Shown in pieces: positions 1 to 64,000 of a stretch of 64,000 nt of DNA; positions within the stretch are counted from its first letter, which is position 1; every line of letters begins with the position of its first letter. Source of the stretch: an uncultured Gemmata sp. (GTDB lineage Bacteria > Planctomycetota > Planctomycetia > Gemmatales > Gemmataceae). A program made the translations under genes and the position numbers. The stretch covers positions 1 to 64,000 of the forward strand of contig CALDUT010000002.1 of NCBI GenBank assembly GCA_937924775.1. Reading direction: 5' to 3'. The notes below the pieces were generated by a model. It was not told the DNA's origin and made no database searches. It was given only the letters and a program-made list of their open reading frames with translations.

Positions 1-9
1 ACTGTACGA

Positions 10-1728
10 ATGCGGATGGTGATTTACTTCCTGAGTTGCATCACCAGGAGACAGACCACGAGTCTGCACGCGAGTATGACAATGGTTGCGGGGCTGTGTC
101 TGGCGCCTTTGAGCGTGGCGGCAGAAATTGGCAAGGGGAAGGTTTATTCAGTTGTTGAGGTGCGCTTTGTTGGTCCGCGACAAACCGCCCGGCAAACGCC
201 GGCGCGGGATATCGACTTCCGCGTCACATTCCGTCATGAAAGAGGGAAGCCTGAGTATACAGTGTATGGTTTTTAGGATAGTGATGGCCAAGGCGGTGTC
301 GAGGGGCAAGTATTCCAAGTTCGCTTCTGCCCGACCAAACCGGGCCGCTGGGAATTGGTCCGTGTCGAGTCGAACGTCCGGAAGCTTCAGGGTCAGCATT
401 AGGGGGATCATATTGTCGCGGAGGATTCCCAACACCCCGGGTTTTGGGAGGTCGATCAGGATTTGGCCGGAGGGCGGTGGTATCGCCGCTCCAACGGTTC
501 TCATCCGTATGTGATCGGTAATACTCACTACAGTTTCCTGAGCGGCTACCGCGATATGGGGGTGCGGGCGGATTTTGACATTGCTTGGGAAATCGCGACC
601 AACACGCGGTACTTCCAAAAATTACGTTTCGGCCCCACCGGCGATCGCTACCCGCATCCAACTGAGAAGCCATTTTTGGACGACAAAGGTCAACCCACCG
701 ATGCGGGCATCCATGCTATGCGGCCCAACCCCCGGTGGTTTCAGCAGCGGGTCGATGTCGCCGTCCGGGCCGCTTACGATGCCGACCTTATCGCGGATCT
801 CATCCTCTGCGGTCCGGATACTGCCGATTCTCGATCGACGTTACGGTCGAAAGAAGCGGATGTTCAAGCGTGGTTAAAATACATCGCGGCCCGCTATGGC
901 AGTTATCCGAATGTGTGGCTTTGCCTGTGCAATGAATACGACATCAAGTCACTGAAATACACGAGTGCCGAAATTGTGCGTTTTGGCCAGATCCTCAAGG
1001 GTTATTTGCCCTATCCGACACCGCTGAGCGTTCACGCATCGCCCTATCCTGACGGCAACAAACGCGATCCCAAGGTGAAAAACCCACCGGCCTGGAGTGT
1101 AGAACTTGATCGCTCCCCACCATGGAACGATCATCAGATTCTTCAACGGAAACTGCGGACGATCGCCTCCGCCGTCGATATTATCTAATTGACGTATGAT
1201 AATCCGGGGGGGCAGCCGCGGCAGCGACCCACCATCAACGACGAACTGAGTTACCAAGGCGATGGCGATCAACATTCCGCAGCGGATACTCTGGCCGCCC
1301 ATCTGGGGGCGTTTTTAGGCGGCGGGTATGGTTCGACCGGTTACAAAACCAGAGACAAAAAAGGCCATTACTTCTGGGGTGGTTTTGATCCGAAGGAATA
1401 CACCGCGGCCGTAGGGCTGAAGTTCCTACGCGATGTGATCGATCAGAACATCACTTTTTGGAAGATGGTTCCCGATACGGCCTTATTCACGAACCTCGAT
1501 ACGGCTTTCCGCGGCTTGGCATGGCCGGGGCGGGAATACGTTCTGGGTACCGACAAAGCCGCCGCTGGAGTGATCGCGAACCTACCCGCCGGTAAGTGGA
1601 CCGTGACCCAATACGATCTGATCCGGCAAACGTCGGAAGTTCTGACCCGCCAAGCGACTAGGATGTTCACCTTCGATGTCCCCGACAGTCGCGCCACGCT
1701 CTTCCACTTCCAAAAAAACTCAGATTGA
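10..1728 (+). pseudogene. Decayed secreted glycoside-hydrolase-like gene (DUF5060/DUF4038 type)
   Basis: A single reading frame runs from an ATG at 10 to a stop at 1726-1728 but is broken by three stops: TAG at 274-276, TAG in the 390s (after residues LQGQH) and TAA at 1186-1188. Translating through them gives one continuous protein of about 570 residues. It has a signal-peptide-like N-terminus, a beta-rich N-terminal domain (residues RVTFRHERGKPEY), then a TIM-barrel-like part starting GGRWYRRSNGSHPYVIGNTHY with the strand WLCLCNEYD and later PTINDELSYQGDG. A C-terminal beta domain resembles the collagen-binding-like domain of DUF4038 apiosidase-like enzymes. All three stops are one base from a sense codon (TGG or CAG/CAA), so point nonsense mutations explain them without any frameshift. 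Family naming is from motif memory; the pseudogene call rests on the frame itself. Sequencing error is the alternative. Confidence 0.8.
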
Positions 1729-1745
1729 GAGGGGAAGGTGATCCG

Positions 1746-2105
1746 TTACGCCTCATCCACATAATTCTGCCCTCGACGGCGACGGTAGCGTCGCAAAAAG
1801 TGGGCGGGCAGCTCCGAGGGACTCGCCACACCAAAGTGGCGGTAGAGGTTCGTCACATATTCCTGGATCGTGGCGGGAGAAATGCCCAAGGCGAGCGCTG
1901 CCCGTCGCTTGCTGTCTCCCACCAGCAACCGCTCGAGCGTATGGCGGAGATGGGGTGACAATGCGGACAGATTGGGTTGGCTACTGAGCTACAATTCGCC
2001 GCCCAGATGAGGGGCGAGCAGTTGATGGATGTAATCGACTTTCTGTTGGCGGGAATATTTGGCAACAACGTCACACGCACCGTGACTGTTCGTCCTGATC
2101 CAACG
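1746..2105 (-). pseudogene. Remnant of a LuxR-type DNA-binding regulator
   Basis: From 1961 down to 1746 the minus strand encodes a 71-residue LuxR-like helix-turn-helix: SPHLRHTLERLLVGDSKR, then ALGISPATIQEYVTNLYRHF and GVASPSELPAHFLRR. The recognition-helix pattern SPATIQEYVTNLYRHFGV is that of planctomycete LuxR C-terminal domains. Going upstream in the same frame there is a TAG at 1989-1991. Above it, sense codons continue (VDYIHQLLAPHLGGEL) to roughly 2105, which looks like the missing upstream part of the same protein. The only start below the stop is a TTG at 1961 with no good ribosome binding site. I read it as a regulator inactivated by a nonsense mutation and probably truncated. The upstream limit is uncertain because the opposite strand is also open there. 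Confidence 0.65.
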
Positions 2106-2156
2106 TTGTTTTTTCCCCTTGTAAATGCTCTAACCGATGGTCCGTTCTCCTAAGAG

Positions 2157-2270
2157 GTGACCTATACTATCACGGTGATTCCCGAGCCAGCGAGTGTTGT
2201 GGTGATGGGGCTGCTTGCGGTCGCTGGGCTGGGTGTTTTCTGTCGGCGAAGGCTTTCCCTTTCGGTGTAG
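2157..2270 (+). pseudogene. PEP-CTERM sorting tail, remnant of an exported protein
   Basis: The frame encodes YTITVIPEPASVVVMG, then LLAVAGLGVFCRRR and a short end before TAG at 2268-2270. This is a complete PEP-CTERM signal: the VPEP-like box (VIPEPAS), a hydrophobic helix and a terminal arginine cluster. Such tails are anchoring/sorting signals recognised by exosortase (established for the family). A TAA at 2151-2153 lies directly before it. Above that stop the same frame stays open for about 100 bases (VTRTVTVRPDPTLFFPL), compatible with the end of a beta-sandwich ectodomain. No start codon, signal peptide or full domain is present, so this is the tail of a decayed gene. It sits in the same decayed patch as the two preceding remnants. 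Confidence 0.65.
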
Positions 2271-2310
2271 GCTCAAACTGCCCTAATGTGGTGAAGAAGC
2301 CGTGGTTGGT

Positions 2311-5300
2311 TCATGGCTTTTTCCCAAACGGTAAGGGGAAGGGCAGCGAACGGTGACTCCCGGGCGGCACGGGGGGAGCGGGGGTGGGCCGGGCTGGTAG
2401 GCCGGGGAACAGTTTATTCAATTCCCGTTCGAGAAGTTCCCGCCCAGCATCTTTGACACTTTCCCGGGCGAGGTTCATCACGGCTTGTTCAAAAGCGCGT
2501 CGGTCGATCTGTGGCTGAGCCAGTGTACCACCCACCGGCACCGGCACGACCTTGCCACTGATAGCATTCTGCAGCAGTGGGTTATTCCGCAACGCGGGCC
2601 AATCCTTGGGCAACGGGACATCGACAATCAGATCCAAAGTGTTATCGAAACCCACCGAGCCGCTGGTCTTCAGAGTCGTCCCACCGATTCGGAAGGTGAA
2701 GTTCTGATGGTGAATGCGTCCATGGGCGATTTGTACTGGTACGGTTGTTTCGTTCACCAACGTCATAGACGTATTGTTGGCCCCCAGCAGCTGCGCGATG
2801 GCCGAAACCACTGGGCCGGCTCCGACGACAGCCCGGTGAATCACCAATGTTCCTTGGAGATTCGTTTGCGTGAAATCATCCAGCGGGATGCAGTTGTCGC
2901 CCAACGTTGCGGAAATCTCGCCTTCGGCTTGAGTGGCGTTGGCGATCGCGGGGAGGGCGTACCCCAACGCCCCCGCGGTGGCTTGGGGGGTGAGTTTGGC
3001 CCGTTCGACGATGCGTCCCTTCGCAAAACACAATTCCCCCGGTGCGGTATCGAGCTTCAAGGTGGGGGAGAGTGTAACACTGCCGCCGCCAAAACTGGCC
3101 CGTAGTGGCGTGATAACCACCACGCCGCGGGTCATTTTCGCTTCCAAATCCGCTGAACCGACATCGAATCCATACACTGAAATGCGGTTCCAACCGATGG
3201 CCGCTTCACCACTGAGATTTGCCAAAAGGCCCGGTGGAGGGGGGGGAGTTGCCGCCTCGGGGGCTTTCAGAACCATCGGCCGACCTGGTTGGGGGGTGAG
3301 GGCAATCCCCACGGCGGTGTTACTTCCCACTGGGCCATTCACTCGGAAGGCCCGGGATCCCGTTCCGGTCGCGGTGAATTGGCCACCGAGCCAATCCCGG
3401 ATCGCGGGGGAAAGTTGCGACCAATCGTAACGCACAGTGCCGCTGAAGCTAAGTTCTTGTATTGTCGTGACTTGTGAAATAGTTCCTTTCGCATTGACCA
3501 CCCAGCCGGGGCGATTCACGTGAGCCAGAGAGAAAGTCAAACTATCGTTCGAATCCGTGTAGCGGCCATCGAGTTCCACTGTAAATTGCGTCTCGCTCCA
3601 GAGGGGGTCATTTTTCAGCCCATAGACGAAATTCGTGACCTCCAGTGTGCCGCGGAAAGATGTGAGATCCCCCGCGGAGTGAAACGATACTGGCCCTTCG
3701 GCTCGCCCGTGGAACGCATCCCGACCGTGGGGGTCCGTAGAAAGTCCCACGATGTGGCCAAGACGGTTGAGTTCGGCAACGCACTGACCGCTGCCGCGGA
3801 CGGTCACTGCGCCCTGCCGTGATCGGTTGATCTGGAGTGTACCATCCTCGACGGTTAGGGTGGCAGACTCCAGCTTCAATTGGCGGAAGGTGACGGTGTT
3901 GTCGGTGTCGCGGAGGGTCGTGAGGGTCATGTTGGTGGTGGCGTCCAGTGACGGTTCGTGAATGGTCAGCCCCGCGCCACGGAAGTGGAATTTTCGCAGC
4001 TTCAAGGTCAGCTCGTCGATATTCACGCGATCCTCTGTCAATCGGGCTTGACCGCGGGCCGCAATGGAACCGCTTATGACATAGGGCGGAATTGTCACAA
4101 AGGCCGCGATCCGCGATTTCCATCGGGTGAGGTCGCCCTTCAGATCGAGATCCACGGTCCCCTCTGTCAGGCCTAGCAGATCGTCAATCGGTTTAAGCAA
4201 AGTCACCCGCAGCTCGTCGGTATCCGCACGCAGAGTCAGGGTTCCCTCATCCAGCTGTATCGGGCCATTACCAGCCCATCGTCCTTGGGCGACCCACTGT
4301 AGGTGTAAAGCCGGTTCCTTCCACCCTTTGCTCTCCGCCCATGTCAACACCAAGTTTTTGAGTTGAACTCGGCCACTGGCGGTGAAACGTTCATCATTGG
4401 TACGGCGGGCGGTGAGTTCTGCGAGGGCTTCGCCATCCAACTGGCGATCGCCCCAGTCGGCAAATTGATCAAGGCGCTGAGCCAAACGATGCAGGTAGAT
4501 ATGAGCGGCGGCTTGGATCGTTTCCGGTGTGGTGCGAACATTGAGGGCGATGAAGTCCGCGGTGCAGATGAGCTTGTCGAACTGCGGTAACTGCCCGCGG
4601 GTAAAGCGGCTGGTGAATTCGAGATGCAGCGGATCGTCCCAGCGAAACCTTTGACCCGCCTGGACGGCTTCCAAGGCGGATGTGTGCAGGATACCGTCCC
4701 AGATGACGCCGTGGGTGTCCGAATGGCTAGTCAGTTTTATGTCCAATTGCCCGCCGCGGAGTTCCGTACCGTCTTTGATGTGCAAAAGTCGCGGGAGTTG
4801 AGCGGCCAGGGCGGCCAGTTCAACCCTTGCACTGACGGCAATTCCGGGTTGTGAAAAGAGATTCGTGAGCAGCTCGTCATAATCTACGGTGCCAGAGGCC
4901 GAGAAGGTGCCGACATCGCAGGTCAGGTCGAACTGCCGCATCCGGAGGCTTCGATTCGTAACTTCAATATCCAATGGTAGTTGCGCAGATCTCAACTGGA
5001 GCGTGTCGCCGAGAAGTTCTGGTCCGCAATAAGTCAGTTGGCGAAGTGCGCAATGCCCCGCCACCGCGAAGTGTTCCTGCGTATGCTGAAATTTCAGATC
5101 GCACGTGAACCAGCCGCCGAGGTGGACCGGGGCTCCACATCGCGTCAGCACCGGAGTTGCAATGGCCAGGGGAAAGTCGTGCGTTTGTAGCTGAAGCTCG
5201 TGGGATTCGCCGATCACAGCTTTGGCATCGAGTTGACCGGTGGCGGCTTGCAAGTGAACCGTGATGGGTTCTGCTCGGTTCGCTGGGATGTTCAGTTCGC

Positions 5301-5883
5301 CCTTCAAGTCTGCAATCTGCTGCGAACGACCCTCGGAAGCATCCGTAAGCGTCAGTTGGCCATTGTGGAAGTGAATGGACAGTGCCGAACGGGGAGTCGG
5401 TTGCCGAGAACCCTCATCGCTCAGGTAATAAGCCAAGGCCTGCTCAATATTAGTGCTGCCGTTATAGCAGAACACCGTGATCACCGGTTGGTTCACGGTG
5501 ACTGACCCCAGTTCGGATGAGTTGCGGAGCAATTCTACGAGAGTTTTCGTAGAGGTTATCTCGCCAATAGTGGCGATGGTGTGACCGGTTTCGTCGGTGA
5601 GCGTGATTTCCCGCAGTCTGAGCGGGGAAAACCAGCCTAGCGAGGCACTTCCGATCTGTACAGATCCGCGCAGTTCGGCCAACGCTTTGCGGGCGAAATA
5701 ATTCCGCAACGGCGTTTTGGCGATAATCGTGGGGGCAAACCACACACTGATCGCTAGCACCAGCATGAGTGGCAGAAGTCGCTTCAGCCAACGACGTAGC
5801 CTCCGCCGTGGGGCCGGCAGTGGTGGCGACGATCCCGCCGCTGGGGGAGAAACGGGCGGCGGAGTGATCGTCGTCGCGGACAT
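2311..5883 (-). CDS. AsmA-like membrane-anchored envelope protein
   Basis: A 1,190-residue protein with an N-terminal proline-rich cytoplasmic stretch, a basic cluster (RRRLRRWLKR), and one transmembrane segment (LLPLMLVLAISVWFAPTII, about residues 38-57). A very long beta-rich periplasmic region follows. The start at 5883 (MSATTITPP) is chosen over the upstream ATG at 5919 because GGAGGAGAC stands just before it. Near the C-terminus the pattern of an AsmA C-terminal region is visible: a run like VNETTVPVQIAHGRIHHQNF followed by TLKTSGSVGFDNTLDLIVDV, then a glycine/proline-rich tail. AsmA/TamB-type proteins form long lipid-handling grooves in the envelope (family knowledge). A role in outer-membrane lipid or protein transport here is inference. 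It stands alone, downstream of a dienelactone hydrolase on the same strand with about 240 bases between. Confidence 0.75.
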   Translation of the reverse strand: MSATTITPPPVSPPAAGSSPPLPAPRRRLRRWLKRLLPLMLVLAISVWFAPTIIAKTPLRNYFARKALAELRGSVQIGSASLGWFSPLRLREITLTDETGHTIATIGEITSTKTLVELLRNSSELGSVTVNQPVITVFCYNGSTNIEQALAYYLSDEGSRQPTPRSALSIHFHNGQLTLTDASEGRSQQIADLKGELNIPANRAEPITVHLQAATGQLDAKAVIGESHELQLQTHDFPLAIATPVLTRCGAPVHLGGWFTCDLKFQHTQEHFAVAGHCALRQLTYCGPELLGDTLQLRSAQLPLDIEVTNRSLRMRQFDLTCDVGTFSASGTVDYDELLTNLFSQPGIAVSARVELAALAAQLPRLLHIKDGTELRGGQLDIKLTSHSDTHGVIWDGILHTSALEAVQAGQRFRWDDPLHLEFTSRFTRGQLPQFDKLICTADFIALNVRTTPETIQAAAHIYLHRLAQRLDQFADWGDRQLDGEALAELTARRTNDERFTASGRVQLKNLVLTWAESKGWKEPALHLQWVAQGRWAGNGPIQLDEGTLTLRADTDELRVTLLKPIDDLLGLTEGTVDLDLKGDLTRWKSRIAAFVTIPPYVISGSIAARGQARLTEDRVNIDELTLKLRKFHFRGAGLTIHEPSLDATTNMTLTTLRDTDNTVTFRQLKLESATLTVEDGTLQINRSRQGAVTVRGSGQCVAELNRLGHIVGLSTDPHGRDAFHGRAEGPVSFHSAGDLTSFRGTLEVTNFVYGLKNDPLWSETQFTVELDGRYTDSNDSLTFSLAHVNRPGWVVNAKGTISQVTTIQELSFSGTVRYDWSQLSPAIRDWLGGQFTATGTGSRAFRVNGPVGSNTAVGIALTPQPGRPMVLKAPEAATPPPPPGLLANLSGEAAIGWNRISVYGFDVGSADLEAKMTRGVVVITPLRASFGGGSVTLSPTLKLDTAPGELCFAKGRIVERAKLTPQATAGALGYALPAIANATQAEGEISATLGDNCIPLDDFTQTNLQGTLVIHRAVVGAGPVVSAIAQLLGANNTSMTLVNETTVPVQIAHGRIHHQNFTFRIGGTTLKTSGSVGFDNTLDLIVDVPLPKDWPALRNNPLLQNAISGKVVPVPVGGTLAQPQIDRRAFEQAVMNLARESVKDAGRELLERELNKLFPGLPARPTPAPPVPPGSHRSLPFPLPFGKKP

Positions 5884-6122
5884 GAAGTCTCCTCCCTCAG
5901 CGGGCACTGTCTTGCGCATCCCCCATCGGCAGACCAGCCGGATGAACCGTAAGCGTTATCGGGGGCTCGGAGAAGTTGACACAAGAGGAGGCGATAGAAG
6001 CCGCAGAGCCGGAGCAATCCTGTGGTGACGAGAAAACCCGGACCAGGGGAAAAGGGGAACCCGCGGCCCGGGCCAAAATTTTGCTGACAGTGAAAAATTT
6101 CGCGCCAAGCAGGAATGAACTC

Positions 6123-6905
6123 TCAGTGACCGAGGGTTTGTTTGAACAATTCCCGCATGCGTTTCCACGAATCTTCGTCTGCGGCCTTGTTATAGGCCAT
6201 TCCCTTGATATTGTGCTTGTCGGCATTAGGAACGGTGAAGCTGTGGACCGTATCTTTGTAGGAGACAAATTCGTATGGGGTTTTCGCGGCATCGAGTGTT
6301 TCGCAGAAGCTCTTGATGTCTTCGGGTTTGATGAAGAAATCGTCGGCCCCGTGCAGAATCAAGAGCCGCCCTTTGATGGCTTTGGCCTCCGCTTCAGTCA
6401 GTTTTGGCAAGGCGGCATGGAAGGTCACGACGGCTTTCAAATCGGCCCCTGTGGCGGCCAGTTGGATGCAGGTGCTGCCGCCGAAACAATAGCCAATAGC
6501 CGCGAGTTTGTCGGGATCGACATTGGGTTGGCTTTTGAGTTTCTGGAGTGCCGCTTCCGCCCGTCCACGCCAAATGGCGATGTTTTGCCGCACGGTCGTT
6601 GCCATCTTGCGGGCGTTGTCGGGGTGATCAGTGGTTTGTCCGTCGCCGTACATATCGGCGGCAAATGCGACATAGCCGAGTTCGGCCAGTTGTTTGGCAC
6701 GGTTTTTCGCGTATTCATCGAGGCCCCACCATTCATGAACCACCAGCACCCCGGGGCGTTTGTCTTTGGAAGCGTCGTCGTAGGCCAGGAAACCTTTGAG
6801 TTTGACGCCATCGAATTCGTATTCCACCGATTTGGTGACCACGGCGGCTGGGGCCAGCCCGGCCAACGATACGACCGATACCATCGCCAAGACGTTCCGA
6901 ACCAT
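6123..6905 (-). CDS. Secreted dienelactone hydrolase family protein
   Basis: A 260-residue alpha/beta hydrolase with an N-terminal signal peptide (MVRNVLAMVSVVSLAGLAPA). The family signature is clear: VVHEWWGLDEY for the oxyanion/Glu region, the nucleophile Cys in GYCFGG, the acid in HGADDFF, and the catalytic His in DTVHSFTVP. Dienelactone hydrolases use a Cys-Asp-His triad on lactones or esters; many exported relatives have no known substrate. The start at 6905 is preferred to an ATG at 6926 because GGAGG lies eight bases upstream of it, and because the shorter form begins directly with the signal peptide. No partner gene makes the substrate obvious. Confidence 0.88.
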   Translation of the reverse strand: MVRNVLAMVSVVSLAGLAPAAVVTKSVEYEFDGVKLKGFLAYDDASKDKRPGVLVVHEWWGLDEYAKNRAKQLAELGYVAFAADMYGDGQTTDHPDNARKMATTVRQNIAIWRGRAEAALQKLKSQPNVDPDKLAAIGYCFGGSTCIQLAATGADLKAVVTFHAALPKLTEAEAKAIKGRLLILHGADDFFIKPEDIKSFCETLDAAKTPYEFVSYKDTVHSFTVPNADKHNIKGMAYNKAADEDSWKRMRELFKQTLGH

Positions 6906-7112
6906 GGTTTGGGCCTCCGAATGCATCAGGAAGAGAGGAGATATTGTAGAAGCCGGTTCACAACTTCAGAAGGGCGGGGAATTCTTAGCGATAGTCGTGT
7001 TACGCGGTGAATTATGAAGTGGCTTAGCGGCCGAAAAAGCCCTCACCGCGACAGACCCGGGGGGCAAAGACTTCCGGAGGTCGCGGTGGGGGGCATTGGA
7101 ATGAAGAGAGCG

Positions 7113-7583
7113 TTAGCCGGTGATGTCGCCGGCGAGTTTAGCCAAAGCTTCGTAGGTGAGGGCGTAGGGCCTCTGATAGCGACCCACATATTCGTGGCTG
7201 CCTTCGAAGCGACGCAGGATGGCCCGGTGGGTTCCGGAGAGGTGGACTTCATAATAGGTGAGAGATGCACCCTTTTTCGTGGGAGCCGCACTTCGCAAAA
7301 TGGCTTCTTGGCGGGTTTCATCCACTTCCAGCAGTTTCAGCGGCTCCAACAACCCGGTCACCCGATTGGCGATGTTCTCAGCCCATGAGCGAAGGGTGAG
7401 GCCGTCGGGGGCCGGATTGGTCCGGGTCAACGTCAGTTCCCAAACCAAGCAGGAGAGGGAATCGGTTTGGTCGGCCACGAGATTCACCGACCAGCCGATT
7501 TCGGGGATCGTCGCCATCAAGGAATGGCGACCCGAACCGCGGGGCTGCCATTCATTTAGTTTTTGCAGCAGTTTTTCGGTCAT
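7113..7583 (-). CDS. Conserved hypothetical protein, last gene of the spoVR cluster
   Basis: A 156-residue soluble protein starting [12 protein letters not shown]. The start at 7583 has GGAGGGACTG immediately upstream; an upstream ATG at 7622 has no clear ribosome site. The start lies inside the 3' end of spoVR (32-base overlap), which points to translational coupling and membership of the prkA-DUF444-spoVR unit. The sequence has alternating strands and helices ([39 protein letters not shown]) with no motif I recognise, no signal peptide and no membrane segment. Function unknown; the position suggests an accessory to the stress-kinase system, which is inference. Confidence 0.75.
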
Positions 7584-9108
7584 CAGTCCCTCCGATTGTT
7601 TGTTGGGTGTGTTCGCTTCCATCGAAGCTCAAAAGCGTGGGTTGTCCATCGCAGACGGTTTCCAGGTGAACCGGTCGGGCCCAAATATACTGCAAGTTGG
7701 CAAGCACATCTCGTGCCTCATCCAACTTTAAGTCTATCCCATGATGTTCATGCCGCAACAGCAGTTCGCCCCGGTTGCGGTGGTTGCCGTCGATGACGTA
7801 AATCCACGGTTTACCGAAGTTTGTCAGGCTGAAGAGCAGACGCTGTTTGATTTTGTGGAATTCGCGGCTTTCGATCACATAATTTTTCGTCTGCTCCTGA
7901 TAACTGAACGAAAAGAGGTTGTGCTCCTTGCAAAATTCCGGGGTTAAAAATGTGTCAATAAACGTAATGTCGTTGTGAATTTTCCGCACTTCGAAGATTT
8001 TTTGCCGTCCGAGGCCCAGTTGTTTATCCCAAGTGCGTTTTTTCTCCATGTCGTCACAATTTTCCCACTCTGGGCCAAATTGGCCCATATTCCACCGGCG
8101 CTCAATATCCCGCAACAGTTCGATCCCCAGCTTGTAGGGGTTGAGCCGGCGCGAACTGGTGGCCATGGTGCCGGAATGGTGGTCGGCGTAGTCGATCACT
8201 TCCGAGGGTTCCAGCACTTTTTGCGTCATGATGGTGCTGTGCCAGTAGCTGGCCCACCCCTCGTTGAGGATTTTGGTTTGGGCTTGCGGGAAGAAATAGT
8301 ACGCCTCATCGCGGATGATGCTGAGGATGTCGCGTTGCCAGTTTTTCATCGGGGCATGCTCGATGAGAAATAGCAGCACATCCTTTTCCGGCCGCTCGGG
8401 GAAATGGAGGATCCGGGATGCGGCCTTCGTCTCCTCGGCGTCGCTGGGTTTGTTTTCGGGCCGCGGATTGATGTAATCCGCCATATAGCCTTTGGCCTTG
8501 AAGCGGGGTGTGTCCTCGGTTTCCGTTCGCTCAGGTTCATCGAGCGCGGTGAAATCGTATTTTGAGGCGTCGTCGCGGCGTTTGATCGCCACAGAATGAA
8601 TGTCGATCAGGTCGTCGATGGACAAGCATTTGTCCATGAAGGCTTCGACTTCGTCTTCGCCAAACCGCTCGACATACCGGCGAATCCGGGCTGCGTGGTT
8701 GGCGATCTCGTCCATCATTTTTCGGGACGTGTGGGCGAAGTAGGCGTTATTTTTGAAGAAGTCGCAATGCCCATAAACGTGGGCCATGACCAATTTTTGG
8801 TCCACCGTGTGATTGCACCGCATCAGGTAAGCGTAACACGGGTCGTTATTGATCACCATTTCATAAATTTTCGACAACCCGTATTCGTAGCTTTTTTTCA
8901 GCTCTTCGTATTGCATACCAAACGACCAATGCGGATAGCGGGTGGGAAACCCACCGTAGGCCGCGATTTCGTTGAGGTCGTCGGCATCGACCACTTCAAA
9001 GATGGTTTCAAAGAAATCCAAGCCGTATTCCCGTGCGTAGCCCTCGATCTCATCTTTGAGGACACGCAAGTGGGGTGGAAGGTTCGTGTTGTAGAAACCC
9101 CAGCTCAT
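7552..9108 (-). CDS. spoVR: SpoVR family protein (YcgB-like)
   Basis: A 518-residue protein matching the SpoVR family along its whole length, with the hallmarks [49 protein letters not shown] and [12 protein letters not shown]. Later come [16 protein letters not shown] and [12 protein letters not shown], with conserved His and Glu residues. The start at 9108 (MSWGFYN) has GGAG seven bases upstream; the in-frame ATG at 9120 is less likely. B. subtilis SpoVR affects spore cortex and E. coli YcgB is a stress-induced protein; the biochemical role is not established. It lies 21 bases downstream of the DUF444 gene, in the order kinase, DUF444, SpoVR that is common in non-spore-forming bacteria. Confidence 0.95.
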
Positions 9109-9129
9109 ACGCGACTCCATCCGGCGGGT

Positions 9130-10260
9130 TTACCGCCCGGTGCCCAGAAATTCTTTGATACTGCCTACAATGGCGTCCCGATCCGGGATATGACTAACGA
9201 CCACGTTTTCATGTTTCTCCGCCAACTCGAAAACGTGGTGAGCGAATTCGCCACTGCCATAGGGCGATTCGACTTGCCCGTAGCCGAAGAGATTCAACTT
9301 CGGCAGTAAATGATGATGCAGCAGATCCTTGCACTTGGGTACATCATCCCCCCAATTATCACCATCGGAGAAGTGGAAGGCATAAACATTCCACTGGCTG
9401 GGCGGGTAGCGGGCATCGATGATCTTGTGGCACAGTTCATAGGCACTGCTGATCTTCGTACCGCCGCTTTCCCGGGTATGATAGAACGTGTGTTCATCCA
9501 CTTCTTGCGCGACCGCATCGTGAATGATGTAAACGGTTTCCACCCCGTTGTAATGCCGCTTGATCCATGTATCGATCCAGAACGCTTCGATACGGACAAT
9601 CTCCTTCTGTTCGTCGGTCATACTCCCGGAAACGTCCATCATGTAAATGATGACCGCGACCGAGTCGGGCTTGGGGACTTCTTTCCACGAGCGATACTGC
9701 TTATCCTCCCGCACCGGGATCACCACCGGTTGCTGGGGATCGTATGTACCTGCAGCAATTTGACGCTTGAGCGCCCGCTTGAACGTACGCTTGAAGTGCC
9801 GAAGCGATTCCGGGCCGACACTCCGAATGCTGGTGTACTTGTCTTTCTCGGTGACGATGTTTTTCTGGCCACGCGGTTCGATTCGCGGCAGGGCCAGTTC
9901 TTCGCCGAGAATATCGGCCAATTCTTCAAGGGTCAGATCGACCTCCAGAATGTGGCCGCCGGGAGAATCGCCGGCTTGGGGTTCACCCTCGCCGTCTTGC
10001 GGGGCGGTCAGGGGCTGGCCCGGTTGCCCTGGACCAACGCCGACGCCACCGGAGTTCTTCTTGCCAAAGCGGAATTGGGGGGGATTGATGCTCGGCAGAG
10101 GAATCGACACGTAGTCGTTCCCTTTCTTACCGATCATTTCTCCGCGGCTGATGTACTTGGAAAGGTTGCTTTTTACCTTTCCGCGGACAATCTTGCGGAA
10201 CCGCTGCAGGTCTTGTTCGATTTTTTGTCCCACGGCAATCAGGCCTCGGGGGGAATCCAC
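9130..10260 (-). CDS. yeaH: DUF444 / YeaH-like protein with a von Willebrand A-type domain
   Basis: A 376-residue protein. The N-terminus carries KIEQDLQRFRKIVRGKV and the family motif SKYISRGEMIGKKG, followed by a glycine/proline linker. The C-terminal half has a MIDAS-like strand VIIYMMDVSGSMTDEQKE (DxSGS metal site). The later stretch RESGGTKISSAYEL supplies the conserved Thr, and FHFSDGDNWGDD the distal Asp. This is the E. coli YeaH family, whose gene is co-transcribed with the kinase gene yeaG. The start is a GTG at 10260 without an obvious ribosome site; a second GTG twelve codons in (VGQKIEQ) is an alternative. The gene is separated from prkA by 370 bases that contain the SRP RNA. Confidence 0.93.
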   Translation of the reverse strand: MDSPRGLIAVGQKIEQDLQRFRKIVRGKVKSNLSKYISRGEMIGKKGNDYVSIPLPSINPPQFRFGKKNSGGVGVGPGQPGQPLTAPQDGEGEPQAGDSPGGHILEVDLTLEELADILGEELALPRIEPRGQKNIVTEKDKYTSIRSVGPESLRHFKRTFKRALKRQIAAGTYDPQQPVVIPVREDKQYRSWKEVPKPDSVAVIIYMMDVSGSMTDEQKEIVRIEAFWIDTWIKRHYNGVETVYIIHDAVAQEVDEHTFYHTRESGGTKISSAYELCHKIIDARYPPSQWNVYAFHFSDGDNWGDDVPKCKDLLHHHLLPKLNLFGYGQVESPYGSGEFAHHVFELAEKHENVVVSHIPDRDAIVGSIKEFLGTGR

Positions 10261-10406
10261 ACATCAACACTCGCGTTATTGAATCGTAGCAGAGGTAGGG
10301 GGGGAAAGAGAAGGCAAACAGGTGTCGGAAGATCGAGACGAAACAGCCCAGTTGCGAGAAAAGTGGCGAGGTAACCCAGAAGAAGGTGCACCGGCGGGGA
10401 GTGAAA

Positions 10407-10503
10407 GGATGGGGGTGCCCTGAGCCGCACCCTCCAATGCTTATGGCTGCTGCTTCCGCCCTGACCAGGTTCACACCTTCAGGTCGGTCAGGCCCCCACC
10501 CCT
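10407..10503 (-). ncRNA. ffs: Signal recognition particle RNA, small bacterial (4.5S) type
   Basis: Read on the minus strand, this segment contains the universal SRP core. The 5' strand GGUCAGG leads to the stem-loop GC-GGAA-GC, whose GGAA tetraloop is of the GNRA class, and then to the 3' strand AGCAGCC. This is the Ffh-binding asymmetric loop. It is preceded by GUGUGAACCUG and followed by AUAAGC, as in 4.5S-like RNAs. The outer ends are complementary: GGGUGGGGGCCUGA at the 5' end pairs with UCAGGGCACCCCCAUCC at the 3' end, closing the long rod. The size of about 95 nt fits the small form without an Alu domain. Ends are set by the helix and are good to a few bases. It sits between prkA and the DUF444 gene on the same strand. 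Confidence 0.93.
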
Positions 10504-10630
10504 TCAGACCCCGGCGGTGGCTATACGCAGGCGTGAGGATCGGTCGCGGCGGCACCGGGTGGGTCACGTTGTAACTCCGCCCGGCTTAACGCTAGCTGCA
10601 CCAACTCCACGCAGGTTTTCCCGTATCGCA

Positions 10631-12679
10631 CTACTTCTTCGTCTGGCCGCGAGCAAAGATGCTGGCGACGAAGTTCAGTACGTCGGTCGCACTGGATTCG
10701 TTATATCCGTAATTCCGGATCAGGCGACTCTTGACGACATCAATTTTCTCTTGGGTGGCTTTATCGACCACATTGGATACCAACGAGCTGAGCTTGATCG
10801 AGTCCTTCTGGTCTTCAAAGAGCTTCAGTTCGAGGGCTTTTTGGAGCCGTTCGTTGGTTTTGTAGTCGAACTTCTTGCCATCGATGGCCAAGGCCCCGAT
10901 GTAGTTCATGATCTCGCGGCGGAAATCATCTTTGCGGCCTTCGGGGATGTCGATTTTCTCTTCGACAGAACGCATGAGTCGTTCGTCGGGTTCTTCGTAG
11001 TTGCCGGTGTACTTGTTGCGGACCTTTTCGCGCTGGGTGTAGGCTTTGACGTTGTCGATGTAGTTCGAACAAAGCCGGGCAAGGGCCTCTTCGTCGGCGG
11101 CGATGGCCCGCTGGACTTCGTTTTTCACAATGTCCTCATATTCTTCCCGAACCACCGACAACAGTTCCTTGTAGTGCCGGTATTGGTCCTCGTCCTTGAT
11201 CAGGGAGTGATGCCGCAGCCCCTCTTCGAGTTCTTTCATCACCATGAAGGGGTTGATGTTGTCCTCGTTGGGGTGGGCGACGAGGGCATTGGAGATTTTG
11301 TCCTGGATGTAGCGGGGGCTGATGCCGGTCATGCCTTCATGAACGGCATCGCGTTTGAGTTCGATAACGTTATCTTCGGTGAAGCCCGGCAAGGTTTTGC
11401 CATTGTAGAGCTTCATTTTTTGCATGAGGCTGAGGCTGGCGTGTTTGGGCGGCGTTAGCCGGGTGAGAACGGCCCACATCGCGGCCACTTCGACGGTGTG
11501 GGGCGCGATGTGCTTGCCGCGAACTTTCTCGGGGTTGAAGTCCTTTTCGTAAATCTTGACCTCGTCCCGCAGCCGGGTGACGTAGGGAATGTCGATTTTC
11601 ACGGTCCGATCGCGGAGCGCTTCCATGAACTCGTTGTTTTGCAGCCGGCGGTATTCCGGCTCGTTGGTGTGCCCGAGAATCACTTCGTCGATGTCGGTTT
11701 GGGCGAATTTCTTGGGCTTGATCTTGTGTTCCTGGCTGGCTCCCAGCAGATCGTAGAGGAACGCGACATCGAGTTTGAGAACTTCGATGAATTCGACAAT
11801 GCCGCGGTTGGCGATATTGAGTTCGCCATCGAAGTTGAAGGCCCGCGGGTCGGAATCCGAGCCGTATTCGGCGATTTTGCGATAGTTGATGTCGCCCGTC
11901 AGTTCGGTGCTATCCTGGTTCTTTTCGTCCTTGGGCTGGAACGTCCCGATCCCGATGCGGTCTTTTTCCGACAGCACCAGGCGGTAAATCTTCACTTCAT
12001 GTTCGAGCATCTTCAGCCAGTCGCCATCGTACTTGGCCAGCCGTTCGCGGTATTCGTAGCGGCTGTAGGGGCTGAGATCGCCCTTGATTTTGATTTCATA
12101 AGGGTAAGGCTTGGCGCAATGCTCGTTGAGCATAGCCAGAAGCCGCGGCCGGTGTTCTTCGGGCACCAGTTGCAGCGGTTCGCCGTGCATGGGGTCTTTG
12201 GTCCAGCCGTGGCCATCGGGGTTACGCCACGCGAAGCTGAAGAGCATACCGGCATCGGTGCGGCTGTACTCTTCAAGCCCCCGCTTCAGAAGACGTGCGA
12301 TGGTGCTTTTGGCACTGCCGACTGGGCCATGCAAGAGAATGACCCGCCGCTCGGTGCCGTAGCCCAAAGCAGCACTCTTGAAGGTATTCACCAGCTGCAT
12401 CAAGGGCCGGTCGAGGCCGTAGATCGCATCCGCGTGCTTGGAGGCATACTCGGTGAAGAACTTGTAGCGGGGGATTTTTTCTTTGTTCTCGTACACGTCC
12501 TCCACGCCGTGGCTGAGGATCATGTCGTAGAGCCGTTGGTACGCGGTGCGGGTCACACCGGGGTGCTTCAACACGATGTCGAGGTAGTCGGCAAACGACC
12601 CCTCCCAGTGCAGTTTCTTGTATTCACTGGTATCGAGTTGACTGCGCAGAGTATCGAGGATTGCCGTGGCGGTGGCCAT
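10631..12679 (-). CDS. prkA: Serine protein kinase PrkA (YeaG-like)
   Basis: A 682-residue protein matching PrkA. It has an AAA+-like N-terminal half with Walker [10 protein letters not shown] (about residues 114-122) after ERRVILLH, and the family stretches [13 protein letters not shown] and [20 protein letters not shown]. The motif [20 protein letters not shown] lies mid-protein, and [20 protein letters not shown] is near the sensor region. The C-terminal half carries the kinase-related domain ([15 protein letters not shown]). The length is close to E. coli YeaG (644). PrkA kinases act in nutrient-stress and stationary-phase responses together with YeaH and YcgB; that role is family knowledge. 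A GGAGGACTCC stretch precedes the ATG. First gene of the minus-strand cluster; its promoter should lie in 12680-13152. Confidence 0.96.
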
Positions 12680-13152
12680 GACTTCAGGAGTCCTCCGAGA
12701 ACCGCGCGGCGACGGCCAGATAGCCGCATGCCGCCAGGATCGGCACCGCTCGTGACACCCGAGTTTGGCTTGTGGGGTGTCGAAGGCTAAGGTTCCGCGA
12801 CCAAGACTGGATGGTGCGAAACCGCCGTGCGAGCGCGAGGGGAGCTTTATGCTTCCACTGCCGGAGATGGAAGCCCCGTTGGGTTGCAGCGATGGGCCGC
12901 ATCAGGGTAGCGAGTTTTTTCGTGGATCGCAAGCCCGCCCATCCTGACTTCACCACAATCACCTAAGCCTAGCGTATTTTATCCGGGGGAGCTGTCGCAC
13001 TCCAAGAGAAGTTACACGGTTCCAAACTGCTCTTGCGCGGATTACGCGGTTTGTTTACATTCCCCAATTGAGCCGAATGCCCCTTGCCCGCGGGCGAATA
13101 ATGCCACGGATGAACCAGCGACTGTCACCCTCACGGCAGGAAGGAGACTCCC
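12680..13152. other. Intergenic region between prkA and a divergent small gene
   Basis: No credible gene is seen in these 473 bases. The open frames on both strands lack ribosome sites and protein-like composition. The region should contain the promoters of prkA (leftward) and of the small gene at 13153 (rightward). I could not pick a convincing -35/-10 pair. Confidence 0.5.
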
Positions 13153-13536
13153 GTGCGAAATCTACTGGCGTTTATTGGGTTGGTCGTGGTCGGATTTGTC
13201 GGGTTGGGCTGGTACATGGGATGGTACAAGCTGAGCTTTTCCCACCATCCCGACGGTCAGTTGCAAATCACCACGAATGTCAATACCCAGAAGGTGAGTG
13301 AAGATTCCGCGGCTTTTTTCCAAAAAGCCGCCGCGGTGGTGGGGGGACACCTCGAAAAAGCTGCCCGACAAACGCCACCGCCTGCTGACGCTCCCGGGAA
13401 CACCCCCGGTCCCCTGCAACGTCCGCAAAGCTCCGATTTCAACCCCTTGAGTGCGACACCGCCGCCTGTGGTGGAACCCATCGAACCTGCGTCGCACACA
13501 ACCCGCGAACCGATTCGCCTCATCGCGCCCAAATAA
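13153..13536 (+). CDS. Small membrane-anchored hypothetical protein
   Basis: A 127-residue protein starting at GTG 13153, with AAGGAG seven bases upstream. It has one N-terminal transmembrane helix (LLAFIGLVVVGFVGLGWYMG) and a short polar strand region (LQITTNVNTQKVSED). After that comes a proline-rich disordered tail ending REPIRLIAPK. The topology suggests a single-pass protein with its proline-rich tail in the periplasm-like space. No domain recognised. It is transcribed divergently from prkA. Confidence 0.75.
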   Translation: MRNLLAFIGLVVVGFVGLGWYMGWYKLSFSHHPDGQLQITTNVNTQKVSEDSAAFFQKAAAVVGGHLEKAARQTPPPADAPGNTPGPLQRPQSSDFNPLSATPPPVVEPIEPASHTTREPIRLIAPK

Positions 13537-13680
13537 GCTCAGCCGGTTCCCTGCGCACATCGGCCTGCGCCAGAAACGCCGCACGACGGACGCGATCGGC
13601 ATCGGCTGACCATCTCCGTGGGATCAGAAGAAAACCAAAAACGCGGAGATGAGGAGATTATGAGACGTAGATACAGCGGT

Positions 13681-13725
13681 GATAAAACAGACGCACCGGG
13701 CCAGGCCTCGCGCCCGGCCCGGTGC
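13681..13725 (-). terminator. Intrinsic terminator after the small membrane gene at 13735
   Basis: A perfect 10-base inverted repeat, GCACCGGGCC at 13693-13702 and GGCCCGGTGC at 13716-13725, is followed on the minus strand by the T-rich CTGTTTTATC. It lies about 10 bases past the stop of the minus-strand gene at 13735. Confidence 0.75.
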
Positions 13726-13734
13726 GGGGCGAGC

Positions 13735-13953
13735 TTACGCCCCAGCCGTTGCCAGCTCGGGTTGGCCTGGTGTTGTGGCACCCGCCGAGGTCATGACAGT
13801 TGTTACTGCCGGGGCATGGGCGGCTTTCCGCTCGCGGAAGATGATCCACGCCAGCGTCGCCCCGAGGCATGATCCCATCGTGATGGCACTGACTGCGAAA
13901 ATGCCGGCCATCACCATGACTTCCCAAGGTTCCAATCCGATTGGCGAAATCAT
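13735..13953 (-). CDS. Small single-pass membrane protein
   Basis: A 72-residue protein with a good ribosome site (GGGAGATGAATC before ATG at 13953). It has a membrane helix about residues 13-38 (VMVMAGIFAVSAITMGSCLG) ending in FRERKA, and an alanine/threonine-rich tail. It is followed at once by an intrinsic terminator, so it appears to be a separate short transcript. The helix and charged flank suggest a small inner-membrane protein. No known family recognised. Confidence 0.7.
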   Translation of the reverse strand: MISPIGLEPWEVMVMAGIFAVSAITMGSCLGATLAWIIFRERKAAHAPAVTTVMTSAGATTPGQPELATAGA

Positions 13954-14034
13954 GATTCATCTCCCGCCACCCCGGGTGAAGAGGAAAACGAACCGCGGGT
14001 GGCTGGCGGTCGCTTCGTCAAAGAATTCAAAAAT

Positions 14035-14403
14035 TCACGTTTCTTCACGCTCCCCGGCTCGGGCACAGCGAATGCAAGTCCGGGCGTAGGGGATCACTTC
14101 GAGTCGTTCGCGGCTGATAGCTCGGCCACATTGTTCGCATTGGCCGAACGTTCCCTGCGCCAGCCGCTCCAAGGCCGCGTTCACTTCGCTGAGGAGGTTT
14201 TCTTCCGAAACCAGCAGTGTGCGGGCGACCTCCTCCGCCGCTTCGCTGGTACCGGGATCGTCAGTGGCACCGCCAGAGAGCGCGCCGGTGGGCCGTAGGG
14301 CTTCGGCTTCTAATTCTTTGACATCGCCGAGCAAGCGGGCTCGCAGCGTATGCAACTGCTGGCGAAATTTATGCTTCTCGTGCGTGGTCAGCTCGCGGCT
14401 CAC
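14035..14403 (-). CDS. DksA/TraR-type zinc finger protein
   Basis: A 122-residue protein with an N-terminal coiled helix (HEKHKFRQQLHTLRARLL), a second helix (NLLSEVNAALERLAQGTF) and a C-terminal four-cysteine finger CEQCGRAISRERLEVIPYAR followed by TCIRC. This is the DksA/TraR layout. DksA-like proteins bind RNA polymerase in its secondary channel and help the stringent response (family knowledge). The GTG start at 14403 is chosen because GGGAG stands eight bases before it. The frame is open further upstream to 14742, but that part has no protein-like character and overlaps the universal stress gene. Confidence 0.88.
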   Translation of the reverse strand: MSRELTTHEKHKFRQQLHTLRARLLGDVKELEAEALRPTGALSGGATDDPGTSEAAEEVARTLLVSEENLLSEVNAALERLAQGTFGQCEQCGRAISRERLEVIPYARTCIRCARAGEREET

Positions 14404-14563
14404 GATACGGCTCCCGGTGGCAAGGGCGACAGACAACACATGGTGCAAGAGTCGTGCCACAGGAAAAACAAGCCCCCAGAACTTGGAAAACCTGGCGACT
14501 GTACGCACGACGAGCCCGCTTTGCGGAAGGCCAGAAGCCGATCTGGCCGAGAAAGAATTGGAG

Positions 14564-14612
14564 AAAAACCCCGCGACCGGTACCAGTGGGAGCAAAACCG
14601 GTGTGCGGGGTT
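14564..14612 (-). terminator. Intrinsic terminator after the universal stress gene
   Basis: On the minus strand AACCCCGCACACCGGT and ACCGGTCGCGGGGTT can pair over a short loop, followed directly by TTTTT. It starts about 15 bases beyond the stop of the gene ending at 14627. Confidence 0.75.
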
Positions 14613-14626
14613 GACGCAGGGATGTG

Positions 14627-15106
14627 TCAAGTTCGCTCAGACGATGCTCCGTGCGTTGCGGATCCTTCGGGGGAAACGCGAAATCGACCCCGCACCGTGA
14701 GAACAGGGCAGGGGGCTTTCCGCAACACACTCTCGGCGACACTGCCGACCAGCAAACGGGTCAGACCGGACGTACCATGGGTGCCCATTACAATGAGATC
14801 GACCTGTTTCTCCTCCGCGAATTTTAAGATTTCCGTGGCCGCATCACCTTCGCGAACGTCCCGCTCGACGGTGATCGTCGCATCGGCGGGTTTCAGTTGG
14901 TCCAGATTGGCCCGGGCATTGAGCGGCTCTTCGACCGGGAAGGGCACCGCAATACCATCAGGAGCATAAACCCGCGGCGGGGGAACGACGTGCAATAAAA
15001 GAAGCTTAGCCTTGTAGTCGCGGGCCAACGAGCTGGCCACTTCGAAGGCCGAGTGGCTTTCCGCGGAAAAATCGGTGGGGTGAAGAATCGTGCGGATCGG
15101 CAGCAT
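14627..15106 (-). CDS. Universal stress protein (UspA family)
   Basis: A 159-residue single-domain Usp protein: strand 1 TILHPTDFSAESHSAFEVA, LLLLHVV, then the ATP-binding type signature VDLIVMGTHGTSGLTRLL with GSVAESVLRKAPCPVLTV. The G-x2-G-x9-G(S) pattern suggests an ATP-binding member. The start at 15106 (MLPIRTIL) follows GGGAGGTTCCT; the frame stays open upstream to 15223 but has no better start. A terminator follows. It lies upstream of the DksA-like gene on the same strand, but the terminator suggests separate transcripts. A stress-adaptation role is inferred from the family. Confidence 0.93.
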   Translation of the reverse strand: MLPIRTILHPTDFSAESHSAFEVASSLARDYKAKLLLLHVVPPPRVYAPDGIAVPFPVEEPLNARANLDQLKPADATITVERDVREGDAATEILKFAEEKQVDLIVMGTHGTSGLTRLLVGSVAESVLRKAPCPVLTVRGRFRVSPEGSATHGASSERT

Positions 15107-15260
15107 AGGAACCTCCCAAGTCAGAGCTGGAGACTGCGCTTCTGTTGTCTCGCAAATGAGGTGCCTGTGCAACCCAGAAAGGATAAAACCGCCGCGATGG
15201 ATGACGGGAAAGTCTTCACCCACCGCGGTCGACGGTAGACTTGGCAGTAGCTTGAGGTGC

Positions 15261-15851
15261 TTATTTTTCGGTCACGCTGATCTTCACCGGTTCGCTTTTC
15301 AATTCGGTTCCGCGGCCCCCGTCGCTGTCGGAGAGCGTGTATTTGACGCTCAGTTTGTATTCTCCTGGACCGGTCCAATAGACGTACCGCGACGCTCCAC
15401 GGCTGCCATCCGACAGTTGTTTGATGGGGATTTCGTGGGTTTTGCCCGGCCCGAGCGTCACAGCTTTGGGCAGGCGAAAATCGGCCGTAAAGGCCAAGCC
15501 GCTATTCATGGCCACACTGCCAGCTCCACCTGTCAGCTCGAAGGTGTACACATTGGGATCCCCGCCGACGTAGATGACTACTTCCCGGTCGCTGGTATTT
15601 TTCAGTTCCAATACCAAGTCGACCGCGGGCGGCGGCGGCGGTTGCACCAGTTGCCCTTGCTTCGATTGCTCAGCCAGTTCCTCCAAATACTTTTTGTACT
15701 CGGTGGGGGTTTTCCCGCCACCATCAAATTTGTACTTGTCTTTCTTGGCAATCAAGGTCAGTTGGATGGGGCTGGCCGCGGCTTTGTCCTGCGCGGTTGC
15801 GGAGAGCTGGAAACCTGCGACAGCACAGAGTGTTACGACGAGCCGTTTCAT
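15261..15851 (-). CDS. Secreted hypothetical protein, beta-sandwich type
   Basis: A 196-residue exported protein with a signal peptide (MKRLVVTLCAVAGFQLSATA, cleavage probably after the AQ near residue 21) and GGGAGGATC before the start. The mature part has a PPPPP stretch, then beta strands typical of an immunoglobulin-like fold (VDLVLELKNTSDREVVIYVG, GEYKLSVKYTLSDSD, ELKSEPVKISVTEK). I do not recognise a named family. A periplasmic or surface location is supported by the signal peptide; its job is unknown. Confidence 0.75.
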   Translation of the reverse strand: MKRLVVTLCAVAGFQLSATAQDKAAASPIQLTLIAKKDKYKFDGGGKTPTEYKKYLEELAEQSKQGQLVQPPPPPAVDLVLELKNTSDREVVIYVGGDPNVYTFELTGGAGSVAMNSGLAFTADFRLPKAVTLGPGKTHEIPIKQLSDGSRGASRYVYWTGPGEYKLSVKYTLSDSDGGRGTELKSEPVKISVTEK

Positions 15852-15937
15852 GGTGAAGATCCTCCCAAGCAGCGGAAAACCGGACGATACAGATCAGACG
15901 AAGCAACCCCCGTCAGAGTTTGGCGGAAATTTCCGCT

Positions 15938-17554
15938 CTAGAGTGCGACGAAGGGTTCACTCGTCACATGTCGCTGACCCCAACGGGCATCGTCGCGTTG
16001 GGGGTAATCGCTGCGGAAGTGGGTGCCGCGGGATTCGTTGCGGGCCAAGGCCGCCGCGACCATCAATCGGGCCACGGTAAGCATATTCTGCAGCTCCCAG
16101 CCGGCCTTGCCGTCGAACTCGCGACGCAAGGCATAGCGGCACCAAAACCGCAAATCCTCTTTCGCTTCCAGCAGGCGGGTGCCATCGCGGATGATACCCA
16201 TTTTGCGAACCATCAGGCTGCGCAGCGAAGCGGTCAGGTCCGCAATGTCGAGCCGGGTATCCGGTTCGGAAGATGGAATTGTGTAGCGGAGAGGCCGGGC
16301 GGTCAGTTCGCGGGGCATTTGTCGCACGGCTTCTGCCGCCCCCCGACCGCAGAGTGTTCCGTAAACGAGGCCTTCAATCAAGCTGTTGGAAGCCAAACGG
16401 TTAGCACCGTGCAAGCCGCTGGAAGTCACCTCGCCGGCGGCCCACAAGCCCGGTACGGTGGTGCGGCCGGTCCGATCGACCGTCACGCCGCCGATCATAT
16501 AGTGCGCGCCGGGGCGCACCGGGATACGATCCCGGGTGATGTCCAAACCAAAGCTTTTGCAGACGCGATTGATCCCCGGAAAGCGATGGATCACCCTCTG
16601 GGGGTCCAGATGCGACAGATCCAGATAAACATTCGGATGTTGTGTCCGTTCCATCGTGCGGAAAATGGCGCGAGCCACAATGTCGCGGGGGGCCAGTTCC
16701 GCGCGTGGGTCTTCTGGGAGCATGAAACGTTCCCCGTGGACATCACGGAGATAGGCTCCTTCGCCGCGTACCGCTTCGCTGATCAGATACCGGGCCGAAC
16801 CGGCCACATACAACACGGTGGGGTGAAACTGCATGAATTCCATATCGCGCAGTTCGGCTCCAGCGCGATATGCTGCCGCCATCCCATCGCCGGTGGCCAC
16901 CGGGGGGTTGGTCGTTTCCCGGTACACCATCCCGCAGCCCCCGGAGGCAAGAATCACTTGTTTGGCCCAAACCAGGAGCTTCTCGGCACCGTTACGGGCC
17001 ACAATCGCGCCACAACAGCGGTCGTCGTACGTCAGGAGATCAATCGTGAAAGTTTCATCCCAGATGCGAATGTTGGGCCGTGTCCGAGCGTAGGCGATCG
17101 TGGCCCGCATCACCTCAAAACCAGTGGAATCCCCGAGAGCATGGACAATCCGCCGGTGGCTGTGGCCGCCTTCGCGGGTTAACGCCAGCTGGCCATTTTC
17201 TTCATCGAATTTCGTGCCAAACTCGATGAGTTTGTCGATCTGATGGGGGGCATCGTGGATCACCATCTCGACCACGGCCCGATCGCATAACCCATCGCCC
17301 GCGATGAGTGTATCCTCGACATGATTCTCGAAAGTATCCTCGGGGGAGAGAACCCCGGCGATGCCGCCTTGCGCATAGGAACTGTTGCTTTCCGTGACCC
17401 GGTCTTTGGTAACAACAAGCACCGAGAGATTCTCGGGAACTTCCAACGCCGCACGAATCCCCGCGATGCCGGCACCAATGATGAGAATATCCGTGAAGCG
17501 GTGCAGCATTTCGCTAGCATCGAAGGAGACCAGATAGCGATTAGCGCCCGACAT
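15938..17554 (-). CDS. nadB: L-aspartate oxidase (quinolinate pathway)
   Basis: A 538-residue flavoprotein. FAD-binding N-terminus ILIIGAGIAGIRAAL, then the NadB/SdhA-family motifs SSYAQGGIAGVL (FAD/substrate loop) and REGGHSHRRIVHALGD. These are followed by GDGMAAAYRAGAELRDMEF and MQFHPTVLY, RGEGAYLRD, the arginine-bearing PGAHYMIGGV, and GLWAAGEVTSSGLHGANRLA plus SNSLIEGLVYG. NadB oxidises L-aspartate to iminoaspartate, the first step of de novo NAD synthesis. The glycine-rich stretch SNSSYAQGG and the short C-terminal helical region favour NadB over fumarate reductase. No nadA or nadC is visible in the window. An intergenic stretch with the upstream gene's terminator precedes it. Confidence 0.93.
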   Translation of the reverse strand: MSGANRYLVSFDASEMLHRFTDILIIGAGIAGIRAALEVPENLSVLVVTKDRVTESNSSYAQGGIAGVLSPEDTFENHVEDTLIAGDGLCDRAVVEMVIHDAPHQIDKLIEFGTKFDEENGQLALTREGGHSHRRIVHALGDSTGFEVMRATIAYARTRPNIRIWDETFTIDLLTYDDRCCGAIVARNGAEKLLVWAKQVILASGGCGMVYRETTNPPVATGDGMAAAYRAGAELRDMEFMQFHPTVLYVAGSARYLISEAVRGEGAYLRDVHGERFMLPEDPRAELAPRDIVARAIFRTMERTQHPNVYLDLSHLDPQRVIHRFPGINRVCKSFGLDITRDRIPVRPGAHYMIGGVTVDRTGRTTVPGLWAAGEVTSSGLHGANRLASNSLIEGLVYGTLCGRGAAEAVRQMPRELTARPLRYTIPSSEPDTRLDIADLTASLRSLMVRKMGIIRDGTRLLEAKEDLRFWCRYALRREFDGKAGWELQNMLTVARLMVAAALARNESRGTHFRSDYPQRDDARWGQRHVTSEPFVAL

Positions 17555-17795
17555 GATTGTGATTCCGGTGAGGGGGTACTGAGGTTAGCCTAAATGTTAC
17601 CAAATCGGGAACAAGCTTGGATGCGGCCACTGGAGGCCGACGGCGATGCAACATAGGCTGCCAGATAGCCAGAACCGCGACACAAATAGTGAGGTTCACC
17701 GGGCTGAAGCCACGGCAAGGAATCGTCATGAACTTCTTTTGGCACAGAATGCTTGGAAGTTAGTTTAGTGGTTTTGTGCCTTTCGATGGGGAGGA

Positions 17796-17847
17796 GAAAA
17801 AATGCGGGTTTGAGGCGCTCTGGAGCAGAGGCGAGAGCGTCTCAAAC
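17796..17847 (-). terminator. Intrinsic terminator after the DUF4175-like gene
   Basis: GTTTGAGGCGCTCT at 17808-17821 and AGAGCGTCTCAAAC at 17834-17847 pair with one G-T mismatch over a 12-base loop. The minus strand then reads CCCGCATTTTTT. It lies 39 bases past the stop of the gene at 17886. The rest of the 17555-17885 gap shows nothing else I can support. Confidence 0.8.
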
Positions 17848-17885
17848 CCTTGTGGTCAGAGAGTTTGTGTTCAGCAGACAATCAA

Positions 17886-20800
17886 TTATTTATTCTTTTT
17901 CTTAAGGGCTTCTTCAAAACGGCGGCGGGCATCTTCAAAGCCCGGTGGCGCGACCGTAGGGCCACCAATGCCAGCACTGCTAGGGCCACTGGGGGTGGTC
18001 GGCGTGACCTTCCCGCCACTGCCAGTGGTGATACCTTGTTGCGGATCATAGGGTAGCGGCGACTTCGGCACTTGGGGACCAGAAGTCACTTCCTCTCGGA
18101 GATTTTTAATGTATTGCTCATAATCTTTGAGGAATTTGTCGTATTCCGCGTCGCTCCAGCCTTTTTTGTTCTTGAGAAGCTGGCGGTACTCCTCTTTTTG
18201 GAATTTTTCGAGGTTGAGTTCCGCAGCTTTGAGGCGATTGGCCGGATTGTCGTCCATGGCGCCTTTGGCCTCCGTTCCTGCGCCGGGGCGTTGCCGCCAT
18301 TTCTCCAATTGCTCTTTGAGCTGTTCAGGTTTGAGTGATTCAGGGGATTGATTCTCCAATTGCCGTTGTAGTTCCTCACGAGCGTCGCGGCCGATCCGCT
18401 CGTCGAGGGCCTCCTCCGCTTTGCGGCGCGTGTCGCGGTCATTCGACTTGAGGTCCTCGGCTTTCTTCATGAGATCAGCAATTTCTTCGGCTGTGGGCTG
18501 CGGCGTCGGTTTGGGTTCGTTTTGAGTGTGTTTGTACTCGGGCGTGTTTTCTAATAGTTTTTTCATTTCCTCCAGTTTCTTTTGGGCCGCTTGGCGGGTT
18601 TGCGGATCGTCCGACTCTAAGTCGTTCATGAGCTTTTCGGCATCTTTGCGATATTGTTCGCCGACCATCTTGTCGAGTTTGTCGCGGGCTTGTTGTTTCT
18701 TAGACTCTTCATTGCTTCGGAGGTCTTCAATGGCCTTTTCGAGTTCCTTCTTTTGCTCGTCGGTGAGTGGGGGCTGTTCCGCGGTGTTGTCAGGCCGATT
18801 GGCGGATTGGCCCTCCATGTGTTTTTTCAGGTCTTCCAGTTTCTTTTGCGCTGCTTGACGTTGTTGAGGGTCGTCCGATTGCAGGTCGCGGGCCAGTTGT
18901 TCCATTTCTTTGCGTTTCTCTTCGCCGATGGCTTGGTCGAGTTTCTTTTGCGCTTCGGCCCGTTTTTGCGGGTCGTCACTGGCAAGATCGCGGGCGGCTT
19001 GCTCTAATTCTTTCTTTTGTTGATCAGTAATCTTATCTTTCGGTTGCAGAGCGTTTTTGTTAGCTCCGGTATTGGGTTGCGGCTTCTCTTGCCCCTTTGG
19101 AATGACAGAATCACCGGCTTGTGGCCCTTGGGGAGTGCCGGAGTCCTGGCCTTGCGGAGCGTTGGGATCATCCGGTTTAGCGGTCGCGGGTTCTTCGGTT
19201 CCGCGAGCGGGTTTGGGTTCACTTTCCTTGCTGGGTGTGTTCCTTCCGGTGTCGTTGGGTGGCTGCGGTTTGTTACCCTCGGCCGGCGCGGGGGGGGTGT
19301 CCGGTTTGCCGGTGCCCGCTTGAGGCGTTTGGTCAGGTTGATCGCCACGCGGTGAGGACGCTTGCGCTGGTTTCTCTGTGCCTGGCTGGGGTGGCTGGGC
19401 CGGCGGTTTAGCCTCGCTGGCCGCTTTCGTCGCTGGATCACTGGACCCGGCGTTCTTGTCATCACCGGTCGAGGGTTTGGCACACGAACCCGACTTCGGA
19501 TCTTGGCTCGCGGAAGAGTCTTTGGGTTGTGGCTCTTTTGCTGGTGGTGGTTCTTGTGGTTGTGGTTTCTCGGTTCCTGTGTCTTGGGCGGGCGGGGTGA
19601 CGCGCGGTTCGGAGGGGGCCGGGTCTGGGTTCCCGGTCATTGGATTGTTACTTGGGGGTTGGGGTTTGGTGTTCGCCAATTCCTGAGGTTTTGGCGTTTC
19701 ACCATGGTTTTTGCTCTCCGCGGGTGCAGCGCCATCGCGGTTCATGGGTTCGCTCGGCTTCGGCTCGGCGGGACCGTCGTTATTCAGATTTTGGTCAGAA
19801 CCATGTCGTGGTTTGGCTTCGCCGGGTTGCTCGCGGGTTTGTTCGGGCGGCGCAGAATGCGGTTTACCCTCCCCGGAGGAGTTTTGGGAACGTTCGATTT
19901 CGTTTTGCAGTTCGTTCGCTGTCTTTTCAACGTCCGAAGTTTGGGATGGCTTCTGAGGGCGTTGATTGGGGTTGTTTGGCGCTGGTCCAGGTTCTTTTTC
20001 GGGGTTGTTGGGTTGCGGATCGCCAGCTTTCGGTTCGGTTTTTTCTCCGGTTTTGGGTTCTGCGTTGCTGTTTTCGGGCTTTTGCGATTCTGTTCCTTGC
20101 GGTGGTTGCGACTCGCTGCCTTGGGCCGGACGGCTTTCCTTGTCCAGTTGCTGCTGTTGTTGTTGGCGGTGCTGCTGTTCTTGCGCCTGCCGCTGTTGTT
20201 TTTGCTGTTCCAGATTGTTCCGTTCAGCTTCGTCCACCTTCGGGGGGGTCAGGCGGACCCGTTTGGGCGGGGAGTGGCCAACGTTGGGCCGCGGTTCTGT
20301 GCAGTTGTCAGTCGCTTCCAGCCAGAATTCGAGAATATCGCCCTCTTTGAGTTTGGGGTCGAGGCCGGCAGGATCTTTGAGCCGGGCCAGATCGATTGAG
20401 CCTTTGTAAGTGAGGTCGGTGGGCCAGGTATCGTCCCGCTCGCGGTGGAAGGAGCGAGCGTTGCCGTTGAGGTACGGCAGTTCCAGCAGTGGTCGTTCCG
20501 CAGCTCCGACGACTTTGAGTTTGAGAGTGACGGTGTCGATCCCGAAGTCATCGCCGATTTTTCCGTCAACAACGATTTGTCCATTGGCGGGCAGCTCGAT
20601 TTCATCGTCGGCCGGATGGGTGATGATCACCTGAGGCGGTTGATCGTTTTCCACGGTGATGGTGGACAGGAAGGGCTCGGCGATGGTTTCGCCATTAGTC
20701 GCGGTGAAGGTCAGTTTGTAGCGGGCCGATTCTGTGAGCTTGAATTGGAAGCGGATGCGATCCGGCTGCTCCGGAACGACACTTCCGGCAATCGGGCCAT

Positions 20801-21875
20801 TTTTGCTGGGTTCAATCACCATCTGGCCATCGCGGATTTCGCGGTTGGCACGGGCGATGAGCGTGACGGTCGTCCCCCGATAGCCGCGAATGAGGGGATC
20901 GGCCGCGGTTTCGGTCGCCCGACGGAGATACTTGGGGTATTCGTAAGTCGCTTCAAAATCCGTGAACATCGGAAGCGAGCGGACCGTCACCCGATGTTCC
21001 GGTGTTTCGGCGTCGCCTCCGGCCACTTTGTACCAGAAACCGTTTTGAATGAGGTAATCGGGGATGCGTAATTCCCACTCGCGACTGGTTTCGCCAGAAA
21101 TTAGAGGGAGTTCTTCGTAGTTCGGATCGTTCGGGTTGTGGCGAATGAGGAGCCGCACGCGTTCGGGGCTATTGACCGGTGGAATTCTCCCGCCCACATA
21201 CACCGCCACCGTCACCGATTGCCCGGTGGTGATGGTCAGATCGGCCGGTTCAGGTTTCACGATGGTCAATTGCGTCCGCGTGGCGATCGGGTCGGAGGAG
21301 AAGGGTACGAACGCACGCCCCAACAGTGAACCAAATTGAGCCGGGCGGAACAGAAAGAAGAGCGTGATCAGGACCAATAGCAAGACGACCGCTGCCGCAC
21401 CCACATAAAGCAGGCTCCGATGGTCGACCGCGCGGTTGACGTCGGCGACGGCCGCTGCTGAGGCCGCCCGGCTGGCCAACGCGGCCTTCACAGCCGGATG
21501 AAGGTCGCCCCGCAATTGGACATCCACATACCCAGTGACGCTGTTTTTATTGTCTTCCAGCGTTCGTTCGACTTGTTTGGCGGCGTAGAGCGGATTGATC
21601 CGCAATCGCAAGGGGCGAATCAGGGTGCAGTAACCCACTGCGGCCAAAACGACCACAAACGCCGCCAGCGATCCTTGCCGTGCTGATTCGGGTAAAACGA
21701 AGTATTTGTCGAGCAGGATCATCGTGGTGGCATAAACCAACACGAGTGCGACTATCAGAAGGCTACCGAAGGCGATATCGTGAGCGCGGATGCGGCTGGT
21801 GGCCTGAGCCAATTGCTCTTCCACCCGCGACTCGAACTTGGCGGCCAGTTCCTTCGGGTCAATCATTGTCGCCAT
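17886..21875 (-). CDS. DUF4175-like membrane protein with long PQE-rich and helical-repeat tail
   Basis: A 1,329-residue protein. The start at 21875 (MATMIDPKEL) follows AGAGGTGGATCT; upstream in-frame ATGs lack ribosome sites. There are three membrane segments in the first 180 residues (IAFGSLLIVALVLVYATTMI; GSLAAFVVVLAAVGYCTLI; LLYVGAAAVVLLLVLITLFF). A large beta-rich periplasmic-type region follows, to about residue 570 (FTDFEATYEYPKYLRRATE, ARYKLTFTATNGETIAEPF). Then comes a roughly 350-residue linker almost wholly P, Q, E, K, T, S, and after it a charged helical region built of repeats (see findings). The layout resembles DUF4175-type membrane proteins of Gram-negatives; the name is from motif memory. 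It faces the Ser/Thr kinase gene divergently. Function unknown. Confidence 0.82.
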   Translation of the reverse strand: MATMIDPKELAAKFESRVEEQLAQATSRIRAHDIAFGSLLIVALVLVYATTMILLDKYFVLPESARQGSLAAFVVVLAAVGYCTLIRPLRLRINPLYAAKQVERTLEDNKNSVTGYVDVQLRGDLHPAVKAALASRAASAAAVADVNRAVDHRSLLYVGAAAVVLLLVLITLFFLFRPAQFGSLLGRAFVPFSSDPIATRTQLTIVKPEPADLTITTGQSVTVAVYVGGRIPPVNSPERVRLLIRHNPNDPNYEELPLISGETSREWELRIPDYLIQNGFWYKVAGGDAETPEHRVTVRSLPMFTDFEATYEYPKYLRRATETAADPLIRGYRGTTVTLIARANREIRDGQMVIEPSKNGPIAGSVVPEQPDRIRFQFKLTESARYKLTFTATNGETIAEPFLSTITVENDQPPQVIITHPADDEIELPANGQIVVDGKIGDDFGIDTVTLKLKVVGAAERPLLELPYLNGNARSFHRERDDTWPTDLTYKGSIDLARLKDPAGLDPKLKEGDILEFWLEATDNCTEPRPNVGHSPPKRVRLTPPKVDEAERNNLEQQKQQRQAQEQQHRQQQQQQLDKESRPAQGSESQPPQGTESQKPENSNAEPKTGEKTEPKAGDPQPNNPEKEPGPAPNNPNQRPQKPSQTSDVEKTANELQNEIERSQNSSGEGKPHSAPPEQTREQPGEAKPRHGSDQNLNNDGPAEPKPSEPMNRDGAAPAESKNHGETPKPQELANTKPQPPSNNPMTGNPDPAPSEPRVTPPAQDTGTEKPQPQEPPPAKEPQPKDSSASQDPKSGSCAKPSTGDDKNAGSSDPATKAASEAKPPAQPPQPGTEKPAQASSPRGDQPDQTPQAGTGKPDTPPAPAEGNKPQPPNDTGRNTPSKESEPKPARGTEEPATAKPDDPNAPQGQDSGTPQGPQAGDSVIPKGQEKPQPNTGANKNALQPKDKITDQQKKELEQAARDLASDDPQKRAEAQKKLDQAIGEEKRKEMEQLARDLQSDDPQQRQAAQKKLEDLKKHMEGQSANRPDNTAEQPPLTDEQKKELEKAIEDLRSNEESKKQQARDKLDKMVGEQYRKDAEKLMNDLESDDPQTRQAAQKKLEEMKKLLENTPEYKHTQNEPKPTPQPTAEEIADLMKKAEDLKSNDRDTRRKAEEALDERIGRDAREELQRQLENQSPESLKPEQLKEQLEKWRQRPGAGTEAKGAMDDNPANRLKAAELNLEKFQKEEYRQLLKNKKGWSDAEYDKFLKDYEQYIKNLREEVTSGPQVPKSPLPYDPQQGITTGSGGKVTPTTPSGPSSAGIGGPTVAPPGFEDARRRFEEALKKKNK
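18540..19060 (-). repeat. In-gene repeats coding for charged helical modules
   Basis: Inside the DUF4175-like gene the protein repeats a module of about 30-35 residues: KKELEQAARDLASDDPQKR, KEMEQLARDLQSDDPQQRQ, KKELEKAIEDLRSNEESKKQ, KDAEKLMNDLESDDPQTRQ, plus a diverged ADLMKKAEDLKSNDRDTRR. Modules with an AQKKL element occur in alternating pairs. Boundaries are approximate. Confidence 0.75.
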
Positions 21876-22127
21876 AGATCCACCTCTGGCGAACCGGTGG
21901 GGTTCACCGCCTTCGTATCCGCAGGAGCTAGTAAATTGTAGACTCCTACTTCGAAAGTTTCTACCTTTCAGACGGTTCGGCCGTTTCACGCGATTGTGGA
22001 ACCGCCCAGGAAATCCCCAATTTGTGAGAGCGGCGGTCGCTCGGCGAACCAAAATCTCTTCAGTTGTAACCGTAGAAGCAGCTACAATATCACTTGTTTG
22101 GTGCTACGCACGCTGGGGGGAGAGCCC
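21876..22127. promoter_or_regulatory. Divergent control region between DUF4175-like gene and kinase gene
   Basis: These 252 bases separate two genes transcribed away from each other, so both promoters must lie here or in the flanks. I see ribosome sites at both ends (AGAGGTGG on the minus strand, GGGGGGAGAG on the plus strand) but no confident promoter or operator. Confidence 0.4.
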
Positions 22128-24092
22128 ATGTTGGTGGGTCAGCGTATTGGCCCGTTTGAGATTGAGCGCGAACTGGGAAGCGGTGCAATGGGCACCGTGT
22201 ACCGGGCGAAATTCCATCGCAGTGAGGACAAGATCATTCCTGTGGCGTTGAAAGTCGTGGCGATGGGGCTGCTTGGCAATGAGTCGGCGATGGCCCGCTT
22301 CGAACGCGAAGCCAACATTCTCAAACAACTGAAGCACGAACACATTGTTCGGCTTATCGCTCATGGCAAGATTAATAAGCAAAATCCGTACATAGCGATG
22401 GAATTCATTGACGGGGAGGCTCTCGACCGCATCCTCGCCCGCCGCGGGAAATTGACGTGGGAAGAAGTGATTACTTACGGTAAGCAATTGTGCGAGGCTC
22501 TCCAGTATGCCCACGATAAGGGGATCATTCACCGCGACCTGAAGCCTTCGAACCTGATGATCACCCGGGAGGGTAAACTCAAACTCACCGACTTTGGGAT
22601 TGCCAAAGATACGGATGTCACGGCGCTGACCGGGGCGAACAGCACTATTGGCACCGCGGCGTACATGTCCCCGGAACAGTGCCGCGGCGAGCGCAACCTC
22701 ACCAACAAATCCGACCTTTATTCCTTGGGCATTGTGTTTTTCGAACTTCTGACCGGGCGCAAACCCTTCACGGCGGAAACCACGGTCGAAATGTTCCTCA
22801 AACATTGCAACGAGAAAGCTCCGCGCATCGGCAAATTGGTTCCAGACCTGCCCCCCAAGCTGGAATCCCTCATCATGCAATTGATGGAGAAAGACAAAGA
22901 AGATCGACCGATTGATGCCCAATGGGTGGGCCGGATGCTGCAAGAAATCGAAGACGATGCTTACGCTCGCAAAAGTGCCGGGCTGGCCGTAGCTCAGAAT
23001 CGCTCTAGCAAAGCGGTCAACCTCAGCGGCGAGCGGATGGATGAAGCCGATAAGGAAGCTGCTCGCGCGCTGCGCGGGAAACGGAAAAAGAAAAAGAAAG
23101 ACGATGTCCCGCTGCTTCAGCAGAAATGGGTACAAGCCGTTGGGATCAGTGCCTTATTGCTGGTGATGGTCGCGGGTGTGATTGGGGCCTTGCGCCCCCC
23201 CTCGGCCGAGAAACTGTTTGCCGCGATCGACAACGCCACAACGCCCGAGGCCAAACTCGAAGCCGCGACCAAGTTTCTGGAAACTTATGGCAGCCGCGGG
23301 GGGGAACTGGTCGATCAAGCCGCCGCCATTTTCCGCGCTGGGAAAATCCGTGAGCGCGAACGAGTATTGAACAATCGCTTCACCAGTTCCATGCCGGGGA
23401 TGTCGAAACCCACCGAAAACGATGATCCGGACGCCTATAACGCCGCCTGGGCCGCGATGGAGTTCGAAAAGCTCGGGCAACTCGATCAAGCCCGGACCCA
23501 ATGGCAGAAGGTCAAAGCTCGCTTCCCCGATCAGGCGGCCTTACCCTACACCACGCAAAATGACGACCTCGCCAAAGCCCTGTGGGGCTGGGTCGCGGAG
23601 AAACGGCTGGCGGATATCGCCAAGGCCGTGGCCGAACGCGAACGGCTGCTGAAGAAAATCGCCGAAAGCCGCCTCAAAGAAATCGAACTCAAAACCGATA
23701 AAACCAATCCCGAATCCCTGGCGATCCGCGCCCTCCGCTTGTGGGAATTTGGCGACCACGAACGGGCGGCAGCCACCTGCGACACCATCCTCACCTTGAC
23801 CGAAAAGGATTTCGACAAACGCCCGTGGTATCTGTTAGCGGCACAACTCAAAGCTGTGGCGAACCCGAAAGCGGGGCCGGCCACCCGGGTTGAACGGTTG
23901 CGGCAGTATCTGGATGAAACGGAAAAGATCGTCCACGCGCTGAAGGATAGCCCTGATCCAGCGGCAGCGGGAGAAGTGCGCAATCGCTGCCGCGACGTTC
24001 GGGAACTGTACGACGACGATGACGACCCGGAAGTTCGCAAAGCCGTCGAACGCGCTGAGAAGCTCTTTGCGGCGGCGAGCAAAATCTTCTGA
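22128..24092 (+). CDS. Membrane-anchored Ser/Thr protein kinase
   Basis: A 654-residue PknB-type kinase. Glycine loop LGSGAMGTVY (residues 16-25), ATP-binding lysine K42 in VALKVV, catalytic loop IIHRDLKPSNLM (about 135), DFGIAKD, the activation segment STIGTAAYMSPEQC, and LYSLGIVFFELLTGRKPF. All key residues are present. A basic KRKKKKK cluster and a transmembrane helix (WVQAVGISALLLVMVAGVIG, about 334-357) follow. A C-terminal helical, TPR-like domain of about 290 residues (NNRFTSSMPG, WAAMEFEKLGQLDQARTQW) lies outside the membrane. The start at 22128 has GGGGGGAGAGCCC upstream; the longer frame from 21996 is unlikely. It is divergent from the DUF4175-like gene. Confidence 0.93.
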   Translation: MLVGQRIGPFEIERELGSGAMGTVYRAKFHRSEDKIIPVALKVVAMGLLGNESAMARFEREANILKQLKHEHIVRLIAHGKINKQNPYIAMEFIDGEALDRILARRGKLTWEEVITYGKQLCEALQYAHDKGIIHRDLKPSNLMITREGKLKLTDFGIAKDTDVTALTGANSTIGTAAYMSPEQCRGERNLTNKSDLYSLGIVFFELLTGRKPFTAETTVEMFLKHCNEKAPRIGKLVPDLPPKLESLIMQLMEKDKEDRPIDAQWVGRMLQEIEDDAYARKSAGLAVAQNRSSKAVNLSGERMDEADKEAARALRGKRKKKKKDDVPLLQQKWVQAVGISALLLVMVAGVIGALRPPSAEKLFAAIDNATTPEAKLEAATKFLETYGSRGGELVDQAAAIFRAGKIRERERVLNNRFTSSMPGMSKPTENDDPDAYNAAWAAMEFEKLGQLDQARTQWQKVKARFPDQAALPYTTQNDDLAKALWGWVAEKRLADIAKAVAERERLLKKIAESRLKEIELKTDKTNPESLAIRALRLWEFGDHERAAATCDTILTLTEKDFDKRPWYLLAAQLKAVANPKAGPATRVERLRQYLDETEKIVHALKDSPDPAAAGEVRNRCRDVRELYDDDDDPEVRKAVERAEKLFAAASKIF

Positions 24093-24296
24093 TTGAAACG
24101 TAGCGTTTGTCGTCCTCTATCGAGATTTATTCGGCGATCCGCACCCGGGGCTGCGTCAGTCAATTCCCCGGGTGGCAGAGGGGGTCGCCCCGGAATTCCG
24201 CCGCTGGAGGCGACACAGTGACGATGACGTGAGCCGCGACAGGGATCACACCGCGATTCACCTCGCGATTCCTCAAAAAGTGGCAAGAAATCCAGG

Positions 24297-24974
24297 TTAT
24301 TCGCCGTGCAATTCTTCTAGCATCCGGATTGTCTCGTGCAGGTCTAGATCGGGGTTGATCGCCACCGCCTGGCGGAACGCCCGCAGCGCGGCTTGGGGCC
24401 GTTGGAGCTTCAAGTAGCACTGCCCCAGTCCCGCTGCGGCCCCGAAGTGGTACGGGTTGAGCCGCAAAACCACCTCACAATCCTCAACCGCCCGGAGAAA
24501 TTCGCCCTGTCTGAAGTGCCAAATGGCCCGTTGATTGTGAGCTTCGGCAAAATCCGGGGCGTCTTGGATGAGAGCATCCAGTTGCCAGCGGGCTTTCGCA
24601 GGATTGGGTTCCAACATCGCTTCCCGCAACCGGGCGTTTTGCTCCGGAGTCCCCCCGCGGAACCATAACTCCCACAGGGTATCCGCGGCAAATCGTCGTA
24701 CTAAAGCGTCGTCATCGTGTAATGCGGCCGCGACCACCGGAACCGACGCGAACGTTCCCACCAGCCCCAAGGCCAAAGCCGCGGCTTGTCGGGCTTTCAC
24801 ATCCTCGCAGGAGATTAACAGGCGTTGAAGGGTGCCTTCGTTATAACGTTGTTGGACTTCAGCTCGGAAGGCCCGCATCGCTTCTTGCAAACCCGCGGCC
24901 CACAGTTCCTCATCGTCACCAGCTTGAAACATGGGCAATTGATTGAAAAATTCTACTAACAGGGAAGCGGACAC
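24297..24974 (-). CDS. HEAT-like and TPR repeat protein
   Basis: A 225-residue soluble protein starting at GTG 24974, with AGGAG upstream. The first half has HEAT-type helices (DVKARQAAALALGLVGTFAS, DDDALVRRFAADTLWELW). The second half has three TPR-like units (FAEAHNQRAIWHFRQGEF, LNPYHFGAAAGLGQCYLK, RPQAALRAFRQAVAINPD). Such proteins are scaffolds; no partner can be named. It sits upstream of nothing obvious and downstream of the GTPase pair on the same strand, with about 200 bases before the kinase gene's end. Confidence 0.82.
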   Translation of the reverse strand: MSASLLVEFFNQLPMFQAGDDEELWAAGLQEAMRAFRAEVQQRYNEGTLQRLLISCEDVKARQAAALALGLVGTFASVPVVAAALHDDDALVRRFAADTLWELWFRGGTPEQNARLREAMLEPNPAKARWQLDALIQDAPDFAEAHNQRAIWHFRQGEFLRAVEDCEVVLRLNPYHFGAAAGLGQCYLKLQRPQAALRAFRQAVAINPDLDLHETIRMLEELHGE

Positions 24975-25054
24975 GGCTACTCCTCATCTCCATTGCCATA
25001 CGGGCTTCTCAGCCACTATATGCTGAAGGGTGCGGGTGAAGTCAAATCGGGGTG

Positions 25055-26608
25055 TCACTTCTTGCGCCAGGCTTCATGAAGGATGGAAAGGAGTTTTTTC
25101 CCACCTTCCTGCAGTTGCCGACCGATTTTCTCATACTGTCCGCTGGTTGCTTCCGTGGCGAAGGCTTTGAGTATGGCCGTTCCACGAGCCTGATCCAACC
25201 GGGAGGCGATGGTGGGGATGAGTTCTTCGGCGATGCCGTAGGCTTCCCCGGCGCGGGTGCAAACCGGGATGATCGCGGCGATGCGGGGGCCGAATTGATC
25301 GCGAACCACCGCGAGGCAGTCACGAATGGTAGTTTCTTTCGGGCGTGTGCCGTTACGCCAATTGTAAGGCGGAGCCCATTCGGCTTTGGGGCTGAGTAAG
25401 TCGATGTGTGTCACGACGACAAGGGTCGGTGGCATCTTCAGATGAGATTTGTCGGCGAACCATTGGCTCAACCGGTCCAGGACTACGACATCCGGTTGCC
25501 GCCCGGGGTTAGTTGCCGAAGTCACGAGGAGGATGAGGTCCGCATCACGAGCCGCTTCGACGGCTGCGGTCAGATCGGTATCGGTGGGGCCATCCTGGCC
25601 ATAACCGCTCGTATCGAGCAAGCTCACAAGCTGCTTTCCGGGGAGGATGGCGTCGTACCGGAGACCGCCCGGCATCGGCCGCCGATCCACGGCCGCGGCT
25701 TGGCGACCCACCAGAGCGTTGACAAGGCTGGATTTCCCCGCTTTCACCGAACCAATAATGGCCACTGTCAGGAGTTTCTTCGGCGCATCATCGTCTTTGG
25801 TGGCAGCCGGTGATTCTTTCGGAGCATGGTCAGCAGAAGGAACCGCTCCCTGGGCGATCAGTTCGCGGTAACGCTTCACTCCCACCCGGAGCCGCCCGCT
25901 GTACAGTTCGATGAGATACCGCCCCAATTGCTGGATGAAAGCCGTATGAAACCAAAGGATAATGTTGTTTTGCAACCGATCCATCAGCCCCCCGAGAATG
26001 CTCCGTGAGGCGAAGAACCGCAACGCGGTTTGCACAGGGTCTAGAAGAGCGGCACCTGCCCAGTAAATATTCTGCCCGGTTTTGTAGTAATCCACAGCTT
26101 TGCGGGCTTGCTTGAGATCACCCAATCGCACCAGGTGTGAACCGGGGACGTACCGCTGTACGCTCTCATTCAGATCGGCAGCCGCAAGTTCAATACAAGT
26201 AAGGATTTCCGGCAGAGTGACACTGTCGAAAGGCTCTTGCATCCCGGGATTGTATACCGCGGCTAACTGCGTGGCCAAATCGACTGCCACCTCGCTGTAA
26301 TGCCGTGGATTTTCCAGTTGCTCCACGCGGATGTCTTCAAACGACTGGGCCTTTTCGATCACCTTCTGCCAAGCCTGTTGGTCTTGCTCGGTCCAATAGG
26401 GGGCCACTTTCGCGGTTGGGGAAGGCCAGTAGCCCCGCCGCGTCCACCGCCAACCCAGATAGTAAGCCAAAGCCAGACAGGCAAACATCGGGATCCAGAC
26501 CCAGACCATCCACCCTTGGGCCCACAGAAAGTAGCCACCAGCTCCCATCAGAACCACAAAGGGAGTACAAAAGAGCACCAGAATGACCAGGAGCCGGAAT
26601 CGGGTCAT
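25055..26608 (-). CDS. Membrane-associated GTPase with N-terminal transmembrane helices
   Basis: A 517-residue protein. Two N-terminal membrane helices (LLVILVLFCTPFVVLMGAGG and WIPMFACLALAYYLGW) are followed by a helical region of about 200 residues and then a Ras-like GTPase domain. That domain has G1 IIGSVKAGKSSLVN, G3 LDTSGYGQDG and G4 VVVTHIDLL. Composition suits a membrane-bound GTPase. The start at 26608 (MTRFRLLV) is preferred for its ATG and position just before the helix; a TTG at 26656 would add 16 residues. It lies about 78 bases downstream of a second GTPase gene, so the two are probably co-transcribed. The pair may act together on a membrane process (inference). Confidence 0.82.
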   Translation of the reverse strand: MTRFRLLVILVLFCTPFVVLMGAGGYFLWAQGWMVWVWIPMFACLALAYYLGWRWTRRGYWPSPTAKVAPYWTEQDQQAWQKVIEKAQSFEDIRVEQLENPRHYSEVAVDLATQLAAVYNPGMQEPFDSVTLPEILTCIELAAADLNESVQRYVPGSHLVRLGDLKQARKAVDYYKTGQNIYWAGAALLDPVQTALRFFASRSILGGLMDRLQNNIILWFHTAFIQQLGRYLIELYSGRLRVGVKRYRELIAQGAVPSADHAPKESPAATKDDDAPKKLLTVAIIGSVKAGKSSLVNALVGRQAAAVDRRPMPGGLRYDAILPGKQLVSLLDTSGYGQDGPTDTDLTAAVEAARDADLILLVTSATNPGRQPDVVVLDRLSQWFADKSHLKMPPTLVVVTHIDLLSPKAEWAPPYNWRNGTRPKETTIRDCLAVVRDQFGPRIAAIIPVCTRAGEAYGIAEELIPTIASRLDQARGTAILKAFATEATSGQYEKIGRQLQEGGKKLLSILHEAWRKK

Positions 26609-26686
26609 GGGTTCGACACCCCGTAAGAGATCAACACTGGGTTGTGTAGCGTTCAACCGCCCTGAGGGTAATAACTTTCTGAACGG

Positions 26687-27928
26687 TCATTCCGGAGCGC
26701 CATTACTGAATGCGACTGTGCTCTGACGGTCTTTCCATTGTTTTTCGGCGATCCGGAATTCATCCTGATAAACCGTCCGCAATAACTCAGCGGAAGGAAC
26801 ATGGCCAGCATGGATGGTTTCAAAGTACGCGCACAAGGCTCGGCCTAACGCGTAAGTCGACGCCGCGGCGGCGGCGGCTCCCACGACGGACCCCACCCCC
26901 GGGATGAACTTGGTCAACTGACGCCACGCGGTACGTGCGGCGATACCGGCGCCAACTGCGGCGACAATCTCCCGGAAACGTTGGGCATTCAACGGTTGGC
27001 CATAGATTTGAGCCAGTTGATAGGCCATCCGGGCTTGAATGCCCATGAGAACGACAACATCCGCTAGTGGAATTGGCACCGCCCCTGCGGTCCCAGCGAG
27101 GGCGGTATAACTGAGTATCACTGGTAGGGCGTGCCGCAGGTGAATCTCTTGGAGCGTTTGTGTGGCTTCGTGGAATTGTAACAAGGTTTGCCGGTAGGCG
27201 ATGGGTAGCAGGTGGAGCAGCGTTTCCTTCAAGCATTCGCCGCCATAGTGGGGGTCGGCGAAACCGTCGCCGGGCTGGGTGAAGTCGATCGGGACGCAGG
27301 CCTCAAACATCCCCGCGAACAGGCGCCGATGTTCGTCGATACAGATGAGTAATTCCCGGGGAAGTGTGCCGGCACCAGGCAGTTCAGTGAGCGGTTGATG
27401 CGGATTTTGCCCCAGTGCTGCAAACGGATAGGGCTGGGGGTGGGGTTGACGCGGAAAGGTTTCGTGAAGGCAGGTGATGACCAATACCACGGGGCGTTGC
27501 GGACGTGCGGCCCGGATGTGTTTGAGCGCTGTACGGACCGTGCCCTGGGCGAAATCGGTCGCTTTGACTGTGACCATCACAACATGCGATGAATCGTGAA
27601 AGTGGGCCACATCCTCCGTGGGATCGTAACCGGGTTCATCCACGCCACGCGTGTCGAGGAAGCTGAGCAGGGGGGCATCGGCTGTCGGGAATTGGTACAT
27701 CCGCGAGGTGCGGGTGCAAGCCCGAAAGCCAGAGCCGATGACGGCATCGTCCGCTCCCGTCAGGTAGCGGATGAGGGACGTTTTGCCGGATTGGGTTTTT
27801 CCCAGCAACCAAAACACCGGGGCTGGGGTCTTGGCCCGCAGTTTGTGGAGAGTGGCTTCCAAATCCGGCGGTGTACCGGTTTCACCTCCCAGGGCTCGCT
27901 TGAACTTGTTCCACAGCTGGTTCATCAT
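26687..27928 (-). CDS. GTPase with C-terminal hydrophobic DUF697-like domain
   Basis: A 413-residue protein: G1 WLLGKTQSGKTSLIRYL (P-loop residues 43-50), switch Thr in CTRTSRMYQF, G3 FLDTRGVDEPGYDP. The usual G4 NKxD is not obvious (VLVITCLHE stands at that place). After about residue 245 comes a hydrophobic helical region (ILSYTALAGTAGAVPIPLAD, VVVLMGIQARMAYQLAQIYG, and glycine/alanine-rich GVGSVVGAAAAAASTYALGR) like the DUF697 region of YcjF-type proteins. The start at 27928 has GGGAGAGGGAGG just upstream (ATG ATG; the second may be used). Same strand and directly upstream of the other GTPase gene. Confidence 0.85.
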   Translation of the reverse strand: MMNQLWNKFKRALGGETGTPPDLEATLHKLRAKTPAPVFWLLGKTQSGKTSLIRYLTGADDAVIGSGFRACTRTSRMYQFPTADAPLLSFLDTRGVDEPGYDPTEDVAHFHDSSHVVMVTVKATDFAQGTVRTALKHIRAARPQRPVVLVITCLHETFPRQPHPQPYPFAALGQNPHQPLTELPGAGTLPRELLICIDEHRRLFAGMFEACVPIDFTQPGDGFADPHYGGECLKETLLHLLPIAYRQTLLQFHEATQTLQEIHLRHALPVILSYTALAGTAGAVPIPLADVVVLMGIQARMAYQLAQIYGQPLNAQRFREIVAAVGAGIAARTAWRQLTKFIPGVGSVVGAAAAAASTYALGRALCAYFETIHAGHVPSAELLRTVYQDEFRIAEKQWKDRQSTVAFSNGAPE

Positions 27929-28079
27929 GCCTCCCTCTCCCGATCAGACAGCGGTCCTGGCTGTTCTCGCCCGCGTGGCAGGCTATCTGGAAGAGAATTC
28001 AACCGAAGAAGCGGAACTTTCTCAAGTTCGCCTTGACCTCAGTGTTTACCGAAGCTATCGCAAGATCCGGAAACTGTGA
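27927..28079 (+). CDS. Possible 50-residue protein coupled to the methyltransferase gene
   Basis: ATG at 27927 begins a 50-codon frame (ends RSYRKIRKL) whose TGA overlaps the GTG start of the next gene as GTGA. The product is helical and charged (YLEENSTEEAELSQVRLDLS). The overlap favours coupled translation. Against it: no ribosome site is visible, and its ATG lies almost on the divergent GTPase start codon. Uncertain. Confidence 0.3.
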   Translation: MPPSPDQTAVLAVLARVAGYLEENSTEEAELSQVRLDLSVYRSYRKIRKL

Positions 28080-29044
28080 CCGGAATCGGATCCGGGTGCG
28101 CCATGAATGGCGATTGGGGCTATCTCCAGTTACCGAGCGGCATGACAGTCGGTTCTGCCGAATTCCGTGTTCTCCCTGCGCTGTCGGTCGTCGCTGAGGG
28201 CCCGGGCAGGGGTGACGCTGTAACTATGACCGGCACTTCCGGCCTGCCCGATCCACACCTTGTGGCCACCTGCGAGTTGATCCGCCCGCCCACGCTACGC
28301 CGGCAACGGGCGATTGGCGAACCGTTTTCCGTGGCGTGGTTTGAGGAACTCGAACACAAACGCTATCAGCGGCACGGGTCCTGGTTGCGGCGGGCGTTGG
28401 AGTTTGGACGCCACCCCGGGGAGTCGCTGCTGCTCTTAGGGGGCGGTTTAGGGACCGACGCCATCCAGTATACCCGTACAGGAACACAGGTCACGGTCGC
28501 CACCACCGCCAACGAATACCCGCATTTGATTCAACAGAACCTCCTTCGCTGTGGGCTGACGCTGCCGGTCATTCCCGTCGAGCGCAAAAGTTTACCCTTC
28601 CCCGATGGTTCCTTTGATGTTGTCACCTGGAATGCTCTTTATGATCCCGCAGCGCCGGACGTCACCGAGGTGGCGGAGATATTTCGCGTATTACGGCCCG
28701 GGGGAAAGCTCATCGGTTTATTCCCAGCGCTCTACGATGTTGTATTTTGGCAGCGGTGCTTGTTGCCGTTATCGCGTTTGTGGTGGCGTCGCCCGCCGGA
28801 CCCCACCACGGCCCCCAAAACAACCGCCCGCGACTTGCGCCGGGTGTTTAGTTCCTTCACCGACCACCGCATGGCCAAACGCCATTTGCGCCGGGGGGAG
28901 CTACCGTACCTGTGGCGGATCTTTCCTCTCTTGCTGTTGGAACGATTCCTCGGTCGCGTTTTGGTGATGAAAGCAAAAAAGCCGATTCCCTGTGGCCGCT
29001 GGCTGGCACGGCCGCCTCAATTCCTTCGCAAAGCTGCGGCATGA
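28076..29044 (+). CDS. Class I SAM-dependent methyltransferase
   Basis: A 322-residue protein from GTG 28076. The core fold is clear: motif I LLLLGGGLGTDAIQY (about residue 119), then VIPVERKSLPFPDGSFDVV and TWNALYDPAAPDV, and the motif EIFRVLRPGGKLIGLFPALY typical of methyltransferases of the Methyltransf_11 type. The N-terminal 90 residues are extra and not recognised. The C-terminal part (ELPYLWRIFPLLLLERFLGR) is hydrophobic and could touch a membrane. An ATG at 28226 is an alternative start that would drop the poorly conserved-looking N-terminus. Substrate unknown. Confidence 0.85.
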   Translation: MTGIGSGCAMNGDWGYLQLPSGMTVGSAEFRVLPALSVVAEGPGRGDAVTMTGTSGLPDPHLVATCELIRPPTLRRQRAIGEPFSVAWFEELEHKRYQRHGSWLRRALEFGRHPGESLLLLGGGLGTDAIQYTRTGTQVTVATTANEYPHLIQQNLLRCGLTLPVIPVERKSLPFPDGSFDVVTWNALYDPAAPDVTEVAEIFRVLRPGGKLIGLFPALYDVVFWQRCLLPLSRLWWRRPPDPTTAPKTTARDLRRVFSSFTDHRMAKRHLRRGELPYLWRIFPLLLLERFLGRVLVMKAKKPIPCGRWLARPPQFLRKAAA

Positions 29045-29092
29045 CGTTCGCCAGTACCCTGGGCTGGGTTTCCGCTCCCCGAGGTGCCAGAC

Positions 29093-29659
29093 TTACCGCA
29101 AGGCCTCACGGAGCCGGGCGATCTGTTCGGCCATAGGTCGCGGTGCGGTGGGGGTGGCTTTTCCCCATTCACCCTGAACCTTCAGCCACGCGAAGACCGG
29201 TCCCTCCCCCTGTAGGGCTTCCCCGGCTAACGCGGCCCAGGCGTTCCGTTCGCTGCACTCATAGACGCGGGGGATTCCCACACCCTGCGCGATCACGGCA
29301 AAGTTCGTGCGTCGAGCGCCAGCCACTGGTTGGCCCCCGGTCACTTCGTACAAGCCATTGTCGATGAGTAGAATGTACAGGGGTACCCGATACTGTGCGA
29401 CCGTAACGAGGCAGCCAAGGTTCATTAATAAACCGCCATCGCCAGTCACAACAATCACCCGCCGGCCCTTCTCTGCCTGAGCCAAACACAGCCCCAATCC
29501 CAATGGCACTCCCTGACCCATGCTCGACGGTAAATAGTGAAAATCGAGTGGCGAATCGGACAGTTGCGGCCAGATCGCCACCGAACCCATGGTGGTGACC
29601 ACCACCTGATCCTTACGGTGCCTCGCCACAACTTCCAGAGCTTCACGGTGCGTCATCAT
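29093..29659 (-). CDS. Thiamine-diphosphate decarboxylase, beta (PP-binding) subunit
   Basis: A 188-residue protein with the ThDP-binding signature GDGGLLMNLGCLVTVAQY and the DNGLYEVTGGQ box, preceded by VTTMGSVAIWPQLSDSPLDF and MGQGVPLGLGLCLAQAEKG. This is the C-terminal half of the decarboxylase family as a separate subunit. It is like ComE (sulfopyruvate decarboxylase) or the C-terminal part of phosphonopyruvate decarboxylase. It follows the alpha-subunit gene by six bases. The enzyme probably decarboxylates a 2-oxo acid such as sulfopyruvate or phosphonopyruvate; which one cannot be told from the sequence. Confidence 0.85.
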   Translation of the reverse strand: MMTHREALEVVARHRKDQVVVTTMGSVAIWPQLSDSPLDFHYLPSSMGQGVPLGLGLCLAQAEKGRRVIVVTGDGGLLMNLGCLVTVAQYRVPLYILLIDNGLYEVTGGQPVAGARRTNFAVIAQGVGIPRVYECSERNAWAALAGEALQGEGPVFAWLKVQGEWGKATPTAPRPMAEQIARLREALR

Positions 29660-29665
29660 GGAACG

Positions 29666-30151
29666 TTACTCCGCCCAAAGAATGGCGGCGGCCGAGGGTT
29701 GATGGGCGAGGGTTTGCAATTCGCGTTGGATGGTCGCGGCATCGGCGGTGGTCGGATCGAAGCGGGTGTGAGGAAGTTCCCAGGCGGTCACGATCTTCTC
29801 GGTGAAATGGGGGCAATTGTCGGTGGTGGCCCCTCGTTGGGCTGCTTGGGCACTGCGAACGCCGATAATCAGCTTCAGTGGCAACTTCAAGTCGTGAACG
29901 GCGTTGCGGACCGCGTCTCCCGCTTCGAAAAAACCGGTGCATTGGATCACAACCACCGGTTGGGCCCCGCCCAGCATCAGCCCGATCGCTACACCCACCG
30001 CTTCCCCCTCGCGGCAAACGCGAATCAGCGATAATCGCGACTGTTCAATGGCCGTTTCCCAGCGGCCCAGATGGCTATCCGGTATCCAGACCACATGGGT
30101 GAATCCCGCTTGCTCCATGGCCGATACGATTTCTGGGGGATCGATCATCAT
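29666..30151 (-). CDS. Thiamine-diphosphate decarboxylase, alpha (PYR) subunit
   Basis: A 161-residue protein resembling the N-terminal PYR domain: FTHVVWIPDSHLGRWETAIE, and VCREGEAVGVAIGLMLGGAQ, in which Glu50 is the conserved activator of the cofactor. PVVVIQCTGFFEAGDAVRNA and LPLKLIIGVRSAQ follow, and a His/Phe-bearing loop (DNCPHFTEKIV). It matches ComD-type subunits. First gene of a two-gene unit with the beta subunit (six-base gap). No phosphoenolpyruvate mutase or sulfolactate genes are in the window, so the substrate is open. Confidence 0.83.
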   Translation of the reverse strand: MMIDPPEIVSAMEQAGFTHVVWIPDSHLGRWETAIEQSRLSLIRVCREGEAVGVAIGLMLGGAQPVVVIQCTGFFEAGDAVRNAVHDLKLPLKLIIGVRSAQAAQRGATTDNCPHFTEKIVTAWELPHTRFDPTTADAATIQRELQTLAHQPSAAAILWAE

Positions 30152-30237
30152 GCAATCTCACTGGCAGCTTTCCTCACGCATCATACCAACCCGAGAGCTG
30201 CTGTGGTGGGAATTTGTAGCTGTGCCGGGATCGTCTC

Positions 30238-31320
30238 ATGGTGGCGTTTGTGGTGCGTGTGCCGGAATCGACACCCGCAGGCCGGAACGTGTTTCTGGCC
30301 GGCGATGGCCCACATTGGGGCGATTGGTCGGCCACTGGCGTAGCCCTGACACGTCAATCCGACGGGACTTACTTTGCGGAGGTGGCACTGCCGAAGGGCT
30401 TTCGTGGTCATTTTTTGGTCACCTTGGGGCGATGGCGGGAGGTGGAGTGCTATCGCGGGGGGGACGAACGCCCTCCGCGTCCGCTTGGAGGGAATGGTCA
30501 GCAGCCTATCGCCGTCGAAGTCGCGGCCTGGGGGCCGACGCGGTGGATTTACCATCACAATTTTCCCTCGCGTTATGTGCGGCGAACCCGGAGTCTCACG
30601 GTGTGGTTGCCGCCCGCGTATATGATTGAACCCCACAGACGCTTCCCGGTCTTCTACTTGCACGATGGTCAGAACCTTTTTGATGCGGAAACGGCCTTTG
30701 CGGGAGTTCCGTGGCGGGTGGACGAAGTGGCTGAACAGGCCATTCGCGCTGGGCGGGTGCAGCCAGTCATTCTTGTGGGCATCGCCAATACCGCGGATCG
30801 GCTCAGCGAATATGGTCCGCGGCGCTGTGGTGCGGGTCGGCCCGACGATTTCTCCCGCGATTATGGGCGTTTCCTGGTCGAAGAGGTGAAACCCTTCATC
30901 GATGCCCAGTATCGCACGCTGTCGGGGCCTGAGCATACCGCGGTGGGGGGATCGTCGATGGGCGGGTTGATCGCACTTCATCTGTGTAAGTGGTATCCGA
31001 AGGTGTTTGGGATGTGTATAGCGATGTCGCCCTCGCTCTGGTGGGAACGCGAATACTTTTTGCGAACGCTCAGGGTTTGGCCGTATTGGCTGAAGCATTG
31101 CCGGATTTGGTTGGATGTAGGCACGCACGAGAATTCCACTGTCGAGGCATCGCGGTTCACCGTTCGCCGGGCGCAACAATTGGCTCGTCTGTTAGCCTGC
31201 TACGGGCTGACAGAAGGCCGACAATACCGATATTTGGAAGTCCCGGGCGCAGGACATCACGAAACTGCGTGGGGCACGCGGTTCCATCAGGTGTTGAGTT
31301 TCTTCCTTGGGACAGGTTGA
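30238..31320 (+). CDS. Esterase of the enterochelin-esterase type with N-terminal carbohydrate-binding-like fold
   Basis: A 360-residue protein. The first 85 residues (FVVRVPESTPAGRNVFLAGD, FLVTLGRWREVECYRG) look like a starch-binding/CBM48-like beta sandwich. The rest is a PF00756-type alpha/beta hydrolase: VFYLHDGQNLFDAET, VILVGIANTADRLSEYGPRR, nucleophile elbow GGSSMGGLIALHL (Ser about 239), SPSLWWERE, an acid in WLDVGTHE, and a final GAGHHETAWGTR bearing the His. No signal peptide. Relatives include Fes-like and feruloyl or esterase D-like enzymes. It faces the decarboxylase genes divergently across 86 bases. Confidence 0.85.
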   Translation: MVAFVVRVPESTPAGRNVFLAGDGPHWGDWSATGVALTRQSDGTYFAEVALPKGFRGHFLVTLGRWREVECYRGGDERPPRPLGGNGQQPIAVEVAAWGPTRWIYHHNFPSRYVRRTRSLTVWLPPAYMIEPHRRFPVFYLHDGQNLFDAETAFAGVPWRVDEVAEQAIRAGRVQPVILVGIANTADRLSEYGPRRCGAGRPDDFSRDYGRFLVEEVKPFIDAQYRTLSGPEHTAVGGSSMGGLIALHLCKWYPKVFGMCIAMSPSLWWEREYFLRTLRVWPYWLKHCRIWLDVGTHENSTVEASRFTVRRAQQLARLLACYGLTEGRQYRYLEVPGAGHHETAWGTRFHQVLSFFLGTG

Positions 31321-31327
31321 CACAAGG

Positions 31328-32257
31328 TCAGTAGTTCCAAAATCCGACACGCTCGATGGCCTGCTGAATCCAGGAAGGTTCCGGGGCCAATTCGATGTTC
31401 GCTTGAACGACTTCGTTCCATCGGGCTGGATCGGGCGGCAGTTTCTTGCCCGTTAGTCGTACGAGTCCTCGATGGGCACCGCGAGCGAGAATAGCGTCTT
31501 TTCCAGCTTGGGCTTCGAGGACACGGGCCAATGCCACCACCGCTTCTGGTTGCCGGCATTGGGCCAGTCCTCGAACCGCGGCTTGCCGCACTTCAACATC
31601 GTCGCTGCCCACGGGCACGATTTCCTTCCCCTCACTACCTGCGACGGCAGCCAGAAACCGCGCGGCGTCCGCCGTTTGTGTTTTGCCCAACGCTTCCAAA
31701 CACCGGCAGCGCAACGCGGCGGCATGATCGGGGGCGAAACCGGTTGGCCCCATGAGCAGGGACGGTTCGGTACCGGGTCGTGTGGGGGCACGCCCAGCGC
31801 TCAATCCCCCGATGGGCATGATGGTGTGGGGATCAGGCAGTTTCGGAGTGGGAACTTGGGTCACGCCATCAGCCTGCTGATAGGCCTGCATCAAAATGGC
31901 AACGACGCGGGGATCGTGAAAGCGGCTGAGCGCGTCGATCGCGGCGTTGCGAAGTATGATGCTGCTGTCGCTGGTGGCGATGTGTGCGAGCAATTCGAGG
32001 ACACGATCCTGGTCTTCCGCGGTGCCACCATTGCGGAGGGGTTCTTGGAGCCGGTATAGGGCTTTGGCCCGCTCGTCGCCGGTGCGCGGGGGATCCGCGA
32101 ATAGCACGATCAGCGGATCTTCGGGAACAATCGCGTTGCGTACTGTTTTGAACGGTTGTTCGCGGAAACGCCGGCTGGTCACCGTGTCCCAGACATGGGC
32201 GCAGCCGGTTGCCGAAAGTGTCACCGCGACAACCACGATCCACATGAACCGGTCCAC
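31328..32257 (-). CDS. Lipoprotein with HEAT-like repeats
   Basis: A 309-residue protein from GTG 32257. A GGGGG ribosome site stands just upstream; the longer ATG at 32335 is not supported. It starts MDRFMWIVVVAVTLSATGC, a lipoprotein signal with lipobox LSATGC, so the mature N-terminus is the lipid-anchored Cys. The body is alpha-helical repeat in character (ILRNAAIDALSRFHDPRVVA, DHAAALRCRCLEALGKTQTA, DVEVRQAAVRGLAQCRQPEA, ARGAHRGLVRLTGKKLP). An outer-membrane or periplasmic scaffold role is inferred. Its stop lies 7 bases from the convergent esterase stop. Confidence 0.82.
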   Translation of the reverse strand: MDRFMWIVVVAVTLSATGCAHVWDTVTSRRFREQPFKTVRNAIVPEDPLIVLFADPPRTGDERAKALYRLQEPLRNGGTAEDQDRVLELLAHIATSDSSIILRNAAIDALSRFHDPRVVAILMQAYQQADGVTQVPTPKLPDPHTIMPIGGLSAGRAPTRPGTEPSLLMGPTGFAPDHAAALRCRCLEALGKTQTADAARFLAAVAGSEGKEIVPVGSDDVEVRQAAVRGLAQCRQPEAVVALARVLEAQAGKDAILARGAHRGLVRLTGKKLPPDPARWNEVVQANIELAPEPSWIQQAIERVGFWNY

Positions 32258-32574
32258 ATTTCCCCCGGCCCGGTCGGGGCAGGCAGATGAATACGTCATT
32301 CCTGGCCGCATAACGATTGGCCCAGCCCCGGTCAACGCGAGTTTCCCGGCAACGTCGGCAGTCGGGCCCGCAATGGAACAGCCCTGCGTCCGGGGTCTTC
32401 GTCAAACCTCGCAGCTTGCCAACGGAAACTTCAATAGCCCAATTTTCACCGTAAAATCCGCGTCTGCCGGTCAAGCCATGTGAATCATGCGAACCCCACT
32501 AGCCGATGTAACCGATACCTGTGGAAAACTCACGCGCTCTCTTGGGCGTGGAGAACACACTCGGAGGCAAACCT
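32258..32574. other. Divergent intergenic region
   Basis: These 317 bases separate the lipoprotein gene (leftward) from the proline-rich gene (rightward). The longer open frames entering it from both sides have no ribosome site. Nothing else recognisable. Confidence 0.5.
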
Positions 32575-35094
32575 ATGACACGGTGGTTTCGCAAGCGGTG
32601 GGTGTGGGCGGCGCTAGCCACTGCCACCGTGACAGCCGGCTTGGCCGTGGGTCGTGGCGGTATCGAGGGCACCGCTCAACCTGCTCAATGGCCGCAAGCC
32701 GGGGATTTCATCACGCTAAAGTTGAAAGGCCTCCCGGATACCCGCGTCAAAGTGTTGAAATCTGAGCGGCAATCCGATGGCAGCATTCACACCGAAGTGC
32801 AAGACCCTTCCACGGGGGAAACCTTCACCCTGATCGATAAGCCGCGAGCCGCGGGTTTGAACCGCCCCCCGGCGACCACACAAGCTTCGTATCCGACGCC
32901 GCCGGTTGCTGTACCACCGGTCCGCCCTGCGAATGCCGCGGTGCCGCCCAACTACACTCCGCCGATGGGCCCGCAGCCGATGTACCTAGCCCCGGCCCAA
33001 CCGCAACCGGTTCGCTACACCCCGCCGCCCGCACCCCCCACACCGCCGCAGCCCACGCCGTCGATTGGGGGGCTCCCCCCAGCGAGGCCCACGCCGCCGC
33101 TGACGGCCGCCCCCGTTCTGGCCCAGGTGCCTGAGCCGGAGAAAGAACGACGGCCACTGCTTCAACGGGTGTTTGGTGATCGCGAAAAAACGCCAGCCGC
33201 GCCCATGCCGGGTACCACGCCGCCCATGGCTGAAGTCCCAGAAAAACGGCCGATTTTATCGCGCATTTTTGGCAAAAAGCCCAGCGAACCCCCGATGCCG
33301 GCCACCTCACCGGGGAATTTCCCGTCGACCACGGGCACACCTAAGCCGAATCCGTCGGTGCCCCCGCCCGTCGTGCCGGTTCCACCCGGCGGGCTGACCG
33401 GGGGCAACACGGGCCACAAACCGCCAGCGTTCCCCAGTACTCACGAACCGCCACGCGTGATGCCCAATCCAGTCGTGAATCCACCGGTCCCATCGGTGCC
33501 CACACCGCGGCCCCTACCGACACCAGCACCTACACCGATTCCCACCCCGATGCCCACGCCCACACCGATTCCTATGCCGATGCCGGCCCCCACGCCCCCG
33601 GCGGCCCTGGAACCAAAACCGTTGCCCATTCCGACACCAAGGCCCACCGCGGAGCCGCCGAAAGCACCGGCACCCACGGCGGAACCGCCAAAAGCTGCAC
33701 CCATTACACCGCCCACGCCCACACCGGAGCTGCCCACGGTCCCGGTGCCCACGCCACCCGCAGCAATGCCACACTCGCTCCCGACACCCATCCCGGTGCC
33801 CGGGCCGAGTGTACCGTCCAGCCCTGCACCCGCGGAAACACCAGCGTTGCCGATGATTCCAACTATTCCGACCCCGCCAACCAACACAGAACCCACAGGG
33901 CCCAGCACTCCGCCAGTGGGGGTTCCCGATGTTCCTCCGCTCCCCACGCCGATTCCGATTCCCAATCCCTCGGGTGGGAATGCCGAAATCACACCCAACT
34001 CCGAGCTGGGGAAGGAACCCAAGATGACCCCGGTGGCCGCGGTTCCAGACCCACTGCGGAAGGAAGACCCGCCCCAGTCAGCATTACCAATACCGCCGAT
34101 CGAGCCAGCGAAGTCCGAGAAACCAAAACCGGGAGTGCCCGTATCGCCTCGGGAGCCCAGCACCGAAGCCCAGACCATGCCGGATATGCCCGGGCCGGTG
34201 GAGCTGTCGGCGAGGGCCAAGCCCGAAACCGGACTGCCGGTACCGCCGGTTCCTCCCGAATTGCCGGGGTCGATGGAGCCGCCGACTCTTCCGACACCGG
34301 TAGAACCGCCATCGGCGCCGATGCTTCCCAAGGTCGCGGGTTCGAACAGTCCGTCGTTGCCGGAGTTACCCACGCCCCCGGTGATGCCGGAACTGGCGAA
34401 GAAGGTTCCACCCGCGCGGCCTGAGATGTCCGAACCGTCGAACGAAGTTTTACTGCCGGGGGCTTCCGCGGAACCTTCAATTCCCCCGGTGCCAGTTGTG
34501 GACTCAGGGTCAAACTCGCGGATTCCGCTTCCGCCGGTGGAAAATCGCACCGAACCGCTGGTACCTGTTCCGCCGATCGAATCGCCAACGGAGCCGATGG
34601 TGCCGATTCAACCGGTGGAAAAACGGGCTGACCCCCAACCAGTGCTGCCGTCCGGGGTTACACCAATGGGGCCTCCGGCGCAAACCCCGATGACCACGAA
34701 GAGGGAGCCGATGCCGAGCCATCCCACCCAGTCGCCATTGCATGTCGTCGTGCCCGTCGGGCAGGTTCCGGCTGCCGTCGCGTTCGATCGGGAGATTCAG
34801 CCCTTAGTAACCGAATTGCAAACCACCTTGGCTCCCTCGGGCCGGCTACTGGCCGCCCGGGCGCTTGCGGAAGGTCGCCACGCCTCCAGCGATGGCGTGA
34901 AAGCCGTGCTGTTCCAAGCGGCTCAGCTCGATCCCTGCGCGGAGGTGCGCGCCGCCTGCATCACTCACTTGTGCCGGCTGGGTTACTATACACCGGAGTT
35001 CCTGGCCCACATTCGCGCGGCGTGTGAAGATAGTAACGAGCTGGTCCGCGAAGCGGCGCAAGCGGCGTGCGAAAAGATGATCCGTCGCAAGTAG
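32575..35094 (+). CDS. Exported proline-rich protein with C-terminal helical-repeat domain
   Basis: An 839-residue protein. GGAGG lies seven bases upstream of ATG 32575; a longer GTG start at 32521 is less likely. The N-terminus is a signal or anchor (MTRWFRKRWVWAALATATVT, then GLAVG). A short beta region follows (FITLKLKGLPDTRVKVLKSE). Most of the protein, about residues 100-740, is proline-rich and low in complexity, with runs of TPTPIPMPMP and PPKAPAP type. The last 80 residues form a helical-repeat-like domain (LAARALAEGRHASSDGVKAV, HIRAACEDSNELVREAAQAA). A long flexible spacer with an end module is a cell-surface layout. An intrinsic terminator follows. Confidence 0.8.
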   Translation: MTRWFRKRWVWAALATATVTAGLAVGRGGIEGTAQPAQWPQAGDFITLKLKGLPDTRVKVLKSERQSDGSIHTEVQDPSTGETFTLIDKPRAAGLNRPPATTQASYPTPPVAVPPVRPANAAVPPNYTPPMGPQPMYLAPAQPQPVRYTPPPAPPTPPQPTPSIGGLPPARPTPPLTAAPVLAQVPEPEKERRPLLQRVFGDREKTPAAPMPGTTPPMAEVPEKRPILSRIFGKKPSEPPMPATSPGNFPSTTGTPKPNPSVPPPVVPVPPGGLTGGNTGHKPPAFPSTHEPPRVMPNPVVNPPVPSVPTPRPLPTPAPTPIPTPMPTPTPIPMPMPAPTPPAALEPKPLPIPTPRPTAEPPKAPAPTAEPPKAAPITPPTPTPELPTVPVPTPPAAMPHSLPTPIPVPGPSVPSSPAPAETPALPMIPTIPTPPTNTEPTGPSTPPVGVPDVPPLPTPIPIPNPSGGNAEITPNSELGKEPKMTPVAAVPDPLRKEDPPQSALPIPPIEPAKSEKPKPGVPVSPREPSTEAQTMPDMPGPVELSARAKPETGLPVPPVPPELPGSMEPPTLPTPVEPPSAPMLPKVAGSNSPSLPELPTPPVMPELAKKVPPARPEMSEPSNEVLLPGASAEPSIPPVPVVDSGSNSRIPLPPVENRTEPLVPVPPIESPTEPMVPIQPVEKRADPQPVLPSGVTPMGPPAQTPMTTKREPMPSHPTQSPLHVVVPVGQVPAAVAFDREIQPLVTELQTTLAPSGRLLAARALAEGRHASSDGVKAVLFQAAQLDPCAEVRAACITHLCRLGYYTPEFLAHIRAACEDSNELVREAAQAACEKMIRRK

Positions 35095-35117
35095 TGGCGA
35101 AATGTTCAAAAAGTGAA

Positions 35118-35166
35118 CACCCCGGTAGGAATCTCGTGCCGATTCCCACCGGGGTTGGTTCTTTCT
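35118..35166 (+). terminator. Intrinsic terminator after the proline-rich gene
   Basis: CCCCGGTAGGAATC and GATTCCCACCGGGG pair with one A-C mismatch over a 7-base loop (TCGTGCC), followed by TTGGTTCTTTCT. It lies about 25 bases after the stop. The rest of 35095-35373 holds no supported gene. Confidence 0.75.
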
Positions 35167-35373
35167 AGGCTTGGCGGATGTGGGGAGGGTTCATCGGGTG
35201 TCGGCCGGTTGTGGGGGGCTTCGGCCCATGTCATGTTGGGAAGGCCGATTTTCCCACTGGTATTGATGGGTCTGGTGGTATTCCCAGTGAGCGTGGGGCT
35301 GGTAGGTCGGGCTCGTGGCACCCGGGATCAAGACGCTCGTCCGCCGTAAGATATTCTCCCGCAATATCTTCCG

Positions 35374-36297
35374 TTAATCCGGGAAGCCATGCTGGCGGCG
35401 ATGGTAGGGGCCGTCAAACAGTTGTGTCGATTTCGACGGCTCGAAGCGCCCATCACCCGCGACCGGTTTGATACGCTGGAGGAGTTGATCGCGTTCTTCG
35501 GGCGGCATCGGTTGGAAATTGCGGGCAATCGCGACATCCTGGAGGAGAACCTTCATTGAATCCACCCCCACGACCAACGACGCGATCTCCTGCGATAACG
35601 CAAATCGGATGCACTCATCGACACTTGCGGCTCCCCCGGCCACAATCTTGCCACCGCTTGCTAAATTCCCGCCACCCAGGCTCTTCATGCCAATAGCTGC
35701 GACGTTCTTGGCCTTCAGCACGGGAATAACGTTGTGGATGCTGCTGCGGTAGAAGTAATCGCATACGTTCACAGGCAACTGGCAGGTGGCCCAATCGGTA
35801 TGAATCCCCAACATTTTGAGGAAAATATCGGGGTGTTTGTGCCCGGTGAAACCGAGGAAGCGAACTTTGCCGGCTTGTTGGGCTTTCAGGGCTTCTGCCA
35901 GAGCCCCGCGTTCCAGAATCCACTCCGGGTCGTTGTCGTAGTTGATTTCGTGGAATTGCCACAAGTCGATGACGTCGGTTTTGAGGCGACGCAGGCTGTC
36001 GTCGAGATGTTGGCGGGTATGTTGCGCATCGCGACCGCAGTTTTTGGTCATCAGGAAGACTTTTTGCCGCCGTCCGCCGGTCGCAAGTGCTTTGCCCATA
36101 AGCTCTTCGGAACGTCCGTCATGGTAGTCCCAGGCGTTGTCGAAGAAGGTAATCCCTTCGTCGATGGCTGCGTGCAGGATGCGTTCGGCCTCGGCATCGC
36201 TGATCTCCGGTTGGCCGATATGCCATCCCCCGAGGCACAGGATGGAGACATTCACCCCGGTTTTGCCCAGAAGTCGGGTTGGAAGTCCATTCGACAT
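35374..36297 (-). CDS. Aldo/keto reductase
   Basis: A 307-residue AKR-type barrel: LGKTGVNVSILCLGGWHIGQ, then the catalytic Asp/Tyr stretch GITFFDNAWDYHDGRSEELM with Tyr and Asp in family positions. The Lys region FLMTKNCGRD, the His in IDLWQFHEIN and C-terminal cofactor residues (VAGGAASVDECIRFALSQE, SLVVGVDSM) are also present. AKRs reduce carbonyls with NADPH. GAGGAG precedes the start. Many planctomycete relatives are annotated only as oxidoreductases; the substrate is not predictable here. Confidence 0.9.
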   Translation of the reverse strand: MSNGLPTRLLGKTGVNVSILCLGGWHIGQPEISDAEAERILHAAIDEGITFFDNAWDYHDGRSEELMGKALATGGRRQKVFLMTKNCGRDAQHTRQHLDDSLRRLKTDVIDLWQFHEINYDNDPEWILERGALAEALKAQQAGKVRFLGFTGHKHPDIFLKMLGIHTDWATCQLPVNVCDYFYRSSIHNVIPVLKAKNVAAIGMKSLGGGNLASGGKIVAGGAASVDECIRFALSQEIASLVVGVDSMKVLLQDVAIARNFQPMPPEERDQLLQRIKPVAGDGRFEPSKSTQLFDGPYHRRQHGFPD

Positions 36298-36350
36298 AAA
36301 GTTTTACTCCTCAACAACGCGATCTCAAACGCCGGCGAACGGGTTTTCGT

Positions 36351-37217
36351 CTAGGCGTGGCGGCTACCATCATCGTGCGGAGATGGCACGAAGTCAAACA
36401 GTTCCTCGCGGGGGCCGGGCGAGGGAACCTCCGAAGTGGGCCACACGAAGCGGCCCAACAGCTGTTCGACCACCCAGCATCCGCGAACATGATGCGGTTG
36501 TTCACGGCAGTGGTGTAACAGAAGGGGATTATCGCAGCCGGCTTCTTGGAGGGCATCTGCCAAAATCGGCAATACGCTGTAATCCCCAGTGGTATCGGCG
36601 TGCTGGGTCAGGATCTGAACGGTGGCCGTCCGCCATTGAGGCTCAATGTGGAGATCTGATATAGAAGTCCCCGGTGGCGGAAAGAGGTCGCGAACCCAAT
36701 CGGCTTGTTGGGTCCGGGCTGTGGAATAAACGCGGTTCCACTCACGGTGCCAGTGGGTACGAGAAAGGGGGGAGATCGGCGCCGAACCGGCCTTCAGACA
36801 CGCGAGGGCTTTGGCCGCACTGCGAGCCGCTTCGAGTGGGTAGCATTGGGGTGGCATGTCACGGACGGCGTCGGCTCGGTAGTAATAACCCGCGGCGCGG
36901 GCCGCGCTGGCAAGAGCATGTTGATGGGCGGTGGTTTCGATCGCCGGAAGGCAGAGCGCGGCGGCCTGCAAATCGGCTTCCGTGGCTTGTCTGTCCAAAA
37001 AACGCTCACGGGTGCGGATGGCGTTTTGTGCCTCAGTTGTCAGCAGTTCCCAAACACTCCGGGCACAGGCGCAGCCAAACAATTGGAAGCCCCGTTGTAG
37101 GGGCCAGGGGAGTGTATGGATTGCGTACAACGGATAATGTCTGGCCAGTTCGGGGTGAATCCGCTGCAGTAACACATCGGGATTGGGATTCGTCGGCCAT
37201 TCGCTGCCAGCAGTCAC
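36351..37217 (-). CDS. Member of a Gemmata-type paralogue family, function unknown
   Basis: A 288-residue protein. GTG at 37217 (VTAGSEWPTNPNPDVLLQRI) is chosen, because the ATG-based frame from 37364 overlaps the divergent aminotransferase gene and its extra part is not protein-like. Recognisable blocks: LQRGFQLFGCACARSVWELL, TEADLQAAALCLPAIETTA, the middle TQQADWVRDLFPPP, EPQWRTATVQILTQHAD and the C-terminal LPILADALQEAGCDNPLL with HVRGCWVVEQLLGR. From memory these blocks mark a large repeat-like family in Gemmata genomes with no assigned function. No signal peptide or membrane segment. Confidence 0.72.
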   Translation of the reverse strand: MTAGSEWPTNPNPDVLLQRIHPELARHYPLYAIHTLPWPLQRGFQLFGCACARSVWELLTTEAQNAIRTRERFLDRQATEADLQAAALCLPAIETTAHQHALASAARAAGYYYRADAVRDMPPQCYPLEAARSAAKALACLKAGSAPISPLSRTHWHREWNRVYSTARTQQADWVRDLFPPPGTSISDLHIEPQWRTATVQILTQHADTTGDYSVLPILADALQEAGCDNPLLLHHCREQPHHVRGCWVVEQLLGRFVWPTSEVPSPGPREELFDFVPSPHDDGSRHA

Positions 37218-37313
37218 GCTGTGAATATCCTCACTGGACGGGGGATACAATACGACGGATAACGGAATACGCTGGACATAATCACGACAGAGCGGTTCAA
37301 CGGCGATTCGTCT

Positions 37314-38561
37314 ATGCCATCGGATCTTCCTGCGTTGCTGGGGGGAACTGCGGTTCGCCCTCAAGGCCCCCCCTCATGGCCCTTGCCCGATCCGGATGTG
37401 CAAGCGGCTCTGGAAGCCGCCATCGCCGCAGGAGCCTGGGGGCACTATCAGGGGGAGCAGGTCCGGGCCCTCGAAAGTGAACTCGCCGCTTACCACAAGT
37501 TACCGCACGCGCTGACCTGTGCAAGTGGAACTTTGGCAGTGGAGGTGGCCCTGCGAGCGTTGCCAGTAGCCCCGGGCGATGAAGTTCTCCTCGCGGCTTA
37601 CGATTATGAAGCAAATTTCCTCAGCATTCACGCCCTTGGGGCCAAACCCGTTCTCGTGGATGTGGACCCGGTGAACTGGCAGCTCGACCCCGCCCAACTC
37701 GAAGCCGCCATCTCACCGCAAACCAAAGCTGTGATCTGTTCCCATCTGCATGGCGGCTTGGTTTCGATGCCGGAAGTGATGGCCATCGCCCGCCGTCGGG
37801 GAATCGGCGTTATTGAGGATGCCGCACAGGCGATCGGTGCGGTCGTAGATGGTCGGCCCGTCGGGACTTGGGGCGATGTCGGCATCCTCAGTTTTGGTGG
37901 TTCTAAACTGCTCTGTGCGGGCCGCGGCGGGGCCTTGCTGTTCGCGGAGGCCACGCTCTTCCAACGGGCCAAACGGTGGCTGCATCGCGGGCTTCAAGCG
38001 TGGGCGGCCCTCAGCGAACTGCAAGCGGCCGCCCTGCGGCCCCAATTGCGGAAACTGCCCGCCGCTACCCACAGCCGCTGGCAACGGGTCCAACAGTTGC
38101 TGACTTATCTGAAACTCCTGCAGGAACATGAAGGCCTTGATACCTCCCCGTCTTCGCAGCCAGAGGCCAATTCCAGGTCAGACCAGTGGGGGTTAGCCGC
38201 TTTTGTAACATCCGCCAACGCGATTCCCGCTTATTATAAGCTCGGGTTTCGCTACGACCCTGTGCGTTTCGGCCTGCCGCGGGAAGTCTTCGTCGCGGCG
38301 TTACGGGCCGAAGGAATTGCTTTTGATGCAGGTTTTCGGGCTTTGCATGTCGGGCGCTCGCCGTCACGCTTCCGGGCCGTGGGCGCGTTGACACATGCCA
38401 CTGAGGCTCATCACAGCTGCGTGATGCTCCATCATCCAGTGTTGTCGTGTAATCGAGAAGCGGTGTTACAGGTAGCGGAGGCCATCCAAAAAGTGTATCG
38501 TTACCGGAACGAACTGCGCTACGCGGCCGTTAGATCGCCCGTAACCTCTCATGGAAACTGA
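37314..38561 (+). CDS. DegT/DnrJ/EryC1/StrS family aminotransferase
   Basis: A 415-residue PLP enzyme: HALTCASGTLAVEVALRALP, EVLLAAYDYEANFLSIHALG, LVDVDPVNWQLDPAQLEAAI, and VICSHLHGGLVSMPEVMAIA. VIEDAAQAIGAVVDG gives the Asp that binds the PLP nitrogen, and FGGSKLLCAGRGGALLF the catalytic Lys. These are sugar-nucleotide aminotransferases in many pathways (family knowledge). The missing neighbours of an O-antigen or deoxysugar cluster make the substrate unclear. No ribosome site is obvious before ATG 37314. It is divergent from the paralogue gene at 36351. Confidence 0.87.
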   Translation: MPSDLPALLGGTAVRPQGPPSWPLPDPDVQAALEAAIAAGAWGHYQGEQVRALESELAAYHKLPHALTCASGTLAVEVALRALPVAPGDEVLLAAYDYEANFLSIHALGAKPVLVDVDPVNWQLDPAQLEAAISPQTKAVICSHLHGGLVSMPEVMAIARRRGIGVIEDAAQAIGAVVDGRPVGTWGDVGILSFGGSKLLCAGRGGALLFAEATLFQRAKRWLHRGLQAWAALSELQAAALRPQLRKLPAATHSRWQRVQQLLTYLKLLQEHEGLDTSPSSQPEANSRSDQWGLAAFVTSANAIPAYYKLGFRYDPVRFGLPREVFVAALRAEGIAFDAGFRALHVGRSPSRFRAVGALTHATEAHHSCVMLHHPVLSCNREAVLQVAEAIQKVYRYRNELRYAAVRSPVTSHGN

Positions 38562-38564
38562 CTT

Positions 38565-40268
38565 ATGCCACGCTTGTTGGGTGCATTCACAGTTCTCATG
38601 GCCGCTGGGCTCCTCGCTTCGGGGTCCAACACGGGCTACGCCCAAGCGCAACCTGCGGCCCGAAGCGGTTTTGCGGGAAATTGGAAACTCACCTTACCTG
38701 CCCAACGCGGCGAAATCGTGATCCTCCTGGCGTTTGCGGAAAAAAATGGACAATGGACCGGCGAAGTTCTGGGCACATCGCGAGAATTGGGTGGTTCCTT
38801 GGGCATCAGCCAACTGAGTGTCACGGGGGATGTTTTGCGATTTTCGCTGGTCGCCCGCGATGCCTTGCTAGAAGAACCCAAGGGGAAGATTCCCCTGAAA
38901 AAAGACCCCGATGCGAAGGAAACGGAAATCCTCACTTTTGAAGGGGTTCTGAGCAAAGATAAAACCAAGCTCAACGGCACCATCGCTGCTGGCGGTTCGC
39001 CCCAGCCCATCACCTTATGGCCCAGCAAACTGACGAAATTGGATGATGCTTTTGCGCTGGCGCGTGAAAAATTCGCGCAGAGTGAAGATGGGGCGGCTCT
39101 CTTTCCAGCGGCCCTGGAGCTGCTTGATAAAGCCACGGTGGCCAACCTACCGGTGGAGGATGCCCGGGGCGTCATCGACCGCGTCAACAAAGCCGCCACC
39201 GAATTCGGACCCCGGTGGGAGCGGGAATTCGCCCTGCAGCTGGTCGAAAAACTCTCGGCGAAGGATCATTTGCACGAAATCGCCATCGCACAGGCGAAAC
39301 GCGTCGAACGGATGCTCACCGACGACGATTCCGCGACCACGCGTATGGCGGTTTTGGATGCTATTGTCCGCACCCTCACCAAAGCAGGCAAGGCGGATGA
39401 AGCCAAGCCGTATCTGACACAAATCGCCAAGCTCGAACTCCGCGACTATGCCGAATACAGCAAAAACCACCCCCCGTTTAAGCCCGAAGTCTTCGCTGGC
39501 AGAAAAACCAAAAGCGATCGCACGGCGGTAGTCGAAGTCTTCACTGAAGCGGAACTCGATGGGGCCCCCGGGGTACTGCTCGCCTTTGATGGCCTACTAA
39601 AAACCTACAAACCCGCAGATGTGATCCTCCTCCAGTATCACGTTCCCTTTGAGCAGGGGGATCCGCTCATGAACCCGGACGCCTTCGATCGCGTCAAACA
39701 ATACGCGGAGAGCATTCGTTCGATCCCGGCGGTATTCGTCAACGGGAAGTTTCTCGCGGTGCGGGGGGGGGATGCGGCCGGTGCCGAGAAGATTTACAAG
39801 CTGATGCGGACCGAAATCGACGATTCCCTCGAAAAACCTGCGAATGTGAAACTCAGCCTGAGTGCTTCCAAAGCGGAAAAAGGCGGTTTTGAAGCCAAAG
39901 CGACTGTCATGGACCTGGATAAACCCGGGGACAAGATGATGCTCCGCTTTGTGCTGGCCGAGGAGCGTGTCCGCTATGCCGTTGGCAATGGCCTGCGCTA
40001 TCACCATATGGTGGTTCGGGCTATGCCCGGTGGCGCGAAAGGCTTCCCACTGACCAAAAAGAGCCACGAACAGACAGTCACCATCGACCTAGACGCCGTC
40101 CGCGAGTCGATTGGTAAGTTTCTGGATGCATTTACTAAGGAAGAAGGTCCCTTCCCGCGTGGTGACCGCCCGCTGAATCTGCGGAACCTCAAACTCGTGG
40201 CTTTGGTTCAAGACGACACCACCCGGGAAGTCCTCCACGCGGTGCAAGTCGATCTGGAGGCGAAGTGA
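38565..40268 (+). CDS. Secreted protein with a thioredoxin-like DUF1223-type region
   Basis: A 567-residue exported protein: signal peptide MPRLLGAFTVLMAAGLLASG followed by GYAQAQ. The N-terminal beta region starts FAGNWKLTLPAQRGEIVI. A helical middle follows (ALELLDKATVANLPVEDA). From about residue 325 there is a thioredoxin-like section VVEVFTEAELDGAPGVLLAF, LLQYHVPFEQGDPLMNPDAF, SIRSIPAVFVNGKFLAVRG, without the usual CxxC at the active-site position. The C-terminal 150 residues are beta-rich. Start is 3 bases after the previous stop, so it is probably co-transcribed with the aminotransferase. Function unknown. Confidence 0.8.
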   Translation: MPRLLGAFTVLMAAGLLASGSNTGYAQAQPAARSGFAGNWKLTLPAQRGEIVILLAFAEKNGQWTGEVLGTSRELGGSLGISQLSVTGDVLRFSLVARDALLEEPKGKIPLKKDPDAKETEILTFEGVLSKDKTKLNGTIAAGGSPQPITLWPSKLTKLDDAFALAREKFAQSEDGAALFPAALELLDKATVANLPVEDARGVIDRVNKAATEFGPRWEREFALQLVEKLSAKDHLHEIAIAQAKRVERMLTDDDSATTRMAVLDAIVRTLTKAGKADEAKPYLTQIAKLELRDYAEYSKNHPPFKPEVFAGRKTKSDRTAVVEVFTEAELDGAPGVLLAFDGLLKTYKPADVILLQYHVPFEQGDPLMNPDAFDRVKQYAESIRSIPAVFVNGKFLAVRGGDAAGAEKIYKLMRTEIDDSLEKPANVKLSLSASKAEKGGFEAKATVMDLDKPGDKMMLRFVLAEERVRYAVGNGLRYHHMVVRAMPGGAKGFPLTKKSHEQTVTIDLDAVRESIGKFLDAFTKEEGPFPRGDRPLNLRNLKLVALVQDDTTREVLHAVQVDLEAK

Positions 40269-40461
40269 ATGGCCACATAAGCCCCCGCGGGACTGTTGCG
40301 GCGTCAGGCCGGCAACGTGCAAAAGCCATCCGGTGATTCGCCGATTGTGAATTGTGAACTTGGCTTGGCTGAATCTCTGGGTCGTGGCTTTCTCTGGGCC
40401 GGATTTCCGTCTAAGATAGCAGTTGTTGGAGTCAAGGGCAGTGCGCTGGCCCCCCTGGGGA

Positions 40462-40574
40462 GTCGAAAACGGGATGAGAACGGAGAAGCAACAACCGGGC
40501 CCGTGGCTCGGCATGACCACAGCGGCGTGCGCGGACGTCGAAAACGGGATGAGAACGGGGAAGCAACGACCGGT
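40462..40574 (+). repeat. Direct repeat spanning the translation start of the DUF1501 gene
   Basis: GTCGAAAACGGGATGAGAAC occurs at 40462 and again at 40537; the similarity extends to about 37 bases per copy with two mismatches. The offset is 75 bases, exactly 25 codons. Each copy contains an in-frame ATG (40474 and 40549), so two candidate start sites exist. See finding. Confidence 0.85.
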
Positions 40575-41952
40575 GTCGCGGCGGGAGCTTCTGCGCAGCA
40601 CAGCTCATGGTTTTGGCTTAACTGCGCTAGCTACACTGCTCGCCGACGAGTCCCGGGCCAACGACCCGTTTGCCCCCAAAAAGCCCCATTTCGCACCAAA
40701 AGCCAAATCCGTGATCGTCCTCTTTATGGACGGAGGACCGAGCCAAGTCGATACTTTCGACCCCAAACCCGCTCTGGAGAAGTATCACGGCAAACCGTTT
40801 CCCGCGAAAATCGAAGCTACACAGTTCAACAGTATCGGCAAGACCCTCGCAAGTCCTTGGAAATTCAGACCTTATGGAGAATCGGGCCTGTTGGTCAGCG
40901 ACTTATTTCCGCACATTGGCCGCTGGGCCGACGACTTGGCCGTGATCCGTTCCATGGTGTCGAATTTCTCCGAACATACCAATGCCAACTATTTCTGGCA
41001 CAGCGGGCATGGTCAACAGGGCCGACCGAGTTTCGGTTCGTGGGTGACGTACGGACTGGGCAGTGAAAGTCGCGATCTGCCGGGCTTCGTCGTCCTCGGC
41101 AGCGGCATGATTCCGCCCGGCGGTATCGACTGCTTCGGCAACGGCTTTCTGCCCGCAGCCTACCAAGGCTCGCTCTTTCAGCACGGTTCACAACCAGTGG
41201 CCGATCTGACCCCGCCCGGCGGAGAAAACGCCAAAACCCGCGCCGCCAAGCGCGACCTCCTCCGCCAACTCGATGCCTTGGCCAAGCAGCGGGCGGGCGA
41301 CACCGACCCCATCGACGCGGCCATCGCCAACTACGAGCTGGCTTTCCGCATGCAAACCGCGGTCCCAGAGTTGACCGACCTTTCCCGAGAAACTCAAGAA
41401 ACGCACGAATTGTACGGTCTTAACGACAAAAAAACCGAGATCTTCGGCCGGCAATGCCTGATCGCCCGGCGGCTGGTGGAACGGGGTGTCCGCTTTGTGG
41501 AATTGTTATGCCAGAATTTGGGCCACGATCGCTGGGACCAGCACAATAACCTCAAAAAAGGCCATGAAGACAATGCCCGGGCCGTCGATAAACCCATCGC
41601 GGGGCTCTTGCAAGACCTGAAACGTCGCGGATTACTTCAGCAGACGCTGGTGATCTGGGGTGGGGAATTCGGCCGCACCCCGTTTGCCCAAGGGGCCGAT
41701 GGCCGGGATCACAACCCGTTTGGCTTTAGCATGTGGCTGGCCGGCGGGGGCGTCAAAGGCGGTGTGGTGGTGGGGGAAACCGACGAATTCGGCTACCACG
41801 CGATCCGCGAGAAAGTGCAAATTCACGATCTCCACGCCACGGCCTTGCATCTGTTGGGCTTTGATCACAAAAAGCTCACCTACCGCTTCGGAGGTCGCGA
41901 CATGCGGCTCACTGATGTTCATGGTGAACTGATCGAAGCGATTCTAGCCTGA
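40549..41952 (+). CDS. DUF1501 family protein (Tat-exported, sulfatase-like)
   Basis: A 467-residue protein starting MRTGKQRPVSRRELLRSTAH, a twin-arginine export signal (SRRELL then a hydrophobic stretch). The family body is clear: PHFAPKAKSVIVLFMDGGPS, VDTFDPKPALEKYHGKPFPA, NFSEHTNANYFWHSGHGQQG, DLPGFVVLGSGMIPPGGIDC, LIARRLVERGVRFVELLCQN, HDRWDQHNNLKKGHEDNARA, VIWGGEFGRTPFAQ and GRDHNPFGFSMWLAGGGVKG. DUF1501 proteins resemble alkaline-phosphatase-superfamily metal enzymes and are abundant in planctomycetes, often beside DUF1553 genes (none here). The start 40549 is the most economical; 40474 and 40423 are in frame upstream because of the repeat. Function unknown. Confidence 0.9.
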   Translation: MRTGKQRPVSRRELLRSTAHGFGLTALATLLADESRANDPFAPKKPHFAPKAKSVIVLFMDGGPSQVDTFDPKPALEKYHGKPFPAKIEATQFNSIGKTLASPWKFRPYGESGLLVSDLFPHIGRWADDLAVIRSMVSNFSEHTNANYFWHSGHGQQGRPSFGSWVTYGLGSESRDLPGFVVLGSGMIPPGGIDCFGNGFLPAAYQGSLFQHGSQPVADLTPPGGENAKTRAAKRDLLRQLDALAKQRAGDTDPIDAAIANYELAFRMQTAVPELTDLSRETQETHELYGLNDKKTEIFGRQCLIARRLVERGVRFVELLCQNLGHDRWDQHNNLKKGHEDNARAVDKPIAGLLQDLKRRGLLQQTLVIWGGEFGRTPFAQGADGRDHNPFGFSMWLAGGGVKGGVVVGETDEFGYHAIREKVQIHDLHATALHLLGFDHKKLTYRFGGRDMRLTDVHGELIEAILA

Positions 41953-42024
41953 TGAAATCCATTCGCCCGCTGGTCTGGAAACCGGTCAGTTATATAGTAC
42001 CAATTGGGTCGGCAAGAATCCCCA

Positions 42025-42768
42025 TCAACGGCTTGTGACAACGACGGGGGGAGCCGTGAAATCGATACGAACGACCTCCCCTGGTGTGCCGGTGACGTCT
42101 TTGGTCAGCTCCACGATTTGCCCACGTTCGATCCATCGGGCCGTGACGGTATAACGATACGTTTGCCCCTCCACCAAAGGCGGCGATTCGAAGATGCGGT
42201 CTGTCCCGGTTTGGGTGGTTTTTTGGCCATCGACAAAGACTTCTGCCGCAGGTTGTGGCACCTTAACGGAAAGTATCAGGCAACTTCCTGGAGCGGGCCC
42301 CGGGGGCACTGCCCCCGACCATGGGCTTAACCCCTCCAGCTGCGGACGAACGCTGACCGTGGGCGGTTTGGGCCGCGGGGAAGCGGCATACAAACCCACC
42401 CAGCCGTAGCCAGCAATCCCCGCATGCTGACGCCACGCTCGTTCGAGGTCGTAATTCCCGAATGTTGCGGGGATGGGGCCATAGGTGGGTACGGGAGCTC
42501 CATACAGACTCAAACCATTCGTCCAGAAATTGCCGATAGCTCCGGGAACGCCCAACCACGGGGGATAGCCAACGAAAGGCCCCGCGGCCAAACCATAATA
42601 GGTCCACGGGGGAGCCACCCGCGGGCCATACGGATAGCCATTGTTAAGCCACCGGGAGCCGACCCCCCCTCCCAACACACCCCCTTCTGCATGACGCAGG
42701 CGTTGCCCATGAACTGCGGGGGTCAAGATCAGAGCCAACCCGAGTGTGAACCCGATTCTCCACGTCAT
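42025..42768 (-). CDS. Secreted protein with a C-terminal TIGR03000-type domain
   Basis: A 247-residue protein with signal peptide MTWRIGFTLGLALILTPAVH (GCGGAGACATCGC before the start). The middle is glycine-, tyrosine- and proline-rich (NNGYPYGPRVAPPWTYYGLA). The C-terminal 85 residues fit the planctomycete TIGR03000 domain: LILSVKVPQPAAEVFVDGQK, TTQTGTDRIFESPPL, TYRYTVTARWIERGQIVEL, TKDVTGTPGEVVRIDF. That domain recurs in planctomycete exported proteins of unknown function. It lies between the DUF1501 gene (convergent) and the anti-sigma gene on the same strand. Confidence 0.85.
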   Translation of the reverse strand: MTWRIGFTLGLALILTPAVHGQRLRHAEGGVLGGGVGSRWLNNGYPYGPRVAPPWTYYGLAAGPFVGYPPWLGVPGAIGNFWTNGLSLYGAPVPTYGPIPATFGNYDLERAWRQHAGIAGYGWVGLYAASPRPKPPTVSVRPQLEGLSPWSGAVPPGPAPGSCLILSVKVPQPAAEVFVDGQKTTQTGTDRIFESPPLVEGQTYRYTVTARWIERGQIVELTKDVTGTPGEVVRIDFTAPPVVVTSR

Positions 42769-42863
42769 GCGATGTCTCCGCAGGGGCGTGGAGAAGGAAT
42801 CGACCGGTTTGGGTTAGCTAGTGAAGGCTGGTCGGTGCGCAGGCAGGGCGTTTTCCCACGGGC

Positions 42864-45800
42864 TTAGCGCACCGGCGGCAGGGGCGGAATAACGTTTGCC
42901 GGCGGCGTAATTGCTCCATTCGGGGTAATCGGTCCGTGGGGTGGCACTTCGAGTGTGGGTACCGCGCTGCGGGCTGAGTGGGCCACCGGGAGGAAGTCGC
43001 GGATAGCTCCGAGGCGACCGTCAGGGGTGTGACCAGCGATGATCAGTTCGTAGCCACTGGAAGCATCACCGAGATGGAAGGTCAACGTGACTTGTCCATT
43101 GGTCGGTACAATCACAACCGGTTGCCAGAGGATCGTGTCGGAGGGCTCTCCAGCTTGCGGGAGAGTTTCGGGCGAAGGTTTGGGGGCGGCATACTCCCGA
43201 ACCACAAGTGAAGGCAGAGTGTGAACCGATCCGCGGACCTTCTCCACGGCGTAGAGTTCGATGGCTCGCCGGGTCGTGCTCTTGAATCGTTCCGGCATGG
43301 CCATCGCACGATCGCGGGCCAGATACCCTTCAATGGGAGCCGTCAGGGCCGAATTCCGCAGTGCGGCTTGTTTAGCAGCCAATGCTTGGGCTTGCCGCAG
43401 CGACTCCTCGTGCCGCTGAATCACCATACGAGGAACTTTTTGCACCGCGGCCAGAGAGGACGATCCCTGGTGCGGCACCTGTGTGTTCCGATCAGCCAAA
43501 GCGGGCACCGACCCGACGGACTTCGGCTGTGGCATCGCGACCGAGGACGGAGCCGCCGGCTGTGGGGTGGTGGCGGCAATACTGGGAACCGACTTCGGAG
43601 CTGTAGGGGTGAGGGGATTCGGGCCGGGGAATGCCGCTCCAGTTCCGGAGCCGAATCGGCGCGGATCGGCTGTGTCTACACTCGCCCCATCGCCTTTACG
43701 CGAAAGGAAATGGGGGGCTGTGGCCGGGGGCGTGGAAGGTGGTATTTGCCAACCACCGTCAGATTCCGGCAATCCAGGATGATGGGGAGTTTCTACCGCA
43801 GCTTGACCAACCTGCGATTCGCGGTTCGTGGTAGTAGTTGACGGTGGTTGGAACCCGGTTGTAATGGCACGAGGTGGGGGAGCCAATTCTGGTTCGCGGG
43901 TTTCGGCTGGCGAAGCTACCAAACCCATCTCCTGAGCCGTCGCGGTTTCGCTATAAAGGGATTGCACAGCCACGATCAGAAAAACGGTCAACCCCATTGC
44001 GCCGAGACTACTGAAACCCAGCGGAATACGTGCCGTCGGACGCAGGTAACACGCGAATCCACAGATCAGGGCCAACATAGTGAAGCCGGCGATGCCGAAC
44101 CACGCCCGGCTTTGGAACTGCTGCACCGGCCGCCGGGCAGCGTCCGCTTCGGCTAGCTTTTCGGCTAACCGTTGCTCCGCAGCCTTCAGTTGGTCTTCGG
44201 GGAACCCCGGTGGGTTGTTTCGGGCGGCTTCCAATTGCTCTTGGGCTGCGATCACGGCTTTCGTGGCGGTTTCGTAAAGCGGTGCGTACTTCTGGTATAG
44301 CTCCCGATGCCTCCGAATGGCTGCGGGTTCGGTGCGGGTGGCATATTGTCCGTTTTGCAACATCAATTCGACGACATCGGGGCTTGGCGGCGGTTGGTGA
44401 AGTTTGCCGCCGCGGGCCGGTTGGAACGATTGTTCCACGAATCGCCGCCAGCCTTGCGTCCCTAAGAGCAAGTCGAGGGCTTCCGCGGCGCTGGGATGAT
44501 CTGTGAGCAAAAAGTCGGCGTATTCCAACTCCTCCGGTGTTTTGATTTCTCCGGCCAGAAGGAAGTGCGTGGGCAGCAACCGATCCTTGCGAGCTGGAGC
44601 GATACCGGCGTTCACGGCGGCCGCCCACAAGAGGGCCATCGTGGGCTGCCCCTTTTCATCACTTGCGGTGATGGCGAGGGACAATGCCGCATGGGGATTG
44701 AAAACCGGGCGCGAATTTTCGGTTGTGGCGCGAACGTCGGCGGCAGAAGCCGTAGCCGCCACCGACAATTTGAGCATTTCTCCGGGTTTGCGGAAGACCA
44801 AGCGTTCAGCCACGGGTGTGAGGTCGCCCTGATCGTCCCGTTCCTCGAAGGCGGTGATGCGAACGACACCGCCCCGGGGATCGTTACTGGCCATCAGTTT
44901 CACCACTTGCGGTTGATCCCGCTCGACGAGAACCCGTTGGGTGTCGCTGAGTTTTCCGCGCGTGTACGCGCCGATGATGATTTGACGCGATTGGCCCACG
45001 GAGCTGAGGCGAACACGAATCGGTTCACCGGGTGCGGTGACCGGATCAAGAACCGCCATGGCCAGCCCTTCGGGTTGGGCCTCAGGCAGGGGGAACCCCC
45101 TGTGGCGGGCCACGGCCCCCGGTCCCCCGAGCATGGCCACCGCCGCCCGCGCCACCGGGGCGTCGGTCATAATCGGAGCATAAACACTGGCCGGTGATTC
45201 GAGCTTCAGCCAAACCCGCTGACCGAGTTCCGGCGTGAAGGTGAACGCGGCCAAGCCCCGGCGCGAGCCCGGTTGGCTCGGATCATTGAACGAAGCGACT
45301 TGTGCGAGGGTGCGGCGGCCATCGGTGATGATGCCGCGGAAATTCACCGGCAAGCCTGTGACGGTCGTCGCCCGCACGTAAATTTTCGTTTCGACTCCGG
45401 CAATCAGGGTATCCCCACATTCAGGGAAAAACTCCACCAGTACGCGGTTGCCGATCACCGGAACCCGCTCCACCACCGGCGGCTCGCCTTCGGGGGTGCG
45501 GAACGTAACGTGGACGCGAACATCCCCGTTGGGCACCTCGGCTGGCAGTAGGAACTGAATCCGTGCTTGGCCCTGAGTATCGGTTTGCGGAGCGATTTGA
45601 ACATCAGTCAAAGCGTGGCCATCGACGTCCACCGTGCACGCTTCGACGGGCACACCGGCCATGGGCTGATCGTGCCGGTGCAGCTCGGCCCAAGCTTCGA
45701 CACGATCGCCAGGGGCGTAGGATTCATGGTGGAAGGTAATCCGTTTGCGGTAGCTATCTGGGGAACCCGAACGGACTTGGATCGTGCGTGTGACGGGCAC

Positions 45801-47087
45801 CGGGACGGTCGTGGGGAAGCCGCCGGGGTGGGGCAGTTCGGTCAGTTGCAGCGTGTAGTCGCCGTCAGGCAGGTCGGCCGGCAGAACGAATTCACCGCAA
45901 CCCACCCCACGCACCGGTTGACCATTGGGCAGGCGAACGGGTTCGATCCGTCCATCGACGCTAACGCGGAGCAGATCTGTCGTTCCGGTCAGTTGAAGGC
46001 CGTCGACCGGTTGGTGGTGGGGAGTGAGCAATTCGTATTTGAGGATTTGCTCGCGGCTGGGCGGCTTGAAGGTGATACGGTCGAGTGTGAGGGAGCGGAA
46101 GAACAAGCGTTCGCCCGGGCGGTACACGGCTTTGTCTGTGGTCAGCAGGGTGGTGTAGACCGGACCGGCCAACGGGACGCGTTCTTCGATGGTGCGGGTT
46201 TTGGTTTCTTCATCCACCTGGGCGACCACCAGGTAGAGTTCGGCCTCCGGTTTGACCTTGGCCCAGGCACTGGCGGGCAAACGCACGATGTGCCGGCGTT
46301 CGCCGGTGCGTTCGAGGTTCAGCGGCTGGGAATGGATGACAGCGTCGGTGGCATCGAGTGCGTGAATTTCCGCCACCAGGTGTTTCCGCGTGCTTTCCCA
46401 CGCATCGCGGCGATCGTTGACCACAAGGATGAAGTCATTGGGCGCACCGGGTTGCACGGTAGCGGGTTTCAACACATCGACCGACAAACGCCGGGCCGTG
46501 ACGGTTTCCACCGCGGCCTTTTGTTCTTTCACCCAGCGATCGAGAATCGCGTGTTGGTTTTGTTGGGCCGTGGTGAGTTTGAACTCGGCGTCTTGCAGGG
46601 TTCGCAGCAGGTGGGCCTGCGATTCTTGGGCGGCTTGGCGGAGGCTGTCGGCGTCGCGTTGGGCCACTTCCACTTCGTACTTCGCCTGATGGAATTGCCG
46701 GAACAAACTCACGACAGGCAGCACCGTGCCGGGGATCGCCAGCAACACGGCCGCAGCCACGGCCCAGGGGATCGCCGCGGCCACTCGCTGCGACCAGGAA
46801 CGCCAGCCACGGCCGGCCAGGGGTAGCAGAGCTGGCGTACCCACCGGGGGCGTGGCGGGGAGACTGGGTTGGGGCACCGCGGGCGGTTCGAAGCGGATGT
46901 GGGGAAATGCGGATTTAGCCGCTGTGGCGATCAATCCCTGCCACCGGACCATAGCGGCCCGCTGCGAGGTGCAGGCAGGACAATCCGCCAGGTGTGCATC
47001 GACCGCGGCCCCTTCGGAAGTGTCGAGCAGTCCGTAGAGGTGATCGAGCAACAGGTTTTGGCAATGTTGGCAATTCATCGTGGTCAT
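42864..47087 (-). CDS. Anti-sigma zinc finger fused to a macroglobulin-like ectodomain
   Basis: A 1,407-residue protein. N-terminus: zinc-binding anti-sigma (ZAS/zf-HC2) motif with Cys6, Cys9 and H-L-A-D-C-P-A-C at residues 32-39. A membrane helix follows at about residues 110-130 (VAAAIPWAVAAAVLLAIPG). Then comes a coiled stretch and a large extracytoplasmic beta region with an MG2-type start (TTLLTTDKAVYRPGERLFFR), a further TTVTGLPVNFRGIITDGRR and ITFHHESYAPGDRVEAWAE. Two further membrane helices lie near residues 996-1015 and 1019-1042, and a proline/serine-rich and basic C-terminal part follows. The family is known for zf-HC2 anti-sigma factors; the fusion is seen directly. It follows the ECF sigma gene by about 100 bases and would bind that sigma factor. 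Confidence 0.87.
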   Translation of the reverse strand: MTTMNCQHCQNLLLDHLYGLLDTSEGAAVDAHLADCPACTSQRAAMVRWQGLIATAAKSAFPHIRFEPPAVPQPSLPATPPVGTPALLPLAGRGWRSWSQRVAAAIPWAVAAAVLLAIPGTVLPVVSLFRQFHQAKYEVEVAQRDADSLRQAAQESQAHLLRTLQDAEFKLTTAQQNQHAILDRWVKEQKAAVETVTARRLSVDVLKPATVQPGAPNDFILVVNDRRDAWESTRKHLVAEIHALDATDAVIHSQPLNLERTGERRHIVRLPASAWAKVKPEAELYLVVAQVDEETKTRTIEERVPLAGPVYTTLLTTDKAVYRPGERLFFRSLTLDRITFKPPSREQILKYELLTPHHQPVDGLQLTGTTDLLRVSVDGRIEPVRLPNGQPVRGVGCGEFVLPADLPDGDYTLQLTELPHPGGFPTTVPVPVTRTIQVRSGSPDSYRKRITFHHESYAPGDRVEAWAELHRHDQPMAGVPVEACTVDVDGHALTDVQIAPQTDTQGQARIQFLLPAEVPNGDVRVHVTFRTPEGEPPVVERVPVIGNRVLVEFFPECGDTLIAGVETKIYVRATTVTGLPVNFRGIITDGRRTLAQVASFNDPSQPGSRRGLAAFTFTPELGQRVWLKLESPASVYAPIMTDAPVARAAVAMLGGPGAVARHRGFPLPEAQPEGLAMAVLDPVTAPGEPIRVRLSSVGQSRQIIIGAYTRGKLSDTQRVLVERDQPQVVKLMASNDPRGGVVRITAFEERDDQGDLTPVAERLVFRKPGEMLKLSVAATASAADVRATTENSRPVFNPHAALSLAITASDEKGQPTMALLWAAAVNAGIAPARKDRLLPTHFLLAGEIKTPEELEYADFLLTDHPSAAEALDLLLGTQGWRRFVEQSFQPARGGKLHQPPPSPDVVELMLQNGQYATRTEPAAIRRHRELYQKYAPLYETATKAVIAAQEQLEAARNNPPGFPEDQLKAAEQRLAEKLAEADAARRPVQQFQSRAWFGIAGFTMLALICGFACYLRPTARIPLGFSSLGAMGLTVFLIVAVQSLYSETATAQEMGLVASPAETREPELAPPPRAITTGFQPPSTTTTNRESQVGQAAVETPHHPGLPESDGGWQIPPSTPPATAPHFLSRKGDGASVDTADPRRFGSGTGAAFPGPNPLTPTAPKSVPSIAATTPQPAAPSSVAMPQPKSVGSVPALADRNTQVPHQGSSSLAAVQKVPRMVIQRHEESLRQAQALAAKQAALRNSALTAPIEGYLARDRAMAMPERFKSTTRRAIELYAVEKVRGSVHTLPSLVVREYAAPKPSPETLPQAGEPSDTILWQPVVIVPTNGQVTLTFHLGDASSGYELIIAGHTPDGRLGAIRDFLPVAHSARSAVPTLEVPPHGPITPNGAITPPANVIPPLPPVR

Positions 47088-47190
47088 AGGTTCCGGCGGA
47101 ATAGGGCTAGCGGGGGCGCGAATTCCGCGAAGTCAGAGTTCACCCGGTTGAGGGCGTGGTCATTTTTTGAACAAATAGTCAGGTGTATCC

Positions 47191-47841
47191 CTAGTCAGGA
47201 CTATCCTCGGTCGTTTGGGGGTTCAGTATGCGACGCAACTTCATGAGGGCGGCGCGCATTTGCGTTTTCACGGTTCCGACCGGAGCATTGCGGATTTCGG
47301 CGATCTGTTCGTAGGTGAGCTCGCCGTTTTGCCGCAGCAGGAACACTTCTTTTTCGTCTTGCCGCAGTTGGCTGATCGCTTGCCGGAGGCGGTCGAGGGC
47401 CTCTTGATCTTCGACCGATTGGCCGGGGGCCTCGTCCCGGGTTGGGAGCATGACATCATCCTCCGGAAGCGGGCGGCTTTTGCGGTGCCAGGCACTGCGT
47501 TGGTAGTCTTTGGCGGCGTTCAGCCCGACGCGGAAAATCCAAGCCCGGAGGTTGTGAACATCCGGGAGGCTCGCGCGGGCCCGCCAGCACTTCAGGAACG
47601 CTTCTTGGGCCGCGTCATGGGCATCATCGGCATTGCCCAGTAGGTACAGGAGGGTACTGACCAATTCATCCCGAATTTGATTAAACATCGCGACGAGTAA
47701 TTCGTCCGGTGCTGGGGCTTGTTCTGGCGCGCACTGGCAATTCCGGCTCGCCTCAGAGGGCGTACCGGTGGAGGGAGCGACCGGCACCGGATCCGTGCCC
47801 GCGTTCGGCCGCACAATCGGTGGCGCGCCGGATTTGGCCAT
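47191..47841 (-). CDS. ECF RNA polymerase sigma factor
   Basis: A 216-residue protein with a classic TAGGAGGAT ribosome site. A disordered N-terminus of about 45 residues is followed by region 2 (LYLLGNADDAHDAAQEAFLK, LPDVHNLRAWIFRVGLNAAK) and region 4 (LRQDEKEVFLLRQNGELTYE, QIAEIRNAPVGTVKTQMRAA). Region 2 hosts the core-binding and -10 contacts, region 4 the -35 contacts. It is the upstream gene of the pair with the anti-sigma ectodomain protein, so a cell-surface signal controlled by that ectodomain is the likely input (inference). Confidence 0.94.
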   Translation of the reverse strand: MAKSGAPPIVRPNAGTDPVPVAPSTGTPSEASRNCQCAPEQAPAPDELLVAMFNQIRDELVSTLLYLLGNADDAHDAAQEAFLKCWRARASLPDVHNLRAWIFRVGLNAAKDYQRSAWHRKSRPLPEDDVMLPTRDEAPGQSVEDQEALDRLRQAISQLRQDEKEVFLLRQNGELTYEQIAEIRNAPVGTVKTQMRAALMKLRRILNPQTTEDSPD

Positions 47842-48011
47842 ATCCTCCTACTAATAACGACGACGATCGGCCCCCAACCGATTGCCGAAATGGTAACAAA
47901 AAACCGAAAGGCTCTCCACGCATCGTAGCGACGAGGAGACCGCGAGGGCAAGCGGAAACAGCGGCTGCCGGCCCCGTTAAGGGAGGCTTCAACCAAGCCG
48001 CGCAGAACAGT

Positions 48012-49031
48012 TTAGGTGTTCGTACCGATTTCGAGCCATCGATTCCGCACTTGATGAGGGCTGGCCGTTCCGGTGACGCCGATTTGTTGAATTGTAATCG
48101 ATGCGATCAAATTGCCGAAGGCCGCGGCCTGTTCGTAGTTCGCCCCGCTCACCATCGCACACGCGATCCCGGCGGCGCAACTATCTCCAGCACCACAAAT
48201 GTCGATCGGGCCAGAGACCGGATAGGCGGGTATTCGCCGCGGGACGGGAGGTTCCATATCTGGATAAACCAAATGGATGCCTGCATCACCCCAGGTACAA
48301 AAAATCGCCCGGTAGTGTTGCGTGGCATCGATCAGTCCCGCAGGCAATGCTGAAGCCCCCGCCGCGTGGGTGAGTTGTTCGGCTTCGGACCGGTTCGGTT
48401 TGATGCTCACGTCGCGGAATAAGCCAATGCGCTGGCGGCTATCGGCCAATACGAATTTCTTCGGATCGCGCTGGGCCAAACTGGTCAGTTGCTGGCGGAC
48501 GCGTGCGGTCAGAACCCCGCAATCCGCTTCGCTGACTTGATCGACCACCAGTACCGCATCGAGGTGCTGCCATCGCTCGCAGAGGATGTCGATGATGGCA
48601 TTTTGCAGAGCTTCGGGGGTGGGTGTGCGGTTCTTGATGTCGAGGCGGTTGAGTTCCTCGGCTGCGAGCATGGGTTTGGTATAGGTGGGAGTGCGACGCT
48701 CAGAGGTGGTCAAAATGCCGCGGTGTTCGACGGCCGTGAGCCGACCCAAGGCACGACGCAGTTCGTAACCTTCTCCGTCGTCCCCGATGATGGAGATGAC
48801 CTCAATTCGCCCAACACCCAACGCGGCCAGATTGTTGATGACCGTACCCGCGGCCCCAGGATAGTTGCGGACCTGCGTGACCTGGTAAGCGGTTAGGCCG
48901 GTTTCGATCGACGGTTCGTTCAACGCAGGGTCGATGTCGAGATAGCGATCGAGAAACAAGTCCCCCACCACCCCGAGGGTCCGTTGGGGAAGGGTGTTCA
49001 AAATCTGTTCAATCAGATCGCGGGTGAGCAT
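48012..49031 (-). CDS. PfkB family carbohydrate kinase, RfaE-like
   Basis: A 339-residue kinase starting MLTRDLIEQILNTLPQRTLG at 49031, with GGGAGCATTTC before it; the frame is open upstream to 49121. Motifs: VVGDLFLDRYLDIDPA, NYPGAAGTVINNLAALGVGR (PfkB signature 1 type), then the C-terminal GPIDICGAGDSCAAGIACAM with the catalytic Asp in GAGDS. The GDLFLDRY start and substrate region resemble D-glycero-beta-D-manno-heptose-7-phosphate kinase (RfaE1/HldE) relatives, but the nucleotidyltransferase domain is absent. It lies 120 bases downstream of the deoxyhypusine-synthase-like gene on the same strand. Confidence 0.85.
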   Translation of the reverse strand: MLTRDLIEQILNTLPQRTLGVVGDLFLDRYLDIDPALNEPSIETGLTAYQVTQVRNYPGAAGTVINNLAALGVGRIEVISIIGDDGEGYELRRALGRLTAVEHRGILTTSERRTPTYTKPMLAAEELNRLDIKNRTPTPEALQNAIIDILCERWQHLDAVLVVDQVSEADCGVLTARVRQQLTSLAQRDPKKFVLADSRQRIGLFRDVSIKPNRSEAEQLTHAAGASALPAGLIDATQHYRAIFCTWGDAGIHLVYPDMEPPVPRRIPAYPVSGPIDICGAGDSCAAGIACAMVSGANYEQAAAFGNLIASITIQQIGVTGTASPHQVRNRWLEIGTNT

Positions 49032-49151
49032 GAAATGCTCCCAATGGGCGACGTTACATGCGTTGGACCAGCCGTTGGGGTTTCTGCTACGCCCAAGTTC
49101 GGACTGCCACAGGCTAGCCAATCGAACCGGGCAATTCCAGGCTCACCGACA

Positions 49152-50114
49152 TCACCCGCTGGCTTGCACCGCGGCCTGCCACAAAGCCGGGACAGTGTCT
49201 TTGTGATCGCCTTGAATGTAGAAGCTCTCCCCACCATCGGCGACTGTGCGAACCAAGATGGTTTTCCAGGGTCGGTAGTAGTAGCGTGGGTCGGTTTTCG
49301 GTGCTTGGGTGTGGTAGTCGTCGCCGAGAGGGATGAGGTCGAACACCGCGGTGGTGAAGTGGGCGATGCGTTGGCCGCGTTGGTGGGCGACATTGCGGGC
49401 CATCGCAAGGGCTTTCAAGTACACCTCCGGTCCCATCACGGCGGTGCCGAAGTTGAGGACCACGCCACCTTCGAGTTGCTTGAGGTGTTCCGCGAAAATG
49501 AGAAAATCGGTGTAGCTGGCCCGGCCGAGGACCGCGCCATCGGCATTGGGGTGTTCGTGGATGATATCGTAGCCGATTCCGATATGCACCGTGACCGGTA
49601 CGCGTAACCGGTACGCCGCGGCCAACACACTGGCATGCTTGTAGGGGAAGAAACCCTCGGCAATGGCTCGGCCAATGCTTTCTCCCAAACCCATGCCCTC
49701 GCGGACGCCGCGGGTGATGGCGTCATTCATGCGGCCCGTTTCTTCCCACAGACCAAATTCGCCACTGGAAACGTATCTTGCGACACTTTCTGTACTTGCG
49801 CCGATCAGTGCAAATTCCCAATCGTGGATCGGACCCGCCCCGTTCATTGCTAGCAGTGAAATCAGTCCGCGTTCCATCAGGTCGATCAAGTGCCGCTGAC
49901 AACCGGCCCGCAGAACGTGCGCTCCCATCATCAAAATCCGGGCGGCCCCGCGTTGCTTCGCGGCGGCTAACCGTTGACTGAGAACGGGGATGTGCGGGTG
50001 GTGGAACCGTGGGTATGGTTCCAACGGTTGCAAGATGTCCAAAGTGAGATCGTGCGTGCGGTGCGCAAGCGGTTGAAGCCGGAGCTGCGAGCGGTCGAAC
50101 TGCGGGTAGGGCAT
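49152..50114 (-). CDS. Hypothetical protein, possible deoxyhypusine synthase-like fold
   Basis: A 320-residue soluble protein: ILMMGAHVLRAGCQRHLIDL, SLLAMNGAGPIHDWEFALIG, VARYVSSGEFGLWEETGRMN, AYRLRVPVTVHIGIGYDIIH, LIFAEHLKQLEGGVVLNFGT and AHQRGQRIAHFTTAVFDLIP. The order of these blocks recalls the deoxyhypusine synthase fold (an NAD-using, Rossmann-like enzyme). However, I cannot place the catalytic Lys or the NAD residues with certainty, so the assignment is tentative. It lies directly upstream of the PfkB kinase gene on the same strand, so the two may form a small operon. Confidence 0.65.
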   Translation of the reverse strand: MPYPQFDRSQLRLQPLAHRTHDLTLDILQPLEPYPRFHHPHIPVLSQRLAAAKQRGAARILMMGAHVLRAGCQRHLIDLMERGLISLLAMNGAGPIHDWEFALIGASTESVARYVSSGEFGLWEETGRMNDAITRGVREGMGLGESIGRAIAEGFFPYKHASVLAAAYRLRVPVTVHIGIGYDIIHEHPNADGAVLGRASYTDFLIFAEHLKQLEGGVVLNFGTAVMGPEVYLKALAMARNVAHQRGQRIAHFTTAVFDLIPLGDDYHTQAPKTDPRYYYRPWKTILVRTVADGGESFYIQGDHKDTVPALWQAAVQASG

Positions 50115-50288
50115 GGTGGCAATCCTGGTGGACCTCAGCGGCGAGAAGTTTGCCGTGGCCGTGTGTTACACACGGGTGTGTTCAGATTTTGAACACTGTG
50201 GTAGTCGGTTCGTGACGCGGGCTGGTTCCGTGGGCGATGGTAGACCCGTTGCGACTGCCAAGGCCGCACTTGTTAGAGTATGCTTGGG

Positions 50289-51512
50289 CTATTCGGGAAC
50301 AAGAAAGTCCACACCGGTCCGCGGCGGTTGGACTTCCGCCGGGTTGGTGTCGGGCGGGAGGAGATCCCACGCTTCGCCGATCGCCATTTGGTAGCCAATC
50401 CAATACATGCGACGGGATTCTGCCGGGTCGAAATCCATACTGCTGGACTGGCCGCGGAAGTTCCGCGGTAACGCCATGAGCCGAAAGTTCGATCGGGTGA
50501 CGCCGCACAGAGCGTACAGTTTCATGGCATCGGCCCGGAACAGGGAGTACAGTCCGGCGGAAACGGCCGTTACCATTGCTTCGATGACATGCGGCCGGCG
50601 ATTCGATGGGTCGGGGTGCGTTTTGCCCGCCGAGAGGATCCAGATGGTCGATCCCGGGGGCAATGGCCCGGCGGTGCGGACGAAGATTTGCGCCAGATTC
50701 CCGGCGTCGGCGTGGTATTCCTTGTAGCGTACCCCGTTGACGGTGACATCGAATTCGACCGGAGGAACCAGCCCGGGAATCGAACAAGACGCTAAGAAGA
50801 CCTTGCGAATGATGGTTAAGGCCTCCGGGTGGTTGGAGCAAGCGATCGCGCCGATGTCCCAAACAATCATGCGGTGCGTCACCATATTGGAGGTGGCGAT
50901 GAATAAGCGTTGCCCGTTCTGATGGGCCGCACGAATTTCCATCAATACGTCTTCGGTGATGTAGTAGTCGAGGAGTTCTTGCAATGGCCGCGACGACATC
51001 AAACCTGTGCCGGTGATCAATCCCCGCACAGGTCGCCACACATACAGATCCGAGCGCCGCAAATTCAGGAATAACTCACCCAACAGCGGATCGTATTTCG
51101 GCCCCAAATAGGCCATCAAGGCGACCGGAGCGCCGCTACTGATACCAGTGGCGACGTCGAAGCGGGGCCGCTGACCGGTGGCCGTCCAGCCGTTGAGAAC
51201 ACCCGCGGTGAATGCCGCGAATTTGCCGCCGCCTGAGACACAGAGAATGTTGATGGGGTGATCGGCGGGCCGCAGCGGAGCTTCCCCTTGCATGGCCATG
51301 GCCAGCCCGGTGACAGTTTCCGTATCGGCGTTGTGGTAGTTGTCGTCGAGGTGGCGATTGCGCCACACTTTGTGGAGAAGCGAATCTGGTGGCAGCGGCC
51401 GTGCCCCCGGCCCCCAGCAACCCACGATAGCCGCCAGCGCCAGAATAAACCCCAGCGCCAGCGGTCGCGCAGCACGGGCGATCCCCCTTCGCCCGGTTGG
51501 GCCGGTTGTCAT
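50289..51512 (-). CDS. Patatin-like phospholipase lipoprotein
   Basis: A 407-residue protein from ATG 51512. The frame is open upstream to 51587, but ATG 51512 has GGGGGATGGC before it. Residues up to about 32 form a lipoprotein signal (LALGFILALAAIVGC, lipobox IVGC). Patatin motifs: oxyanion loop CVSGGGKFAAF, nucleophile elbow GISSGA (GxSxG) with the catalytic Ser, and the DAG acid motif in YHADAGNL. Patatin enzymes hydrolyse phospholipid acyl esters through a Ser-Asp dyad. A membrane-anchored phospholipase fits an envelope role (inference). Confidence 0.88.
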   Translation of the reverse strand: MTTGPTGRRGIARAARPLALGFILALAAIVGCWGPGARPLPPDSLLHKVWRNRHLDDNYHNADTETVTGLAMAMQGEAPLRPADHPINILCVSGGGKFAAFTAGVLNGWTATGQRPRFDVATGISSGAPVALMAYLGPKYDPLLGELFLNLRRSDLYVWRPVRGLITGTGLMSSRPLQELLDYYITEDVLMEIRAAHQNGQRLFIATSNMVTHRMIVWDIGAIACSNHPEALTIIRKVFLASCSIPGLVPPVEFDVTVNGVRYKEYHADAGNLAQIFVRTAGPLPPGSTIWILSAGKTHPDPSNRRPHVIEAMVTAVSAGLYSLFRADAMKLYALCGVTRSNFRLMALPRNFRGQSSSMDFDPAESRRMYWIGYQMAIGEAWDLLPPDTNPAEVQPPRTGVDFLVPE

Positions 51513-51912
51513 GCCATCCCCCAACAAACTCGTGATCCAAACACCTGAGGCGTGGCGGGGGATAACGTGCCCGCGACGATCCGTCAAGCACGAAGTTCAA
51601 AAAACGCCGCGATAAGCCCGGTGTGAGTCGCCATTCCCAATCGGGGGCGATCGCCGGCTGGACACGAGCTTCAAAAATCGCAGGCGGCGATGGTTTCACC
51701 GCCCTCGCGGGTCATCTACGCCTGAAAAGTTTTTTCCGCAAGCGTCGGTTTCATCACCTTCACGGAACCATCTCCGAAGAGAGCCAAGAATTTCGGGCGT
51801 GCCCCAACCGGTGTGATTTTTGGCAAGGCCCTATTAGGGTCGAACGCCTAGTCCCCCGGTTTGGCCCACCGGATGAGCTCTTTCGACCCAATGGGGTTGG
51901 AATGGGGGAATC
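51513..51912. other. Intergenic region with no recognised gene
   Basis: About 400 bases upstream of the patatin gene and beyond the DUF1559 gene's stop. Frames on both strands lack ribosome sites and protein-like composition. It must contain the patatin promoter and perhaps the terminator of the gene to its right; I could not identify either. Confidence 0.5.
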
Positions 51913-53544
51913 TCAGAAATCGTTGCCGATCACTTCGCCGCCGCCTTTGGTAATGAGGCCGTGCAACGTCTGTTTGGAAGGCAGTTTGTTCAGCGTCCGC
52001 ACGGAACCATCAAACATGACCATCTGCGCGTGCCTGTGAACAGCCATACCGATCAACTTGGTAATGTCTTTGTCGGTGTCGTATTCCAGCTCGTCGGGTT
52101 TGGTCCACGGGACGGCTTCCGCTGCGGCGACCACCATCAGAGTATTGGACGTGCCGTCGGTAATATCGGCCAACGTGGTCCCCATGACCCAATCAAAGCC
52201 AGCCCCATTCCCGACGAAAACGCGATAATGGGTGGTGGTGGCATCGGGTTTGGCTCCAGGCCCGCGGTACACGGCCGGCATTTTCGCCAATAACTTCTTG
52301 TTGTGTTCGCTATCCCAGGGTTCGTCGAGCTTGAATTCTTTGTACAACGCCTCCTGATCGAGGTAAGGAAGGATGAGAACCCGCCAGCTAAGAAGCGGTT
52401 TGCCTCTTTTGTCACAAACGGCGGCGGGTGGAAATGTCTTGTGGGTGTCGGCGTAGCTGTGCATGGCGAGCGCAATCTGCTTGAGGTTATTCGCGGAAAG
52501 CAGAATTTCTGAGTTGCGTTCGAGATGCAGCAAAGCCGCTCGGTAAGCCGACGCGAGGGGGAGACCTTCGAGGGGGAAGGTCGCGGTGAGAGAGGCCCGC
52601 TTACCATTGACCGAATATTTCGCGTCTTGGGCCACGTGGAGGGCGGTTTGGGCCAATTTCACTAAGTCTTTGAAATTGGCATCCTTTTCGGCGGATTTTT
52701 CAACATCGGGCAATTCGCGGCGAATCATTTCTGTGAGCAACTCCACCAACGCCGCCAATGCTTTTTCGGCATCGACTGCCTGAGCTTCCCGCTTGGTGTT
52801 CACATGGACTTGAATCTGGAGGGAGTGTTGCAAATCGAGGGTGGCGTGGATGGCATTGGCTCGCAAAAGGGGTTGGAAGGGCCGCAGCGGATCGGGCAGA
52901 TCGTCGCGTCGGAATTCTTCGGGGAGCAAGGCTGGAGCCGCCGCCACAACCAGCGTATGTTTGCCTCGGGCGGCCGCATGGATGGCATCAGTGAGGTAGC
53001 CGGTGGCCTCGGCGGGCTGGGGTTTCCCATAAGTGGCTTCATCGAGCCGCAAAAGAATCAACGCCGTGTTTTCGGCGATCGTTTGAATTTTCGGTTGGGC
53101 ACTGCGACCTATGAGGGCTGTGAAGCCGGCCGTGACCTTTTCGGCATCAAAGGGTTTGGAGAATTTCACAATGACGCCCAGTTCTTGGATGTCGGCATTC
53201 GGGGCCATTTGAGGGACAAAAAGCGTGAGCGTTTGAATGTCGTCGATTTTTGTCCCGAGGATTTCCTGGGCGAAATTTTCGATCTGGGCAAAACTTTTCG
53301 GTTCGGCTTGGCGGAGCGATTGGGCCATTTTGCTGGTCCACACCGAAGCGATTTCCGCGTGGAGAAAGAGCGCGACATTGTGGGGCACATAGCGCCACTC
53401 GGCCGGTAACGGGTCAGTTTTTGACCGATCCGCTTGTGCGTTCAGAAGTTGTGACGCCAAGAAAGGCCCCGCTACCAGCCACAGGGCAACAAACACGCCA
53501 CCCCAACCGGCGGAAAAAGCAGCGGAACACGGTGTGATACGCAT
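51913..53544 (-). CDS. DUF1559 domain protein with signal anchor
   Basis: A 543-residue protein. CGGAG lies seven bases before ATG 53544. An N-terminal hydrophobic segment (GVFVALWLVAGPFLASQLL) serves as signal or anchor. A helical/beta N-terminal region of about 300 residues follows (VALFLHAEIASVWTSKMAQS). The DUF1559 domain then begins NNLKQIALAMHSYADTHKTF with PPAAVCDKRGKPLLSWRVLI and LPYLDQEALYKEF. It ends ITDGTSNTLMVVAAAEAVPW and the H-x9-DG type motif HRHAQMVMFDGSVRTLNKLP. DUF1559 proteins are hallmarks of planctomycetes, normally with an N-terminal prepilin-like motif. Here that motif is not at the N-terminus, so the domain is appended to another protein. Function unknown. Confidence 0.87.
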   Translation of the reverse strand: MRITPCSAAFSAGWGGVFVALWLVAGPFLASQLLNAQADRSKTDPLPAEWRYVPHNVALFLHAEIASVWTSKMAQSLRQAEPKSFAQIENFAQEILGTKIDDIQTLTLFVPQMAPNADIQELGVIVKFSKPFDAEKVTAGFTALIGRSAQPKIQTIAENTALILLRLDEATYGKPQPAEATGYLTDAIHAAARGKHTLVVAAAPALLPEEFRRDDLPDPLRPFQPLLRANAIHATLDLQHSLQIQVHVNTKREAQAVDAEKALAALVELLTEMIRRELPDVEKSAEKDANFKDLVKLAQTALHVAQDAKYSVNGKRASLTATFPLEGLPLASAYRAALLHLERNSEILLSANNLKQIALAMHSYADTHKTFPPAAVCDKRGKPLLSWRVLILPYLDQEALYKEFKLDEPWDSEHNKKLLAKMPAVYRGPGAKPDATTTHYRVFVGNGAGFDWVMGTTLADITDGTSNTLMVVAAAEAVPWTKPDELEYDTDKDITKLIGMAVHRHAQMVMFDGSVRTLNKLPSKQTLHGLITKGGGEVIGNDF

Positions 53545-53877
53545 AGCGAACTCCGGGATTGGAACTGTCGACGGGAAAAAAAGACAAAAAATGGCTAAGT
53601 CACCAACTCGCAGCCGGTCTTTGTCGTTACACTCTCAGTAACGCCTCACTCGGCTTGGTGTTTCAGGCTCATCGGGAAAATACCTGATCCAACCGCAACC
53701 CCGATGTCGGCTAGGGGTTGTCTGGGGATGAGCCGAGGACATGGGGCAGCCGGTGGAGAATGGAGACTCGGATTGGCTGCCGCAATCCGTGGTCGCCCAC
53801 TCTGCGGAGTTTATGGACCGCGATCTGCAGAGTGTACCAATTATCTGCGGGTTCGTTACTAACGAGTGAGGATGAGC
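53545..53877. promoter_or_regulatory. Intergenic region upstream of Gly/Met-rich paralogue 1
   Basis: No gene is seen. Near the right end CTCTGC and GCAGAG can pair around a 20-base interval just before the leader of paralogue 1. A promoter for that gene must lie here but I cannot fix it. Confidence 0.4.
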
Positions 53878-54831
53878 ATGGTCCGTTCGATGCAACGGCC
53901 CTTGGGTGGGGCACTGTTGGTTTTGGGCGTCCTGAGCTTATTGCCCTGGGCGGGATTAGTCAAAGCCCAACAACCAGCAACGGCCACGAACAAAATGGCG
54001 CGGTTCCGAGTCGCTCCGGGGGGTTATACCTACATTCCCCCGGGAGCCTTACGCCCCGGTTTCCAACAACCAGGCACCGCCAACATGGGCAATGCCGGCA
54101 ATGCCGGTAATGTTGGTAATGCTGGTAATGCCGGCAATATTGGAAACATTGGGAATGTTGGGAATATTGGAAATATCGGTTTCGGTGGCCAAATGGGCTT
54201 TGGCGGTCAGATGGGCTTTAGAGGGCAATTCGGCTTCGGATCGTTTGGGATGGGTGGCTTTGGTGGGATGATGGGTCAGTTCGGCATGGGTGGTTTTGGC
54301 GGCATGATGGGTCAGTTCGGCATGGGCATGGGCATGATGGGGATGAGTGGTATGGGGATGATGGGCATGGGAGGCATGATGGGGATGGGCGGTAACTTCG
54401 CAGGATTCCCACAAATCGGCACCTACTTGGGTGGCATGGGCGGTATGGGTGGTATGGGGATGATGGGGATGGGCAGGATGGGGATGGGTGGCATGGGGAT
54501 GATGGGGATGGGTATGATGGGGATGGGTGGCATGGGCATGATGGGGATGGGTGGCATGAACATGATGGGGATGGGCATGATGGGGATGGGTGGCATGAAC
54601 ATGATGGGGATGGGTGGTATGAACATGATGGGGATGATGGGCCAATTGGGTATGGGTGGTATCGGGATGATGGGCCAAATGGGCTTTGGTGGGATGATGA
54701 GCCAAATGGGCTTTGGTGGTGGTTTTGGTCAGTTTGGCCAGTTGGGAATCGGTGGTGGATTTGGTGGCGGGTTGGGCCAATTTGGGATCGGTGGCAAGCA
54801 GTTTGGCTTTGCCGGAGGACCCGCGTACTGA
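53878..54831 (+). CDS. Gly/Met-rich exported repeat protein, paralogue 1
   Basis: A 317-residue protein beginning MVRSMQRPLGGALLVLGVLS, a signal peptide ending near KAQQ. ATG 53878 has GAGG six bases upstream; ATG 53872 and GTG 53866 are alternatives. After the signal come RFRVAPGGYTYIPPGALRPG and a GN section (NMGNAGNAGNVGNAGNAGN). Then QMGFGG/QFGFGS units, a long GM section (MGGMGMMGMGMMGMG type), the block GGNFAGFPQIGTYLGGMGGM, and a final GGKQFGFAGGPAY. The mature chain is chiefly Gly and Met with few charges and no Cys. No family recognised. An imperfect terminator hairpin follows. Two paralogues follow on the same strand. Confidence 0.87.
   Translation: MVRSMQRPLGGALLVLGVLSLLPWAGLVKAQQPATATNKMARFRVAPGGYTYIPPGALRPGFQQPGTANMGNAGNAGNVGNAGNAGNIGNIGNVGNIGNIGFGGQMGFGGQMGFRGQFGFGSFGMGGFGGMMGQFGMGGFGGMMGQFGMGMGMMGMSGMGMMGMGGMMGMGGNFAGFPQIGTYLGGMGGMGGMGMMGMGRMGMGGMGMMGMGMMGMGGMGMMGMGGMNMMGMGMMGMGGMNMMGMGGMNMMGMMGQLGMGGIGMMGQMGFGGMMSQMGFGGGFGQFGQLGIGGGFGGGLGQFGIGGKQFGFAGGPAY
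54085..54830 (+). repeat. GN and GM coding repeats of paralogue 1
   Basis: Short units related to GGCATGGGGATGATGG are repeated many times with small variations, coding GM-rich protein. The preceding section repeats GGCAATGCCGG-like units coding GN. Similar blocks fill the other two paralogues. This is minisatellite-like coding DNA. Confidence 0.85.
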
Positions 54832-54868
54832 TCTGATCGCCCGCACAGCGCGGTCGCCTCTTCAGCAT

Positions 54869-54937
54869 CCTCCCCCAACTTAGGCCACTGAATCCTTATA
54901 CGGATTTGGGCCGGGTTGTGGGAGTTTGTTGTTTTCA
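54869..54937 (+). terminator. Imperfect terminator hairpin after paralogue 1
   Basis: CCTCCCCCAACTTAGGCC with CTGAATCC on the left pairs with GGATTTGGGCCGGGTTGTGG and GAG on the right over a short TTATAC loop, with several mismatches. It is followed by TTTGTTGTTTT. The same elements recur after paralogue 2, so the terminator was duplicated with the gene. Confidence 0.65.
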
Positions 54938-55216
54938 GGAACCGTCACGTGGTTCTGTAATGCCATCGATGTTGGAAACTAGTCACTCATAACAACTGAC
55001 CATCGAATTCGAATGCAGCGTTGGCCGGTTTGAAAAGAAACTATTGCCCGGATGCGTAACGATAGTGAGTGTTTCTGACATTCGCTTTGGCTTACGTGCG
55101 AGTTGACGGTCTTTCCGGGCCAAGGAATATTTGCTCAGGGTGTATTCTCCGCGAGTGGTCGCGGTTAACTCTTGAAGAACCGGAGTTGCATGTCTGATTT
55201 CCATGAGGTTCCAGCC
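54938..55216. promoter_or_regulatory. Leader region of Gly/Met-rich paralogue 2
   Basis: No gene. It contains an inverted repeat CCGCGAGTGGTCGCGG at 55149-55164 and, just before the start, the leader TGATTTCCATGAGGTTCCAG, which is repeated almost exactly before paralogue 3 (with its own inverted repeat at 56484-56499). Shared control is likely. Confidence 0.5.
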
Positions 55217-56086
55217 ATGTTTCGCAAACTTCTTCGTTCTCTGTTGGCGGTGACTGTCGCCCTTGGCACCACGGCTCTTCTTCTTGAGACTGGCTTAGTC
55301 CAGGCGCAACAGAACACTACCAACAAACAAGCCAACGCACGGAACTTGCCGCTTTTCCGCGTAGCTCCGGGCGGATACACCTACGTCCCGCCAGGGGTAT
55401 GGCGTCCGAGCATGCAAGCCCCGGGCACTGCTAATATGGGAAACTCTGGCAATGCAGGAAATATTGGTAACATGGGAAATCTAGGGAATTTAGGAAATAT
55501 TGGTAATCTGGGTAATATTGGTCAATTCGGTCAACTGGGACAGTTCGGGCAATTTGGTTTCGGCGGTCAATTGGGCTTTAGTGGCCAATTCGGCTTCGGC
55601 TCCTTGGGTATGGGGGGCTTTGGTCAATGGGGGATGGGAGCGTTCGGGATGATGGGCCGGTTCGGCATGGGTATGGGCATGATGGGGATGATGGGCCAGT
55701 TCGGCATGGGCATGGGCATGATGGGGATGGGTGGCAACTTCGCGGGATTTCCGCAAATTGGTACCTATCTCGGGGGCATGGGTGGTATGGGAGGAATGAT
55801 GGGCATGGGGATGATGGGGATGATGGGGATGATGGGTCAATTTGGGATGGGTGGATTGGGAATGCTCGGTCAATTTGGGATGAGTGGATTGGGGATGTTA
55901 GGTCAGTTTGGTGGTATCGGCGGTTTGGGTGCCCTGGGACAATTCGGTTTTGGTGGTATCGGTGGGTTTGGTCAACTCGGCCAATTCGGGATTGGTGGTT
56001 TTGGTCAGTTTGGTCAATTCGGCCAATTCGGGATTGTTGGTTTTGGTGGTAAGCAGTTTGGTTTTGCCGGCGGACCTGCTTACTAA
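55217..56086 (+). CDS. Gly/Met-rich exported repeat protein, paralogue 2
   Basis: A 289-residue protein from ATG 55217, which has GAGG eight bases upstream in a leader shared with paralogue 3; the longer frame from 55172 is not needed. Signal peptide MFRKLLRSLLAVTVALGTTA ending near LVQAQQ. Then NLPLFRVAPGGYTYVPPGVW, a GN section, Q(L/F)G(Q/F)G units (GQFGQLGQFGQFGFGGQLGF), a GM section, the shared block GGNFAGFPQIGTYLGGMGGM and the shared end GGKQFGFAGGPAY. More Phe/Gln-rich than paralogue 1. Positioned in tandem with paralogues 1 and 3, spacing about 385 and 465 bases. Function unknown. Confidence 0.88.
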   Translation: MFRKLLRSLLAVTVALGTTALLLETGLVQAQQNTTNKQANARNLPLFRVAPGGYTYVPPGVWRPSMQAPGTANMGNSGNAGNIGNMGNLGNLGNIGNLGNIGQFGQLGQFGQFGFGGQLGFSGQFGFGSLGMGGFGQWGMGAFGMMGRFGMGMGMMGMMGQFGMGMGMMGMGGNFAGFPQIGTYLGGMGGMGGMMGMGMMGMMGMMGQFGMGGLGMLGQFGMSGLGMLGQFGGIGGLGALGQFGFGGIGGFGQLGQFGIGGFGQFGQFGQFGIVGFGGKQFGFAGGPAY

Positions 56087-56123
56087 TCTGATCGCCCAAA
56101 CCTAGCAACCTCGTCTTCAGCTG

Positions 56124-56190
56124 CCTCCTCCAAACTTGGCCAGCGAATCCCTGTGCGGATTCTGGCCAACTCGGGGGAGGTTGCCTCTTT
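56124..56190 (+). terminator. Terminator after paralogue 2 with a duplicated right arm
   Basis: CCTCCTCCAAACTTGGCCAG with CGAATCC (56124-56150) pairs with GGATTCTGGCCAACTCGGGG (from 56157, ending GAGG at 56180), followed by TTGCCTCTTT. The right arm, ATTCTGGCCAACTCGGGGGA and flanks, recurs exactly over 24 bases at 56234-56257, where it is followed by TTCCTTTTTT. The same left arm could pair with either copy. Confidence 0.7.
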
Positions 56191-56550
56191 ACTGTCTTGG
56201 CTTGTGTGTTCTCCACAGTATCGCTCTGTACGAATTCTGGCCAACTCGGGGGAGGTTCCTTTTTTGAGTGGTCCATATGCCGTTACTGTTACACTCCAAG
56301 TTGCGGTGAAGATTTTGGGACAGCGCAAAATCCCGACCAACCCCCTCATTTGCACAAAAACTGGTAGTTTCGAAAAATTTTTCTGATTTGGGCGCGCAAG
56401 TCGCGCCGGCTGTGGGCATCCACTTTTGATGGGTTTCTGTGAAAGTGTTTCGGAGTTGAAGGGTATCTTCCTGAGTGTTTCCTCCGCGATGGCACGCGGT
56501 TCATACGCGATGAAAGGGATTTGTTTTTTGATTTCCATGAGGTTCCAGCC
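56191..56550. promoter_or_regulatory. Leader region of Gly/Met-rich paralogue 3
   Basis: No gene. It holds the second terminator right arm (56234-56257), the inverted repeat CCGCG-ATGGCA-CGCGG at 56484-56499, and the leader TGATTTCCATGAGGTTCCAG shared with paralogue 2. Confidence 0.5.
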
Positions 56551-57609
56551 ATGTTTTACAAGCTCCTGCGTTCTCTGATGGCGTTGACCGTTGCTCTGGG
56601 TGCCGCGGCCTTCCTCCTTCAAACCGGCTTGGTTCAAGCTCAGCAGAACAACAACAATAACAAGCAAGCGAATGCCAGAAACCTTCCTCTCTTTCGAGTC
56701 GCACCCGGTGGGTTCACTTACATTCCTCCGGCGCCGTGGCGTCCCGCGATGCTTGATCCGGGTGGAGCCAATATGGGGAACGTTGGAAACAACGTCGGAA
56801 ATGCTGGTAACAACATGGGCAACAATATGGGAAATCTTGGAAATTTCGGTCAGTTGGGTCAGATGGGTTTCGGTGGCCAATTGGGCTTCGGTGGGCAATT
56901 CGGTTTCGGTGGTCAGATGGGCTTTGGGGGTCAGTTCGGGTTTGGATCGTTTGGGATGGGTGGTTTTGGCGGCATGATGGGGATGATGGGTCAGTTTGGG
57001 ATGGGTGGTTTTGGCGGCATGATGGGGATGATGGGTCAGTTTGGGATGGGCGGTTTTGGCGGCATGATGGGGATGGGTGGTATGGGAGGTATGAGTGGCA
57101 TCGGTGGCATGGGAGGCATGAACGGCAACATCGTGATGAAGCCGACCATCGGCACCTATCTGGGTGGCATGGGTGGTATGGGAGGGATGATGGGCATGGG
57201 CATGGGCATGATGGGTATGGGCATGATGGGGATGGGCATGATGGGGATGATGGGCCAGTTCGGCATGGGTATGGGTATGATGGGTATGATGGGCCAATTC
57301 GGCATGGGTATGGGCATGATGGGCCCGATGGGGATGATGGGCATGGGGATGATGGGTCAGATGGGCATGATGGGGATGATGGGTCAGTTTGGGATGGGAA
57401 CAATGGGGATGATTGGTCAGTTTGGCATGGGCATGGGGATGATGGGTCCAATGGGCATGATGGGGATGGGCGGATTGGGAATGCTCGGCCAGTTTGGCAT
57501 GGGTGGTTTCGGTATGATGGGTCAGTTGGGGATTGGTGGAATTGGCGGATTTGGCCAATTCGGTTTTGGTGGTAAGCAGTTTGGATTCTCAGGGGGCACC
57601 GGTTACTAA
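56551..57609 (+). CDS. Gly/Met-rich exported repeat protein, paralogue 3
   Basis: A 352-residue protein from ATG 56551 in the same leader context as paralogue 2. Signal peptide MFYKLLRSLMALTVALGAAA ending near LVQAQQ, then NLPLFRVAPGGFTYIPPAPW and a GN section (GNVGNNVGNAGNNMGNNMGN). Repeated QLGFGG/QFGFGG units follow, then a long GM section (GMGMGMMGMGMMGMGMMG), here with the block NGNIVMKPTIGTYLGGMGGM in place of the FAGFPQ version, and a final GGKQFGFSGGTGY. Longest of the three. Intrinsic terminator follows, then the ECF sigma gene. Confidence 0.88.
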   Translation: MFYKLLRSLMALTVALGAAAFLLQTGLVQAQQNNNNNKQANARNLPLFRVAPGGFTYIPPAPWRPAMLDPGGANMGNVGNNVGNAGNNMGNNMGNLGNFGQLGQMGFGGQLGFGGQFGFGGQMGFGGQFGFGSFGMGGFGGMMGMMGQFGMGGFGGMMGMMGQFGMGGFGGMMGMGGMGGMSGIGGMGGMNGNIVMKPTIGTYLGGMGGMGGMMGMGMGMMGMGMMGMGMMGMMGQFGMGMGMMGMMGQFGMGMGMMGPMGMMGMGMMGQMGMMGMMGQFGMGTMGMIGQFGMGMGMMGPMGMMGMGGLGMLGQFGMGGFGMMGQLGIGGIGGFGQFGFGGKQFGFSGGTGY

Positions 57610-57639
57610 CCTCGCCTCTTACTATAACATAATGCGACG

Positions 57640-57670
57640 AGGCCCGTGGCTTCGGTCACGGGCCTTCTAA
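57640..57670 (+). terminator. Intrinsic terminator after paralogue 3
   Basis: GGCCCGTG at 57641-57648 and CACGGGCC at 57657-57664 form a perfect 8-base stem over GCTTCGGT, followed by TTCTAACTTT. It separates the paralogue from the sigma gene and shows that the sigma gene does not start as far upstream as 57646. Confidence 0.8.
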
Positions 57671-57744
57671 CTTTCGTGCATCTTGTCGCTTTTGCATGGC
57701 GAAGCTTTTATTGTCCATGCGCCGCGTTGAAAGGGACCGATGCG

Positions 57745-58290
57745 GTGATTGGAACCGAGAGTGTACTGACGCGAATCGCGGCGGGCGATCCAACGGCGGT
57801 GCCGGAATGTATCGCCCGCTACGGGGCCTTGGTATGGTCGCTAGCGCGCCGTTTCCTGGGCAACACCACCGATGCTGAAGATGCTGTTCAGGATGTGTTC
57901 ATTGATTTGTGGAAAAACGCCGCCCGCTACGACCCGGCGCGAGCCTCGGAACCGACTTATATCACCATGATCGCCCGGCGGCGCTTGATCGACCGCAAAC
58001 GCCGCGCCGGTCGCACGGTGACGGCGCAACCCTTACCTGAAGAAACCATCGGAGGGGGCGGCAACAATTCCCACCTGGAGATACAAGATGAAGCCGCCAA
58101 AGCCGCGGCAGCATTGAACGAACTGCGCGAGGAGGAACGACGGGTTATACAAATGGCGGTTTATCAAGGTTTAACACACGAGGAAATTGCCGCGACAACG
58201 GGTTTACCCATAGGAACAGTGAAAACGCACATCCGCCGCGGACTTATCCGCGTCCGTGAACGTCTGAGTGTCGGGGGAGGTGGCCGATGA
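57745..58290 (+). CDS. ECF RNA polymerase sigma factor
   Basis: A 181-residue protein. The GTG start at 57745 (VIGTESVLTRIAAGDPTAVP) is chosen because the frame upstream runs through the terminator. AAGGGA lies upstream; a TTG at 57727 is an alternative. Region 2: CIARYGALVWSLARRFLGN, DAEDAVQDVFIDLWKNAARY. Region 4: ELREEERRVIQMAVYQGLTH, EEIAATTGLPIGTVKTHIRR. Its stop overlaps the next gene's start (ATGA). Sits directly after the three Gly/Met-rich genes and would be the natural candidate to control them, but no binding site is shown. Confidence 0.93.
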   Translation: MIGTESVLTRIAAGDPTAVPECIARYGALVWSLARRFLGNTTDAEDAVQDVFIDLWKNAARYDPARASEPTYITMIARRRLIDRKRRAGRTVTAQPLPEETIGGGGNNSHLEIQDEAAKAAAALNELREEERRVIQMAVYQGLTHEEIAATTGLPIGTVKTHIRRGLIRVRERLSVGGGGR

Positions 58291-59048
58291 CGACCGATCC
58301 CCGACGCGAACGGCTCGATGAGTTGCTCACACTTCAGGCGATTGAAGGGCTGAGCCCAGATGAGGTAAGGGAATTGAACCAACTGCTCGAATTACTCCCT
58401 GGTGAGGATAAAGAATCGTTGGAATTAGCGGCCGCGGCGCTACATTTGGCCTTCAGCCCACCGCCGGAGACGATGCCCAGTTCTGTCGCCGAAAAGCTCT
58501 ACACCGCGGCCATCCAGTTCATGCCACGGCCGGTGGTTTCGCCAGCAACTCTGACAACCCGCGTGGGATGGCTGTCGTGGTCTGGTTGGGCTGTCGCCGC
58601 CACGTTGTTGATCGCTCTGCTCTACACGCAGTGGCCACGACCGGCCATGGCTCCCAACCCGCCGTCGCTGGCCGAATTACGCGACCAACTCAAACCGCGG
58701 GCTGCGGAGTTTGTGGGCCAAAAAAATCAGGTCATCGCCACGATCGTTTGGAGTGATCAGGAGCAAATCGGCTACATGGAAGTGAAAGGGCTGCCGCCGA
58801 TCGATCCCCAAGCGGGGACTTACCAACTGTGGATTGTGGACGGCGAGCGGCCGCAAGGCTCTCCCCCGGTGGATGGCGGGGTGTTCCGCGTAAATCCAGA
58901 TGGCACGGTGTTGGTGCCCATTCGCCCGCCCATTCAAGTAAAGAAAGCCGCGGCCTTCGCCATCACTCGTGAAACCGACCCGGGCGGGGTTGTGGTCAGC
59001 CAAGTGAAACCTGAAGATTACGAAGTGGTTCTCACGAAAAAAGGTTGA
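58287..59048 (+). CDS. RskA-type anti-sigma factor
   Basis: A 253-residue single-pass protein: a helical cytoplasmic N-terminus (RLDELLTLQAIEGLSPDEV), a membrane helix (WAVAATLLIALLYTQW, about residues 100-115), then an extracytoplasmic RskA-like beta domain (IVWSDQEQIGYMEVKGLPPI, YQLWIVDGERPQGSPPVDGG, GVFRVNPDGTVLVPI, AFAITRETDPGGVVVS). The 4-base overlap with the sigma gene supports a sigma/anti-sigma operon. Such factors hold the sigma factor at the membrane until a signal triggers release by proteolysis (family knowledge). Confidence 0.92.
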   Translation: MTTDPRRERLDELLTLQAIEGLSPDEVRELNQLLELLPGEDKESLELAAAALHLAFSPPPETMPSSVAEKLYTAAIQFMPRPVVSPATLTTRVGWLSWSGWAVAATLLIALLYTQWPRPAMAPNPPSLAELRDQLKPRAAEFVGQKNQVIATIVWSDQEQIGYMEVKGLPPIDPQAGTYQLWIVDGERPQGSPPVDGGVFRVNPDGTVLVPIRPPIQVKKAAAFAITRETDPGGVVVSQVKPEDYEVVLTKKG

Positions 59049-59179
59049 ACACTCCCACGACCAACGCGTGAGTCGTACACGCCCCCCGAAGTTCCATTTT
59101 GGGGGCCTGGCTGCTTAGCTCACCACGCGGCGGTTATTCTCGACTTCGGGTAAATTATCACTAACGGCTGTTCCAACGG

Positions 59180-61186
59180 TCAATCCACGTACGGGTCGGC
59201 TCCGAGGTCTTGGAGCATTTCCTGGCGTTGTTTATCGTAGTGCATCAGGTCAAACCGTTGCCGTTTGTGACGGGCTTCGACGCGGCGTTGGGCCAAGCGA
59301 AAGAGTGGGGCGAAAGAATTCCAATCGCGGTGACCGCCGGCTTGGCCGAGGGCCATCAACTCGCGGTGTTTGGCCGGCCCCAGTCCTTCCAGCAGTTGAT
59401 CTTCCAGCGACAGCATAAACTGGGCACTGCCAGGGTCGCCTTGACGGCCGGCTCGGCCGATCAATTGCCGGTCGATGCGTGCTGCTTCGTGCCGTTCGGT
59501 GCCGATAACGTGTAATCCGCCGGCCTCGGCCACACCCGGCCCCAATTTGATGTCGGTACCGCGACCGGCCATGTTGGTGGCCACCGTGACGGTTCCCGGT
59601 TGGCCCGCTTGGGCCACCACTTCGGCTTCGTGTTGGTTTTGCTCTGCGTTCAGGACTTGATGCAGGATACCCGCGGCCGTCAGTTTGGCACTGATTTTCT
59701 TGGAGGCTTCGACGGTGCGTGTCCCAATGAGCACCGGTCGCCCTTGTTGCAACATTTCTTGCGTGGTTCTCACCACGGCGTTGAATTTCGCATCTTCCGT
59801 GGGGAAAACCCGATCGGGCAGAACCTGCCGTCGCGAGGGGCGGTTGGTGGGGACAGCGGTTGTCCAAAGGCGGTACACCTTCCGCAGCTCCCAGAAGTTG
59901 GGCATCAGCGTACCCGACATCCCGGCGAGCTTTTCGTACAACCGGTAGAAGTTCTGGAAGGTGATTTGCGCTGCGTGCGTGCTAGGCATATTGATCGGCA
60001 CGCCTTCTTTGGCTTCGACCGCCTGATGCAGGCCATCCCGCCAATGGCGATCGGGCATGGGCCGCCCGGTGCCTTCATCAATGATGACGATTTTGTTGTC
60101 GCTGTTGACCATATAGTGTTGGTCGCGGGCGAAGCGATAGTGGGCATGCAAAGCCCGCTCCACCGCTTCAAGCAGTTTATCCATCGCTTTGGCATGCTTG
60201 CCCGTGGGCGGGTTGGAATAGCGTACGAGTTGTTTTCCGCCGTCGGTCAACTCGATTTTGTCTTTGCGCAAATTCATGGTGAAATGCTCGTCGCGGCGCA
60301 TTTGCCGTGCGAGTTGATCGGCCCACTTGAAAACGATTTGCTCCTCCGGTTCGGCCAACCGGGTGGGATTGGCGATAATCAGCGGCGTTTTCGCTTCGTC
60401 AATGAAGATGCTATCGGCTTCGTCCACGATGGCATAATGGAGGCCGCGTTGGACCCGGGGGTCCATGCGGCTACCCGAACCGAGCCACGCCGACCAGAAC
60501 GGGGCGGTTTGGGCCTGCCCACCGCGGAGTTTCAGCCGATCGCGGAGAAAGTCGAAGCCGAATTCCGCGGCCGTACCGTAGGTGATGTCGGCCTTGTAAG
60601 CGGCGATTCGTTGGCCGTCTTCCATGCGTTGTTGTAGCACGCCCACGGTCAGGCCGAGTTTTTGGTACACCGGGCCCATCCATTCGGCGTCCCGTTTGGC
60701 TAAGTAATCGTTGACGGTGGTGACGTGAACGCCCTTGCCGGCCAGAGCGTTCAGATAAGCCGGGGCTGAGGCGGAAACAGTTTTCCCTTCCCCGGTCGCT
60801 AATTCCACCAAGCCACCGTAGTGCATGATCACTCCCGCGGCCAATTGGACATCGAACGGACGGATGCCCAGCGTGCGTTGAATCGACACGCTGACCAGAC
60901 CGAACGCCTCCGGCAACAGTTTGTTGAGATCCCATTTCCCTCGGGCTTTGCCGCGGAGTTCCATGCTTTTGGCCAGCAGTTTGTCGTCGGAATAATCCCG
61001 AAACAACTGTTCGTAGTAGCGTATCCGCGGGATTACCAACGCGGCTTTGGCCAGGCGACGCTGCCACGGCATACCGACTTGGGCCAACAGTACATTCCGC
61101 GGCCAACTCCCCAATCGGCCGGGCACGTTTTCGATGGTACGAACCGGGACTTCTTCAGCATAAGGGAGCGCTTCGGCCGTACTCAT
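59180..61186 (-). CDS. secA: Shortened SecA-type preprotein translocase ATPase
   Basis: A 668-residue SecA-like ATPase (canonical bacterial SecA is about 800-900). Walker A in LVELATGEGKTVSA (K135, T136), then HVTTVNDYLAKRDAEWMGPV, DITYGTAAEFGFDFLRDRL, the DEAD-type VDEADSIFIDEAKTPLIIA, GMSGTLMPNFWELRKVYRL, VTVATNMAGRGTDIKLGPGV and motif VI RQLIGRAGRQGDPGSAQFML. After motif VI the chain continues only through the first scaffold helix (RRVEARHKRQRFDLMHYDKQ) and stops, so helical wing, IRA1 and the C-terminal zinc tail appear to be absent. Start ATG 61186 has AGGA upstream. A leader RNA with a terminator lies between it and the promoter side. It may be an accessory SecA. Confidence 0.9.
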   Translation of the reverse strand: MSTAEALPYAEEVPVRTIENVPGRLGSWPRNVLLAQVGMPWQRRLAKAALVIPRIRYYEQLFRDYSDDKLLAKSMELRGKARGKWDLNKLLPEAFGLVSVSIQRTLGIRPFDVQLAAGVIMHYGGLVELATGEGKTVSASAPAYLNALAGKGVHVTTVNDYLAKRDAEWMGPVYQKLGLTVGVLQQRMEDGQRIAAYKADITYGTAAEFGFDFLRDRLKLRGGQAQTAPFWSAWLGSGSRMDPRVQRGLHYAIVDEADSIFIDEAKTPLIIANPTRLAEPEEQIVFKWADQLARQMRRDEHFTMNLRKDKIELTDGGKQLVRYSNPPTGKHAKAMDKLLEAVERALHAHYRFARDQHYMVNSDNKIVIIDEGTGRPMPDRHWRDGLHQAVEAKEGVPINMPSTHAAQITFQNFYRLYEKLAGMSGTLMPNFWELRKVYRLWTTAVPTNRPSRRQVLPDRVFPTEDAKFNAVVRTTQEMLQQGRPVLIGTRTVEASKKISAKLTAAGILHQVLNAEQNQHEAEVVAQAGQPGTVTVATNMAGRGTDIKLGPGVAEAGGLHVIGTERHEAARIDRQLIGRAGRQGDPGSAQFMLSLEDQLLEGLGPAKHRELMALGQAGGHRDWNSFAPLFRLAQRRVEARHKRQRFDLMHYDKQRQEMLQDLGADPYVD

Positions 61187-61303
61187 GGCACTTCGTCCTG
61201 TAACTGATAGCGTTGCTCTTCCGTTTCATACTCCCCGGTGGGGGAAGAATTGGCAAGGTGAGTCGCCTCCCAGATCGGTTGCGAGTGCGGACAAAAGACA
61301 AAA

Positions 61304-61333
61304 AAAACACGGGGTGGACCTGCCACCCCGTGT
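61304..61333 (-). terminator. Intrinsic terminator in the secA leader
   Basis: Stem CACGGGGTGG and CCACCCCGTG (10 perfect pairs), 5-base loop, followed on the minus strand by TTTTTTTTGTC. Strong by sequence; it lies upstream of the secA start codon, so it ends transcription before the gene unless prevented. Confidence 0.85.
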
Positions 61334-61460
61334 ACCAAGCTTACTTACGGGTCCCGTCCATCCCTTCGGTAGCCTGGCAGCCTTAACCGTTCCCCCCTCG
61401 GAACGGAGAAAGCCCCTGCGGAGAGAAATAACGCCTGACACAAAAGCTGTCAGTCGTGGG
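61304..61460 (-). promoter_or_regulatory. Structured leader RNA with terminator upstream of secA
   Basis: Minus-strand RNA: hairpin CUGACA-GCUUUUG-UGUCAG, hairpin CCGUUCC-GAGGGG-GGAACGG, then GGCUGCCAGGCUACCGAAGG and ACGGGACCCGU, ending in the perfect 10-base terminator stem CACGGGGUGG/CCACCCCGUG at about 61309-61333 with eight U. UGGCAG inside the terminator (61320-61325) is complementary to CUGCCA upstream (61375-61380), and UACC (61368-61371) to GGUA (61333-61336), so an alternative antiterminator can form. secA starts 118 bases further on. A separate small RNA is the other reading. Confidence 0.6.
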
Positions 61461-61706
61461 TCCTTGGTGAGTTGGGCGAATCGTCACAAAGAACACACAA
61501 CACTTAGCTCACGATGGGCGAGTGTGCAAATAACCTGAGGTAAAAAATACAAAATTCGCGGGCTGGCCGGAGAAATGTTCTGGTTACACGGATTCATCGG
61601 AGGCAGGGAGTATCAGGGATCGCGTGATTGTGGGGCGTGCGCTAGGAGGCCGGCCCGCCCCGAGGAAGGAATCCCTTGAGGCTCCTTGGAACGGAGGAAT
61701 TCGGCG

Positions 61707-62204
61707 TTAGGGTTGGCCGCCACGGAGGCGAGGGGGCGTGGTCGCTGCGCTTTGGTCCCATTCAGCCGGGATGGGGCGACGGGACTCTTCGTCGGCGTAA
61801 TGCCAGTGGCGAAGGTTTTCTTCCCCCAATTGCCACGAGAAGGCCGCTTGCCGACCGTTCACTTTGGTGGGGAAATCGACCTCACCAATCAGATCATCGA
61901 CCAGATTCACGCCCAGCCCGTTCAGTTCCTCGACAGCCGCAGCCAAATCCTTCTGTGCGTTGGCGATTTCCTCGGCGACTTGGTAGCGGCGTTGCCGTTC
62001 TTGCCACGCCAAGTCCCGACGGTGACGATCGAGCTGCTGTTGTTCCGGCGTCAGTCGATTCAACCGCCGTCGCGTATTGACAATATCGGTGAGGATGCTC
62101 TTGACCAAAGGGAGCATCTGCCGAGCGGTACGGAGGTCGAGAATGACCTCTTTTTTACGCGGTTTGCCAGCAGAATTGCTGGCCCGGTTGGGCGTGTTGC
62201 TCAT
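61707..62204 (-). CDS. DUF2203 family protein
   Basis: A 165-residue protein with GGGAGTCACC before ATG 62204. A basic N-terminus (SAGKPRKKEVILDL) is followed by TARQMLPLVKSILTDIVNTR, a long helix (QQLDRHRRDLAWQERQRRYQ) and AEEIANAQKDLAAAVEELNG. The family end follows: LGVNLVDDLIGEVDFPTKVN with AFSWQLGEENLRHWHYADEE and RRPI. DUF2203 proteins are widespread with no assigned function. It is upstream of secA on the same strand, but the leader region with its terminator lies between. Confidence 0.88.
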   Translation of the reverse strand: MSNTPNRASNSAGKPRKKEVILDLRTARQMLPLVKSILTDIVNTRRRLNRLTPEQQQLDRHRRDLAWQERQRRYQVAEEIANAQKDLAAAVEELNGLGVNLVDDLIGEVDFPTKVNGRQAAFSWQLGEENLRHWHYADEESRRPIPAEWDQSAATTPPRLRGGQP

Positions 62205-62586
62205 GGTGACTCCCGTTCTATGCGAGGAAGGATAAAATCCCCCTCTATTACCATTCTAGAATCGCCGGTGGGCATCCGTACCAAACAGACGCAAATTTCT
62301 CTTTATAAGTTCGTTCCGATTCCTTCTTAAGTGGGATACCTCCTCAACCTCAAAGGATTTACGCTTTCCCTCACTTGTTGTTACCTTTCCGCCTCTGAAA
62401 AAAAAGGTCAGTTGTGAGGAAGTTTGCGCAGAATCACTACACTTTGGTAGGAAATTCGCCCCACCAACGCCGGGAGATGCAAACACCAGAATATTATCGA
62501 GAATGTTATCGGTGCCGCCTGGAGGATTTATCGGCACCGTCGATGGAATATCGGCTTGGGGGAGTCAGGGACTACCAACTTGTGGC
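62205..62586. other. Intergenic region between nagB-like gene and DUF2203 gene
   Basis: About 380 bases, without a credible gene and AT-richer than its surroundings. It has a palindrome CGGTGCCG (62510-62517) and CGGCACCG (62532-62539) about 48 bases past the stop of the minus-strand gene; this may be its terminator but no T-run follows. The DUF2203 promoter presumably lies here. Confidence 0.45.
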
Positions 62587-64000
62587 TTACTTGTCCTTCC
62601 ATAGCACAAAGGCTTCCAGAGCGAAGTATTCAGGCAAGCCGAGGGCATCGTAAGCCCGGGCCGTGGCGATGTTGCGGGCTTCCGCCCGTTGCCAAAATTC
62701 GCGCCGATCGGTACCGCCGGGGAACATAGCCCGGTCTTTTTGACTCTGATGGCGGAAAATGGCCTGTTTTTTCCGCTCCAACACTTCCGGGGAAAGCGGT
62801 ACGGCCATTTCGATTTCGTGGGCTTCCCATTCTTCCCATGCCCCTTTGTAAAGCCACACGTCGGTGTTTAGTCCCTGAGCGCGGATACGGCGGACCGCGG
62901 CGAAAACGGCTTCGGCGCAGATCCGGTGTGTGCCGTGGGGGTCGCTCAATTCCCCCGCGACGTATACTTGGGCGGGTTGGAGCCGCGTGAGAAGCGCGAC
63001 GATATCGTCGATGTCTTCTGGTTGGATGGGTTTTTTGGTTTTTGTGCCGGTCTGGTAGAAACGGAGATTGAGAAATTCCAACTGTTCAGGCGGGATACCG
63101 CAGGCGAGGGCCGCGGCCCGGGCTTCAGTAGCCCGGATGAGGGCTTTGATCTTCAACACTTCAGGGCTATCCGGTTCCCCGGGACTTTTGTTGTCCAAGA
63201 ATTGATAGACGCGTTCTTTGATCGTGCCGGCGCTGGATTGTTCGGCAGGGGTCCCAAAAACTTCTAAAAATTCATCAACAAAGTCAACAAAGCGCCGGGC
63301 GTCGTGATCGTACACCGCGACGTTGCCGCTGGTCATGTACGCGACATGGACTTTGTGACCCTGTTCCACCAAGCGGATGATGGTTCCTCCCATGGAGATC
63401 ACGTCGTCGTCGGGGTGGGGGGAGAAAACCAGAGCAGTTTTGACATCCGTGGGGCTGTTGACCTTCCCGGCGGGGTAGGGGGTGATGGTGGCCATGCGAT
63501 CGTGGAAAATCTCTTCGCCGATTTGTTCCGCGGGGCCACGTTCCCGGAGCAATTCGTAGAGGTGATGGTCCCGGAAATCGTCGTCGTTGAGCTTTTGCAA
63601 GCCCTTTTTCGCCGTCAATGATAGCGTCACCACGGCTTTGCGAACCAATTCCGGAGTCCAAGTGCAGGGGCCAACTTCCCAGGGGCGTTTGATGGCGGTC
63701 AGCTCGGCGGCAGCGGCTTCGTCCAAAACAACCACCGCGTCTTTGTGTTCCTGCAAGAAACTGGCCGAAACGGCTTCGGTGGGTGGTTGTTCAACCGCTC
63801 GATAGACAATCCCCGCCTTGTGTTCACCAAACGCCATCAAAAAGATACGCCGAGCTTCGAGAATGCTCGCCACCCCCATGGTGATGGCATGGTGCGGTAC
63901 ATTTTCTTCCCCAAAAAAGCCGTCGGCGGCATCACGCCGGGTGATGCTGTCGAGCGTGACTAATCGGGTGCGGCTGTTCCGCGGGCTGCCGGGTTCGTTA
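62587..64000 (-). CDS. NagB-like deaminase fused to a PIG-L (LmbE) domain, partial at the right edge
   Basis: The minus-strand frame enters from beyond the window end and stops at 62587; it stays open through 63880-64000. At the edge the NagB/sugar-isomerase pattern is seen: RTRLVTLDSITRRDAADGFF, then VPHHAITMGVASILEARRIF and LMAFGEHKAGIVYRAVE. Then comes a PIG-L/LmbE domain: FSPHPDDDVISMGGTIIRLV (zinc-binding HPDDD), and GELSDPHGTHRICAEAVFAA. The ATG at 63879 lies inside the NagB part, so it is not the true start; the start is outside. A NagB plus PIG-L fusion is known as a large type of glucosamine-6-phosphate deaminase. PIG-L domains are usually deacetylases. A role in aminosugar use is inferred. 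Confidence 0.9.
   Translation of the reverse strand, partial: NEPGSPRNSRTRLVTLDSITRRDAADGFFGEENVPHHAITMGVASILEARRIFLMAFGEHKAGIVYRAVEQPPTEAVSASFLQEHKDAVVVLDEAAAAELTAIKRPWEVGPCTWTPELVRKAVVTLSLTAKKGLQKLNDDDFRDHHLYELLRERGPAEQIGEEIFHDRMATITPYPAGKVNSPTDVKTALVFSPHPDDDVISMGGTIIRLVEQGHKVHVAYMTSGNVAVYDHDARRFVDFVDEFLEVFGTPAEQSSAGTIKERVYQFLDNKSPGEPDSPEVLKIKALIRATEARAAALACGIPPEQLEFLNLRFYQTGTKTKKPIQPEDIDDIVALLTRLQPAQVYVAGELSDPHGTHRICAEAVFAAVRRIRAQGLNTDVWLYKGAWEEWEAHEIEMAVPLSPEVLERKKQAIFRHQSQKDRAMFPGGTDRREFWQRAEARNIATARAYDALGLPEYFALEAFVLWKDK

What the first reader, a model, noticed from the sequence alone, without database searches (positions are those of the whole stretch)
53878..57609. Three tandem exported proteins built of Gly and Met repeats
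All three share signal peptide type, an R-V-A-P-G-G-x-T-Y box, GN repeats, GM repeats (MGGMGMMGMG type), a TYLGGMGGM block and a GGKQFGF end. Met content is extremely high and Cys is absent. I know of no family with this layout. Candidate roles are metal (copper or silver) capture by Met residues, redox buffering, or a silk-like surface layer. These roles are inference.
Basis: partly seen in the sequence, partly recalled or inferred. Interest (0 to 1): 0.9.

Follow-up and report, generated by a model that had tools for sequence, protein, structure and literature searches.

The report
Secreted glycine-repeat protein family of Gemmata
Three neighbouring genes encode exported, uncharged, glycine-rich repeat proteins of a previously unnamed family found only in Gemmata and close relatives; the striking methionine content is a changeable filler, so they are more likely structural (silk- or collagen-like) surface material than metal catchers.

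Summary
Three tandem genes (53878-54831, 55217-56086, 56551-57609) encode exported proteins that are 32-36% Gly and 12-22% Met, with no Cys or His. They share constant boxes: signal peptide plus RVAPGGxTYxPP, PxIGTYLGG, and a C-terminal GGKQFGF[AS]GGxxY.

They belong to an unnamed family found in every well-assembled genome of the genus (Gemmata) and in two sister genera. A few weak matches occur in other Gemmataceae and none elsewhere in 297 genomes of the class. The boxes are under purifying selection. The filler is not: the orthologue of gene 1 in a sister species has 1.2% Met instead of 20.8%, and most members have under 2%. Metal capture or redox buffering by Met is therefore not the conserved function.

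Conserved features are near-total absence of acidic residues, Gly every third residue in many members, a 13-residue C-terminal tag, and a neighbourhood of a divergent DUF1559 gene with, often, an ECF sigma/RskA pair downstream. A new promoter-like element, usually followed by a covarying leader hairpin, occurs once per genome and only before these genes.

Best reading: an abundant extracytoplasmic structural (matrix or fibre) protein. Expression, location and assembly are untested.

The parts
51913..53544 (-). Divergent exported protein with C-terminal DUF1559 (PF07596), conserved partner upstream of the family's main locus
   Evidence: Pfam; adjacent in about 20 loci of genus g1 and genus g32, 40-68% identity in nearly all
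53878..54831 (+). Gly/Met-repeat exported protein 1 (P0001, 317 aa); RVAPGGYTY box begins 54007
   Evidence: orthologue in G012 has 1.2% Met
55217..56086 (+). Gly/Met-repeat exported protein 2 (P0002, 289 aa)
56394..56419 (+). Promoter-like element GCGCAAGT-N14-GCAT, 157 bp before the ATG of gene 3
   Evidence: best-scoring site of the window on both strands for a matrix built without this genome; only exact match in the window
56551..57609 (+). Gly/Met-repeat exported protein 3 (P0003, 352 aa)
57142..57177 (+). Central constant box of protein 3, PTIGTYLGGMGG (PxIG[ST]YLGG in relatives)
57568..57606 (+). C-terminal constant box of protein 3, GGKQFGFSGGTGY (same in protein 1 at 54790-54828 and protein 2 at 56045-56083)
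   Evidence: kept in 37 of 55 members; many of the rest are cut by contig ends or frameshifted; no amino-acid change vs G012 in genes 1 and 3
57639..57666 (+). Strong stem-loop GAGGCCCGTGGCTTCGGTCACGGGCCTT between gene 3 and the sigma gene (terminator or 3' mRNA stabiliser)
   Evidence: present once per genome, at this place, in 9 genomes that carry the sigma
57745..58290 (+). ECF sigma factor (start GTG 57745 likely; the longer ORF from 57646 begins inside the stem-loop)
   Evidence: Pfam Sigma70_r2/r4; 72-93% identical orthologues next to the family
58287..59048 (+). Anti-sigma factor, one transmembrane segment, RskA_C extracytoplasmic domain
   Evidence: PF10099 E 1e-12; conserved with the sigma

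Best explanation
These are Sec-exported, nearly charge-free, glycine-rich repeat proteins that act as building material outside the cytoplasm of Gemmata-type planctomycetes: a periplasmic or extracellular matrix, fibre or coat. Shown here: a cleavable-type signal peptide and short constant boxes at the N-terminus, middle and C-terminus are conserved, while the Gly-X-X / Gly-Gly-X filler between them exchanges Met, Phe, Gln, Leu, Ile and Gly freely and changes length. Also shown: the main locus has a fixed neighbourhood and its own cis element. Inferred: the filler gives physical properties (flexible, hydrophobic, self-associating), the C-terminal tag and boxes nucleate or dock assembly, and output is matched to envelope state through the neighbouring ECF sigma/anti-sigma pair and by stable mRNA. 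Met in this species is one of several tolerated fillers, not the active group.
For: Conserved signal peptide and boxes in 55 members. Present in 17 of 19 genomes of the genus (the two misses are 65-68% complete), 2/2 of genus g8 and 4/6 of g32. Filler turnover with fixed ends between sister species. Acidic residues 0-2 in all but one of 40 complete members, Gly 22-60% or more. Gly period 3 in the window's proteins and several relatives; one relative passes the Pfam collagen-repeat cut-off (45.5 bits vs 27.2). 1-6 copies per genome, often in tandem, as for many structural gene families. A promoter-like element found exactly once in each of 12 genomes, always before a member; a leader model with one strong hit per genome in the same set less G012, plus G005; stem-loop after the gene. 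ECF sigma plus RskA next door in 9 genomes.
Against: No expression, localisation or assembly data. AlphaFold gives no fold (mean pLDDT 43.8), which fits a disordered polymer but proves nothing. No known anchor motif. The sigma link is not strict: five genomes (G001, G009, G014, G015, G132) keep the promoter-like element without a close sigma orthologue, and a strong stem-loop separates the window's gene 3 from the sigma gene. Gly period 3 is absent in many Gly>55% members.
Confidence: 0.58

Rival explanations
1. Met-rich metal (Cu/Ag) scavenger: clustered thioether sulfurs bind Cu(I) or Ag(I) outside the cytoplasm, under ECF control by metal stress.
For: 34-79 Met per protein with many MxM and MxxM spacings and a predicted exported location. 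Met enrichment occurs in two separate lineages, genus g1 (G000, G012) and g8 (G025, G057).
Against: The orthologue in the sister species has 4 Met of 340, and members at the same locus in other species have 0-2% Met. No His or Cys. None of the neighbouring proteins tested is recognisable as a metal protein. Met-rich members occur in the genomes of lower G+C (Spearman -0.53).
Confidence: 0.07
2. Redox-buffering or redox-switched condensate: surface Met residues are oxidised and reduced, changing self-association, as proposed for Met-rich low-complexity domains in eukaryotes.
For: Met fraction of 21-22% in a low-complexity, uncharged chain. Reviews describe Met-rich domains whose condensation is redox-controlled (abstracts of PMC8394241, PMC9312190).
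Against: Met is not conserved in the family, so at best a recent species-specific trait. No periplasmic Met-sulfoxide reductase gene was seen among the neighbours tested.
Confidence: 0.08
3. Collagen-like or polyglycine-II fibre: Gly-X-X stretches form triple helices or PGII bundles that make a defined fibre rather than an amorphous matrix.
For: Uninterrupted GXX runs of 17-22 units in the window's proteins and Met-poor relatives. Pfam collagen above cut-off in one relative, just below it in P0001 and P0002.
Against: Pro is nearly absent from the repeats. The runs are interrupted and many Gly>55% members show no period 3. AlphaFold gives no such structure. Gly-Gly-X stretches in spider silk are reported as disordered, mostly non-beta (PMC5187823).
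Confidence: 0.17
4. Selfish or neutral repeat expansion in dispensable genes with no cellular role.
For: Imperfect DNA tandem arrays in all three genes. Filler diverges fast. Some copies in relatives look frameshifted (G013, G017, G129).
Against: Strong purifying selection on both ends, one or more copies in every well-assembled genome of the genus, a dedicated conserved leader element and conserved order.
Confidence: 0.08

Closest known systems
Bacterial collagen-like proteins (Scl1/Scl2, Lcl; Pfam PF01391)
   Same: Exported, Gly-X-X repeats of variable length between constant ends; one relative scores above the Pfam cut-off
   Different: No Pro-rich GPX triplets, no LPXTG anchor, no globular head; NCBIfam Scl/Lcl models score far below cut-off (47.6 vs 325 bits); window proteins are below the Pfam cut-off
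Silk Gly-Gly-X / plant glycine-rich structural proteins
   Same: Long uncharged Gly-X and Gly-Gly-X filler, constant terminal regions, rapid change of filler
   Different: No sequence relation; no poly-Ala blocks; only about 300 residues; bacterial
Mycobacterial PE_PGRS proteins
   Same: Exported glycine-rich repeat families, multi-copy and lineage-restricted (from general knowledge)
   Different: No PE domain; different repeats (GGAGG type in PGRS); unrelated bacteria
Met-rich copper/silver binding proteins (CopC/PcoE/SilE type)
   Same: Exported, Met clusters in this species
   Different: No His, Met not conserved in relatives, no metal gene neighbourhood

Membership tests
Collagen-like proteins (PF01391) | Score above the Pfam gathering cut-off | tested here: not met
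   P0001 24.8 and P0002 25.3 vs cut-off 27.2, P0003 no match; one G008 relative passes with 45.5
Collagen-like proteins (PF01391) | Uninterrupted Gly at every third residue over a long stretch | tested here: inconclusive
   runs of 17-21 units but only 56-60% of the repeat region covered
Collagen-like proteins (PF01391) | Triple helix | not testable with these tools
   AlphaFold monomer model of low confidence; needs circular dichroism or diffraction
Scl/Lcl adhesins | NCBIfam model cut-off, LPXTG anchor | tested here: not met
   12.8 bits vs 325 for P0002, none for P0001 and P0003; C-terminus is GGKQFGF[AS]GGxxY
Met-rich Cu/Ag chaperones | Conserved Met (with His) metal ligands among homologues | tested here: not met
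   Met 20.8% vs 1.2% in orthologues; no His
Silk-like structural protein | Self-assembly into fibre or layer outside the cell | not testable with these tools
   only composition, signal peptide and constant ends are compatible
ECF sigma / RskA-type anti-sigma pair | Sigma70 regions 2 and 4; transmembrane anti-sigma with RskA_C | tested here: met
   alignments

The most novel reading that the evidence does not exclude
A new class of bacterial protein polymer: a secreted glycine-repeat material in which three short constant boxes direct assembly while the filler is chemically exchangeable (Met, Phe, Gln or Gly), made under a dedicated single-target leader element, forming the envelope matrix or fibres of Gemmata cells; in the Met-rich species the material would also be redox-switchable.
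Probability: 0.25. Interest if true: 0.8.

Novelty: new variant of a known kind. Interest (0 to 1): 0.52.

Why it matters
Gemmata and relatives have unusual, debated cell envelopes, and little is known of their structural proteins. A small, lineage-restricted, multi-copy exported family with its own regulatory element is a concrete and testable candidate for such material. The natural exchange of filler between orthologues is a ready-made experiment on which residues matter in low-complexity protein materials.

Tried and rejected
Metal or redox function by Met: rejected as the conserved role by orthologue comparison. Thermophily as the cause of high Met: 16S rRNA G+C of this genome is 0.557, no higher than Met-poor relatives. 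A dedicated accessory SecA: the small SecA next to the cluster is present in all 14 Gemmataceae tested, including genomes in which no family member was found, and is distant from the cluster in most of those checked. ECF sigma as the sole reader of the promoter-like element: not strict, five genomes have the element without a close sigma orthologue. Known RNA family in the leader: no Rfam match. RNAalifold on the unrefined MAFFT leader alignment found no pairs; pairs appear only when each leader is folded on its own, with hairpin ends chosen by eye, so the covariation count leans towards the structure. Structure prediction gave nothing usable. Literature: no paper on this family found in the held library; no supplementary proteome table could be opened.

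Full report
Observation. The three ORFs are real and at the given coordinates. They are 317, 289 and 352 aa, 36/32/35% Gly and 21/12/22% Met, with no Cys and no His. Each has a signal peptide ending V-[KQ]-A|Q, the box RVAPGGxTY[IV]PP, (GNx)n, Gly/Met/Phe/Gln repeats, (P)xIGTYLGGMGG, further repeats, and GGKQFGF[AS]GG[PT][AG]Y as the last 13 residues. The long minus-strand ORFs rich in His-Pro over the same DNA are the mechanical antisense of ATG-GGN codons.

A family, and where it occurs. With P0003 alone, 12 of 99 related genomes matched. A profile of the N-terminus (signal peptide plus first box, A1) found members in 24 of 95 genomes of the family: 17 of 19 in the window's own genus (the other two are only 65-68% complete), 2 of 2 in genus g8 and 4 of 6 in g32, plus one weak match elsewhere, with 1-6 copies each. 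A wider profile (A4) over 297 genomes of the class hit 26, all in the same taxonomic family, three of them weak. The genus is Gemmata: one relative's locus falls on the contig of Gemmata sp. IIL30, with matching contig length and coordinates. No Pfam or NCBIfam model names the family.

What is conserved and what is not. The signal peptide, first box, central PxIG[ST]YLGG and C-terminal GGKxxGF[SAG]Gxx[YNQ] persist, whereas the filler does not. The counterpart of gene 1 in sister genome G012 is first in the same locus, with an N-terminus 84% identical, N-terminal dN 0.11 against dS 1.77, and no amino-acid change in the last 16 codons. It has 4 Met in 340 residues against 66 in 317 here. Across 40 complete members only seven have more than 10% Met, and 32 have 2.5% or less. 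Met-rich members lie in the genomes of lower G+C (Spearman -0.53). Nearly all members have 0-2 acidic residues. This removes Met chemistry as the conserved function and points to the physical properties of an uncharged, Gly-rich, hydrophobic chain.

Repeat geometry. In the window's proteins and several relatives Gly falls on every third residue well above shuffled controls, with GXX runs of 17-22 units. Many members with Gly above 55% show no such period. One relative exceeds the Pfam collagen cut-off. Pro is nearly absent from the repeats, so a true collagen helix is doubtful; PGII or silk-like disorder are alternatives. Gly-Gly-X segments of dragline silk are reported as disordered and mainly non-beta (PMC5187823). 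AlphaFold gave mean pLDDT 43.8, with only the signal helix confident.

Neighbourhood. The main locus has a constant plan: a DUF1559 exported protein on the other strand, then one to three family genes, and in nine genomes (G000, G002, G006, G007, G008, G010, G012, G013, G017) an ECF sigma factor and an RskA-type anti-sigma. Extra copies elsewhere in the genomes, and those of genus g8, lack these neighbours. A small SecA follows in this genome, G012 and G007, but all Gemmataceae tested have it, so it is not specific.

A dedicated cis element. Counting words in 50 upstream regions showed GCGCAAGT in 17 (0.1 expected) and GTTGCAT in 13 (0.5 expected), joined as GCGCAAGT-N11-GTTGCAT about 145-160 bp before the ATG. 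A matrix made without this genome puts its best site of the whole window, both strands, at 56394, 157 bp before gene 3. The exact pattern occurs 12 times in 35 genomes, once per genome, each time before a family gene; the reversed pattern occurs once. In 12 of 16 leaders a hairpin starts about 37-39 nt from the start of the element, with many two-sided changes and G-U pairs. A covariance model gave one strong hit (E < 1e-4) per genome in 12 genomes, all before a member, six of them the sequences it was built from; the next best hits were at E of about 1e-3. The window and G012 keep the first part but not the hairpin. Spacing fits an ECF promoter followed by an mRNA 5' hairpin. The sigma is probably not its only reader, because five genomes have the element without a close sigma orthologue. 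After the last family gene comes a stem-loop (57639-57666 here) that is unique in each of nine genomes. It may end or stabilise the message and keep sigma expression low (inference).

Mechanism. Shown: conserved boxes and signal peptide, filler exchange, restriction to Gemmataceae, fixed locus, unique leader element. Inferred: export by Sec; assembly outside the cytoplasm driven by Gly-rich filler and guided by the constant boxes; abundance secured by stable mRNA; control tied to envelope state where the ECF pair is present. I put 58% on an extracytoplasmic structural role, of which a defined collagen- or PGII-like fibre is one form. Work on a related species reports that gene families in this taxon grew by duplication and that new paralogues are expressed (PMC8567305), but nothing there names this family.

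Novelty. The family seems undescribed in the libraries and papers held here. In kind it is a variant of secreted glycine-repeat structural proteins. What is unusual is the combination of fixed short boxes, freely exchanged filler (including 22% Met) and a single-target leader element.

Noticed in passing
L200, L192, L222, L221, L223, L224, L195, L202, L194 (leaders before family genes in relatives); element at window 56394: A promoter-like element GCGCAAGT-N11-GTTGCAT followed by a covarying 5' leader hairpin, found once per genome and only before this family; hairpin missing in the window's genome. No Rfam entry found for the window's leader region.
   Followed up: partly
window 57639-57666: Stem-loop GGCCCGTGGC-nnn-GGTCACGGGCC between the last Gly-rich gene and the ECF sigma gene, exactly one copy in each of nine genomes.
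   Followed up: partly
window 59180-61186 (-): A short SecA (668 aa) present beside a long (about 1300 aa) SecA in all 14 Gemmataceae genomes tested; two SecA types as a family trait.
   Followed up: partly
window 51913-53544 (-): DUF1559 domain at the C-terminus of a 543-aa exported protein, the most constant neighbour of the Gly-rich genes; often a second DUF1559 gene (about 31% identical) follows. Function unknown.
   Followed up: partly
L030 about 7640-9150; L038 8482-9442; L078; L097: Apparently frameshifted copies of family genes in G013, G017 and G129, some in near-complete assemblies; sequencing error, pseudogenes or slippage not resolved.
   Followed up: no
window 42864-47841 (-): A second ECF sigma (47191-47841) next to a 1407-aa protein with an N-terminal zf-HC2 anti-sigma domain and an MG2 (alpha-2-macroglobulin type) domain: an unusual anti-sigma fusion.
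   Followed up: no
window 54049-54846 (-) and 56083-57558 (-): Long antisense ORFs rich in His-Pro-His; explained as mechanical complements of ATG-GGN repeats, not genes.
   Followed up: yes
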